A stretch of 64,000 nucleotides of DNA from Toxoplasma gondii ME49 (lineage: Eukaryota > Apicomplexa > Conoidasida > Eucoccidiorida > Sarcocystidae): positions 5,827,900-5,891,899 of the forward strand of contig NC_031476.1 of assembly GCF_000006565.2 (NCBI RefSeq), given 5' to 3'. Shown here one piece after another: positions 1 to 64,000 of this stretch (position 1 is the stretch's first letter; each line of letters starts with the position of its first letter). The notes beneath the pieces are model-generated. The model was not told the origin of the DNA. It saw nothing but the letters and a program-made list of their open reading frames with translations, and searched no databases. A program made the position numbers and the translations under genes.

Positions 1-307
1 CGACCTACCAGCTTTTCAACAGATCAGCCTGCGTTCTGCTATTAGCCGTTCCCAAGTTTCAGCACGACAGTCTCGCACCGATGGTGTTTGCACTGCTTTA
101 CAAGGCTAGTCAATTCTTTGCTTTAGCATGTCCACATCTACGACGAGTCTCCCTTAACTCTTCGCTGAGGGTTTTAGCCGTGAACCACAAGCTAGGCGCT
201 TGTGAAATGAATGACTGCAAAGCCCACTGAGCGCTATATAGCCGTCTAATCGGCGCCGTGAAGAAGCCATTCACTTACACAGGCAAAACGTAGACAGTAC
301 TTACGAC

Positions 308-1792
308 ATGTCCCGATCAAACTCGAACTTGTTCCCAATTCGTTTTTCTCGCTTCAGAAAGCGCTTAGCAAGATGCGACTTAGGCCTACACTTACCGAGC
401 TTGTGTCAGGAACAAAACTTCAAAGGGTTGACTTCTACTTATCGCGCCAGTCTTCCCCTATTGCCACCCGGACACCAATTGCCTGCTGTGGGTGTCGCCG
501 ACAGGAGAATGAGAAAGCTGTCCAGACACCGCTGGCCACGAAATCGTTCTTGGTTGTCTGGTTGTCGCAGATGGGGGTTGAATCTTGTTCCTCTAGAAGC
601 AGATGCATGCTCGCTAGGTATTCAGAGGAAAGACACCAACGTTGAAAGGGAAGCATGCCGACAGCTCGGACTTGTAGCGTCTTTCTTCGATTTCTGTCCA
701 GCCACGGAGGCGACATGCCTCCATGCAGGTAAGCGGCTTATCCATTGGTGCGAATGCCACAGGTGCACAACACAGAAGTCAAAGACGTACCGAAAGACAG
801 AAAACCAAATCTGGTAGACGCTGTCTGTGAGTGTGGCCTCTTCGTCGTTTTTCCTTCCCGGTCAAGTTTGAGCACCGATAGCTCCGCTTCAACGAAACAT
901 CACAGACAGCGTAACATATGTATACCGTTATATGTATGTCAGTGTATATTCGTTTCCGGAGACTCAAGCTTGGTTCTACGTTCAGTTCGTGCTGATTCTC
1001 TTCTCTACACGTTTCTCATCAACAGGGTTTTGCTTTTGCGGGTAGAGTTGGACACAGTGATTCGACAAGCTCAGGAAAAGCAGACCAGAGACGAACTAAA
1101 CAAAGCAGCTAAGAGATGAGTGGCAGTCCCATGCAGGCACGAATCTCGTTTGCCCCTTCTTGCTTACCAGATGAAATAGGCGTAAGGCTAAAAGAAAATG
1201 TCTGGTGTGAACACCTGGATTCCAATGACACGGAGCTAGATCCGGAATGTGAGACCGTCGTATTCCGGCCAGGACAATGCAAGTAAGAACCAGCAAAGCA
1301 GCTCTGTAGAGTCTAGATGTATCGTGGTGCTGATGAGATTCTCTAGACCACACAGAGCCTCTATTCTCCCAAAACATGGAGTTTCCTTGAAACTGAACAC
1401 ATGTACAAACGATATAAATATGCAACAATAGAAATCTCGGCACCCATCTGTGTCGCAGTTATGTGCACCACAACTGTTATTCGTGCCGTTGCAAGGGTCA
1501 CATTAGCTAACCGGGAGAGGAGGAAAACAACACAGGTCTCGTGGAAGCCTCACATGGAAGAACGGAGGCATCGTCTTGCGTTTCTTCTTCCTGGTCGATG
1601 CAAGCATCCAGCCGACTAGAGATCAGTCCCACAGAAACAACCCTTTCATGACAACCAAGTAATCTACTCTTTTCAGCCCGGGTAGTTATACCTGTGTCTG
1701 TCCTGACTCTTTCAATGCCAATTTCCTTGGTAAATCTGTTTGCTTTTTAGGTACCTGATAAAACATTCAAAAGCCGTACCACTGGAGGATAA
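308..1792 (+). CDS. possible small spliced gene, low support
   Basis: Three segments can be joined with matching phase: 308-728 (opens at an ATG, ends at a CAG|GTAAGC donor, phase 1), 1459-1535 (acceptor TGTCGCAG, donor CAG|GTCTCG) and 1751-1792 (acceptor TTTTTAG, stop TAA). The last segment is also open in another frame to 1982. A further open stretch at about 1030-1119 (residues LDTVIRQAQEKQTRDELNKA, helical in character) looks like coding sequence but does not fit this chain. The first exon is rich in Arg, Leu and Cys and resembles no family I recognise, so its coding status is doubtful. The better-supported parts are the short exons in the second half. It could equally be a UTR or a non-coding transcript. 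Confidence 0.22.
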
Positions 1793-3915
1793 TCCGAGGA
1801 ACGATCCAGAAATCCGGCACTACACAACAGCGCATGCGTCCCTGTTTCAGTGCCTGATGAGCCGAACACATTCTGAGAGAGCACGACGAAAGCTTTCGGA
1901 TGCTTCTTGCCCAGAACTTGCTCTGGTTGTGCCTGAATTTTTCATGCTCTTGAAGATCTTGTCGTTCACAGTAGCGGTCTAGCGGGAAAAAGAGAAGCTG
2001 GAGATGATCTCGTCGCAACCGTGAAACGTTATTTCATTGTATTTGCTCGCCACTCGATAGAAACCGGCTTCTTATTAAATAAGACACACGACAACTACCT
2101 GACCGCGGGCAAGCCTTCAACCTAGTTCCTGCGCGCACCACACTCTCGTTGCTCGTGCGATTCGCGAGGCCATCGTGCTAGATTCCGTAACTTCCTCGAT
2201 CTCTCTTGGAGGACTCCACCACGATACAATACAGGCAAAATGTCCCTCTGCATCCAGTCTGAAGTGTACGAGTGTCTCAGAGCGTGCGCTGCTATTGTGC
2301 CACTAGTTCGCCCGATACTGTGTGATGTGTGATTTATACGCTGTACATTCTGAACCGCTCACGGTGCTTTGTGTTCCTCGAGGGTGATGATGCCAAAGGC
2401 AGAAAGGTAAGAAGTGAAGGCTGGACAGGGGCGTACATGGCCTCGCAGTCACACGTATGTTCGCAGAAATTTGCAGTACAAACATATTGTAATCGGTGCC
2501 AGCCAAGAGGTAAAGACATCCTTTCATACTTGCAAACCTACAGATATGGGAGCCGCCCTTTATAGGGACATCCACCTTTCTGCAGCATGACTCCGTCTTA
2601 GAGCACTGCATGTATACGCATAGCAGTATGTAAAGTTATCTGTTCCGTAGAACATTGAAAAGAGGCAAAATTGCCATGAGGGAAAGACTGCGCACAACTG
2701 TCTTCTGGCCAAAGAGAAGTTATTATCAAGAGTTCCTCGCGACGAGACGCGTCCTTCTCCGCCAGAACCTCGCTTGAAATCCCGTGTGCGACAGGCTAAC
2801 GGCAGAAATGCTTGCCAGTGTCCTCTGTTGACTAATTCCTACCTTTCACTAGTGTTTGGCCAAGCAAAACTCCCGAACACCATAAACAGATACTCTCCGC
2901 GTGCTATGGGCGCTTCTGTCTGGAGCCTCGATTGATGCATGCAGTGCTTTCCACTTTTCCAGCGTGACGATTTCCCCTCTTCCTCCTTTAGTGAGGAAGG
3001 GACGTGAAGGTAGGAAGGTGAAACAAATGAGTCAGAAACATACTATAGATGATTACGGGACGCGCATGCCAGTGTCTTCTTTTTTTCGGGCTTGCCCGGG
3101 GTAGCGCTCTTGCACAGAAGCGGGAGAAAAAGTGGAACTGCATGCAGCCGCGAGATGAAGTCATTGTTGGATGAGAGTTCCAAGGCATTCAGTTGCTGTT
3201 TTCCACTTTGCTGCTCCTCTTTCGTGATCTTCTCACCCACCCCTGTGTCCAGTATCTTTCTGTACCCTCCAACCACGATCCTGCACATCTTCTCTCATCG
3301 GGGCAGCAGGGTGTCGGACCCTCTTGAGTCCACAGAGACTCGACACAATGCGCGAGAATGTCTCAGGCAAGATCCTTCGTCACCTCCATTGTCTGTTTTC
3401 GGGGTATTGTGTATGCGACGGCCTGTGCTGTTCCTCGAATTAGTGGCTGGGGAGGAGAGACTCGGTGGAGGCACTTCCTGTCGGGTTGAGGAATCCTATA
3501 GCCTCCGGTTTCCAGCAAACACGTAATCCTGTTCCTTGTCCCGTTGTTTCTCCGCAACTATAACTTCTCACCACTTGAGCTCCCGACGCCATCGAGAAGC
3601 AGGACCAACGGAGGCGCTTTCTCTCGCAACACTTGTTTGCCTGACTCCTCGTGGTTGTCCACCCTCCCCGGGTTCCTTCATCCGTCTCACTGATCCGGCT
3701 CCCCCTTATTCGTTTTCGGTGGTTCCAATCCTTTTTTCCCCGTCTCGTCGCTCCTCTTCGTTACTACCGGTCTCTTTGGCCTCCTCTATGTTGCTGCCCT
3801 CTTTAGTCTGGTCTCCTCTGTGTGGGGCTCACCTGCCTGTGTTTCCTGCGTACCTCTGCTTCTTGAGTTTCTGCCTGCTGCGCGTTTCTTGCTTCACCTT
3901 GTGACTCTCTCCACC
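1793..3915. other. intergenic and 5' leader of the STEEP1-like gene
   Basis: I see no convincing coding exon here. The last 400 bases before 3916 are pyrimidine-rich (TCTCC, TTCC and CTCT runs), as expected for a coccidian promoter and leader. A TGCATGC element, a motif known to bind coccidian AP2 factors, lies at about 2936-2942. Confidence 0.4.
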
Positions 3916-4390
3916 ATGGCATCTCCTCCCAATCCTATGGGCGTGAGTCCAGGCGGCGATGTAGATGCCGCCGAACGCTTTGTGGTCGGAACGCGATTCT
4001 CTCCTTCGACGCCGGAAGCAAATGCTCTCTATGCAGCCGTTGGACAGAAGGGGCAGGGCCCTGCGGCTTCGCCCTACTCCGCATCTTTCGGGATCAAGGA
4101 CAATATGACCCTCGCGGACATTCGAAGGAAAGCTCAGGAAGAAAAGGAATATGGACGCGATGCCGCCCATCTCAAAAGATATAGAGTAAGTTCTCTCCCG
4201 CTCTCGGAACCTGTCGTTTTCCTCCTGTAAATACGCCTTTTTCTATGTCGAGCTGCGGTGCCAGGTGTTGTCTGTTCTCATACTGCAGAGGCATTTATGT
4301 GGATGGTTTAGGATGCAGGTGCACTTTTGCGTACACAGACTCTATGTAGTCATTTGGTTCGGGATATTAACAGATGTACGTTTACATCTA

Positions 4391-4421
<31 letters not shown>

Positions 4422-5861
4422 GGGTATGCACTTGCAGGTCTTCAGCCGTGTATCGTTTCTGCCCCCCGTGGCTCGTCTCTAGGTTTCATTTGACTGCTTG
4501 CGTAGGCGGCCTTCATCGAGCTTGCTTGATTTCCTCTCTGGAATCTCTGCAGCATCTCAACTACACTTCGGAGACGAGCGTTCTGCAGTTCACCGAAAGG
4601 AAACTGTCCACACTCTACTGCACTGTTTGTGGTGCTCACGCGCTGGTCACCGAAGTTGATTTCCAAAACCTTCCCCGCCGGGGATCAGACGACGCTGCCG
4701 TGCTCCAGGCAAGTTGACAGAGACCCTCCGCCATAGGTGGACCAGCAAATACAGCGGAAACTGCCTGTATGCTTTAGTCTCCATCGCTTGTGGGCAAATA
4801 CAACTATACGCGGTTTAAATTCAGACCGGTGGCGTATCCAGACACATGTGGTTTCGCCCATGCCCAGGGATGCGTAGGTCCTCATTTGTGATTCACACGT
4901 ATTGATTAGGGGTGCCAGTGGCTACGGATATCTGGTGTTCAGCAGTACTAGTGCCGATATTCCATTGGTGACTCACCTACCACAAACTCCCTGCACTGAA
5001 ATGTCTCCCGATGCTACGTTTCCATCTGGTTTACATGTGCTTTTCTCTGTTTCCTCACACGACCGCATTTTTGTGCATTTCGTTTTCTATATAGCGAGCT
5101 GCCCATATCTGTACGTGTTTGTGGATAGGGGCAGCGTCGCTTCGCTCAACTGATTGCGCTGGATCAGCGCCTGTGGCGGAGAAGGCTCGAGTGTCGGGCT
5201 CACTCGACTGATATCGCCGCCCTCACGGTCGGTGGTGTCCATTTTTTGATGTGCGTGTCGCACCAGCGGATCCTGCCTATGTTTTCAGATACTTGAAACG
5301 TTTAATAAGCTCTACACGGTCCCGGCAGAGCGCGTCCTGTTACGAAGGCCAGCGGGGTTGGAAGTGCAGTACAGGTCCGTCTCCTTTGTCCACACGCTGT
5401 GGAAGGAACGTAAAGGCACATATCAATATTTGCACAGCGGTAACGCGCGCTCCATATGGGCGTGCGTACATGATTACTTATGTGTAGGTAGATGCATGCA
5501 TGTGCTTCTGTTTGCGGTGGTTTTTACTTGAGTTCTTTCTCCTCTCCGTGTATAGTTGATTTTTATGGTGCTCGTCTTCAGTACCTCTTAGCATGCGCGC
5601 ACCCTTCACATACATGATTTGAATCAAAAAATACGTCTCTGAAGTTAATTCATGTCTCCACCATACCTTCCGATCCAGGCCGGTATTTCTATCTTGCGAT
5701 GTGTTTGGGGCTTGTCCAGAATGATGTGTCGCGACTGCGGCTTTCCACTTGGATACCGACCGGTGCCTTTCAACGAGCCAACTCGGATGGTATACTTTTT
5801 CAAGGATGCACTCGTGCCCGAACAGAGCCAGGCTGGCGCTCTGCAGCCTCGCAAGCGGTGA
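3916..5861 (+). CDS. STEEP1/CXorf56 (UPF0428) family protein
   Basis: Exons 3916-4185, 4553-4708, 5289-5374 and 5720-5861 join in phase to a 217-residue protein; the human homologue is about 222. The start is the ATG in CCACCATGGC. Exon 2 has the family core LYCTVCGAHAL, then the LPRR stretch. Exon 3 gives LLRRPAGLEVQYR, matching the family's YLRRPEGIERQYR element. Exon 4 gives CRDCGFPLGYRP, a Cys pair matching the family's CAKCGLPLFYQ. The four cysteines probably bind zinc. The human protein promotes ER exit of STING and is also found with splicing factors; apicomplexans have no known STING, so a nuclear or trafficking role is inferred. The 90-residue N-terminal exon is lineage-specific. The Lys-rich tail of the animal protein is shortened to PRKR. 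Intron 2 probably uses a GC donor. Confidence 0.85.
4394..4421. repeat. (AT)n microsatellite in intron 1 of the STEEP1-like gene
   Basis: An uninterrupted AT dinucleotide run of about 14 units. It lies wholly inside the intron between 4185 and 4553 and is likely length-polymorphic between strains. Confidence 0.95.
4709..5288 (+). other. probable GC-AG intron of the STEEP1-like gene
   Basis: The exon ends CTCCAG and the intron begins GCAAGT. That is a perfect donor consensus except for C in place of T at position 2, the usual form of GC-AG introns. The acceptor is GTTTTCAG at 5281-5288. A weak GT donor nine bases upstream (GCC|GTGCTC) would also keep the frame and would remove VLQ. Confidence 0.65.
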
Positions 5862-8745
5862 AATGCCAGCAGGTGCAGAAAGGCGTCTTAGCTATCTCGT
5901 CTCTTGTTCCTGGACTAGCAAGTCTTTTTGAAGAAACACTGGGAGCGATGGGAGAATAACAAAGAGCAGGAGATGCGGAAGAGATTCATCTGTGCAGTGA
6001 TCCGCCCAAATGAATCTCAGCGAGCGCCTAGACGCCACGTGTGCCAGGCGGGGAGACTGGTATGAGGGATCTTGTTCTTCCCTGTGTGGCTTTTTGCCTC
6101 TGTTCTTTTCAAAAACGTCGTTGCTCGAGAGGGTTTCGGAAATGCAACAGAAACAGTGTTTTGCCCCGGGTCATGTTGTCACTTGGGGAGTTGATGCTTA
6201 CGCGTAAAGGGATTTCGTACTGCGCTTTAAAGGCGCGTTTTTGATGCCGTGCACGTCGTTTCGTTCCATCAACAACAATGCAAGCCGATAACTGTTTATA
6301 CACAAACTTAGATTTTATATATTTTCATACTTATGGAACCCTCCTAATATAGTGCTTGAGAACTGCGATCTTTAGAGACTTTAGAGACAATATATTAGAT
6401 CGCTCCCTGTAAATCACGGTGTACACAGTCGTACCTCTTTAAGATGATCTGGTTAAAAACCGCCTGCGAATGCGTGGGGTCGCATGTGTTCAGCAAGTTA
6501 AGTTCATTGTGCACGGATTTCATAGTGCGCCAGCGTTCTGCTTCAAAAGGCAATGTGACGAGATACCTATAAGATCTCTACCCAAGGAATCCCGAACCCT
6601 CCTCTGTAATCAGGCTAAGGACGTGAATATATTAGCTTGAACAAATAATAGGGATTCACATCAGGAAAAACACCTACACTGTGTTTAGTAAGAATCCTCA
6701 ATGCCTGTCGTTGAGCCATCCGCTCGACGAAATAATATAAGATGCATTTCATAAAACTGAAAGCAAATGTAGGTGGGAAGTCATTATGTCAGATGACTGC
6801 GGCATATAATTCTCTTGGTTACTTTCCTTCCGACGTTTTCCTTCTGCAAAATGAACAGCGATGTTGTAATATGCTTCATTGTGCTTTCAGTCACGCAACG
6901 CTCTTTGGTCGAATACATGATATATATATGTAAGTTTCCGCTCTCGAACACACCTCTCCTATAAACGTAGTCATGCATTCGCAACGCGAGTTCGCCAGTG
7001 ATACGTTGGCTTCCTAAGCCCTCAGCGGATTACATACCCCTGTTCAACAAATCCGAAACGAGCGGTATTATCCGTGTTCTCGTATAGAAGGAATACCACA
7101 ACTGCATTTGCTATCCTCATACAGAAGAAATAGAGCGCTACTGGCAAGTCATTTTTTTCGCAAATTTTTTCTTCCTGTAAGAAAAAATCGTAGAAAACAA
7201 CATCGGTCCAAGAGAAGCAGCCATATCCGAAAACACGTGAGTCTACTAGTTCGGAAGCAAGACGTAGAAGGATTCAGGTTTATCCGGAAAGATAGTGGAG
7301 ATCCGCGGCTTTTACTTCTGTTGTGCTCTGCGTCTACCAAAAGCAGGGGGCTCCTTTTGACCGGAAGCAGCGGACCAATAAAAGGAGGCGAGAAGTTGGT
7401 CTTCCTCTGAATTTCCGAATGGGAGAGGGCGTGTGCACTTCTCAATATTCGTGCTTTACCAGTTGGAAAAGAAACGCGGGTGATGCAGAAACACAAAGGA
7501 GGAAACGCCATGGAAAAAGCCGTATGCCCGTTTATCGGGAGTCGTTCAGTCCGCAAATATCCCAGCTTTTTGCTACTATCGTTGTAGCTTGTCAGCTTCG
7601 TTTCCCGGTTTAGAGGACAGTGCAATGCTCCTGCTTCTCCCCTGCTGCTGTTCGTCTCGCCGAGCAATCGTTGGCCCTAAAACTCGAAGGTGAATTGTCT
7701 TCCGGGAATGGCCAGGGAAAATTCTTGCGTCACCGTACGAGAAGAGGAGAGGTTCGTGCCATGGGAGACGCTTCCACTCCCAACAGTGATGCTGTCTGCC
7801 TTTCACACTACACCCGTTATTCGTCTCATTAAGAAATAACTCAAGTGCTACACACTCAAGTTTGAAATGCAACTCTTTTCTAAACTCGCTGGTGTCGCGT
7901 GTCAGACTGTGACTTGCGGTAACCGAAATATCGCTTCATCATCCAAGGTCAACTTTCTGTGAAGGCGCCAATGCGGACGTTTTCGAAGCAAGTGACCACA
8001 CAATCTATTCATTCGCATTCTATGCATAATGAGCCGTAGGGAGCTATTTTGTTATGGAGTCACTACTAATTCACGGTTGAACTACGCAAATGTTACTGCG
8101 TTTCGGTCAATCTGAGAAGGCTGAGTCTACGAAGTTGCAGTTTTAAACTAGTGAGTGGCTTTCCTGCTGCGCTTGGCTTGGCGTGTGATCTCCGCCGAAG
8201 TAATGTCCTTAGAATTTCTTTTCCACAGCTTCCCATTGGCGATTTGCATTTGATCAGAACTCACTGGAGCGTATCTTTCTCTGTGTATGAACTTTTGTGT
8301 CTGTACGTCTGCAGGTTCGAACATCGGGGGACCCTTCACGTCCTCAGTATGGCAAGACATTAATTCCTAGTTATATTCGCGGCTGCGTCCCTATCGTGTT
8401 CCATCTGCAGGTTCATCTCTGATTTTTGCTCTGCAGTTATATATAGGATATGCGTTTCTGTAGACACATAACCTGGATCACAACCTGTTGGGATCCATAG
8501 TCTGTTCCATTTTTTTTACCCTCTATGCGGGTAAGACTTTTTCTCGTCTGGATGTTCTTCTCCGGGGGCAGGAGGAAACACTGAAGCATACCTTCCGGTA
8601 TGCACACATATCGGTTGTCGTGCTTCCACTCGGTTCACTATCTCCGCTTTCCAGTTCGTCTGCCCGTCGCCTCCGTTCAGCGCTGTGGGCAGATTCGACA
8701 TATTACATTTATTCCGGAAGACGAACGCGCAGACCTGTAGGCGTC
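5862..8745. other. intergenic, no gene seen
   Basis: This stretch holds the 3' region of the STEEP1-like gene, an AT-rich section around 6290-6760, and the upstream region of the dehydrogenase gene. Open frames here are short or lack splice sites and codon character. I support no gene in it. Confidence 0.45.
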
Positions 8746-11700
8746 ATGGAGATGCCAGCTGTGGTACAATTTCTCAGTGCCCCCGGGCCGTTGCTGGCCT
8801 TAGTCTTCTTCTTTTTCTTGTGGACTTCCGCCACGCTACTTCGCCTTCTGTGGGTTTCTATGGCGGCTCTGCTGCTGCGCGATTGCGACTTGGCTACCAA
8901 GCTTCTTACCGAGCGCAAAACCTATTGGAAAAATAGGGTCGCTTGGATCACCGGTGAGAAGAAATGAGCGAAGCATCAAGGAAAGCCTCGCCTCTTTGTG
9001 ACAACGCATGTGGATGATATCTCATGCTAGCCACATACTCATACTGGCAGGCGTATTTTATAATAGAGAACATCGACGTTCATCTCTTTCAGCGGAAGAT
9101 GCATGCATGAAGATATATGTCAACACGTTAAGTGCGTGTACGTGTATTTATCCAAGATGTGGAGCAGCGGTTCCACTGATGTAGTTAGACATGAAATACG
9201 TACAATTTTACAAATTTGCCTTTAGATGCGCCTCTTTCATCATTTCGACAAGACTTTGTTTTAATTGATCTCTGAGGAAAAAGATACGCAACGGTAGCGT
9301 CATGGGAATAAAGTACAAACACGTGCGCAATCGTCAGTGTGCATGAGTACGGAACATCCTCGAATACATACATGTGCATGCGTTCGTGTTGATATCACGT
9401 TTTTTTGACTCTCAGGTGCCTCCAGTGGGATCGGCCTGAGCCTGTGCCGCTTGCTCGCTGCCAGGCGTTGCTTCGTGATTCTCTCCAGTAGGAAAAAAGA
9501 AGATTTGATTAGTGCTCGTGACGATGCAATCGACTACAGCCAACGACATGGAGTCAAACGGTCTCCTGAAGACTTCCTCCTTCTCCCCTTTGACATGAAG
9601 AAACCGGAAACCTTCTTTGGGGTTGTGGATGAAGGACGACAGTGGAAGGGCAGGATCGACTTCCTCTTTAGTAACGCAGGTAAAAACATGGAAACTATCT
9701 AGAAAAGAGCTAATTAATAATCCTGAATCGGAGCATGTTGCTTTCAGTTCGATGGTAGTATCTGGGTACCAGGTTTCTCTCACTGTTACTGCGAGTGAAA
9801 CGGGTACACGCATGAGCGCGAATTGCTGGGTTTCGTTTTATCCCCTTCTCACACCTCTGTAACATTCGGTTATTCAGAGGCTCTTCTCTCACCCATGTTT
9901 TCGCCTTCTGCGCTCACGTTGTGGCTTGTCTTTCCCTCTATCAATCTCGCGTCAGGTGTCGCTTGCCGAGGCATGATGCTTCCCTCATCAATTGATAACG
10001 AAATCCTTCAAGTGAATCTCCTTTCGCAAATGGAATTTGTGAAGCTCATCGTTGCCCGCATGATTCAACAGCAATATGGACACATCATTTTTACCAATTC
10101 AATGAGCGCGAGAACCACCCTTGGAGGCCGGACCGCGTACAGCACAGCCAAAGGAGGTCTTCTCAATTTCTCATACGGACTCTCGCGTAGGTCTCAAAAT
10201 GGCCCGTTTTTGAAAAGCCAGCTCGCTTCATCTCTTTATCTGCTCTAATCGCGCACATGCTCCACACAGACGAAGAAGTACAAGACTCTCTCTGTACTTA
10301 TATTCCCCCGGTTGTCTGGATGTATGATGCTTTACGTATACTTACGCGCATCTGGCTGTGAGTAGGTGCACATTCGGCGTTGCTCATGGTGCGTGCGAGT
10401 ATGTAAATGGTGTGCACCCACGCGTATTCAAGCATGCATGAGCAGACGGATGATATGTGTGCCCGCGTACCCCACCGTTTTAAAATAATGCACTCATTGG
10501 GTAGTATGTTTTTGATGCCATACTTATGTACAAACACAAACATGCGTGACCAACTTTACGCATGTGCATGGCAATCTGGAAAGGGTCCCCGATACGCCTC
10601 TTGCTTATACTTGAGCGATGAAACTGTGTTATGTCTGAGAGCCTTTCTCTTAGATATCAGTGCAGGCATGAAACATCATCCTCTCCTGTTTGATTGTCTT
10701 CTTTGTTTCGCTTGTTTTATCTCTAAGGTGAGCTGAGAGGAATGGGAAGTCCTGTGCGTGTAACAACCGTTCTGCCCGGTTACATCAGAACGTCGCTCTG
10801 CGACCGAGAGCTATACGCGGATGGAACGGTTCCGAAAGGCGTGCACGTCGCCAAAGACATTCGCACTGGTAGGTTGCGGCAGCCGACAACGTGACAATAA
10901 TGGCGAAGAAGTGTAGGATAAAGCGGGGAAGGGATAGGTAACAGTGGGCGGATAAGTAGTGAGATGAAGTGGAAAACAAGGATGTGTATTCCACCTTCAT
11001 TTGTGAGATGGCCTGTCACCAGATCGAAAGGAGCTGACTCACGAGAAGCATACGTGCCAGAGAGGGCGCGTCAAACTGACCATTCGCGTGCTCCGACGTG
11101 ACAAGACATACTACCTTCATACCAGTGTGCAAGAATCCTTTCCGTTCCCCTTCATTTCTTTTCCCGTTTTCGTCGCTCCTCTTTTTTCCTCCACCGGCAC
11201 CTCTTGTGAACGGCTCCTGAGACCCGGCAAGGTATCGCTCCCGTTTCGGTGGCCTCTGCCTTCACTTTTGTTCGCCTTCCTCTCTTTCTTCTCGCCTCTT
11301 TGCCTTGTCTGCTTTCAGGTCTCTCTTCTGACCGAACAGCGGAGTTGATGCTCCGAGGCAGCTCTCGCGGTCTCTCTGAAATTTGGATCGGAAAGAATCC
11401 AGACCTTTTCTACATGTACGCCATGTACTACGTGCCAGATATCGCCAATTTGGTGGTTGACTACGGAGCCAGTTCCTACGCAAGAAACATCGAGGAGGAA
11501 ATCCGACAGCGGCGCTATGTCGCGCGTCGCGCCCGCGGGAATGGCACCGGTGGACCGCCTCCCGCCGACGAACCAGGCGCCGGCTTCAAGAAGCGAAAAG
11601 CGTCTGAAGATGTTGTGCATTCTGCCCCTTTTTCCTCTCCGCTTTCGTTTCCGCCTGAGCGACACCAACGAGATGAGGACGCATCGCCAGCGTCTGTCCC

Positions 11701-11914
11701 CTACGAGATGGCGACACATGCCGGTGAGAGGAGAAGCCGTGGCGACTCTTTGCCACCTGCGAAAGATGGCAAGGCAACAGCGGAATCTAAGAGCAGGGCC
11801 AACTCGAGAGTTCTTCCCGACGCATACGGCCCGATCGAGACTGTCGCGAATGCGATTTCAGACGCCGTCAGTCAACTAGGCAGGTTCGGGTCAATGGGAT
11901 CTGACACCGCATGA
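8746..11914 (+). CDS. membrane-anchored short-chain dehydrogenase/reductase, DHRS7-like
   Basis: Exons 8746-8953, 9416-9679, 9956-10186, 10728-10868 and 11319-11914 all join in phase 1 to give 479 residues. Residues 10-45 form a hydrophobic N-terminal anchor. The NAD(P)-binding motif TGASSGIG spans the first junction. NAG closes exon 2, and exon 3 carries the catalytic Ser (FTNSMSAR) and the YSTAK Tyr-x3-Lys pair. Exon 4 has the LPGYIRTSL loop after the catalytic helix. The end of the domain (EIWIGKNPDLFYMYAMYYVP) matches the C-terminal region of DHRS7-type enzymes. These are classical SDRs of the ER membrane that reduce carbonyls of steroids, retinoids or other lipids; the substrate here is unknown. 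The last 140 or so residues are Arg/Ser-rich and look disordered, well beyond the usual 300-340 residue enzyme. Confidence 0.88.
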
Positions 11915-14662
11915 GACCACGAGGAACGCACCAACGGGATAGCTGCCCGCAGGCGAGGCAACTTAGGGCAGGCTAGAAACGGGTAGGCGGAGGCAGCGCA
12001 TAACAGACAGTAGGCGCAAAAGAAACTCGCCACAGGGGTAAAAATGGACTGGCCATGGTGAGCGTAGAGAGAGCAGACAAGGATATCTCTAGAGAATGAA
12101 CGGGGAAGCGAGGCGAAGGCCGACTGGCCCCTGAGAACGCAAACGGATGCTGCACGAAAAAAAAGATGGATGCGAAAAAGGTATTCGGGAAGCGATAATG
12201 AACATGACTTTGAGTTCAACAAGAAGAGATTACATTTGGTAAAATACAACGAGGACAATAAAACGGTGGATTGAGGTTTAAATGAGCGGAGATGTAAACG
12301 CTGTAAAACGTGCCGAACAGTAAGTCACCATTCTGCAGCCTAAATCGGTGGAGGAAGCTACGCAGCGGCAAGATCTTCCGCATGATGCTATGGTGATAGT
12401 TTTCAGAAATAGGTGTAATATATGGAGACATGAGACATGCCTGAACCAGACAACGCCGCGTCGGAGCAACACCGTAAAGCCGGGGCAGCATGTTTTGCAG
12501 AGAATGGAAAGGAGATATCTCCTGGCCTCGACAACAAAAGAGCCACCCGGCGGCGCCTCCCCTGCAAGTCCAGTAACGGGGCTCTGTTCCTTCGATGAGA
12601 GATTGATACAATCAATTCGTGTCCACGCCGACGTCTCAATGTGCCGCTCATCAATCACTCATGACCTTGGCAAACATACTGTTGACGATTCACCGAGCAA
12701 GTAAACGTTTGGATATGTGTATGTATGCCCGAGTTTGGATGCACAAACTTGCGCGTCAGAGAAGTTCTATACGTCCAAGTTTGCTTTGCCGCTCTTCTGT
12801 GAGTAATTGCTGCTACATATTGTCATGAAGAGACGCCTAAATACTGAAGGTGAACCTGACCAGGGTAGAAGGGGGCGTGCAAGCGCCGCACCGTGAGAAA
12901 CTATCGATAAATGGGCAAATTAACTCACCATGGTAACTAACGCGGCACCAGGCGTCACGAATACATGAATGCACGTATATGTACACGAGCGAGCTGCATG
13001 CACAGTATTTACCGGTTGTGGCTACACGTAAAGGCTCCTGAGATATGTGTAAGAGGTAGCTCTTGTTTCTAGGCGGGTCGACAGTAAGGACGCAGAAACC
13101 ACGTTTTCAATCCCCGGTGTCAGAGAGTGCCATGTGCGCGAGAAAAACGAGCCGAAATAAGCGTGCTCGCATGTAGCTAGCGGATGGTAAGTTCCCTTTA
13201 AAGAAGGCTTGAAGGCATTTTGGGAGAAGCGTTAAAAGATATCTCTCGACTGTACTAGAGAAATTGACAGTTGACCTCGAATGCGTTGTGCCAAAAACAA
13301 TTCGGATACGCTGCAAAAGAACAGGCCGTCTTCCGATGAAAGAACGTGATTATGTTAGCCGAGAACCAATACATCAGACGCAAGAATGGACAGAGGGAAA
13401 TAGCTCGGTATCTTAGACTGAACCAACATATATTTCTCGGAGAGGATGAGCGAACACGAAAATCCACTACGGCCTTGAGTAAAACACTGCCGCATTTTTA
13501 TGAGTAGAAAATTGAGCAAAATGGTTCAGGTTCGTCCAGGTCGAAACCGAGTAATATCAATTTGGCAGTATTCTTCTACCGGGAAATGAAACTCTGCCTT
13601 CGAACTACGAAAAATCTCGACGGGAAGGACAGAAACACACCCATAAACGGTTACTGGTCTTAGCCAGAAAAAACTGATTAAGAAACGGAGTTCTCGTCCC
13701 TCAATCAAACCTGCACTTGCTGCCATCGTCCACGCATATATATATATATATATATATATATGCGCACGACAGCATAGACAACATATATAGAGTGAATAAA
13801 CGTATTTGATACGCCTTCGCGAATGTCCAACGCGTACGACCTCACGGTCGATGGGAAACCAAAAGCAAAATTGACCGGACATCCTTTTTCTATGCATTGA
13901 AAAGGCAATCGACAGCCACAAATAAAAACTGACAAGAATCGAAGCATGCACGGGAACGTGGAAATGCCATAAACAAGCAAATACGTGTGCAAATGCACAC
14001 GTACATTTCCATTGCCATGCGAGCGAAACGTTCTGAATGAATCAATACCGCACCTGTGGCCACATAGAGAGAGCACTAGGTCCGTAGGTGTGTATCTGCT
14101 GCCGTGCCGATATATCTATACTCTGGAGATTCACAAAGGCATCTCTATCGGGCTGAACTCGTTTCGCTGCGCAAGAGGGGAGGCACGAGTGTGTCGGGGA
14201 ACCGCACAGCGATCAGTTGGTTGGTTGCCGTGTGTTGATGCCGAAAAACCGACACCCTCTGAAAGCAGACGGACGGCAGAAGACGTCCCATGAAAACAGA
14301 AGTACGGAATCGGGAATGGTCCCGGAGTGAAATGCCCGGAAGCAGTCTGTTCCACGAAAAAAACCTAGGGCACCCGTGAAAAGATCCCTTTCTCCTCGAG
14401 TTTGTATTTGTGGAAAAAGGCCAGGAGAAACACGACATGTGAGGCTTCGCTTTCGGACAAAGCCCAACAGTCCCCGTTCTGTTCTTTCATCTGAAATGCG
14501 TTTTCCGGGGACAATTGTTGCTGAGAGGGATTCTGAAATACGCGCCCATGGGCGCTGTATCGCTAGAACAATTGTGTAAAACTGAACATGGGACGCAAGC
14601 TCCTCAGCGACGTTGCCTCTGCACAAACGACATCGGCGTTGAGGATTCGCAGACGTGTCCAT
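11915..14662. other. convergent intergenic region
   Basis: This region lies between the 3' ends of the + strand dehydrogenase and the - strand Sec14-like gene. No exon with paired splice signals was found. It contains an (AT)n run at 13736-13761. The 3' UTRs of both genes must lie here. Confidence 0.45.
13736..13761. repeat. (AT)n microsatellite
   Basis: An uninterrupted AT dinucleotide run in the convergent intergenic region. Confidence 0.95.
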
Positions 14663-15449
14663 CTACGAACATGATGCAGGTGTAGCAGAGTCCTCAAGAT
14701 GCAGCTGAAAGACAAAAAACAGGTGCATGCAATATAGGTTGTTCATAACGGTTTGGGGTACGGAACCTCCGCAGCGCTGTCTGCACTGAGACATAAGCAT
14801 TCACCATTTCGCTGCCCTTCTTAATGAATTTGATGGCCCTCACACGACTTTGGCCTGTAAGAAAAATCGACACCTACCCACTTCCGGAACCCAGGTTTGT
14901 GTACGCAGCATCCGATCTTGACGCTCGCTCCTTACTTTGTAGAAGATTGTCCGGTGAGAGAACAGGCCCCAGGAGTTATCGAAGATGAGCGAGACCGTAC
15001 CATCTTGGTCGGCCTTTATAGAGCCTCGAACCACCCTGAACGCAACAAAATGCGGGACCACCGGCTTCATACAAGACGGCTGTCATTACCACTTTGATTT
15101 GAGATCCTCAAAATATAGATCGAAAAAAGACACGTGAGCCCCCCAGCAGGTCTCTATCTCCATTATTTCATAGATCAGTGTAACCATCCCATCTGATATT
15201 ACCTTCCAGTGTCAGTGCGCATATTAGCTTTTAAACATATATCTCCGTTCTTGCAGCCACCTAATAACATCGAGGCTACATGCGTTTAACCTTATACACA
15301 TCTAACCACATGCAGAGAGTTGATATTGATTTCAGTTCAAAACTGTCACCTACCGACTTCCTTGGTGCTTCTTCATCTCCAGCATAGGCCGTTCTTCATT
15401 CCCCGCCTGCAGGCACATGCAGTCAAGTCGCCATGTAGATGATAGAAAC

Positions 15450-15480
<31 letters not shown>

Positions 15481-15620
15481 CATCGATATGCGTTCATGTG
15501 TCTGTGCAAAACTGGCACACGTCGTTAAGAAGACACGCAACAGTGAAAACGGGAACTTGCATGCGTCGCGACATCTGAAACACACATATACGTGCACGTT
15601 TGCTGCATGAATACAGGTGT

Positions 15621-15658
<38 letters not shown>

Positions 15659-16532
15659 GTGTCTCCGGGCAACAGAAGACATGCTCGTTTTATTACAAGA
15701 TATGCAGTTTTTATCCATCCAGCCTCGAGAATATTTAAGGTTGAAAAAGCATCTCACCGCAGGACGCCACTTGACTTGAAAGCTCACGTCGTGCTCGACA
15801 AGGACCCACGCCCAGGAAAGACAGGCACCTTTGGGAACCTGGATAACGACAATGAAGGAACAATGAATTTGAGATGAGAAATGAAACACGACAGCAAAGC
15901 GATCTATCCCCGACACGCCCTCCGTACCAGGAATACGTGACGCAACGCACAAAATATGTGCTGGGACAGGCGAACGAGGCCCACACAAAAAAAGGAGGTA
16001 CAACGAAGGCTACATGCGGCTTCAAAGATGTAGGTGCATGCCTCTATGTGTCTGCCGGGCGTTCTGATAGAATCCATGCCGAGCACCAAGTAGGTGTCCG
16101 TCGACAAGACTGGGAAAAAGCGGGTCAGTAGCAAAATTCTGCTGCTCATCGCATGCAATCAATACCAACGGTGCTATTAGGCACATGCGTATCTGCAGCC
16201 GTCCTTCCCACGCCTCCTCTCGCCTATTTCCTTGTCTGTTATCCGTTTCTCGCTCGTCTCCGCACCTCGAAATCAACGTGCTCTCTCCGTCGCGCTCCGA
16301 TGTGAAGAATCGAGTGACCGCCTCCGAGGCGAGCCGACCTGAGAAGACCGAGGGGAGAAGCGAATCGAAGCTTTTACCCCACGCTCGATCTTCAACAGTT
16401 GACACGTTGGGTGGAACGGCTTTTCAAAGCTAAACACTCCCTTCTAACCGCCACAGATGCTTGAGTCACAGCGCCACACGATGGCACAAAAATTGGCAGA
16501 CGCAGATACATCGGTAGATACGCAAATGCATT

Positions 16533-16576
<44 letters not shown>

Positions 16577-19500
16577 TGTATATATGGCGACGTGACATGC
16601 ACGTAAGGCGTGAGCACTCGTTTGGTAACAAGTCTTGGAAAGCGTTCACTTTCGCGTCGCACGTGGTTTCCTGTCTTGTCGGACGCCTGGCTGCATGGCA
16701 ATGGTTGAGTGTTGCCTTACAGAAGTTCTGTTTTCGAGAACGTCCGGATGCATGCAAGAGGAGAAGTGCACACGCCCCCGAGGGATGGAGGAAGACAGGC
16801 AGGATCGATGTACTTGTGCAATTCAGCTTCGTAGTCTCCTTCTGGACAAAAGAAAGACAGAGGGCACGTAAAGAGCCGAAGCCATGGAACTCGAGAAATA
16901 TGGACACTCAAACTGACAGACGGCCCGTACAAAGAGATCTTGATTCAGATTTCTCGGCGCCGTCGCTCTTTACGGAACGTCGTGTCGGAATTTCGAACTC
17001 GTTCGCTACCTTCCAGTTTGTCAACTCTCGCCAGGCAACAAGGTACTGACAGTGGCCCAAGGAACAAGGGTTATTCGTTATTGAGATATCTGCACGTGCA
17101 CGCATGCGAACATGTACGCTACGAAATTCTACGTACATGGTCTCACGTGAGAATGTATATACAGAGCAACGGAGCGAGAGAACTAGTTCCTCCAAATGAC
17201 GTACCGAGGATGTGGATTTTGGCGACAGTTCGCTCCTTCAGCCAGCCTTGCAGAGTCCCCCAGACGGCACTGAAGAGGCGCGGTGTGTTAATGAAAAAAA
17301 TGTGGCTCAGCGACTCGGGGTAGTTCTCGCTAGTCACGTATATGAGTTGCCGAAGAATTCTGAAAAGCGCATCCACAAGGCAAAACGGAAACGATGACGC
17401 AGATACGCTGACAGGATGATACTTCAAGGTGACGGCGAAACTGAGAATGACTGAGCATAAGGTATGTCGATCACGTTGCAAAAACACACCTGCCAGGACC
17501 TCTGTTTCCTCTTACCCGAGTGCGTGCCGATTTATGGATCTCGCAGATAGGCCTTCGAGATCGAGAATGGAGGTCGCCTGGACCAATCGCCCTTTCTGGC
17601 GTGATAATCTGTTGACACCAGAGAAGGAAGCAGCAACAGGAGAGCGTTCGTGTCTTTCCACTAGTCGCAGTAGCCTTTGCGAGGAGATACAACAAAATTG
17701 CTAGTGTCACGTGGCTAGAGGTATCTCTTTCCAAGTAAAAACTCCGCGCTCCTTGACTGCATCAGAGGGCACTTGCGTTCCAAGAAGTCTCAGGTCTGCC
17801 TATGACTCCACCTTACGTCGCTCGTGATCTGTCAGTCTCTCGCGACACACACACACTCGGAAATACGTGCATTTTCATGTTTGCATATATATACATATAT
17901 ATGGCGGCCACTGATAACGCCGCGATGCATATCTAAGCCTAACGTGCTGTCGTTGCACGTGTCGCTGCAGATTTGTGTAGTTCTGTGCCGTAGGGACGAA
18001 TGTGCCGAGCATAACTGAGAGGCAAACGGCAGAAAATACGGCACGGACTTCAAGAGACGCGATAAGGCGTTTCTTTTTCTTGAAAACTGGGAGGGAGGTT
18101 AACGTGCCTGTCGAGGAGAATGTTGCGAAATTCGAGCTGGTAGCAATGCCACTTCAAAAAGGTGTCCTCAGACACCTCCTCGAAAAGACGCCGCTCATCA
18201 AGGAGACCTGACAAACAAGACAAAGCGACGGATACGAAGAGTGCGGGGTGCAAAGACAGCGGGGCGACCGTCAAAGCCCGCACCGCAAGACATGAGAGAA
18301 AGTACAATTCATGTACGATGAGGAATGGGGTTACGAACCGGATGCGTGATATTGAGAAATCTGGGCGTGAGCAGGCAAAGATCGCGTCCATCATCTTACT
18401 AAATAGGTGCCAGGCCAACAAGGAACCGATCCGTGCCTTCGGTAAAGACTACCATCAGGAGGGAGATTACCACAGTAAGTATCATGATGTTTGTACAGTT
18501 CTTTTTCAACGTGTTGTAACCACCGATTAAAGACGAGAGCTGTACCTGGTCTCGCAACTGTGATGATGTTCCCCTGTCTGTCCAGGAGAATTTGCGGTGT
18601 TACGGTTGGAGACGCGAACGAAAAAAGATTTCCATCAGGCGGAGACGCGACTTCCCTTGAACTACCAGAAGGGCCGCACGCGGAGGAAGAGCCAGGCGAG
18701 GAAGAGAACAAATTAAATGAAGACGAAGAAATACAGGAAGAAGCAGACGTCGAAGAAGATGCAGCGGAAGAAGTCGAACCATAACGACAGAAGAAATCCT
18801 GTTGTTCGTTCAGGGTTTTCGCCTCGCCCTTGGATTCGTCTCTGTTCTTTGCGTCAGGCGCAAGCGGCAACGCCGTTCCTCTGCTGGTGACAGCTTCAAA
18901 CGCGTGAAGGGGACGCTCTCTGGAGCTCTTCGTTTCACTGACTCTTTCCGTTTGCTTCGAGCAGCGAAGAAGTTGATTATTCGGGAAGTTCCGGGAAACT
19001 GCGGCGTGATCCACTGCTTTCTCCGGAGTCAGCGGCAGCACCATCTCTCGCTGAAGAAAAGAGAAGACACACGAGATGCGGATCGGATGGCATGGCACGT
19101 GTGTTAACGCCATATTTCTCGAGCAAGGCAACACGTGAGGTCCATTCTCACCGAATACGGTGCACATACTGGAAAGTGAAAAGGAATGTCTGTTAAGACT
19201 CCGTGTGTCGAGTCGGGCTACAAGTGAGGTCGATTTGTATCTACAATCCTGCTTATATATGTACAGTTTGCGGCAACGGCGTTTGCAGGGAGGTTGCACT
19301 TACGAGGATGAAGTCACGCATTGCGTTGTCAATCCTTTGCGTTATTCGCCAAATGACGTGCCGTTTGTAGGCCTGAGCTGCTTCACTGACATTAAAATCA
19401 TAGCCCTGAAGGAAACGGAGAAGCCGGTATGTTCCTGCCAGTTCCTCAACTTCCAAAGAAGATGACGGCTCTTTGAGGACGTGAGCAGCCTCAGCTGCGG

Positions 19501-20965
19501 AAACATCTTCTGCGATAGTCGTCGAGTCTCCACCAGAACGCGAGCGCGGCCGCGACGACACGTTAATCTCCAACAGCACTGCCTGTCGAATGTCGTGTGC
19601 GACTTCGATGAATTGATAAAAAGCGTCGACCATCGCGGGTGTGGGGCCCTCCTGGAGAAAAAACGGGGGCAGGGGCTCGCGAAGGAAAGGCGAGACAGAC
19701 GAACCTTTGCCACCAGCGTCGTTCGCGCCCGGCACGCATGCGCCGCTTACTTCTCCTGCTGGGCCTCCGCTGTTCTTTCGTGCCAACCGGCCCAACGAGG
19801 CGGGGCCACACGGAGACAAGGAAGACCACGACAGAAGGTTCGGCGAAGATCCACAGGACAAGGGCGCCGAGAGAACGTAGGAAGAGGATGGCGAGGGCGG
19901 AGCAGCTGAAGAGCTGGCATAAGGTGACTGCAGCGCCGACGCCGCGGACGAACCGCGTTTGACGCAAGTGCCTTCGAGCGGCAGCACCTCCTCGGCCATT
20001 GTCGACGACAGTGGAGACGAAGGGGGCGAGTTGGTGGATGTGAGTGGAGACAGATCCAGCGTGACGGCAACAAACGGCTCTGTTTTGAACGAAAGCGTCC
20101 GCGTCGGTCTGGCCGCCAGACCAGACCCCCGTGGGAGTCTTTGCTCAGACGGGGACAGTTGGCTGGATCTGCGACAATCTCTGCGTGCTCCCTTGTGCAG
20201 ACTCGGTGCCGCGTTTTGTGTCGGCTGCACCCGTGCGTCACAACAGCCTAGGTCCTCGCCCCCACGACTGTTATCAGGCAACGGAATGTCCTCCTCTTGG
20301 TCTGCAGAGAAAATCGGAGAAAGTCGCGGGGTCTTCGAACTGGCGGGCGACAGGAAAGCGTCCGGCAGCACGAGAGCCGGCAGGTGGAGAGTGCGTGGAG
20401 AACAGGTTAGATCGGACGAAAAGTGCTCTGCGGGGTCTGATGACCTGCCGCGCGCATGTGCTCTGTCTTTTAAAGGTAGATCAGGAGCGCCTTGCGCTAC
20501 ATCTGTCTCCTCCGAGTCTCCAAAACCGAAAGGCCATCTACTGGGCCAAGACACCGTGCCACCGATGCGGCTTCGCCAATCACATCCCGAATTTTCTGTC
20601 CACCGTTGCCACCGGGACTTGTGTGCCGAGAGAGAAAAGAGCAAACCGAGGAAAGATTCCTGCGTCCTCCCTCGAGGTGCATCCGTTGCTTGACTGTCAT
20701 TGCCTCCGTTTCGCGTCGCCTCGGTGCTTCTGTATCGCCTCCGCTGTTTTTGGTGTACGGCCCGCCGCTGGCGAAGCTGGAGTTCACGCTGTCGAACACT
20801 TGCATCGGCAAGCTTCTCTGCCTGTGCACGGCGCTCGTTAGAGCGAGGCGAATCGAGCGGGTGAGTCGGGGGAGGCAGAGGCTGTGGTGGACTCGGTTTT
20901 CCTGTCAAACGCCGCCCTAGAGACAGATTTGCTCCTTCAGTACCATCGTGACCCAACGATGCCAT
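14663..20965 (-). CDS. Sec14-like CRAL-TRIO protein with C-terminal GOLD domain
   Basis: Ten exons in phase, high to low: 20965-19304, 19050-18471, 18207-18104, 17577-17516, 17359-17205, 16841-16721, 16338-16266, 15838-15758, 15079-14936 and 14704-14663, giving 1007 residues. Residues 1-500 are Ser/Pro/Arg-rich and look disordered. The CRAL-TRIO N lobe follows (YRLLRFLQGYDFNVSEAAQ). After a further 150-residue Ser-rich insert comes the lipid-binding fold: ATSILDLEGLS, then ENYPESLSHIFFINTPRLFS, TVAKIHIL and YIDPACLPPSLGG. The GOLD domain is split over exons 7-10 (HVDFE+VPKGACLSWAW, then GTVSLIFDNSWGLFSHRTIF). SEC14L/patellin-type proteins bind phosphoinositides or other lipids and act at Golgi and endosomal membranes. 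An upstream in-frame ATG at 21082 would add 39 residues; the ATG at 20965 was preferred. Confidence 0.9.
15450..15480. repeat. compound (TA)n-(GA)n microsatellite in an intron of the Sec14-like gene
   Basis: A TA run at about 15450-15466 is followed directly by a GA run at 15465-15480, inside the intron between 15758 and 15079. Confidence 0.95.
15623..15657. repeat. (AT)n microsatellite in an intron of the Sec14-like gene
   Basis: About 17 AT units, roughly 100 bases downstream, in transcription direction, of the donor at 15757. Confidence 0.95.
16532..16585. repeat. interrupted (AT)n microsatellite in an intron of the Sec14-like gene
   Basis: An AT run broken by two TGTA interruptions, in the intron between the exons at 16721 and 16338. 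Confidence 0.95.
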
Positions 20966-23455
20966 TGAGTAGGGGAGCAATGGAACTCGCGGGAGCGAAC
21001 AAAAGAAACGACGTGCGCAGAGAGAGACAAGAAAGGGGAAAGCTTTCTTGGGACTGAGGCATTCATAAAAAGCGAACGGCAATGCAGATGGGATCAGGGC
21101 AGGGACGGTGGCGAACGACAGAGACGCAACGACAAGTGCGTAAGGGAAGAGTAACGCCAGAAAACGGAGGGGTAAATGGTGATGTGAAAGGAGAAAGGAA
21201 AAGGAGACTGAATATCAAATGTGAAGAATGAAACACAAGGGAGAGCGTGAGGAACGGTGGGCTTGTACTTGTTGTACTTCATTCAAGCTGACGCCAACCA
21301 CGGTGGGTAAGGAAGACGACCTCCATTAGAGGCAAGCAAGAAAATTCCTACACTGTTTCCTGCCAACTGCCCGCGCATAAGAAAGGCGAAGTCACTTAAA
21401 AGAGAAAGGTCACTCAGTAGAACACGTGTAGCCAAATCTTCCTCGCATCCTCCTCATTTAGTCCAGAAGAGGAAGAGGTTCTGTGTAAGTCGAGGAAAGG
21501 ATGGCAGACACGCGCGGCGCCTCGCGCTCAGGAGGCCATACGAAAACCAGGAAATGCTTGCATCGGAACGAAGAAGCAAGACTATTTATCTAAATGGAAG
21601 AACTTGAGACGGAGGGCAGTCTGTTCAATAAACAAGTTATTCCTCAGTATGGCGCGGGGCTCCTGGACGCAAAGGGGAATAAACCAAAAATTCTTTTCGC
21701 GACATCCCTCTCTACGAAGCCGCTACTTTACCGCTGACTCACGGGGTACGACAGAGTAAACTGGCGGCATAGGAATCCCATGTAAAAAGCCATTCTTTGA
21801 GAAGCAATACACTGTCGTGAGCGTAAAATCTTTTTTGTTCATACGGCAATAGAGGGAGAGGCTTGAAGCTGTTGCCTTGATCAACACGGAAAAGGGACAG
21901 TTGCAGAGACCCTCCAGCGAGCAAACCTCGTCCGTTTTGTTTTGGTGGGGAAGGCGCCGTGTTGGGTTCAACGCCTAGTCCTTTTAAGGAACATCTCCGT
22001 GACTAAACGAAGGCAGACTGAGCGCCGACAGCAAAACGTATCTGCACAGTGCCGTCAAGGCAAAATACGAGAAGTCTGCAAATTCTTTCCAGCTCACTCG
22101 CTCTCCAGACATTCCGCGGCTTCTTAACTCACGGCAATCGCAGCTGTGTGTAAGCCCTTCAGCCACGCTGCCACCAGGCACATAAGAACCACAGAATTCA
22201 CACTTGCGCTACACTCCGGGTTTCGATCTGGAGGAGACATTATGCTGCTATGAGGCTCCCTTCACCTAGGAAAATACTTTAGTAGATGTAGGAACGCCCG
22301 TGTCAACAGCAAGCAATAATATGGGTGCACCAAATGGACTCATGTTTTCAGCGTCGGTATCCTGAGAATTTCGCAGACACAGACACACGTACATGAGCAC
22401 ACAGCTACACGCACAGACGTGTGGTAGAATCTGAGCCACCGCGAGCAGCAAGAGGCACCTGGGTCAGCAGGCTTCCTCGTAGCGTCGTAGTCAAAACGTC
22501 TCTACCGGTCTCGTACCTGGATATCGGGAGTCACCGGAGGCAGTGGCGGGGGCCTCGCAAACACATTACCATTACTACGGAAACAATTTTCAGTTGATGA
22601 CGGTGCAGCTTCCGGGACCCAACATTGGAAAAGGATTTTACAGCATCGACTCCGACATATGCTGAAAAATTCAAATCGGCACCCAGATTCGACGGTGGAT
22701 ATCCTCATGCAGCAGGTAGAAGCTACCGCACGAACCCAGTGCATGCCCGTTTTGTGTTTGTACAAAGTATGTTGTGGAAAAATTATGAGATGGACTCGTC
22801 ATGAATCACAGTTAGTTCTCGGTTTCCCTTTCGCTAGCTCCGGGAATCTTCGCCCCCCTAGAGTACCGTGTTGAGAGCGATCCCGCTACCTGCCGTGCTG
22901 GGTGCAGATCGTTCGTGCAAACCATTCATCAATACGAGCAGAACTGCCGTCAGCCATTCCCGCAGGAGCAAGTGATCCAACTAACGCTTCGCTTCAGAGA
23001 GGTTGTTCTTCTATTCCGTCGCTCGCTCCCACAGATGTAGCAGATGAATTGCTCCTTTACGGTGCACAAATTTCTCAACTAACAAATTCCAAACAAGACC
23101 GCTGTGGTCGTGACTCGAAACATCACAACGCTTTCTTCCGCCACTTCAACGTTTCTTTCCAAAAGATTCTACCGAAAACCCTTCCACGGTAGAACAGGCA
23201 ACACTGTCAAGGGGCTTTGCTTGTGTAATAACGCCACGAGATTGTCCAGTCGCTGGTTCAAGAGAGATAAAGAAGGTAAGAAACCACACAAGATTTTGTT
23301 CCGTGCAGAAAAGGGTTCTCCGTCGGTGTAAGAGTCACTTGTCCACGAATATGCCCTCTTCGGCTCCAGTCTGATAAATCTTTCAGTGTCATCGTTGCGA
23401 TTTGCTAAGTCGTTCCCGATGAAGTTTAACCAATGTGTTTTTTTACTGCGTGCAG
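20966..23455. promoter_or_regulatory. divergent upstream region of the Sec14-like and secreted-protein genes
   Basis: The two genes point away from each other, so both promoters lie here. Near the right end, a GAAG|GTAAGA donor (last exon base 23275) and a TTTTTTACTGCGTGCAG acceptor (23439-23455) define a probable 5' UTR intron of the secreted-protein gene, 23276-23455. Every frame across this splice meets a stop or cannot reach the ATG at 23502, so the upstream exon (roughly 22910-23275) is most likely untranslated. Confidence 0.45.
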
Positions 23456-23501
23456 GTCCTTATGATATTCAACGCTGAACAGCCAGCAGCTGTCATATCG
23501 G

Positions 23502-26500
23502 ATGAGCTCCGGCATGAAACGATTCCTGTTCGGAAGCTTTATTCTTTGGGCAGGCCTCTGCGGGCTTGCAGCAATTGATGAGGCAGAGGCGCAGTGGGGA
23601 ATCTCACGAAATGGGCGTTGGGGAGCGCATCGGGCCTCTGGAGGGGGGGCCACGTTTTCCGCGTCCCGTGGAACCGGCGCCCCAAGCGTGGTGGCTGATA
23701 GTGGGACCTCGAGCTCGAGAGACCTTTCTCCACCAGTGGCACTACCTTCCTCAGCGGCAGCATCGGGAGGAACAACCTTCTCCCCCTATGCTGCCCGGGT
23801 GGCTGCTGCCGCGGGCCCAGGTCCCGTCACGCCGTTCGCTTCTCCTGCGAATTCTGCCACACCGCCTCCGTTGACGCAGTACTCACCTAGACAAGGACCA
23901 GTGACATATCCAACCACTTCGGAGCCTTTTCCTTCAACAAGAACATCGACAACCTTCAGTCCAGCATCTCCAGCCTGGGCTCCACGACCGGCCCAGGCGA
24001 ATACCTCAGGCAGTTCAGGGCTATCCAATTTCATTGAAGGTACGACACGTCCTGCTTGGAATCCGACGTCCGTGAGTCCGTCGCTGCCAGTTAATCGTGG
24101 CTCGGAGGCTTTCTTGAGTAGGCAACCTCAGAGTCTAACGAATTACTCGACACGTATAGCTCCAGCCAATGCATCGAGGTCAAATGGACCTGCCAGTGTC
24201 GCCTCCAGCGGTGACTCGAGCATACCAGCCTCACTTGGAACGTCTGACAGTCATGAGCTTCTCCCTGTAACGCGTCTTGACTTCACGGAGACACGGTTAA
24301 GCTCAACTCGAGGTATAAATGGAATGAATACCTGGGGAACTTCACCGGTGGCCGCTGCGAGCGATACCGGTGTGCCTTGGACTGGCATGTCGCTGTCAGA
24401 GAGAACCGACGAGAACTGGAGCACTGCAACGGCCGCAGGTCCAAGGACCTCGGTGCCAAATAGCATGAGTGGTGCCAGAACACAGTCACTGGTCGGCGGC
24501 GCAGCAGCAGTCAATTTTCGCAGTGAGGGCTTCCAACAGGCTTCATCCGACACTAACGTGTCCCGAAGCTGGACAACTAGCACTGCAGAAACATCAAACC
24601 CTGCTGGTCAAGAGGGCGGAGACTGGACCATGCGCTCCAGCAGAGCGGCTTGGAGCAACACGAATGAGAGTATTCCCACACAATCGCCTAACTCAAGTAG
24701 AGGTACCACTGGCCGTAATGTGTGGGCTTCTGCAAACGGAAGTGAAGGACAGGCAACTGCATATGAACTGTCGACACATACACCTTTCCGCAGTGGGGAC
24801 ACACCAAGCTGGACAAGCAGTACACCGGTACAAAGTGCATCTGACAACATAGAGCAGCGGCCATGGGAGACTACGGAATCAGCGGCATTTCCCTCCGCAA
24901 ACGCTAGCGAAGGAAGTCACAGGTCGGCAGACCATGGCTCCACCAGTTCAGTCAGGAACAGTGACGCAAACAGGCCGACAGAATCGTCATTTTATGCATC
25001 TAACGTACCACGAAACAACGCTTCTTCATGGGATGCCGCGACACCAGTTGGGAGGGCCACCGACGCATCAACCAGCGACTCGGATCGCTTGCCCGGGGCG
25101 GACACCAGCAACACGGCCTCACTTTTACCAAACACGAACTCAAGAAGAAACTATGGCCAACTGCCACCTTTGGATGGTCCATTGATGCAACCAATTCCAT
25201 TTTCCACAGGCAGTACTGGAAACCTCGACACCTCGGGTGGCTTCAGATCCGGCGATTCGAGTGTGTTTTCCAGTCGAGAAGAGACGGTCAATTCAAGAGA
25301 CTCTCGCATACATCAGCTTCCTTCGCCGGTCGATAGGCCGACTTACGTCTCCGACCACTCACCTCCTGCTACTCTGGGTTTACCCTTCGCCCTGCCGATG
25401 ACCGTCGAAAGTGGTACAGGATCGTTTCCTGGACAGTCGAGTTTGTCGGCGAACGCAACAGGAGCTCGTTACGACAGCTCAGTAGAGAGCCGAGGTACAG
25501 AGATAACTCCAGATTCGCCGCCTGCTGCTGCGTCTGTCTACCAACCTAGCAACGCTACGACGCCGGTTCCCAGTCATCGTTCCGGGTCTCAAGCAAGGGG
25601 TGCCGAAGCAAATGACGGCGAATTCTCATATTCTTTTTCCTCGCGGCAAGCAATGGTTGATCATATCGAGCCTTCTCAGGGCCTCCTACCCTTCAGCGGA
25701 AGTGAAGAAGAACGAGACACGATGAAACGTGAACCACAAGAGACGTTTCGCATGAACTACTGTGACGACGGATCCTCCCAGTGCGGGGAGAGGTCAGGGA
25801 TGATCCCCCCACCCACCGACCGAAACGTGACAACAGTACTGTCGGAACTCCCAGGCTCCACTTTTTTGAGATCCAATCCGATTTCACAAACAGATGATGA
25901 CGAAGTGGGGCTCCATAGAGTTGGGTACATTCCGCCTTCTGCCTTTAACGGAAATGAAACGGGTGCAGGTGGAAGTAGAGCAGAACCTGGAGGTCGGAAT
26001 TTCGGGCAGCAGCCGCGAGATCCAGGTGAACTCCTTTATGGAGGGTTGAACGACTACTTGAAAGACGCAGAAGATCCCTACGCTGGCTACCTAGGTGCTC
26101 TGTCTAGAGCGCCCTACCAGGAGAAATCCCCTGATGTGTCTGCTACGACGACCTCTCCTCCGTACACGTATCCAGCCACATACAATCCTTACAGTGACAA
26201 CATAGATGTCGATCAGATACCTGACAGCCCGTATCATAACTACGCGTACGCAGAGGACCCTTTTCCGAGTCCTTATAGCACTCATTCTCGTCTAGAGAAT
26301 TACGGGGCCGAGTTTAACAATAGGTATTACCATGAGCGTCGGATCGCCCCCAATATCTCGTGGGGAGACTATACGCAGAGAAAAAAGGCATTAGAAGAGG
26401 CTCGCAAACGAGAAGAGCAGCTGTTGCAAGAAGGGCGCATTGGAGTGCTGGAAGCCTCAGAAACGTCCTTCCAAGGCCTGATTGGGTATCCTTCAGGACC

Positions 26501-26519
26501 ACATCCGACCAACACGTAG
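23502..26519 (+). CDS. secreted Ser/Thr-rich protein with Trp-spaced repeats and Tyr-rich C-terminus
   Basis: One open frame of 1005 codons. Two in-frame ATGs at 23502 and 23514 precede a clear signal peptide (KRFLFGSFILWAGLCGLAA), so the protein enters the secretory pathway. Residues 40-640 are Ser, Thr, Pro, Ala and Asn-rich with many potential O-glycosylation sites. In this part single Trp residues recur about every 15-30 residues in contexts such as AWNPTS, NTWGTS, PWTGMS, NWSTAT, SWTTST, AWSNTN, VWASAN, SWTSST and PWETTE. Residues 845-940 are Tyr- and Pro-rich (YTYPATYNPYSD, HNYAYAEDPF). The last 60 residues form a basic/acidic helix. Cysteines are almost absent, which argues against SAG/SRS or MIC adhesive domains. 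A mucin-like surface, cyst-wall or oocyst-wall component is the best guess. I recognise no family. Confidence 0.85.
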   Translation: MSSGMKRFLFGSFILWAGLCGLAAIDEAEAQWGISRNGRWGAHRASGGGATFSASRGTGAPSVVADSGTSSSRDLSPPVALPSSAAASGGTTFSPYAARVAAAAGPGPVTPFASPANSATPPPLTQYSPRQGPVTYPTTSEPFPSTRTSTTFSPASPAWAPRPAQANTSGSSGLSNFIEGTTRPAWNPTSVSPSLPVNRGSEAFLSRQPQSLTNYSTRIAPANASRSNGPASVASSGDSSIPASLGTSDSHELLPVTRLDFTETRLSSTRGINGMNTWGTSPVAAASDTGVPWTGMSLSERTDENWSTATAAGPRTSVPNSMSGARTQSLVGGAAAVNFRSEGFQQASSDTNVSRSWTTSTAETSNPAGQEGGDWTMRSSRAAWSNTNESIPTQSPNSSRGTTGRNVWASANGSEGQATAYELSTHTPFRSGDTPSWTSSTPVQSASDNIEQRPWETTESAAFPSANASEGSHRSADHGSTSSVRNSDANRPTESSFYASNVPRNNASSWDAATPVGRATDASTSDSDRLPGADTSNTASLLPNTNSRRNYGQLPPLDGPLMQPIPFSTGSTGNLDTSGGFRSGDSSVFSSREETVNSRDSRIHQLPSPVDRPTYVSDHSPPATLGLPFALPMTVESGTGSFPGQSSLSANATGARYDSSVESRGTEITPDSPPAAASVYQPSNATTPVPSHRSGSQARGAEANDGEFSYSFSSRQAMVDHIEPSQGLLPFSGSEEERDTMKREPQETFRMNYCDDGSSQCGERSGMIPPPTDRNVTTVLSELPGSTFLRSNPISQTDDDEVGLHRVGYIPPSAFNGNETGAGGSRAEPGGRNFGQQPRDPGELLYGGLNDYLKDAEDPYAGYLGALSRAPYQEKSPDVSATTTSPPYTYPATYNPYSDNIDVDQIPDSPYHNYAYAEDPFPSPYSTHSRLENYGAEFNNRYYHERRIAPNISWGDYTQRKKALEEARKREEQLLQEGRIGVLEASETSFQGLIGYPSGPHPTNT

Positions 26520-27664
26520 TGGACGCGTGAGGCTAAGAAACGAATTCTTGTGTCCTCCAACGCCATGAGCAACAGGTCATCATTATTCCAATGTTGTATG
26601 CACCTTTGAAGCAGCTGCACACCTCGAGCAGCCGGCAATGATCGTGTTTATCGGTACTCTCTCCACTGTTGTTTTGTGAAGTTTAGCATTTCCTTCACAA
26701 CCAATGAAGTGTCAAAATTCAGCACTGTCCCTTCATGCGACAAAACATCTATGTCGTTATGAAGCGGTCACTGTGTTTCAAAGACACCGTCTGCTACTCA
26801 GTGTATGAGCTGGACATGGTTTGGGTTTGTGCTGGGATGCTGTAGCGCTGCCTGAAGTGTCACACAGGAGTCAGCCGTGGGTTGCTAAAAGTTGCTCTTG
26901 TGCAGCACGTTGACGCTCCACCCGCACCATACTGCACCCCAGATCGCTGTTGCTGGCCATTCATGTAATAATGGCATTCACGACAGAGGTGATTTCAACC
27001 TCTCACTGGTAGATTTTGAATTCGCTCAGACAGCAAACGTCCCATGCCTTCACCATTTACGAGTGGCTGCCTAGTTATACGTTAGGGAACGATTCACAAC
27101 CAGTTCACCTTGCTACGAAAAAGAAATCGACATTACGTCAACTGTTGATGTTCGACTCAATACTGTGAGCATAGCTCGTTTCCGAGTGAATCAGACTGTC
27201 ACTCAGCGTCCCTTAGAGGCCACTTTATACGGACAAACTCCTGTGCCCGATGCCCTCTCCATCCGCGTTCGCCTTTCACGTATTAAAACACCTTGATTGC
27301 TCGGCCGCCTTTAACTTCTTTTTGAGTAGATCCTGTCAGCATAAGCTTCTCTCGTGTCAGGTCCTGCGCAAACGCTGGAACACGTACTTATAAGTTAGCT
27401 GACAGGGCAACGCTACCGTCAGCTCCGTGGCGAGTATCATTTATATAGCCAAAGAACTGATAACGTCGGAGCAAATGAATGTGACGGTGCATGTCCCTGC
27501 TGGAATTTGTGATATGTTTCAGGCATTCCAATCGCCTCCCAGACATCATTTTGCAACACGGCCTCGTCTGGAATACGACGGGTGCTTGTTGCTTTCTGTA
27601 TCGTTATCTCACCATCGCGAGAGGCACAAGTTCTTGCCTGCTTAGTTTTTCGATGATTGAGTCT
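26520..27664. other. convergent intergenic region
   Basis: This region is shared by the 3' ends of the secreted-protein gene (+) and the kinesin-like gene (-). No supported exon was seen. Confidence 0.4.
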
Positions 27665-30600
27665 TCATCGTTCTGAAAGCTCACTTTGCGTTTTGCAGGG
27701 AATATGGCATGCACACCATCGCGCTTCCGCCGATGAAGCATGTTTCTTGGCGCTCGCTATCTCAAATATGGGCCGAGCCTTCTGCCCATCCCGGCCCACA
27801 CTTGGCTGCTCCGCACTTTTGGTTCGTGAGTCTCCAGGAATGAGAAGTCTTTGGAAGTAGTAAAAAATATGATCTTTGTGGTGCAACGGAAAATTGGGTC
27901 TTTTCTGCATCTATGGCTGTACGCCACGCTCGCTACCGTTGGCTCGAGGATTGTGTCCTTACATTCAGGGACCGAAGTTTGTTGACCCGTTCAAACAGCT
28001 CTCGGGCTTCGCACACGAAGGAGCTCCGCACAGAAAGCCTGCCGAAAGATATTCATTTTGTTGAACTCGAGTGACAAGCGGGCTATAATCGCAACACGAG
28101 AGAACTGAGCTAAGCCGTTTAGGAGTGTTGTTCGTGTCTCAAGGTGTACGCACTGCGCAGGAGCAGCGCGCACGGCATACTACTGTCTGTGGGTGCAAAC
28201 CATACCGCGTATCATTGGTATCTGATCCTGAATCACTTGACTCTTCTAAAGCTTGCTGGTGGCATCGAAAACTGAACATGCGTAGGCAGCTGGATCTGGA
28301 TCTCGATGTATAAAAGCTTACGCAAGCATTCGAGATGGTCGCGCTTGTTGATGCACTGCTGAGTTGAGCGTATTCTTCCTTGCGGAATGTTAAACCTTCG
28401 AGTGTTATCCTGGAGAGGCCGGATGAACAATAGAAAGTCCAAATCATGTTACGTGGAAAACGGCGTCTTTCATTGCTATTTGAAGAAGAATTAAGTACAA
28501 CTACGTTGACGTAGGCTCCCTTGCAGGGTCATCATGAAGCGGCCTTGTTCACAATCATGGATGGTTTTGGCTAGGTCTTGACAAACAGAAGCAAGTATTT
28601 CTATTCCATCCGTGTCCTGCTTAATCCCGCGGCTTCCATGATCTAACAGTGATACGGCTTTGGCCTTTAACATGTTGAGGAGCGACTCTTGGTCACCGAG
28701 CTTTTCAATGACCTCCCTTCTGAATCATTAACACAAGAACATATACCTTCCAGCAGTCTAGAAAGAACTTGTTATACTGAAATAATATTTCAATGTCAGG
28801 CGCTGCTTCAGAGATGCTGACTGTTCCTGTCAGATTAGTATATGTACACTCACTTGGCTGCTAAAATATCGGTGTTGTACTGTTTATTTATTCTTTGTTC
28901 GGCTTTCGTGAATGCCTCGTAATCGGTCTGCAGGTCACATTTCATTTGTTCGTGCACCCTGGAGTGACAGCAGCAGCCAAGAATTGTGGAGATGCGTCGT
29001 CAAACAGTGGTCAGCAAGGCGCCTTCCTGAACGATCCCCATTTCAATAACCAGACATGTTCCGCGCAAAGTTGTACATTCGTATCGGGATTTCTGCGGGG
29101 AAATGGGCAAGTCATTAAAAACATCATTGTTGCAGGCGGGTTTCGCACCACCAGATGAGTGCATGTACCCACTACTGGCACCAGAAAAACAAACTTCCGA
29201 TGACGCGGTCGGCTGCCACCAGAGCAACATGGACCCTTAGAATGTTCTTAATTGGGGATTCCCAATCTTACGTACTTGTGGAATGCTTCTTCCCGTTTTT
29301 TCATTGTATCATACGTCTGTCGAATCTTTGCACCTAGCTCTTGCACCGTGCTGAGTTGAAACAGACACAACCTATGGCGAAAATGTGTTCCAGATATACC
29401 AACTATCACCTCGAATCAACAAGCGCGTCCATAGCGCTTCTGGTAAGAACGGGACACCACCTCAGCGTTTCGAATAATTGTCACCGTTGGGCCACCAGCA
29501 GCTTGAAGCGTGGATCACGGCCGAATTCTCCAAGGAATCGTCGTCAGAGAACGTATGAAATAATAGAACACAACACGACCCTCTCGATGTGTTTCTCGCC
29601 ACTACTGCTAAGGCTTTCTATCACTGAGACTTCGGACGCACGCAAGCGGGATTCCGGGCCATCGTACTCAGACGGTTACACCTGTGTGTAAAGGTAATAA
29701 GTCTGCAGCTCAGGGGACACTTCGGGTGCAAAATGTAGGTGTGATGAAGGGCTTGTGCTTGCGCGCACCAGTGCGCTGTTTGAACAACATTCGCAGATAA
29801 ATCAGATGCATCGTTGAAGCATTCCTCCAGTAGATCTTCCCTCCTGCGGAATATTTCCTTTAGTCGTCCTCTCAAGGCCTCAATGTGCGATGCTCTAACG
29901 GTGATGGTAGTCGATATCGTACTTTCCTGCATACACAACATTTACGTACAAGAAGTACTTATTTCCAACTTCCCTCACACAACGCGAATGTAGCACCACT
30001 GAGTCTGCAGTTGCAGTTACCTGGTATACGCTGCGGCGTGAAGTAGGACTCCCGGCACATCGTTTGTTTCACGATAGCCAGTCACGGGACATTCCTTCTT
30101 CAAATCCGCAAATGGTCTGCCGCACAGTGAGGCACCCAAAGTGTGCGTACCGTACCCAGTGTTTCTTCTTCAACGCCAGATCGGTGTGGGATCAGACTGT
30201 CGCGGTGACATTGTGCCGCCTCGAGCCGATCTGAATTAAGGTACATGATCACGTGAAAGTGGTTAATCAGCGACGTCGCCGAAGCTGCCAAAACAGAAAC
30301 GTCCGCCGCTCAGCCCGCCGTCTTCAGCCAGTGGTAATTGGGAATTGTTCACTTACCATTCGCTGCCTGAACTTTCAGTTCATCGAGCTGCAGGTGCTTC
30401 CGGCACAAATCCTTGCACGTCGTCTCTATTTTGTCAACCAGGCTGTGCATCAAGTCCCCCTGCAAAGGAGGAACAACCTTTGTCATGCAGCTATTCATTG
30501 CCAGCGCGACACGGCCAGAGCTTCTCCTACGGGCCGACCCATGGAACCCAAGTGGTGGAAAAAGATGGGGCAAATTGACGTTTTATTGTCAGTGAAACGG

Positions 30601-33600
30601 ATTCCGGATATCAACAGGACGCACGTTCCAGGCGTTCCGTCGCAGTACCGACCGGCTTTCCCTATCTTTACAGAGCATCTGAACGGCATAAACAAGACTT
30701 CCCGCGACAGAACGAGTACCACGTGCCGGCCGCGGATGCCATTAGCGACTGTTTGGTGGTCGTAAACACAGCCCATCTTGCAAAACGTGTTTAGACACAC
30801 AGTGTAGTCTCATGGAGAGAGAACAGGTATCAAGCATTGCGTGAAGGTCAATCGGCTGGTATGCAGAGCCAGAGTCACCTGAGCAGCTTTCGGTTTCGGT
30901 CGTCGAAGCTGATTCACAGGGCAGAACGTTCCTGGAGCAACTGGGAACGTCTTGCTCTCTCCAAAATATCCCATCGACCCTCTTCGTCTATGCTCCGATG
31001 TATCCGAGCTGATGCCTGTATCGTTGGCCTCCAGCATCCCCGACAGTGTAAGGCAGCGTCTCGAGGCGCATTTGGCAGCGAACTCAATCCATGCAGCAGG
31101 CTCCTGTATTGTACGCAGGCGACGCTTCACTGTCGCCTGACTGAGCCTTGTGCGCTTTCTCTACTACGGAGACGGCAGACGTAGTTTGTTCTTTCAAATG
31201 AGGAAGGGCTACACTTCGAAGCTGTAACACAGGATTTGTTTTTCTGGGAGAGCTTTGATTCAACTAAAACCACTGCTGAACAAGGGGCGTGTTGCCTCCC
31301 ATGTATCCAGCGTATGTTCGGGCGTTATCAGCGTCACTCTCTCAACTTCACCTGGGCTACGATATGCCTTGTATCCGACTGTTTACGCTCAGGTACGTGT
31401 GCTATTCTGATGTGCTTGCAGGAGCAAGTGTCCTAGCAATTCGTCCATGCACATCGACAAAAAGTTGCCCCGATTGTCCGGCATTTGACTAAGAAGTAGG
31501 GTGCCATTTTGTGCATAACAGGGTCGCCGTTCTGTACTAGCACAGACAACGTAACCACAAAAATGCTGTGTGACTGCGGTCTTACCGAGTAGTCTTTCGC
31601 AGTCGGATTGATGCATACTAAGAGACTTGTCGAGGAATTGTTCGCGAGACTATTCTGAGTGCAGTTTTGAGCGTTTAACAGGAAAACGAAGCCAGAGAAC
31701 CCTTTCCTGAGCCAATGCAGTGCGGCTGGAAACGGATGAGGGGGCGCATCAGAGCACGCTGCCTTGATCTGAACGGCCAAGAGAGTTGCGAGGTCTGAGT
31801 TTTGCCAGTGGTGTTTAGGTGTATTATCGCAATGACGAGCCATCGTTATCGTCTTGGTATTTGAGTGTTGATGGCGGTCATGTCAAACTTAGGCACTCTG
31901 GTACTGGCGTCTGTCCAACAGTTGCTATTTTATGTTAAAATTCCTGGGAATGACACTGTCCCCGCGGGCACTCACACAATCCTTGTTATTTCAAACCAGG
32001 CGACCGTTTTGTCCCGACACCATTTGACGCATGATGCGCAGACTGAAATGATACAAAACGTGTGCTACCTCGTCGCTAAAGAGAACCAGCATAATATTGT
32101 GAAATAAACAACACACAATGTTATCGAAAGCATCAGGAGAATGTATGTTTGTCGCGTCGATTCAGAGAGAAACTGCAGCCTGTCTGGCTTCTCAGTGTTG
32201 TTGACGTGATCCAGAGTCACCAACCCATGTAATTCATCGTAGATTCTGCCCTAGAGGATACGCTTTAGCTTGACGTTTTGAAGGTGCTCCCACGGCGACT
32301 GGTTTCGCGATGCCCCTAGTTCAGAACCTGCTGCAACACTGAGCATTGCCTGCCCGAGTGATGCTGTTGGCGACGTTGGTTCTTCGAGCGATAGTCTTCT
32401 AAAGCGTTTTCCGCTTTCAGGACAGCCAACATAGTCACAACTGCTAAGCTCAACTACCGTCAAGCAGCCACCGATGCAGGTTGTATCAGCTGCAGGTCTG
32501 TGAAGGGCAGTCAAATCCTTGTACGACCAAATGCCCATTGTTGCTGACAATCCTATTGCATCTTGCAACAAACCATCTGTCCGTGCATGGTAGGGCTTAC
32601 GTAGGCGGCGGCTTAATCTGGTACAGGGAGAACATCAGGTGGGATTTTGCAGAACGAAGCATGTATCGCTGGCTCTCGGCGGTTCTTGACGCCACGACTG
32701 TTTTTATTAGCGCTATAACCTAAGCGCAACAGAAGGCACTAGTCATGCTGGACATTTTGATAACTGGGAAGACCAGGCAAGCAAGAGCGAGCCTAACCGT
32801 CACACGGTCTCCAGTCTTGTTTTTACCATTGGCTTGACTTCGGTGCCATCCTGCGCAATATTCTCAATAAAGGGACGACTGCACCGATCTGACTGTATAA
32901 TGCAGGGAAAAGTATATGAAACATCGTATTTGGCTAGCACCACATGACTCCTTTCGCGTCACGCATACTGACGAAGGCCGTTTTACCACGTATACGCAGC
33001 AATAGTGACGGAGGGCAGCTGGTGTGTTATCTACACAGGCGGCACAAGATGTTATGTGGGATCGCAATTCAGCCTGTGCTTTATACTACCAATACTGCCT
33101 CACAACAAACATCCCATCGTTCGTCGTGCACTCAGGCCGCATATACTGAGTGATCACAGTTGGACGATCGAAAAACGCCAATTGTAGAAGCCACTCGCCC
33201 ACCGTTGTCGTCTCCTTGTCATACGCTCGGAGTGAAAATTCGTTTGGGAACCCACCTCTTCTGCCGGTGACAGAAGAACAGGAAGTACACCTTCAACATG
33301 TGTCTGACAGGAAGAGGAACCATAGTAGACGTTTTGAGTTTCCACAGCTCTCCAGAGCATTCCTCCTACGGAGTCTTGCCCGCAATGACATTACCCCATT
33401 CAATTACCCGACGCCTAAGTAAGGATGCTGCTTTTGACACGGACACCCCACTCCCTCAGTCCTGGCTTACATATTCTCGTGCCGCATCATGCTTAACGGC
33501 AGCCTTTGCCGGACTTGAGACGCCTTTATCCGTAGGTCCTTGGTGTTCTGAAAGAAGGACGAGGAAGGTATTTACGACTAACACCTTCATTTCCAGAGCA

Positions 33601-36600
33601 ACACTTCAGCCCATCGCGTTTTTTCCTGTCCTGGTCAAAGTGTTGCTGGTTGTCTCACGATGGGGTCGATAGTGTTTTCTGTAATGCCTTGTCAAATCGT
33701 GAACTTGATTGTCGGAGACCTCCACGAATGTCGCCATCGGCTTATCTGTATCCTGGATCAAATGAACAAAACACATGGTTGCCACACTGTACTGAATGCC
33801 CGTGTTAGACGAATCCCGCGATAGTCTCGACACGCACTATACTGGTACCATACATCGTCAAAACGCCGAATAGTGTCGAGCGTGGAGGATCCACCTGGGG
33901 CCAGGCTGCTTGAACATTCTCACTTTCACATCGCCTGGCTCTGTACAATCAACGTTCACACCGTCTCCAGACACCTTCTTTCTTTTGGAGGCCATGGCTG
34001 TCCAGATAGTATACGTGCTACGAAGCTCCTCCATTTTCGAAAAATGGGGGCAACCGATACATGTGAGTAAAAAAGGGGCACAATATAGGGAGATGTATGT
34101 AGTTAAATTAGAAGCCACGAGGCATTTCGCGATGCAGTGAGTTACCCGAGGCATCTGTTTCAGCGTCGATTTTCTGAATAAGTCGTAGACAGCCAAAATA
34201 AGAACGCCATCATCGGAATCAGGCCCTCCACTTCCAAAAATTGAGGATGTCTTGCCGCCCCGGCTAGGACGGATTGCGAACAGTGTCGCGGTCTCTCCAG
34301 CTGTGTAATAATAGTGGACAGAAGCAGGACATAACGACAGACATTATACCACACTTGCTCACATCACCGAGGCTGTTCCTGATTACAACACTCAGGCGAT
34401 CTGCTAACAAATTATTTTGACCCCTCTGCAACGTAGGTGTCAGGGTGCCCCTCTAAAACGATGCGGATGTCCTGTTTCTATGTTGAGGGGGACGTCGAGA
34501 CGACCGCAGAATTTTTGTGTAACTTTTCCCTTTACAGACCGACAGGCGTTGACGTCTTGGTCACCTCAGTCGCCGATCAACAGTTGGTCTCTGCATTCTC
34601 TTCTTACCATCCCAGAACTGTACGCACGGTTTAGGAGTGTTTTTGCGGGAGTCTCAATTAGCCATATTCATAGTATGGGACAGGTCAATATGAAGTTACG
34701 GTGCGCAGGGAGCCTCCCCCTGTCTCGAGCAACCAAGAATTTGTTCGGCACCGCATTGCCAAGAGTAAGTCGAACAAATCTAAAGAGCTCTTGCCCTGTT
34801 CTGCCGCCTCAAAAAACTAACCTACGACTCGGTCCACCAACGGAGCGCCACGTTCTCGGAATACTTCCTGTTTAGAAGCTTCAGGAGGAAATACTCTGTC
34901 GACACTACACATACAAAACTCCCACATGCAGAACATTCGATTGTTTATGAGTGCAGAACGAGCTTCGGAGGACACACCGTGCTATAAGAACCAAGCACAT
35001 TGCACACCGGGGGACAAAGCTAGTACTTCATAAATCCCAGCAGGGAAATAGGCAGGTGCTACGCATATACAGGTATTGTCGTTCTCAGTGTGGCTGTTTA
35101 GATCCTTGCATTAGGTTCACCTGTATGCAGCTCACGACGATTTGCTTAGGAAACGCGCTTCTGCTTCAGTGCAAGGTGCTCCCAGTAGTGTCATATTGTA
35201 TACAGAACGGCAGACTGGAAATTGTTTCTGTGTTAATGACGCACACATGATGCGTCGGTCTACTGGTAGCCGACGTGCACGGGGATATAGGCTGTTTGTA
35301 CACGAGTGGTATGGAGCGTCCTGGATGAGCTAACAACTGTTACGTAGCACGAGCCACATGTTAGTTAACTTCGTCCTTCGTAGAGCGTGTCCGTCACTCT
35401 TCCGACGCTATGATGCGAACAGCCGTTCCGAAATTGTCGACGCTTAAAATACTGGACGACACGGTGTTTCGGCTGAGACAGCCTACGCAGAAAACCTCGA
35501 AGCCTGGCAGACATCCGTTTCTACATGAATGTGTGGCGGGCGATAAGACCACGGCGCGGTGTGCAGATACTCCATGTTTGGATAATGAACCTATGTGTCA
35601 AACTCACATATATGGTTGGTCGACATTCGGCGGATTCGGTTCCGCGAGCCAAAGAACTGTCCACTCCGCAGGGTCGACAGTGTAGCACTGCGCCAGTAGT
35701 GAGGGCACATTGGTTGCTCCCCGCAAGCGAATTCCGACTTGAACGAGGTGTTAAAGCGACAAATAGCAGATTTTTCCGGCTGATTCATCAGGAACCGCTG
35801 TACAATAGTCGTCGAGGTCATGGACTTCTACGTATCGCTTATTTCTTGCGTGTCTTCCAAGTGAACGGTAAAGTAACGGATCAAGACACAACGTTGTTCA
35901 CCGGCGCCGACATGGGTTCGGTATTGTTTTCACCGATTCCACGTCCATCCGAAGAAGGCGGCTTTATTTGGGCTGTTTCGGCGCTCTCCAGGTATCGCAT
36001 TGGTGATGAACTCCATCAGTCTACCACTGCTCCGGTATCACACCTCTACGTATGACTTAAAGGTTCTGAGGCAATTCACGTCCTGCGTCTTTCTTAATAG
36101 TACAATATGTTCGCTGCTGAATCCAGAGTTTCTCAGTGAATTCACATGCTTAACAGACCCCTTTGCGGGCGAGATCGGCTTCTTCCTGGTTCGGCTGTCT
36201 TTTGCATGTCGCATCTTCAGCCACTGTGTCGGCGAGTCTGCAGGGGTGTCCCGATTGCGGCCCTCCATCGACCTTGGATTCGTCGATGATACAGCAACGT
36301 TTGTCAGATGTTCTATGGCAGGCTGTTTCTGCCTTCTGGTGTGACAAATCAGACAATCACTTGTGCCCATCAGGCAAAGGTGCCCTGACGGTGGAACAGA
36401 ATCACAACCAGACGCTGAGCCGCAGGTACCCTCGTAAGACGAGCGATGGCACGACACGTCCAATAATATTTGTCTGACAATGCGTACTGGGCAACCCAGC
36501 CCCTCTAATTTGTTGTAGCATTTGGTGTGAGATAGATCCCGGCAGTTTTCATCGTCATAAAGGTATTAATATACCACATATAGACAACTACGATCAACAG

Positions 36601-37901
36601 AACACCTACCAATTATTGAAGTCACTAACCAACAGCTAACCTGTGTAGCCTACGGGATTCCGTCGTGTCTCACCTGCATCTGGTTCTGGGGTGGACCGTC
36701 CACTTGCAGGGCAGGAAATGTCTAGAGACGCAACCGCGGTTTTGCCTTTTCGCTTCGTTCTTGCTGTTTCTGTCGTGTTATATTCGGGAATTGCATAATC
36801 GATTGTATGAAACGTCGATTCGTACACCAGTAAGTGGCGTTTGCTTGCTGAGCAACACGATAGAGCAGAGGACATAATCCATCATCGTTATTTCTACGAG
36901 AGCTCACGTGACGAAGTCACCCGAATAGTTTATCCCGACAAGTTACGAAAGATTAACTTACTCCCCCTAGTCGAGAATCGGATTTGTGTGTCGGTAAATT
37001 AACACGCCAACCGACTGTGGCCGCGTTATCAAGCGATTCTGCTTGTAGCTGCTTTCTGGTGTTCCTGACGAAAATTTTAGGACCCGGGGGCTCTTACATC
37101 TGTTCGGTACTGCAGCGCGCATGTCCTTGGATCGCCAAGAAGCTGAGTACACTTTCATACTTCCATCACAAATCTAGGATTGGGGAGAAAATCATCCACC
37201 ACTGTCTTCACAACGCACCGGCACCACGTTCGACACTTCCGCCTGTCAGCACTTAATCTCTAAATAATGTTTAGAATCAATTTATATACCAATATTTGCT
37301 CAATGTAACACCGGTTCTGGCCTGCGACTGCTAACCGCTGTGCCAGCACAATTTTCAGCAGCCAGTGGGGCCCGGCACGCTTCAGAATTCTTAAACGAAA
37401 AGAAGACGTTAAGATGACAAGAAAATCCAGAAAGCATTCAACTACCCCACCGTTCGTCAAAATGTGGAACCAGGTGGCGTGATACTGCTGTTGAGCATAT
37501 CTCATAATCTAGATGAATAAAAGAGAATTTATGGTTGCTCCAACTGAGCCACGTGCGCATTACGTAGTTACCACCTAGAGATTAAGAACCCAAGAGACCT
37601 ACGTACTAAATGCCGCTTTAACTCAGAAAGCTGGCCCGACCAAAACGAGCCACAGAGAGTTCTCGAATGCGTTCGCTGTCCAAGAGTTGGCAGATAAAAA
37701 TGTGTGTTTTCCTGGCGAGCCACGGAAGTGTGGTTTTATGAAGAGATGTATCTCTCCTTTTCTTCTTTTGTACGTGGGCAACTGAGCAGAAAGAAGCTCC
37801 TCTTCGTCTCGTTCAAACAAAGCCCCGCGTTTATATTGTCTCCGTGCTCTACTTTCAGCACGCAAAAGAACGTCCGTGAGTCTGCTAGTGAAACCCGCCA
37901 T
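27665..37901 (-). CDS. highly divergent kinesin-like protein with C-terminal coiled coil
   Basis: Exons, high to low: 37901-37774, 37389-37310, 37142-37098, 36847-36674, 36473-36430, 36335-36159, 35985-35934, 35503-35407, 34779-34700, 34300-34146, 34028-33924, 33752-33659, 33365-33291, 33260-33166, 32892-32827, 32517-32262, 31794-31586, 31136-30879, 30459-30357, 30284-30151, 29926-29682, 29350-29276, 28719-28511, 28395-28322, 28255-28206, 28038-27963 and 27904-27665. All phases agree (1131 residues). The start is AAAATGGCG. Kinesin landmarks appear in order: EVFCVGCLSRN (RVRPL position), TLFAIRPSRGGKTSSIFG (P-loop), DDGVLILAVYDLF, FVEVSDNQVHDL (EIYNExVYDLL), SGFYNWRFSI (SSRSHAVFTI), CLTVVELSSCD (LxLVDLAGSE), ASLGQAMLSVA (NKSLxALGxVI), NVKLKHLATLL and NSLANNSSTSLLVCINP (SLGGNSKTxMIVxISP). 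Residues about 750-980 look coiled-coil. Weakest joins: exons 7, 15/16 and 23/24. It is probably cytoskeletal; motor activity is doubtful. Confidence 0.72.
28453..28475 (-). other. candidate micro-exon in the kinesin-like gene
   Basis: A 23-base segment has a very good acceptor (TTAATTCTTCTTCAAATAG) and a CAC|GTAACA donor. It enters in phase 1, matching the preceding exon, and leaves in phase 0. In the reading used here it is skipped, because including it puts the next exon (acceptor at 28410) in a frame that cannot continue. Confidence 0.25.
29011..29092 (-). other. candidate alternative last exon of the kinesin-like gene
   Basis: The acceptor TTTAATGACTTGCCCATTTCCCCGCAG is the best in this part of the gene. 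Its phase matches the exon ending at 29276. It would add 26 residues and then stop (TGA at 29013-29011), cutting off the tail encoded from 28719 to 27665. Skipping it also keeps phase and continues the coiled coil, so both products are possible. Confidence 0.35.
33471..33547 (-). other. candidate frame-shifting cassette exon in the kinesin-like gene
   Basis: A 77-base segment has a strong acceptor (TTCCTCGTCCTTCTTTCAG) and a strong donor (TAT|GTAAGC). Phase 1 entry matches the preceding exon (33752-33659), but exit is in phase 0 and the next exon is open only in phase 1. Inclusion would therefore break the frame inside the motor domain. Confidence 0.3.
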
Positions 37902-40337
37902 TTTATGAATGTAAAACGACGCCTTTTGTACGTTTAAAACCTTTATACTGAGACAAGGTCAGGTTCCACGTTTTTTGACAGAACCATGATTAAATATCCA
38001 TTCCGATATTCGGTATCGAAACACGCGATCTGTATCTGATGAGTTGTCGTGCAAACCGCCTGAACTTTTTCGGTAGCAGCTCTCCACGACTACACCGAAG
38101 AGACTGAAACGATTTTACACCACAAGGCCAAATAGTCTGCAGCAGTCAGAGTGAGGTTCACTCGACAGTCCGGTCTAGAAAACTCTGCTGTCGTAGGGTA
38201 GAGTGGCGCTGGCAGCAGTTTGCAGCAGTAACCACTGGAAGGAACGGTTTTTTGAGCCTTGTGCGGCAATGATACTGCAATGTTTGTACTGTCACACCCC
38301 CATTAGAGGGGTCGCCTCATCGCCCCTGTGCTTCTAGAGTGTGTAATGTCCATTTTTTTAATTGGTGCGTGGGACCTCCGCATCTCTGTGTACCAAAGTG
38401 GCAAGAAGTGCTCTTGCTTCGGTTGACGCCAGTCGGCGAATCGTGCTGCCTCCACGGAGATGCCCCGGCCTCCAGCATGGAGACAGACAAAAACACGGTT
38501 TTACCCCGTTTTCTCCTATGTTCTTAGACCTGAAATCGATTCACGAAGCAGTTTTTGATTGATTCATTTCCTTGTGATTGAAGCACCAGGAGCCGTCTAC
38601 AGACGTTCCACGTAGAAACCGTGCTGAACAGTATTTGGGCAAAAACGTTTGACCAACATCTTGCTCATTTTTTACGGTTTCCAAGTGGGCAGTTAATCTT
38701 TCGTTTCAGGAATGTAACTGAGACTAGACTACGGGATGATACCAAAAGAACCTCGAGTTCCAATGGGCTCTCCGTAAAACAGGGTGACCCGGGCGTTGTG
38801 CCGTTTACGGTACCATATTGCGCTTTTACCTTCTTTCTCATTTTGTTGGCATATGCTCAGGTAGTGCTTTTGGGTCTAAACAAATAAAGCACAGATTGTT
38901 TCCTCCAGCCACCATTTGCTTCGGTTTATTGTCACTGGCTCAAAGCTTAACCTGTTCTATATGTACAACGTTCAGCAAGTGTCCGTCGAACGGCCTACGT
39001 CAAAAAAGGCGAAAACGCGTTTTTTGTTACCTTTGCCTCCAAAAAACAGTGTACGCAATTCTTCGTTCCAGCGGTAGACCACCAAAGGTTTCGCTCGGCG
39101 CCGGGTGGAGGATCGTGGTGTTGTCTGCTGTCTCCGGTCCGCCAGTCTATCGACAAGTTGGATGTGCAACTGTCTCCGTTGCACTGTGCTACGCCCGTCT
39201 CCTATTAACCGGGCGACTCAGGTCGACTGTCCTGCTATGACCTGTGCTGTTCAGTTCCTTTTTTCAGCCCACCCCAATCGTGCGTCCTGCAACAGAGGAG
39301 TTGTCGTCTGTTCACACAAAGCATTGTCTGCGCGTCGATTCCGCCCTGCCACCCTTTTTTTGGCCCGTACACTCGGTTGGTGAATGACGCAACACAAGAA
39401 CGGTTAATAGAACACTTTCTTCTCTCATCTGAGAAAAGTGGCTCCTGAGAACAAATGGGTTGGCAGTCAAAACATCTGCCGCCACCTGTGAATTCCATGG
39501 ACGGAGCTCAAAGCGCAGTTCTTTGGATTCCATATTTTTAATAATTTGTTGTTCGTCTCGCTGGTCTATCGTTCTGTATGTAATAAGTTCGCATACTTTT
39601 TGGTTCGTGCCCGATTGGTTGCCCCTGCCCACGGCGTCACCCTTTGCCAAAAATTTCCTGCAAGTTTTCACTGCATACAAGGACAAGACAGCCCCTCCGA
39701 GAGCTGGTTTGTCATTTGATGGCTTTTTGACTACAGTGACTATCGTTATTACACCAGTGCCATCGTCTCGCGTCCCTTTTTCGTATTTTGCTTGTTACAA
39801 ACTTTTACAGCTATCCCCCGACAGTACTCTTCTTTTCTTGCATTCAACGGCATAATACAATTTCGGGGAAGCAAGGATAGCGTCACACAAAAACGGGATT
39901 ACAGTCGCTCGCGATAGGACGTCTTCCTCCCTGTCTGTACCAACGGTACAGACCTCCAGAGCACGCGAGCAGACCCGGGGGAGAAGCGTCGGTCGAGTCG
40001 AGTTTCCGAGACTGCCATCGCCTTACAGATGTCCTAAAAATGCCTGTGACGAAGGGCAGGAACGAAAATGTGATTTTCATCATTTCTTTCGCGGAGTCCA
40101 GTGTTGGGTCGGATGCTCACGCCCCAAAGCGTTAGAGCCATCATCTACGCCTTCAAATTCGTTGTTGAACAGGAAGGCATATTCGGCGTCTGATCAGGTT
40201 CGAAGCGCTTGCCCAGCCGCAGGGCCTCCCTGATTAGTAATCCGCCATAACATAAGATTGGTTCGCGACTTTCTTCACCAGCCTCTCAGCAGTCTGCTTC
40301 GTCATCCAAGTATCCACCTATCCCCCACTGCGTCAGC
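37902..40337. promoter_or_regulatory. divergent upstream region of the kinesin-like and giant-protein genes
   Basis: 2.4 kb lie between two ATGs on opposite strands: 37901 (-), context AAAATGGCG, and 40338 (+), context CAGCATGTCG. No exon with convincing splice pairs was found. Both promoters and leaders should lie here. Confidence 0.45.
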
Positions 40338-43300
40338 ATGTCGCGATCTCGAGTTCTACACTCGGGTGCCTCGCCCGGTGCCTCTGAAGGCAGCGGTGTA
40401 GCTAAAACGTTCGGCGTTCATGACCAGCATGCATTTGATCTTCTATATCAGCTCCACACGAGCGGTCTCAAACTTTGTGTTGAGTGGCGAAACGCGCCAC
40501 CTCAGGAATTGCGTACGAATTCTTCTCTCCTTCAGTCCAGTTCTGAGTCTTCCGACCCTCAGTCCTCTTCTCAATCACCACCTTTCTCTTCTTTCCCGTC
40601 ATCCGACACTACGAGTACTCCGTGCACTTCAGGACCGAAGGCAGATAACGCACCAACAGCCCAAATCGTATCGTCGCCTCACCCCCAGTATGCTGCAATG
40701 TCGAAACGCTCTTCAGGCGGAGACGACGAAGGACAAGAGGGATTCGAGGCACTTGATGCAGTGCTGTGCATCCCGTTGAAAAATGGTTCAGAGGCAGCTC
40801 GATTGCTTGTGAGGCGATCTGACAACGGTAGCCTGTCTGAGCCGTTTAGTTCAACCATCGAATTTACACTTAATCGACAGAGTGTCATATTCCTTCCCTC
40901 CCACCAGTCACATAAGAATGATCCATCCCCCTGTTTAGAAGACCCCAGTCAGGAATGCATCGTGCCGTCACAAGAACAAGACGTAATAACACGCGTCGAA
41001 CAAGCAAAAAGGACTCTATCGCCGATACCGGTATCTACCCACGGATGTGAGAAGGGCGTTGACAATTCAACGCAGATGAAGGACGAGACGGCAACATTAA
41101 CGCCCTTTTCAGCTCCCTCGCACCGTTCGTGCCCATCCCACATCACCTTAGCAACAGGCTGCAAAGCTCCTGGTCGTCCTGAAGGAATACACAGCCCTTG
41201 TGGAGGCTCTTCCTCCTTCCCAGACCGCCAGGCTCGTAGCACCTCTCCTCAGCAACCGCCTCTCATCGAGTCACGTCCTGCGACCACCGTGTCCCCGGCC
41301 TCGGGAGCACCTGCCCGTGTCCATTCCGTATCTCATGCGGGTCCTGGAGAAGCCGGCCCTTCGGTCTATTCGTTGCCATCTGGTACCAGGTTCTCGTCGT
41401 CTTCTGTGAAAGTTGCGTCTCTCTTATCTGGCACGTCGCAGCTCGTTCCCACTTCTGTACCAGGTGGCCAATGCCGTGAACCTGTCCTGCTCAAAGGACC
41501 CGGTGGCATCGAGATTATGATACGCTGTCGGTGCTTCAAGCCACAGGCTTCTTCCTTTTCCACGGGATCACACAATGGCCCAGACGCTAGGACTAATTGC
41601 CGACCACACCTCCCGTGTACGGTAGTCTATGAAGCCTTGAGGATTCTTCAGTTCTACGGCTTCCAACAATGCGCACTTCTGTCATCTCTGATACCTCCAT
41701 CTTCTTATTCGAAGGGATGTGGCGGCCTCGAGCAGGTCCTGCTCAAACTCAATTTGCAGGTGCTCCGTGCTGAGACTCCTGCGTCGTCGGATGCGATTGT
41801 GTCATCTGAGGCACCAAAAGAAGCGCGAACTGCAGCGATACATCCAGTCGTTTCTAAAAAAAAAGAGGTGCCAGCGCCTGACAGTCAAATGTCGTCAGCC
41901 TGTGCAAAAAGTGAAGAGGACGGGAAGCAGACGGCTGCCACGCAAAACGCGGAGGCGGAGGGACTGCCTGCAGATGATATCTGCTCAGAGTTGTGTGGAC
42001 ACTCGGAAAAGGAGTGCGGCCTTGCGCCCAGGCCGATCCCAGGTGCCTGCTTGAGTTTGGCCTCAAAGCGAGACCTGTCGGAGTGTGGAAAAGATGACCT
42101 TAGGGATGGGATGGACGCGCAACAACTAAAGCCGGACGTGCAGGAAAGCGAGAAAACACAGGTCGGAATTAGTGGTGCGTTTGGCAGAATGCTCCAATCT
42201 TTAGGCTACCCGCAAGGCTCAGCCGACCTAACCATGGTGTACCTCGCCGCAGCAGGAATCTTGGTGAGTGGTTTGTTTATGCAGATCAGGAGCCTCGGGA
42301 TAGCGTATTCGATGTGTGAAATCAATATTTCTCGTCGTTGAAGTGTGACGGTTTGTATTTGCTCCGAGGAAGCTGTTCGCCCCCGCCGGTGCTTTGTGAC
42401 TGTTCTGAGTAGGTCGGTTATTGAGCAAGCATGCTTCACACTCACTATGTAATCAGCATTTTACTCCTGTATCACCTTTCTCCTGTGACTACCTTTACCT
42501 TGGTCAGCCATGGCAGAAGAACGAGACGAGCCGTTGCACTGACGGGAAGAAATGCCCTGACAATTACCGGCATCGTGTAGACAGGAAACGTGCTGTATGA
42601 GTGAAGGCCTAAGAGTATTAAGGAGCGTATTCTCCAGTGGTAGCTGCACAAAGCTTTCATCACTGTGCGCGCCTTAAGGCAGTGACCGCGATAGCCATTA
42701 AAGGATCTGTTGATTCAGCTTCGTATGCGTCCATTGATTGATTTCCTTTTCGTGTGCAGGGCCCCAAAGCAGATGGACCTATCAGTGGAAATGAAGCTTG
42801 TCTTCCCGCTTCATCCGACTCGGATCAACACAAGGTTTTGACGCATGCCGCAAACCCGCCTGTGTCGTCCAATGGAGGCACAAACAAGTATACCTGTCCG
42901 CATTCGGCACCTGCGATACAAGGAAGCGATCAGGGTAAATTGAAGCCGCTGGTGTCTTCGAATGCTAAGCTACCGCACGTTTTACCTAGTTCGGCACAAA
43001 TGTCTTCCCCAATTCAATCGTTACATGCAAATCCACTTCGATCCAATGCTCATCAGGCTTCCTATCAGAGCGGAGACCTGAACAATCTATGGCCGCCTGT
43101 CGATAGCAGCGAAGTGACGACAGCTTCGATGGTCGACTCAGGCCCAACGGCGTCAAGTGACAGCTGTATACCACCTAAAGGCACAAGCGAAAGAGCAAGT
43201 CCGAGCATACCTGGGGGATCAGAAGTCTCTCACACCTCTCCCAATGATTCGGACCACGCATCTCGCTATCGCCTTGCCGCCGTCGCGGCCGCGGCTCTTG

Positions 43301-46300
43301 CAGCGGCAGTGGCCCGCAAGCAACGGCGGGAGGCGTCCGATTGCCAGGCAGCCGAGACAGGGCAGCATGCGTTTTGTGTTGCTTCTCAACAACGGAGCGT
43401 GGAGGAGCGCGTCTATCAGCAGAACCAAGTGACGCGCTTCCCTCCTGGAAAGCGTGTTCTAGGTGGCCGACCTCAGGAAAAAAAAGCAGAGCAGAAAAGC
43501 CAACGAGGAAGCGACAGCAGGTCGAACCCTTTGCTTCAGTGTTGGCTTCTTAAGGGCCACGAGAAGGCATCCTTTCCGTCTTCAGGTCATCCCTCTCAGG
43601 GCCATACAATGCTCGGAGGGAGCCAAAGAAGCCCAGAGGGAGCAGGAACCCCAGAGGTATTCAAGTGTCAAAACGGCGAAGACAGGGGACAGTCTTTTTC
43701 GACTGATCAAATGGAGGGTCAGGCGACCACGCAAAGCCGACGCATTCAACAGTGCCACACCGAGCAACCCCCGTTTGTGTCCGGAAGGGATAAGCGTCTC
43801 CTGAAGCAGCAAGAAAGCCAGGAGGAGTGGAGCTCGTCGACTTCTTGGGTCAATAGACGGTTCGGTGGTGGTCGTCGAATACCGCGAATGGTAACCGTTT
43901 CTGAAGAAGAAAACCAAAGTCCTGTGGCCTCCGACGTTGTCCGCAGCGGACCGCAGTGTGCCGGGCATCCCATTGAACGAAACGAATTAGAAACATTCAA
44001 GGAAAAGATGCTAACTGCAAGAAGCGAAAAGAGGTGAGACAACGACGAATGGTTTCCGCACTCAACTTACTCGGTTCCACAGATGGAGAGTAATCGCTGC
44101 AAATGAAACTCCCGTTGTGCTTTGATGCATACAACAGCAGTTCCGTTCAGCAGAGCGCTTCAGCAGAGTTCCTTTTGAGACTCCTAGCAATGTTCTGCTC
44201 GTTGTTCGTGTCGTCACCTTCATCTACTGGAACGCCCTTCTCCATAGACGTCTCTTGTGGATCCAGAGAGAATCATAAGCAAATCTCAGTAATGTTGTTT
44301 GTGGTTGTCCCAGCTCAGACAATCGTTTGTTGACTTTTTTAGTTTGGTCTCTGCAGGCATGCCCTACTCCACTCTCTTTGCCCGTTGCCTTATGACGTTT
44401 TTGACTGTTATTTCCTTTGCCTTCCGTAAACCAGCGCTGTGTTTCATTAATGGGCTCTTCACTCGACAAGGCCCCCACCTCGGCATCCGCAGTTTCTTTT
44501 TCGGATGCACTCGTGCGGTCTTCTCTGGAACGTACCGCTTTGTCTGTGGAAACTGCGAAAGTTAAACACTCTTTGTTCGCCGTTCATGCAGCTTGAACAT
44601 TTTTTTCTACGTACTCCCCACATCCTGAGGTTTCACAAATGCCTTTCTGCAGTCAACAGTTGTACTGTTCTGGTGTTGCGATTGTCGCATTCCGCTTCAT
44701 TTGTCTTCCTGCAGCCCAATAGCAGGCGGTGACGGGACTACGGTGAAAACCCCTCTATTTTCCATGAATGAGCGACAGGTTCAGCACACTAAAGGACTGC
44801 AGTCTGCGTCTGGCTATGAGCCATGTGATTTTCCCGATAATCTTCGTCATCTGCCTGATCCGCTTTCCAAGGCCTACGGTCGGCAAATCGAAAAGGAACG
44901 TTCCGGCTCCCAGCGTGTGACGGACAGTCCGAATGCTTCAGCCCTTTATGAGCCACACGCCACCTTCCTGCGATGTCGACAGGCACTTGAAAAAATACTC
45001 GAACAACATAGAACGCTTAATCAGCTGCCTGGTGTAAGGCACGGTGCACGGGTCCCGCCTTCCATCCACCGGAACGCATCCTCAGCGCAAATGGATCTAA
45101 CAGATACCATAGGTTCATCTCTCGTGGGTGGAGGATCCATGGACGTTAGCAGCCTCCCTCTGCCTGGAAAGCAGTTGCAAGTCATGGCGGGAGTTTTTGG
45201 CGAAGAGTCATTGCAGGGCTATATTCGGGCAATTTCCCTTCTCCTTGACCCAAGACTAAACACGTCAGAAGGTGCTGTACAACTGTTCTCGCGACTCATT
45301 GCTGACAACCAGACTTCCGATGAGGAAGACGAGCAAGAGACGCCAGTTGTTTCGAGCACGCATCTCGCTGCTCCACCGTCATCACCTGTAAGCAATGAAC
45401 AGGCGCGAAATAACAGCGGCGGCGAACCAAAGACTTCTGCGGAGCTCCCCACTCTCCAAAGGGTTGTAGGGGGCTTCGGACGTAAACCGGAGAAGAAGGA
45501 GTCCGTCGTGCAAGCGTCGAAAACCGAACAAGATTTCCAGCGCTCTGGTTCAGGGGAAATGCCAACTTCGTCTGCATCGGCAGCTGCCACCGCAGCGGCG
45601 GTAGCGGCACTGCTATCTTGGAAAAAAGCTCAAAGTTTACGCCGCATCTCCCCTGATTGCGATGGAAGTGAGAAAAAGAACCAATTTTTCGAGTCGTATG
45701 CAGCGCACACGCAGGAGCTGCTCTCTCGACAACGGCAGCAGGGACGAGACAAAGTAGGGGAGGCCGTTAGCTTCACGAATGCTTGCAAACAGCCTGTCTT
45801 ACGTCACACTAAGCAAGAGAAGAACTTGCCACAGAGTGCGTTACCAAGAGGTGTTCTGCTTGATGCCGCTCGGGTGCTTCTAGCCACATCCGCGCAGCAC
45901 TCTAACAATGGAGGGGAGGCGCTCCCACTGCACCAGGCCCTCGTGCACCTCTTGCTCCCCAAGGGTAACGATCGAGACGGAAAGAAAAAAGATAATGAGG
46001 ATATGTTAGATCGCCTGACTCATCTTCATGAAACGCATAGACAAGGTAAGGCGGCTGAGCCTTCACTAGATACGCCACGAGGCGCAGTACGGTGGCAACT
46101 AGTGTCAATGCTTCTTGGAATGTGTCTGGTCAGCCACGGCATACGTGCACAACCCTATAAATTTGCCCTGGTCCTTTCTCCTTCCGTTCCCTTTCATTTC
46201 TCGTCTTCATACGCAACACAGAAATTCCCGTCCTTCACTTGCCGCGCCGCTTCGATGCATCATTTCGTGTTTGACTCCAAATGTGTCGTGAAGCTAACTG

Positions 46301-49300
46301 GCAATCTCTCTAAAGGCTGTTAGAGAAAAAACGGAAGATAGAGTAAGACGACGATCGAAGGCATCGTAATGCTTTCTTCTGCCGCTGCATGTTTCTCCAC
46401 CGTAATTTGCTTTTCGACTGAGAGCCTACAGACGGGCGAGTTCACGGGGAAACTGTCTATGGCACTTTTCTTTTCTTGTGAGCGCTCTTCCTTCGTGGCA
46501 TACTCTACTAGACTACGTTACACACTGTCTGCGTGGATCCCTCTCTCTGCAGGCCCATTGCCTCCTGAAAATGTATCGATTGAGGCGTTGAGGGCAAAGA
46601 GGTCATCCTCGTGGAATCACTCAGGGTTCGAACTGCGGGACAAGAAGAGTAACTCCCCTCTCGCCTACGATAACTCAAGCAAAAAGTTTTCACATTCGAG
46701 CCCAGATCACCGCACGGAAGGAGGAAGAAACGCAAACAGTAGGGAACCTTCGTGCCTTCAGCCGAAGGACACACCAACTGATCTGGACGCTCACCTGACA
46801 TCCCACAGTGTTGCGGCAACGGTAAATGCCTCCGACGACGAAATGATTGAGGTACGCTCACTAGAGCATGTGCTTCTTACGAAATGACTTCTCCAGGGAT
46901 ATCTTCTTCAAGTTGCTTTGCCTGCTGACTCAGCCCAGAATGATATGGATCAGCAAAGGGAATGTGGTTTCATCTTTCTGATCCGAGATGGATACAGTCA
47001 CACACTGACTTCAAAATTCGTCTTGTTCTCCCCGTAGAGAATTCGCATTTTGTGCGGCAGGCCACGAGACCTCTCAATAACATTGTCGCTCGCCATCATC
47101 AAATTTCGGTCCACCTGTTTGGAACTGCGTCTATCTGCTGCATATGCGCTCGCCGGATGCAATAGCGTTTCCATCTGCGAATTGTTAATTCCATTCGCTA
47201 CTTACCCGAAGCGAGAGCTGTGTCGCACTCGACTGTCCGCTTCTTTTCGTTGTACCTTCTTGGTTTTCCTCTCGTCTTACGAAACGTCTCGCGTCTCGCT
47301 GAACCTAGGTCCGATATCAGCTGAGAGCCGCATCTCGACACACGTATCTGCGGAACTAGTAACTCGCAACAGTCTTCCGTTCGCACGCGTCGAAAGAATA
47401 ACGTCCAACACAGTCCAATATTTACGTTGTACAGCTCTGCTGTTGGCTCGAAAAGGTAAACAGCGCCGGTGATCGGGATGCTTTTTTGGTGACAACGTTT
47501 GCCATGTCTTCTCCCTATGATGCTCAGGCTACTGCGGCAGCCTTGAAAGCGATAGGGCGACTCCTGACGATACGAGCATCTCGTAGGCTTCCGGAACGTC
47601 AGCCATCGGCATTACTACTTCCAGTCAACTCTCCATCCAAAACCTACACAGCCGACGAAGCATGCACAGGCACACAAGCGATAGCGCCCGGCAGCGCGGT
47701 CCAAAAAGTTACTGCAGACTTGCCGGTCGCTCGAAACCTCTCTTCACATATACGCCATATTTTGTCGACCTATGTGACCTCCCAAAAGGATGCGGGCGTC
47801 CTATCAGCGGCTCTGGCAGCTGCGCTGCGGCGAGATGGTCCTCCTTCTTCAGATAGAGTCCAGGCACTTGAGGTTGCAGATGCTGGTTGCGAGAGTGGTC
47901 TGCTTCAGTACGTGGACACTCACCGTCCCAGTCGAAAGCGCGTTCAACAGCCAGACGAGAAAACCAGAGAATCCGGAAGACAAGAGTGTGGTGTTGTCTT
48001 CTCCACAAGGGAAAAGCTTGAAGGAGGACCGACTGTCGTGCCTCCTGGGAAGCATGTACAAAGTGTTAGCTATGGGGTTCCGGCCCTGCACACTGGCCAT
48101 ATAGAGGCTGCTGAGAGCTTCACCCCCCAAAGACTTCGTCTCTTTCAGCAGCTTGCCAGGTTACATGGCTTGCCGCAGATCAATGGGCGCCCCGGGGCAT
48201 CTTTCGGGGAGGAAGAAAACAAACTATCTGTCGGAAAAAAGGGTATTGTGCCTCAAGAGAAAGGCCAATTGTCGTGTAACACTGCTCGTATGAGTTCGTG
48301 CTCGCCAGTACCGCCGCTCCTCTCTTCAGATCCCGAAGGTAAACTAAATCAAGTCCTGCTATTGAAGTGATCCTTGTGGTTCCGTCTGTATCTATTTTCT
48401 TTTCCTCCTGTGTCCTGTAAGTCTCCCACCGACATGCCTTGGTCTGTGTTCGTTTACGTCACCCGTCGTGTGTTGCCGCGTTCTAATGCCTTCTACTGCC
48501 TCTTGCGCTTCTTAGTATGTATGGCTTCTCTGTTTCGCTCAAGACCCATTATGGTAAGGTGACATCTCCGCGTTTTGTTTATGTTCTCGTGCTGGCGTTT
48601 TCATCCATCCTGCGCCTTTCCTCAGCTTCATCAGAAGCATCAGCGGAAATTCATGTATGTCCGGCACCGCCTCCGTCGCCCGCCCACGCTGGTCTGCGCG
48701 TCCCTAAAGGCCCGCTGCAGACAGCCGCCTTACCGTGCTCTAAGGGTGGCCAGGAGCAACAAAGAAGAGAAGATGCTCATGTCATACCTGGAGCTTCTCG
48801 CGCAGATTGCCAAGGAACGGGAAACACGTTATGGCAGCAGATTCCCCATAGGACCTCCAATTCGGCCGCTGCTTCGTCCTTTGCGAGTGAGATGACAACA
48901 AACGATGAGCTGCCACTTAGGTTCCTTCTAGCTATTTTCGCATGATCGCCTCCCTAGGACGTCCTTGTCTGTCCGCCCACGGTTTCCGATTCCCAGTTGA
49001 CCGTTCCCCGTGGTTCCTTCCTTCCTCAGTTCTGTGGTTTTGATTCCTCACCAGTATGGTCCTTTTGCGGTATCTACGCCTTGCTTGCCCCCTTCGGGTT
49101 TGTTCTCGTCCTCTGTCAGCCGACCAAGGAGTGCTTCAACTCCTTCTGCAGGCTCACGAATCTCTACAGAGGTCGCTCGCCTCAAACGCCCTCAAAAACA
49201 AGACCGACACACGCTTTCTCGAACGCCGGGACTTTGTGTTAGGCAAGAAAAAGGACCGCGACCATGCTAACAGACACCATCCAGACTCAAGCACGCAGTT

Positions 49301-52300
49301 GACTACCTCGCAGAGAGATGCCATGAATCTCCTCGGCTTTTCTTCTTCCCGAACGCAGTTGGAGGCGGAGATGCTCGGCGGCCAGCCCTTTAACGGGCCA
49401 GGCGGCACAACTGGAGCAACGAATCAGTCGGATCAGCAATATGGGCTTCATACCCAGCGCCAGGGGAGCGAGGAAAACAATCAAGCACAAAATCAACAGA
49501 TCGCCACGAAGAGGTACGGTACGAGAGTCTAACAATGCAAAATATCTGCCTTATATGCGGGAACAGGCAGACGAACTGGTTGTTCACAAGGTGCAACGAG
49601 CAAGTGTCGTACGAGAAAGTGGAAGAAAGGAAACGCGAATGACGTGGAAGAGGCGTCGACGAATACCTAGTGCTCACCAGCACAAGCTGCATGCGGTGCC
49701 ACAGATATCTGAACATTTCTTAGGAGACTTGCATGTTTTGCTTGCTTTGGCAGATCTAAGCCCTTGAACCCGTACGCTACGCCGTTCGTCCCTCGATTCG
49801 CTCTGGCGAGCTCGCTGTCTGAGGAGGCGTCCTCGAATTCCCTCACCTCTGCCGATGCCGCCACTTCAGGTTCTCGATGGGGGGCTGATATCACGCCGGT
49901 TTCTTCCTCGCCCGGTCCAGTTCCAGTGGCTACAGATGCGTCTTCCTTTTCAGTTGGGCGAGGTAAGTCCCAGCGCTTCGAGGCGGCCGGTCAGTTCCCT
50001 CTTCCTTCCGGATCTGAGAAAAACCCTGACATCCTCGCCGCGCTTGGTGCGGAGAGGGGAGGCTCGGATAGCTGCGAGTCTCAGAAGGCGGTCCTTGAAA
50101 ATGCTCTTCATGAGATCCTTCTTCAGCGAAGAGTTGCATCGCGGCGCACAGACCGCTCTCATCGCCTGTGCAAGCTGCCTGTCATTTTGCAAGAAGACTC
50201 GCAGGCACTACTGGCGGTACTCCGCAAACAGCTCGCTCAGACTCGTGACTCCGAATATGGTATCAGGACACTCCAGCTCAACCACGCATCTCAACCATCT
50301 CTCAGTCAACAGCTGTCAGAAACCTTAGCCGTGAAACGGGAACAGCAGAGGAGGGGGAGCGATAATGTTTGCACGCACGGACGAGAGAGAGAGGCTCATG
50401 AGGACGCGTGGCCACAGGAATCTTTCGTGTCACTTGTCAACAAGCAGCTTCTTCGGGCGGACGAGAAGCTTCTTCCGGACGCCTCGTTGCCTCAGACGGT
50501 CGTTCCAAAGGTAACTCTTGCTCAAAAGAGACAACACCTGCAGGCGTCTGTCTCATCCCACCACTTGCTCTGTACTCCACCACACACTGCCTCAGGAGTC
50601 CACGGTGAAGATGCTTCCTTCCTACAGAGCGCTGCAAAGAGACAACCCTTCAGAGGGGGGTCTCAGCTTCACCTGTCTGGCCTCGCTGTCCCGGATGCCG
50701 ACCTCGTGACAGCAGAGAGCACACGAGAGGTAACGGAAAAAGGAAAGGAACGAGTAGCCGTGAGAAAAGCAGCGGTACAGCAGGGGGGTGAGGCGGAGGC
50801 AGGCGACTTTGGCTCGAGTGTCAGAAATACGAATCGACCCGAAACGAATACGGGAGACCTTTCTTCAGCTCTGTCGAAAGAGCACTTGACCTTGCTTCAA
50901 CTCCAACACAGGATGCATGCTTTGCAGCTGCAGAGCCACCAAACTCGAGCTTCTTCGAGTGCTAATCTCGAGCGGCATCCTCATTCGTCGCCACTCTCTC
51001 CTCAGGTCGACTGTCCATCTTCTTTTGGAAGGCAGACGAGGCACCCTTCGCTGCATTCGAACAACGCACCAGTCGCTGGGGAGGCGCGGCTCTCGCAAGC
51101 GACTCTAACGGCAATTCACCTGAACGATAGCAGCAGCATTGACTCCATTCCTCCTTGTCCTCTCGTTCGCTCTCTACCTACACGGAGTAGCAAGAACGCT
51201 GCGGCAACTGGTCACTCCATTCTCTTGCAGGAGGCTTCACGCCAGAAAGGAGCACAACGGGACGCCGGCGTGAATCCAGAATCATTGTCGACTCCGCCCA
51301 TGCGTCTGCCAGAACTACACACAGACTCAAGTAGTGACTCGTACTCTGTTGGCAACACAGCGGCCGCGCCCGTCGCCCTGACACAGGCAGCGCCTGAAAA
51401 TGCGCGAAACGAGCAAGCTACAGGGAGGGACTCATCGGCCATTGACCGCAAATACCATGGCGGATCCTCTCGAATAGTGCTCAGTCAAGTGGATGTAAAC
51501 GTGAAGGAACCCGGTAGGCAAGAGGAAGTGTTCGGTTCTCATGTTCCCGATACGAAAGGACGGATCTTGGGTCCGAAAAAGGGAGATGAAAATTCCTTGT
51601 CTCCCACGCAACAAACGCATCTGCTCCAAACAACACTTCTCGCCCTCTCCCGTGGGGGTTCCTCGCTGTCGCCTGCTCTCCTCGCTGCGCTCGGTGCGGC
51701 AGCCGCTTCTCCAGAGACCTTGCTAGGTCACCTGCGTAGGCTGGCTGCTGCGGAAATGAAAATGCCTTCTAGATCCGAGAAGGTGCTGGGGCAAGTGGAC
51801 CCCTTTCGATCGGTTTCTTCTACCTCCGAAAATACTGGAGAGCCTTCGAATGAATATTCACTGCCGCGATCAGCCCCCTCGCGCATCAGCGAAGTCCATC
51901 AAGGAGACGACGTTGCTGGTGAACGCCTCCCGTCTCCCTCCCAGAACCTTCATCTCAGTCAGAAGGGCATCTACTCGAAGAATCAGCTTCTGAAGTTGAG
52001 TCGATGCCTTCTGCAGCAACAGGAGAGAAAGAAGAAGGCCAGGAGGAAAGCCGAGAGCTCCAGCGGGAGCGGCGATGATTCCGCGGATGAGGAAACAAAC
52101 ATGGTGAGGCAATCCCTCCCCTTTGTCGAACGCTTTGCGCTTCCAGGTGAAACGGCACCCGCTGGGCATGCCGTTCGGGGCTTGGCACGCGGCCCTCTGT
52201 CTCCAGGCATGCACGCGGGACCGCGAATTTTACCCGCCGGACGAAGTAAAGCCTCTGCGGCACCGCAAGGCAACAAGGTCGCCTCCAGGGTGCCCCCGCT

Positions 52301-53864
52301 CCTTTCGAATATCTTCCCACTTAACGCAGTGAAAGATGAACTCCAAACGGGAGGCACAGTCAAGGTAGCGGTCGCACCAGAGGGGCAGGTTCATTCGCTG
52401 AGCGAGACGGGCGAGAAACCGGCGGGTACCTCCACAGGCACTCTCTCGTTCGCTTCTCCGTCCGGGGCCACCTGTGGCTCTTCTCGGCCCTCTTCGGCAG
52501 CTTCCCTCCTCGCCACGGTAGAAGGGGCGACTCGAGACGCCCCTGACGAGACAGCAAATATCAGAAACACAGAGGGAGTCGAGGGGAAAGGAAGCGATGC
52601 GAAACCAGCGTCGCACTCCTCTCTTCGGCTTCCGCGAAGACGAGGGTCAGTGCCCACGCGCGACAAAGGAAATGATCAGAAATCTTCGGGGGTCGATGGC
52701 GGGATTGCAGGCAAGCATGGAGTGGAAGGCGGAAACCCGTCTAAACGACGGGGCAGCACCGCTTTCCTTGTCTCTGTTGGCTCCGGGAAACACGCGTCAA
52801 CAACCTCAGCCTCCCCCTGTGGTCCTGCCACCAAAGGCTTAGAACCGAGGCTACCGAAGCACGTGTTTGCTGAGGACAGCGAGCGCAACACAAAGGCGCA
52901 AACACAGAAGAAAACGGGGGAAGAGGACATGCCTGCTGCAGGTGAAGCAGTTGCGAAAGACTCCCAGTCCAAGCAGCAGACCAATGCAGGCATGGCCACG
53001 CAACCTCGTCAAGGCGGGGGAGGGAAGTCTCGGGTAGGAAAGAGAGGAAGCCACACGCAACGTTCGAATTCTTCGTCCTTTCAGGACGGTCACCAGCCTT
53101 TATCAACAAGAAGCAAGGAGTCGTCTGAGAAAAACGATGTGTCCGAAGCTCCTGACAGTTCAGCCTGCCCAGGTTCCCTCGCGGACAGCCAAGCGCTTCA
53201 ATCCGCATCGAAGAACTCACCAGGAGCGGACAAGGGCCCTGAGGTAGGGACGATGGGATGCCTGCAGAGGCAAAAAAAGACACAGACTGCCGTTGAAACA
53301 AGAGCGAATGTTGAAGACCAAGGTTTGCCAGAAGAGTCTGAGAACCACACAGAGGAAGAAAACCTCCACAAGAAGGTACAACACGGCGCACCTCAGTCGC
53401 ACCTTGTCGCAAATTATTCGGCGAGCGTAGATAGGCATCCACTGGAAGAAAAAGAGGTAGTCAGAGACAGGAGCGTTGCCTCTGTATCCTCTTGCGTTTG
53501 CAGTTCCTCTGAGACAGGCAAGCTGGAAGCCATAAAACCACAAACCATAAATCCTACGGCGAGCACTGGTCCCAAACACCACAGGAAGAAGAAAGACACT
53601 CTCGGGAAGCCCGGTCAGGGTCTCGGAGGCTCTGTTATCTCGAAGACCCGCAGCCATAGCGACAGTAAAGATACATACAAAAGGTCAAGCATGGCAGGCG
53701 AAGCGGTACTGAGTGTGGCTGGTGAGGCGAGGTTCAGCGCGGTGCACAGGGAGACACGAATAACGTCGGCGTCGTCGAGCTCTTCAGATGAAATATGTGA
53801 GATGACGAAGGAAACGAAAAGGAACAAAGAGGAAACTGAGGCTTCCGCCACCTGTGTAAAGTAA
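40338..53864 (+). CDS. giant, mostly disordered protein with recurring short Leu/Ala-rich helices
   Basis: Eight exons in phase: 40338-42263, 42760-44033, 44715-46045, 46553-46851, 47528-48338, 48626-48886, 49120-49513 and 49754-53864, about 3468 residues. The last exon alone encodes about 1370 residues. The start ATG follows CCACTGCGTCAGC. The background is Ser, Gly, Glu, Lys and Pro-rich low complexity. Set in it are a dozen or more short helical blocks such as DAARVLLATSAQ, QRLRLFQQLARLHGLP, QALLAVLRKQLAQ, LALSRGGSSLSPALLAALGA and LLGHLRRLAAAEM. No transmembrane segment, signal peptide or known domain was recognised. Exons 6-7 have an alternative solution (48765-48892 then 49152-49513), also in frame, that would encode MSYLELLAQIAKERE. 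A large scaffold, nuclear or cytoskeletal protein is possible. No function is assigned. Confidence 0.75.
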
Positions 53865-54941
53865 GAGAAAGTATCGAAACGAAAGTGGTCGTCGGGGAAG
53901 ACGACGTCAGAGACCAGAGCAGCCGGCGGGTACCCATAGCGAGAGAAGAGACAGTCGTGGAGCGGGGAATCTGACACAGCACTGTCAAGGCGACCTTTGC
54001 CGACTAACTCCACAACCTTGTGGAGTTGATCCCATTTACGGAGCGAAAGAGGAAACAACGCCAGAATGAGGTGACATGAGAGGGGATTCACGCGCACGAG
54101 GGATTCTGTCTCCCCAGCGGCTCCAACCAGACTCGGCAGCACAGAGGGAGAAAAACAGAGCAAGGGGGACATCCATGCGAGATATGAGCGCCGATTTGCA
54201 TGAACTGTGCTACAGGTAGCAATGTTCGTGCCATGGGTCGAAACTGAGAAATGGAACATCTGAGTAAAAACGGAAGCTGCGAAGTTGCTAAAGGGGAAAT
54301 AGAGAAAACGAGGTAGGGTGAGGGAAGCTGTGAGGCAGACGAGGTTATCAAATCAAGATTCGACAACCAGAAAATGCCCAACGAAAGAGGCACTTCAGTT
54401 GCTCTTCTCTTCCCTCTCACATTTCCTCTTCGTACCTACTTGTTCCCGTTCGAAACGACTTTTAATTTGGGGGGAGTCTAGGGGTGTGTGCAGTAGGCCT
54501 GTGCTGCCTCACGAAAAAGTGTTGTTTCTGATTAGGCCACATTCTTCCCTGTTTTCTCACACCCGCTGTTAGTTTACTGTTCTATTGAATGCAGACGCAA
54601 ACATTTGCCTGTGACAGTGTCGCTTATTAAGAACCCTTATTGGCTCCCACTGTTGTGAGTGAGCTCGTATATCAATCATGCTTCCAAGATGCCGTTGTGT
54701 TATTCCCGTATGAGACGCTGGCTCGTCTGCAAACGCGAAAGTTCGTTAAAACAGAACTGACGAGGCCGGGCACTGCTTCGCGGACACCGTTGCGTGTTAT
54801 GTGATGACTCTGCAGCCTGATCCACTGGATACTAGGAATTTTTTCCCGCTGCAACAGAGATATCTGGTTACATATATATATATATATATATATGAATTAT
54901 ACATTTCTGGCTCGCGGATCATCTGTACAGAGACAATATCT
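53865..54941. other. 3' region of the giant gene and intergenic DNA
   Basis: No supported coding exon. It contains an (AT)n run at 54872-54893 that abuts the mitochondrial insert. A 214-codon open frame on the - strand here was rejected as an antisense shadow. Confidence 0.4.
54872..54893. repeat. (AT)n microsatellite next to the mitochondrial insert
   Basis: An uninterrupted AT run of about 11 units, ending some 50 bases before the first recognisable coxI sequence. Confidence 0.95.
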
Positions 54942-55107
54942 ACAAATAGTATGATGATTTCAATACGTGGTCTAGCTATGATTTTTATGTTCTTAATGCC
55001 GGCTTTGTACGGAGGATATTGTAACTTCTTTTAAAAAAATCTGGTGGTTCGGAAGCCGTTTTCCCAAGAACTGACGCGATCTCCTATTTCCTAGTACCAT
55101 TAGATAC
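54942..55107 (+). pseudogene. coxI: coxI fragment, frameshifted
   Basis: The reading MMISIRGLAMIFMFLMPALY followed by GGY is a hallmark COX1 helix and loop. After NFF the frame meets a TAA. Sequence for GGSEAVFPRTDAISYFLVPL resumes in another frame after a short deletion with an A run. This is a decayed nuclear copy of a mitochondrial gene piece, not a functional gene. Confidence 0.85.
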
Positions 55108-55349
55108 ACGGATGTTGACAAGCATAACTAGATTTGTATAAACGACAAAAAGACATCACGAGTTTAGATCGGCTGGTCCCCTAGTATACAGAATGTGACT
55201 TTGGTTATGAGATACAGACAATCAAGTTCTTTATGGTTGCTGTACACCACCACACCACTGGACTGATTAAGACAGCTAAAAGTATTGAATTTGAATATCC
55301 TGGCGGTATTCATGTTTGCTTGGAAGCTGTAGTCATTAACAATGTTGGT

Positions 55350-55597
55350 TTAGTATAAGCATAGAACCAATCCGGTAGTAAAATGCAAGATAATATGTAA
55401 TACAAAGAATCGTCTTAATGTTACATCAGGTACGAAGTATCCTCCAAGTAGCCAAGGTACCACATATGGTATTGGAGAAAGGAGATTTGTAATGACTGTA
55501 ACACCCCAGAAACACATTTGTCCCCATGGTAGTACATATCCGAGGAAGGCAGTGGCTATAGTAAGTAGATATAAAACTAAACTAGACATCCAAGCGC
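55350..55597 (-). pseudogene. cob: cob fragment with internal junction to the C-terminal end
   Basis: On the - strand the frame reads cytochrome b from [20 protein letters not shown] through [11 protein letters not shown] and [12 protein letters not shown]. It then passes directly into TTGLVLCLY and a stop. In apicomplexan cytochrome b that short tail is the end of the protein, so more than half of the gene is missing between the two parts. Several substitutions differ from conserved positions (for example WGQMCFW). It is non-functional as cytochrome b. Confidence 0.85.
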
Positions 55598-56105
55598 TGT
55601 GGGTGGGTGGGGGGGGGTTATGCTGTACGATGCAAATGGACAGACGATCAATTCCTTCGGGAAGCGAGCGAAACAGCTCGGAGCAAGTTCATTTGTTACT
55701 GCGATCGGTGTGCAAATAAAACCGGTTACCGAACAGGGATGCAAAGACGGTAGTGGCTCGCGTATGCAGAACCGGTAGCTGCCAAGTTTGCGAAACTTAC
55801 GGATATCATCCTCGTACCTCTAGACAACAGAATTTTAATAGCGAATCGTGCATTCGTTGAAGAGAGAGGCTACGAGCTAGACATCCCAACACGCATGACT
55901 TCCTCTGTACATCAACCAAACACCGAAGCATGGAGAAACGGGAGGAAAGGGACGCAGGGTAAAAATCAATACACCATCGCTTGAACCTCCGGCTGCACAC
56001 AATGCATCATGCAGACAAGTAGACACCTTGCAAGTGAAAACTCAGCAAACTCTTGCTGATCACTACATCCGAAGGGCATCCGGATACACGGTTCAGCTTC
56101 CACCG
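55598..56105. other. 3' flank of the - strand membrane-protein gene
   Basis: A G run (GGGTGGGTGGGGGGGGG) at about 55601-55618 marks the right edge of the mitochondrial insert. No gene is supported in the rest. Confidence 0.4.
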
Positions 56106-59100
56106 TCATCGAAGAGGATGGGGTACGGCCGTTGTGTCGTCGCCAATTTCGCGTTCGATTGTGTCAACGTCAGGGTGACCAGAAGCTTCCAAATATGCGA
56201 CGGGATCTTCTACAATTTGTTCATGGTCGAAATTGGAATGCATCTCGTCGAAGGTGTGATAGACGTGCGTTTGAGGGTGAGTCAAGTACTGCTGCCGGGT
56301 GCGAATACCTTCTGGCACAAACATCTTCTCCAGTTCTTCTTCTTCTTCGTCCTCGTATTCTCCATGAATTCCGTGATCATGACTATCCTCCTCTTCGAGG
56401 TACTCATCGTCTTCAACATTATCCTCCTCGTCCACGTCGTTCGATCCTTCCTCCGGAACGTGAAAGACTTTTTGTAGCGAGAGCCCGAAAAAATCTTCCG
56501 GCGCAGTATGTTCTGGATGCCCCCTCACGCGAATGGTAGCATCCACGGTCGGCCCTCCACTCCATGTCCCACCGCTTCCCGTATCTCCTGGAATTCCACG
56601 GACTACCCAGTGAACTCCCTTCGGCACGCCATGTTTCAGATATTCCAAAAGCCGTGTTCTTGTCGACATAGTCGCTGTGTCTGTAGTGTCGGTGGTTGCG
56701 ACGCTTGACCCATGCGATTTCTGCCGTATCACAGGCAGTAGCGCGCCGTGCGGAAGAAATGCAACCGGTACAGGCCTTTTGAAGTTCAGATCGCGATTAA
56801 ACACCCATGTGTGGTGCGTGTGGTCGTAGAACAGGAACATCGCCTCGGGAGGCCTGCCCGCAACCGTCGTCTCGGCCTACATGGACCCAAACAAGCAGTC
56901 AACACTTACAGACGCAGCTCATATACATTTGAGCTGGACACACACTTGCCTGACCAATAGACAGCTCTTTCTCGTCAGTGCGCGTTGCCCCCACCCTTCG
57001 CATTATCTGCAGCGTCACCAATACGTACGAAAATGATACCGCCTTGAAGGCCGGATGGATCGAGGCAGCATTCAGCATCAAGCCCGCACAAAGCCTGGCG
57101 GATTGTCACTTTGTTCACGTTGTAGTTCTGACGCAACCTACACAGTGGCTTCTCATCGTGCATGTAACGCAAGCATAGGAAAGCATCCGGATACGCGACG
57201 ACACAAAGAAAACTACGTACGTATCCTCTGACACAGGAATCACGACAACGAGGAGATAGGGTGTCCATCACGATGTACTCGGACATAGCTAATATCAGTT
57301 GTCACCAGTGTGACACTTACCCACTTCTTCCACACAAGCCTGCCGTGGACAAGAAGAGGCTTTGGACGGCCATCTCGAGTAACCAGCATATCGTAGTCGC
57401 CTCCAATCACCTTTTGCAGATGTTGGCCACCATCGACCAAGAGACGTTTTGGGACGTCGAGAGCACTCGTGTGGACTCCAACAGCGTGCGTCTCGTTGTG
57501 TTGGCCTTCAACGAATGGGAGACGATACAGCGGCGTTTGAAGCCCTGGTACACCTCGAGATAAATGTAGGTCATCATGCTCATCGCCATCCTAATCAAGT
57601 CACAACCAGAAACCCCATTCGCGTGAGAATCTCTGCTCCACAAATGACATCAACATATCATCCCCAGTCAATTTTGTGACGATTCTGAGGCCACCATCAG
57701 GCGCGTGTGAATCAGTGAAGCCCTACGTGAGACTCATGTTTGACAACACTGCCCATAGTCTTCCTCAGTTTGTAGAGACGTGTTCTCCGTCTGCACTTGT
57801 TTCTCTGATATCCATTTGCGAAAACACGACCTACCCAAATATCAACAAATGAGTGATCATCAGGATGCTGTTTCATGATGTCTTCTTCGAACTCTTCTTT
57901 CTCATGATGCACATAGTGAGGCTCTTCCTGACGAAGGTGAATACGCTTTTCCAGAGCTGCGTGAAGGGCCGAGTGGGTGACGGTACCGCGCCCGGAATTA
58001 CGGGGTGCTGTACGAGGTCCGATGTTTCGTGCATCGGGATAAGCCTCGCCACCATAGCTGGAGGATCTCCCTGAAATCGGTGCCTCTGAGGCGGGGACTG
58101 GGGAGGAGCTCCAGTTCCAATGCCACGCAGTCGACCCCGCCACGAACAGGAGGAGGAGACATGCCGCTATCGTTACCCACACGCGTGTAGCCTAATTCAC
58201 AAAAAAACATGAGAACACAGTGCTGACATATCATGCTTTACTGAACTGGCAAGGCACATTGTAGGGGAAGAGGGCGAGCAACTATCCACTAACGGCGATG
58301 CGGCCGGCGTCGGATGGATTTCTGGCAATACATTCCATGCTTGCGCATAGACGACTGGCTAAGCATCTAATATACCTTCAGCCCCATATATCTTTTTTGT
58401 GCATCACGCACGACCCAGCAGTGGCCAACGGGAGGACATAAAACGCAAGTGAACTAACAGGAGATGCTTGTCTCCTACCCTAACCTCTCTTAGATCACAT
58501 GTCATTACGGACATGCCGGCGATGTCTGATGCCCAATTGGCATTCCCGACCCACTCTTCCCGTTGAGAAGATAATACAGCAACAACTGCAGCACTTATGA
58601 GAGGTGACGCGTGTGACTCTCCAGCGACGGATCCGTCCGGCAGACCCGACACCTAGCAGCTGACTAGATCTTTCTTTAAACGATTCGATTAGAGAAGTAA
58701 GACACGCAGTTCACAGACAAGTGTCCATATTCAACGTCTGATTCAATATCCACGACATACTGTTACTTCAAGCTCCTTTGCCATTCGCTCTGACCGCTGG
58801 TTCTTTTCGTACCTGCCTGATTTGCTCAAAGACAGCCGCGGGATCCGCGGATAGAGAACGGCATCTTGCCTTCATCTCAGCGCGGTAATTCTGTTCCTCA
58901 TATTCTGTTACTCGGGGACCATTTTGTGAGTAAGCGGTCTTGCGGATCCGGGTAGACACTTCGGTTCTCCCTGAACAAACTTCCCCAGCTTCAAGAAGGG
59001 CAGCGGAGGGGTGGCTATCATTGGTAACGCTAGGATCTTTCACAGAAGAAGAGCAATACCGGATTTGCTGTTGGTTGAACGGCATGGAGATTCCATGGCC

Positions 59101-59148
59101 AAAGTTGCCGAAGTTGCGCGAAGTGTAAGTGGCATCCATGTTGGGCAT
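56106..59148 (-). CDS. uncharacterised membrane protein, mitochondrial-looking N-terminus, acidic tail
   Basis: Exons, high to low, all in phase 0: 59148-58813, 58652-58479, 58191-57835, 57590-57321, 57127-57029 and 56876-56106, giving 668 residues. The ATG at 59148 is the first in frame after an upstream open stretch, so a further 5' exon is possible. The N-terminus has few acidic residues and a likely processing context (QQQIRYCSSS). Residues about 175-190 form one hydrophobic helix (TIAACLLLLFVAG). The middle carries LLVDGGQHLQKVIGGDYD and a PKPLLVHGRLVWKKW stretch, then AMFLFYDHTHHTWVF. The last 130 residues are Glu/Asp/His-rich. No known family was recognised. A mitochondrial inner-membrane or secretory membrane protein is inferred. 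The donor of exon 2 could be 58485 instead of 58479. Confidence 0.6.
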
Positions 59149-59925
59149 CCGAAAGGGCGTGGAAGAGGAAGGACTTCCCGGCCACGGGAGGACACGCGGT
59201 GATTCCCGCAACGGCCTCCTGCGACGGAGGATTCAAAGATCCGAATCAAGGCGCTCAATAATTTAAAAAGAGGATCCCCCACTCGACAAATGAAAAGCCC
59301 GAGAGCGAAGGTACGACCCGCCTGACAAGCCACGTGCTATATGGGTGCCGCTGCTCTTTCGAGAGTTAACTTGCCCTTTGCCAATAAGAGACACACAGTT
59401 GTACACTCCAAATCACGGATTTACCTCCCGAAAGCGAGATCCTGCATTGAAAATACTCGGAAATGTCGGCAGTGAGTAAGTGTCTTTACGGCTAGCTTTG
59501 AGCCTCAATGTCTCCAGTTCTGCCAAGACCTGTGTCATCTGGAGGTTCCGCCAAGACAACCCAATCCCAGAATGACTTCAAGGCTTCTCCTCTTGGATTC
59601 TAGAAACAACCAAGTTACTTCTAACAACTGCAAACGAAGATACTTCAGCGAATCACCGCAGAATGTCCTAGAGGTAAAGCAGACGAACTTGTTGTGAAGA
59701 TTTTTTTGCAATCGAGGCAGAGCCAGCCGGCGGTAGCGTCCTGGCAAAACGCGGAGGGATGCTTGGGGGGAATGCTGCCGTGTCGCGCGACGTCCTGACT
59801 ATTTACTTGTCTTGAACTTTTCAACACTGGTACATAGGAAGACAAACATTTTTCTAGACTCCGGTACAGGTGGGATGGGGCCCTGTTCTTATTGAGAAAC
59901 ACTCATCTGCTTCAGGTGCCCCTAT
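59149..59925. other. upstream region, possibly with a 5' exon of the - strand gene
   Basis: The - strand frame of the neighbouring first exon stays open to about 59211 and is preceded by a CGTCGCAG acceptor-like site, so part of this stretch may be intron or exon of that gene. Nothing else is supported. Confidence 0.3.
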
Positions 59926-60620
59926 ACAACACCGGGTCATCTCATTCTTCAGGCGGTGGCACGAGCGCCCTTACCGCGTCGTTCGGAGCGGCGGGCGGGC
60001 GGCCGACTAGCTACGACAAGGGAAGGTTACGATTTCAGGAAAGACGACATACAGAAAGACAGGAACTCTTACCAAAAAGTTGTATAAGATACAAAGTGAA
60101 TCTCCTCGCAAACAGAAAGAGACACAGCGCAACGATTTTGCTGTATCACGTCCCTGCCGGCTCTGCAGCCTAAGGCAGTGGAAGACGCGCGTGAAAGAGA
60201 ATTCGCACGGCCGGACGCTGCAAGAAAGCGTATCTTCCAGGTGTTCTCGACCATCGATCATTACTGCTTCTTCCCTACCCAGTCTCTGTCACTGCAGTGG
60301 GTGACTGTCTCTTTCGTTGCCCGACGTATGTTGCCGAGAGTGTTAAGTGTCTGGAACCCAGCTGCACAGACTTAACCAAGCGAATGCCTGTATTTTTTTT
60401 CGCGGTTTGCAAAAACAGTGTGATGTGGGAGGAAACCACACACTTCCCTAGCTTGCAATCGCGGCTTTTTTTTCACTATTGCACGAGGAAACGGCGAGCC
60501 GCTATATCACCTGCTGTGGTGAAAGTAACTGCACCGCTCCTCTCACTGGTCAAGCTGTCCGCGCCTCTACGTCGGAAGAGGAACCCTCTTCTCAAGTAAC
60601 TGCTTTCCTTCTTGTCTCTC
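59926..60620 (+). CDS. possible exons of a small Cys-rich protein, unresolved
   Basis: Three + strand segments look coding. At 59926-60025 an acceptor TGCTTCAG precedes a Gly/Ser-rich stretch. At about 60172-60234 an acceptor GGCTCTGCAG precedes PKAVEDAREREFARPDAARK, which is helical. From 60299, after acceptor CACTGCAG, comes GDCLFRCPTYVAESVKCLEP followed by SCTDLTKRMP. The middle and last segments join in phase if a GTATCT donor is used. The Cys spacing (C-x3-C-x9-C-x4-C) recalls small mitochondrial intermembrane-space proteins but fits no family exactly. Start, end and first junction are not resolved. Confidence 0.3.
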
Positions 60621-61308
60621 CACGCCTAGAGTGACTATTGCCCTCTATCGGCGTTCGTTTCACATCTTCGGAGCTGCTTTACTCTCTCCTCGTCCTTGTC
60701 TCGCGTTTGATTTTCTAAGTCGGTGCGCGAGAACGGCGTTCCGTGTACGTACCTTCATTGTTTAAGTCTATGATTTCTCTCGACTTCTGGCGCCAACGTA
60801 ACGCCCCTTCTGTTTCCCTCATTTGCGCGTTGCTCCAGTCCTCATAAAGTCACAAAATCTGTCAACCAGGGTCAGCTGTGAATATCGTCCTGGTCGCTGT
60901 CAGAGCACGTTCTGTTTCCCCCGTTTCTCGGCCTTCGTGCATTGCTTCTGCTTGATGTGCTTTCTGCGCGGCTCGTCTCGTGTTTAAAGCGTGTCTGTGT
61001 AGTCCATTTCCATTTCAGGTGGTTGCCACGGGTACTGGTCATGCACCATGCGCTCATCACATTTCATGAAAATTCCACTTGAGAGTAAAAAACCGCGAGT
61101 CTGCGATGATTTTGACGGGTTTTTATGTAGATGTGACACTTGGTTCATGGATGCAATTTCGCCCATCCTCACTCTCACCAGTAGATCTATAGCATAAAGC
61201 AGTTCCACGTGAAGCGCTGTTTCGGACGGAGGTCTACCACCGGCGCAACAACAGTACGGAGCCTGCAACGAAAAGAGGAACTCTACCAAGGGAGTGTACT
61301 CTTTAGAA
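60621..61308. other. upstream region of the right-hand gene
   Basis: Pyrimidine-rich and without a supported exon. It is likely the promoter and leader of the gene starting at 61309. Confidence 0.35.
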
Positions 61309-63973
61309 ATGGCGGCTTCAAGAACCCCATCCAATCCCACGCCGTACTCTGCGGAGCTCCAGACGTTCCTTATCACCAAGTTTGATCCACTATTGGCTAT
61401 CGTCCGCGAGCTGAACGACCGACTGCAGAATTCCGAGAAAGGTAATGTTTTATTTTCTTCCTTCGGAAACCCAAGCATGGACCTGGGAAGAACGGTAAAG
61501 GGTTTTTTATTGCTGCCGAGTATGGACAGTATGCGGTATGGCTAAAACATTTGTGTGACTTAACTGGTGTATCGTGTCTCTGACCATGATGATGCCCCTA
61601 TGTTCGGGCACCCGTTTGTGGTTCTCGCGTCGGACGTGTTTTCGTCAGAACGTTATCGTCTGGAGAGGCGAACCCAGCGTCTAGAGAGCCAATTTCTGGC
61701 GCTGGCGGAATCAGTGGAAAAGGGAAAGCCCCTTGAAAAGAGCGGGCTCGACGACGAAGACACACTCACTGGTAAGAAACTGCATAGGCGACCCGCACGT
61801 CAGATGTTACGGCCTTGCTTCGCAGGCCTAGAAGGCGGACAGGATGGAAAGAGTTTTCAGATTGCCAAAAGCATATTAGGTGCAAGTTCACCCAGCGGAG
61901 GACCCCGCAATGTTAGGAAGGAGACCTGCCGTGTAAGACATCTTCTGCTGGATGTGTCACGTTCGACTAGGGGAACGGCGTGAATTCCTGCCTTCTTTGC
62001 TTGGGATCATGCAGCCATTTGTGACTTGCCATGCCTCGTCTCTTGTGTTCCCAGTGCCCCGCGACGCGGTGAAATCTGAGGAGGCCCTTGTGGCCCCATG
62101 GCTTTTCTCTTGCCAGGTGAGTGCTTCCCATATTTTATACCGTTTCATAACATGTTTTGGTACCCCCTTTCACCATGTGCATATCAAATGCTTTTCTCCA
62201 AGTGACAGTCTACGTGGGTCTGTGCGCTACCGGTTCGCCCCTACAGCTACCAGCAAAGAAAACCATGAATTCTTTGTGGAGGTAACATTTTCTTAATCAC
62301 TTGGTAAAACCGCGGAGCCGTGATTCATTATTTGACAGTACTGCCGCCACACGCTAGGGCAAGTGCATATCTGGAAAACGAGGCTTAGTGGAGTCTGTTT
62401 CATGTCGAGAATGTTCTTCTAATGTATGCGCCCTTCGTTGTCGATCCTATTAGACTGGCACACCCACCTCGGCTCTTCAGGTGCTCCTTGAGTTCACGCC
62501 GGACACTACAGAGGAGCTGGATGTAAAGCTCTGGAAAAGAGAAGTAAGCGTGTCGGAAGCAGGTCCTAACAAGCAGGTATCCGTATCGATGTCGTTCGAA
62601 GCGAACGTGGTGTAGGTGAGCTCGTTGGTGTTACGCGGATTCTGAGATGTTGTTCGTGCTCCAAACCCCAATGTGAAAGCCTGTTCTTAGGGTGGGTCAT
62701 ATTTTTCTGTGCAAGAGAGAATTTCGTTATTTGTGGCTCAGCATCACGTATGCTTGATACGGTGTCCACCCGATTCAGAGGCACCGCTTCTCGACGCCCT
62801 TTCATATGTTTTCTATTTCAGGAAGATATGTGGATCATGTTCCTTGAAGAACTCCCTGACGGTAAGCAATTGCACTAGGACGTGGCACACTGTCGGCCAA
62901 CTGGACACAAGCGGTCTGGCGATGGGCGACTCTTCGGGTTTTTACAATATGAACTCATACCTTCCACGTCAGCCGGTTCGTCTGGATGATGAAGCGCATA
63001 AGTCAGTGAGATCGGTCCGCATGCGTGGATCAAATGTCTATTCCCTGTCCTTTTCTGCGCAGCCTTCGCGGTGCACAAGCCCGAGAGCCTGCAGCTTCTT
63101 GACCTCCGCCGCGCGGGTACGCGGAATTATAGATAGCGCGCGGTACTCTTCGGTGTAGAATGCAGCTTCATGTAACGCTTCCGCAGTAGTTTGGAAGGCG
63201 ACAGGCGGTTTTGCTTCTAGTTGTGAAACATGAAAGTGTCCATCTCTTTCGAACGTGTTTACATCTGCCTGACAAGGACTGTGACTCGAGGTTTACATAC
63301 CGTTTACTGAACAAAGCAATGCGCCTTTGGAAGAGGATTATTGCATCCTAACGTTGAGCTCACAAGGCTTACGGTGATGTAGGAGGTTAGCTGTGAGATC
63401 TCTAGGTTCGCTCTCTGAAACATTGTGCTGCTCATGTTTGCATCTCAGCCCGTAGAGCTTTATTGGAATTATGCCGTGGAGAGGCTCTGTTCATTTTGCG
63501 GAACGTCCCGGGAAAGGCAGAAGCCAGCTCCTGTCCGGCAGCAATCACCCTGGTTGGTAAGTTTTTTAGTGGCGACATATTATTCATGTTTATTTTCCCG
63601 CTGCTCCCACAAACTAGTTGACGCCAAGTGTTGACTCTCCAGAAAATATGGAATCCCTTGCGAGTGATAATAATGCTACCCTAACCTCCGACTTTTTTAC
63701 TACTGTTCCTCAGCTATTTTGGCGGCAGCACTCTCGGAAGCCTGGAGGGTAAGTTCACACTCAGTGACACATGAACCAAGACTCTAACTGCCTCAGCGTT
63801 TACTCCACAACTGGAAGCACAGACACAGGATACCGTGTACCAGACCTTGGCGTTTTCCGTCCCGGGGTTGGCGAACGCTTAATCCTTTTCGTGTTCGGCT
63901 GTTGTCGTAATTTTGCAGAGGGTCGAAGCAGCGGAGCCCGCCACGCTTGGTCGAGTGGCCCTTGTTCTTGAAG
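61309..63973 (+). CDS. uncharacterised protein with N-terminal coiled coil, 5' part only
   Basis: The start ATG has a good context (TTTAGAAATGGCG). Exons in phase: 61309-61441, 61649-61771, 61826-61879, 62055-62116, 62481-62543, 62822-62861, 63449-63556, 63714-63748 and 63919-63973. The last ends at GAAG|GTATGC and the gene continues past the window. Residues 15-70 are strongly helical and charged (AELQTFLITKFDPLLAIVRE, then ERYRLERRTQRLESQFLALA), a likely coiled coil. Later exons give LLEFTPDTTEELDVKLWKRE, ALLELCRGEALFILRNVPGK and AAALSEAWR, suggesting a helical-repeat fold. The frame is also open from 62117 to 62280, so the intron after 62116 may be retained in some transcripts. No family was recognised. 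Confidence 0.6.
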
Positions 63974-64000
63974 GTATGCAAACCGACATGCTACGCGAAT

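What the first reader, a model, noticed from the sequence alone, without database searches (positions are those of the whole stretch)
27665..37901. A pseudo-kinesin-like gene hidden in 27 short exons
No single open frame here looks like a known protein. When exons are chained by phase, kinesin landmarks appear in the correct order over about 400 residues, then a coiled coil. Most of the invariant nucleotide-binding and switch residues are changed. This could be a kinesin-derived structural or regulatory protein that no longer hydrolyses ATP, perhaps bound to the parasite's specialised microtubules. The landmarks are seen in the sequence, the kinesin comparison is established knowledge, and the loss of motor activity is inference.
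Basis: partly seen in the sequence, partly recalled or inferred. Interest (0 to 1): 0.8.

Follow-up and report, generated by a model that had tools for sequence, protein, structure and literature searches.

The report
Hidden, degenerate kinesin-like gene in Toxoplasma
A stretch of Toxoplasma DNA without a matching protein in the database searched holds the exons of a very divergent relative of kinesin, the microtubule motor, whose fuel-using parts are largely altered, so it is either a motor turned into a non-moving part or a dying gene.

Summary
Chained minus-strand exons at 34904-29769 encode a kinesin motor homology domain: PF00225 84.7 bits, E 7.6e-24. Spliced-profile scores are 46 and 66 bits, against at most 14 and 29 in control DNA and 14 and 17 in shuffles. 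The part up to switch I carries this (71.8 bits alone); the last third is weak (E 0.042). The 27 exons, gene ends and coiled coil are not confirmed. The P-loop reads RPSRGGKT (GKT kept), switch I SAKSH, the likely switch II ELSSCD. No second copy was found, it could not be placed among 21 motors, and no annotated protein of 117-2480 aa with these exons was found in a set that holds its Toxoplasma and Hammondia neighbour. No stop or frameshift breaks the matched blocks. Best reading: an unannotated pseudo-motor of the KIF26/Vik1 type. Main rival: a recently dead gene (some weak splice sites; expression not testable here). Loss of ATPase and microtubule binding are inference.

The parts
34822..34904 (-). 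motor exon A1, VDRVFPPEASKQEVFRERGAPLVDRVV; its 5' end (weak acceptor, 0.1 bits) is uncertain
34146..34300 (-). motor exon A2 with P-loop: GETATLFAIRPSRGGKTSSIFGS..DLFRKSTLKQMPR (GQTGSGKT -> RPSRGGKT)
33659..33752 (-). motor exon A3, DTDKPMATFVEVSDNQVHDLTRHYRKHYRPH
33471..33547 (-). uncertain small exon in a variable loop (acceptor 8.5 bits; donor -5.4 at 33521 or -1.0 at 33470)
33256..33303 (-). motor exon, THVEGVLPVLLSPAEE
32601..32719 (-). motor exon A4 with switch I: VIALIKTVVASRTAESQRYMLRSAKSHLMFSLYQIKPPP (NxxSSRSH -> MLRSAKSH)
32275..32497 (-). probable exon A5 with beta7 and switch II: ...GGCLTVVELSSCDYVGC... (DLAGSE -> ELSSCD); 3' end uncertain (32275 or 32294)
   Evidence: adds almost nothing to the Pfam score
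31586..31654 (-). probable exon A6, NSLANNSSTSLLVCINPTAKDYS; 5' end uncertain (31654 or 31768)
   Evidence: E 0.042
29769..29926 (-). probable exon A7, ESTISTTITVRASHIEALRGRLKEIFRRREDLL...; the 1.66-kb intron before it may hide further exons
29276..29350 (-). tentative tail exon, TVQELGAKIRQTYDTMKKREEAFH
   Evidence: phase-consistent splice chain in an anchor-forced model
28854..28958 (-). tentative tail exon, VHEQMKCDLQTDYEAFTKAEQRINKQYNTDILAA
   Evidence: anchor-forced; acceptor 4.5, donor 4.8 bits
28491..28719 (-). tentative tail exon, REVIEKLGDQESLLNMLKAKAVSLL..., ending in a stop in the 14-exon models
   Evidence: anchor-forced
36044..36384 (-). tentative exon before the motor (acceptor 5.4, donor at 36043 2.4 bits); EHIVLLRKTQ is a candidate first strand
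   Evidence: inference
   Evidence: the start was imposed, not independently supported

Best explanation
A multi-exon gene of Toxoplasma gondii, with no second copy found and absent from the annotated proteins searched, descends from a kinesin. Its head keeps a clear kinesin signature through switch I, but the ATP-sensing motifs have diverged: the P-loop lost GQTG and kept GKT, switch I reads SAKSH, switch II probably reads ELSSCD. Most likely it is made at low level or in a poorly sampled stage and works as a non-catalytic head: a fixed docking or scaffold domain on tubulin or on a partner kinesin, in the manner of KIF26 or Vik1/Cik1. Shown: the homology, the intact frame in the matched blocks, the P-loop and switch I changes. 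Inferred: that it is expressed, that it does not hydrolyse ATP, and what it binds.
For: PF00225 E 7.6e-24; spliced-profile scores far above control strands and shuffles; the 60 PDB sequences shown of 155 at E <= 10 are all kinesins, best E 1.1e-14; no in-frame stop in 161 codons of the better-supported half or 318 codons of nine exons, where neutral drift of 0.16 or 0.08 changes per site would leave a 5% chance of that; an aligner allowed cheap stops and frameshifts used none in matched blocks; changed motifs; of 15 matches in the own genome, 8 are this locus and the other 7 are 25-42% identical, so it is not a recent copy of another kinesin; unannotated in the sets searched.
Against: Several splice sites are weak compared with introns from 12 fetched kinesin loci. 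GC3 is 0.46, below all 11 Toxoplasma kinesins compared (0.50-0.70). Conserved residues are lost as often outside the catalytic motifs as inside (25 of 60 kept against 6 of 19, Fisher p 0.59), so nothing points to selective loss of catalysis. The tree branch is 9.7 changes per column. The last third is not significant alone. No expression evidence; absence from annotation also fits a dead gene. Open frame and GT/AG joins are partly built into the aligner.
Confidence: 0.5

Rival explanations
1. A kinesin gene that has died recently: it diverged for long under relaxed but frame-keeping selection and is now not expressed, so the exon chain is a relic.
For: Weak splice sites, low GC3, uniform loss of conserved residues, very long branch, no annotated protein found, no convincing donor at the loop after HYRPH.
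Against: No stop or frameshift in the matched blocks; the eight joins of the motor chain are GT-AG and in phase, though the aligner allows no other; the many motif changes cannot all postdate a recent death (arithmetic).
Confidence: 0.33
2. A very divergent but still catalytic kinesin: GKT is kept, Lys and Asp could replace the switch I Arg / switch II Glu salt bridge (recalled), and wrong exon ends make the last third look worse than it is.
For: GKT kept; S..SH kept in switch I; the switch II exon adds no score, so the true exon may have been missed.
Against: GQTG and the second switch I serine are lost in well-supported exons; even the very divergent Toxoplasma kinesin at L011 keeps GQTGSGKT, SSRSH and DLAGCE.
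Confidence: 0.12
3. Chance: enough short exons can be chained in any 10 kb to mimic a kinesin.
For: Profile chaining at low intron cost does overfit the last third; the last-third score lies within controls.
Against: 46.3 bits against at most 14.4 in 47 control strands and 13.9 in 100 shuffles; N-half Pfam E 6.8e-20.
Confidence: 0.02

Closest known systems
KIF26A/KIF26B (kinesin-11), vertebrates
   Same: Kinesin head lacking the IFAYGQT and DLAGSE motifs; Kif26b binds microtubules without ATPase-based motility (PMC3387196, abstract line and passages seen). Here LFAIRPS and probably ELSSCD.
   Different: No sequence comparison with KIF26 was made; the present head keeps GKT; microtubule binding untested.
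Vik1/Cik1 motor homology domains (partners of kinesin-14 Kar3), yeast
   Same: Motor homology domain that binds microtubules but lacks the parts needed to bind and hydrolyse ATP, acting as a foothold (PMC4338441, abstract and passages seen).
   Different: No direct comparison made; here sequence homology to the motor is clear and no partner is known.
Smy1 (budding yeast, kinesin-11)
   Same: Deviant catalytic pocket and microtubule-binding sites, thought not to move on microtubules (as stated in PMC3387196).
   Different: No direct comparison made.
pseudoKinesin-21, an orphan group of fungal kinesins
   Same: A named group outside the classical kinesin families (PMC5076506, passages seen).
   Different: Fungal; no sequence compared; the passage does not describe its motifs.
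Apicomplexan kinesin-X3 and -X4; Toxoplasma KinesinA
   Same: Divergent or apicomplexan-enriched kinesins on pellicle, axoneme or apical polar ring (PMC9333250 and PMC13387612, passages seen).
   Different: No link to this locus was found; their sequences were not compared here by name.

Membership tests
Kinesin superfamily (PF00225, sequence homology) | Profile match above Pfam's cut-off (29.3 bits) over the motor | tested here: met
   84.7 bits over positions 46-320 of 327 for the joined exons; depends on exon joins, controlled; last third weak
Kinesin superfamily (PF00225, sequence homology) | First strand with RxRP (recalled motif) | tested here: inconclusive
   No supported exon for positions 1-45; EHIVLLRKTQ at 36384-36044 is only a candidate
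Catalytic kinesin motor | P-loop GQTxxGK[ST] | tested here: not met
   RPSRGGKT; GKT kept, GQT lost; the motif as given in PMC5076506
Catalytic kinesin motor | Switch I NxxSSRSH (recalled motif) | tested here: not met
   MLRSAKSH
Catalytic kinesin motor | Switch II DxxGxE | tested here: inconclusive
   ELSSCD at the aligned place, but that exon adds no profile score
Pseudo-motor kinesin (KIF26/Vik1/Smy1 kind) | Kinesin-type head without ATPase activity | not testable with these tools
Pseudo-motor kinesin (KIF26/Vik1/Smy1 kind) | Expressed, intact protein | tested here: inconclusive
   Frame intact in matched blocks; no RNA or protein data; no annotated protein found
Any of the kinesin families sampled | Groups with that family in a tree | tested here: inconclusive
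   22-row tree: target unplaced, branch 9.7, long-branch warning; only some families were in the sample

The most novel reading that the evidence does not exclude
Coccidia carry a functional pseudo-kinesin, missed by annotation because its exons are tiny and each too divergent to match alone, that serves as a fixed structural or regulatory head on a stage-specific microtubule array such as the microgamete axoneme, the conoid or the subpellicular microtubules.
Probability: 0.25. Interest if true: 0.7.

Novelty: new member of a known kind. Interest (0 to 1): 0.5.

Why it matters
It shows that a kinesin-like gene can sit unseen in a well-studied parasite genome because exon-by-exon searches fail, so kinesin inventories of Apicomplexa may be incomplete. 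If expressed, it would be a further case of a motor turned into a non-moving part, in a group with unusual tubulin structures.

Tried and rejected
Single-exon Pfam searches fail. A Markov coding model from 75 long open frames discriminated poorly (0.09-0.17 nats per codon on the eight longest training frames; motor exons -7.2 to +4.3 bits), so exon structure outside the kinesin match could not be settled with it. Profile chaining at low intron cost overfits after switch I; those extensions were dropped. Phylogenetic placement failed. A simple heptad score for a coiled coil was reached by 705, 424 and 305 of 2000 shuffles for three segments, so the coiled coil is not claimed. Concentration of residue loss in the catalytic motifs was tested and not supported (p 0.59). 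Rfam: 0 matches in the window at gathering scores. Literature: locus tags near the neighbour gave 0 papers; the bare number gave 13 papers, 12 listed, none of them about this gene by title; no listed title is about this locus, but those are capped listings, not read papers. In one search inserts carry no stop penalty in my script: the target path has one stop, inside a loop insert, and one of ten true kinesin loci (L004) has three; frameshifts were used in none of them. In the other spliced searches stops are forbidden.

Full report
Where it is. The window is C10:5827900-5891899 of a 65.3-Mb genome in 1959 contigs. A piece of the open frame at 49713-53861 is 99% identical to a Toxoplasma gondii protein of 2385 aa and 89% to Hammondia hammondi HHA_269350, so the genome is taken as Toxoplasma gondii; that it is strain ME49, chromosome VIII, is my recollection of chromosome lengths. 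The locus lies on the minus strand, between the plus-strand open frames 40251-53861 on one side and 23502-26519 on the other.

Is the kinesin signal real? PF00225 on the whole genome, without regard to introns, gives 60 matches at E <= 1e-3 and none in the window. I wrote a spliced profile aligner (codons, GT-AG introns in three phases) with a profile from 13 kinesin motors. The minus strand of 27400-38200 scores 46.3 bits and the plus strand 8.7. Of 48 other real strands (20 loci and 4 window tiles, both strands), 47 score at most 14.4 and the true kinesin locus L011 scores 96.1; 100 dinucleotide-preserving shuffles reach at most 13.9. With a 20-sequence profile and splice weights learned from 40 introns of 12 Toxoplasma kinesin loci, the target scores 66.2 and its plus strand 13.0, against at most 28.7 in 38 control strands and 16.7 in 100 shuffles. 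The joined motor gives PF00225 at 84.7 bits, E 7.6e-24, and PF16796 at 29.7 bits, just over its cut-off of 27. Against PDB sequences the first hit is a kinesin-8 (7z2a) at E 1.1e-14, and the 60 sequences shown of 155 are all kinesins. In the 5.8-billion-protein set it finds kinesins at E 0.024 and, with a longer query, at 3.8e-9 and 7.4e-5.

How far does it reach? The part up to switch I carries the signal: 71.8 bits, E 6.8e-20 alone; the rest alone gives 13.3 bits, E 0.042, over 35 residues of the A6-A7 part. A half-profile search of the last third gives 16.3 bits, within the control range (mean 9.2, SD 2.6, max 17.2 of 76 control pieces; 100 shuffles, max 10.7). That part is therefore probable from its position and phase, not proven. 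One join is unsatisfactory: between HYRPH and THVEG an extra small exon with a poor donor is needed. Positions 1-45 of the motor were not found with support. Tail exons at 29350-29276, 28958-28854 and 28719-28491 chain in phase, but a simple heptad score does not exceed composition shuffles.

Motifs. P-loop GQTGSGKT reads RPSRGGKT; switch I NxxSSRSH reads MLRSAKSH; switch II DLAGSE aligns with ELSSCD, in a stretch that adds no score. Of 79 columns at least 75% identical among the kinesins with a letter there (14 or more of 20), 31 are kept: 6 of 19 in the three motifs and 25 of 60 elsewhere (p 0.59; motif columns counted by hand). The head is therefore diverged throughout, not only in its catalytic centre. 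The roles of these residues are established knowledge that I recall, with GQTxxGK(S/T) and DxxGxE also stated in PMC5076506 (passages); loss of ATP hydrolysis is inference.

Gene or relic? For a gene: no in-frame stop in 161 codons of the better-supported half or 318 codons of nine exons. Neutral drift of 0.16 or 0.08 changes per site, respectively, would leave only a 5% chance of that, and such drift could not explain 48 changed or missing conserved positions of 79. This argument is weakened because exon ends were chosen partly to stay open. An aligner allowed stops at 3 to 6 bits and frameshifts at 6 to 10 bits used none in matched blocks; its single stop lies in an unpenalised loop insert. 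In the own genome, 15 matches at E <= 1: 8 in this locus, 6 at kinesin loci and one other (C8:2949990, E 0.15, one stop), those seven at 25-42% identity; so this is not a young dead copy. For a relic: weak splice sites at several joins, GC3 of 0.46 against 0.50-0.70 in 11 Toxoplasma kinesins, a branch of 9.7 changes per column, and no annotated protein found.

Annotation. Three protein searches covered lengths 352-1120, 779-2480 and 117-371 aa. None returned a Toxoplasma or Hammondia protein with these exons, although one search returned both for the neighbour. Only the candidates sharing most words were scored; longer or shorter proteins were not covered. Genome-browser annotation and RNA data could not be consulted.

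What it works like. The nearest working models are non-catalytic kinesin heads: Kif26b, which lacks IFAYGQT and DLAGSE and binds microtubules without ATPase-based motility (PMC3387196, passages), and Vik1/Cik1, whose heads act as a foothold for Kar3 (PMC4338441, abstract and passages). Membership in a kinesin family could not be shown with the sample used. I put a functional pseudo-motor at 0.5, a recent relic at 0.33, a still active motor at 0.12 and chance at 0.02.

Noticed in passing
23502-26519 (+): Single open frame of 1005 aa with a signal-peptide-like start and a Ser/Thr/Pro-rich body (by eye); no Pfam match at E <= 1.
   Followed up: partly
40251-53861 (+): Series of long open frames; a piece of the last (49713-53861) matches T. 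gondii (2385 aa, uncharacterised) and Hammondia hammondi HHA_269350 (2299 aa, hypothetical) proteins. Four of these frames had no Pfam match at E <= 0.01; the last was not tested.
   Followed up: partly
about 4190-4714, 13529-14041, 15497-16009, 16395-17046: Open frames containing IYIYIY runs, which suggests alternating T/A repeats in the DNA.
   Followed up: no
L011 (C10:5330000-5339999): Another very divergent but motif-intact kinesin (GQTGSGKT, SSRSH, DLAGCE), 96.1 bits, tree branch 5.27.
   Followed up: no
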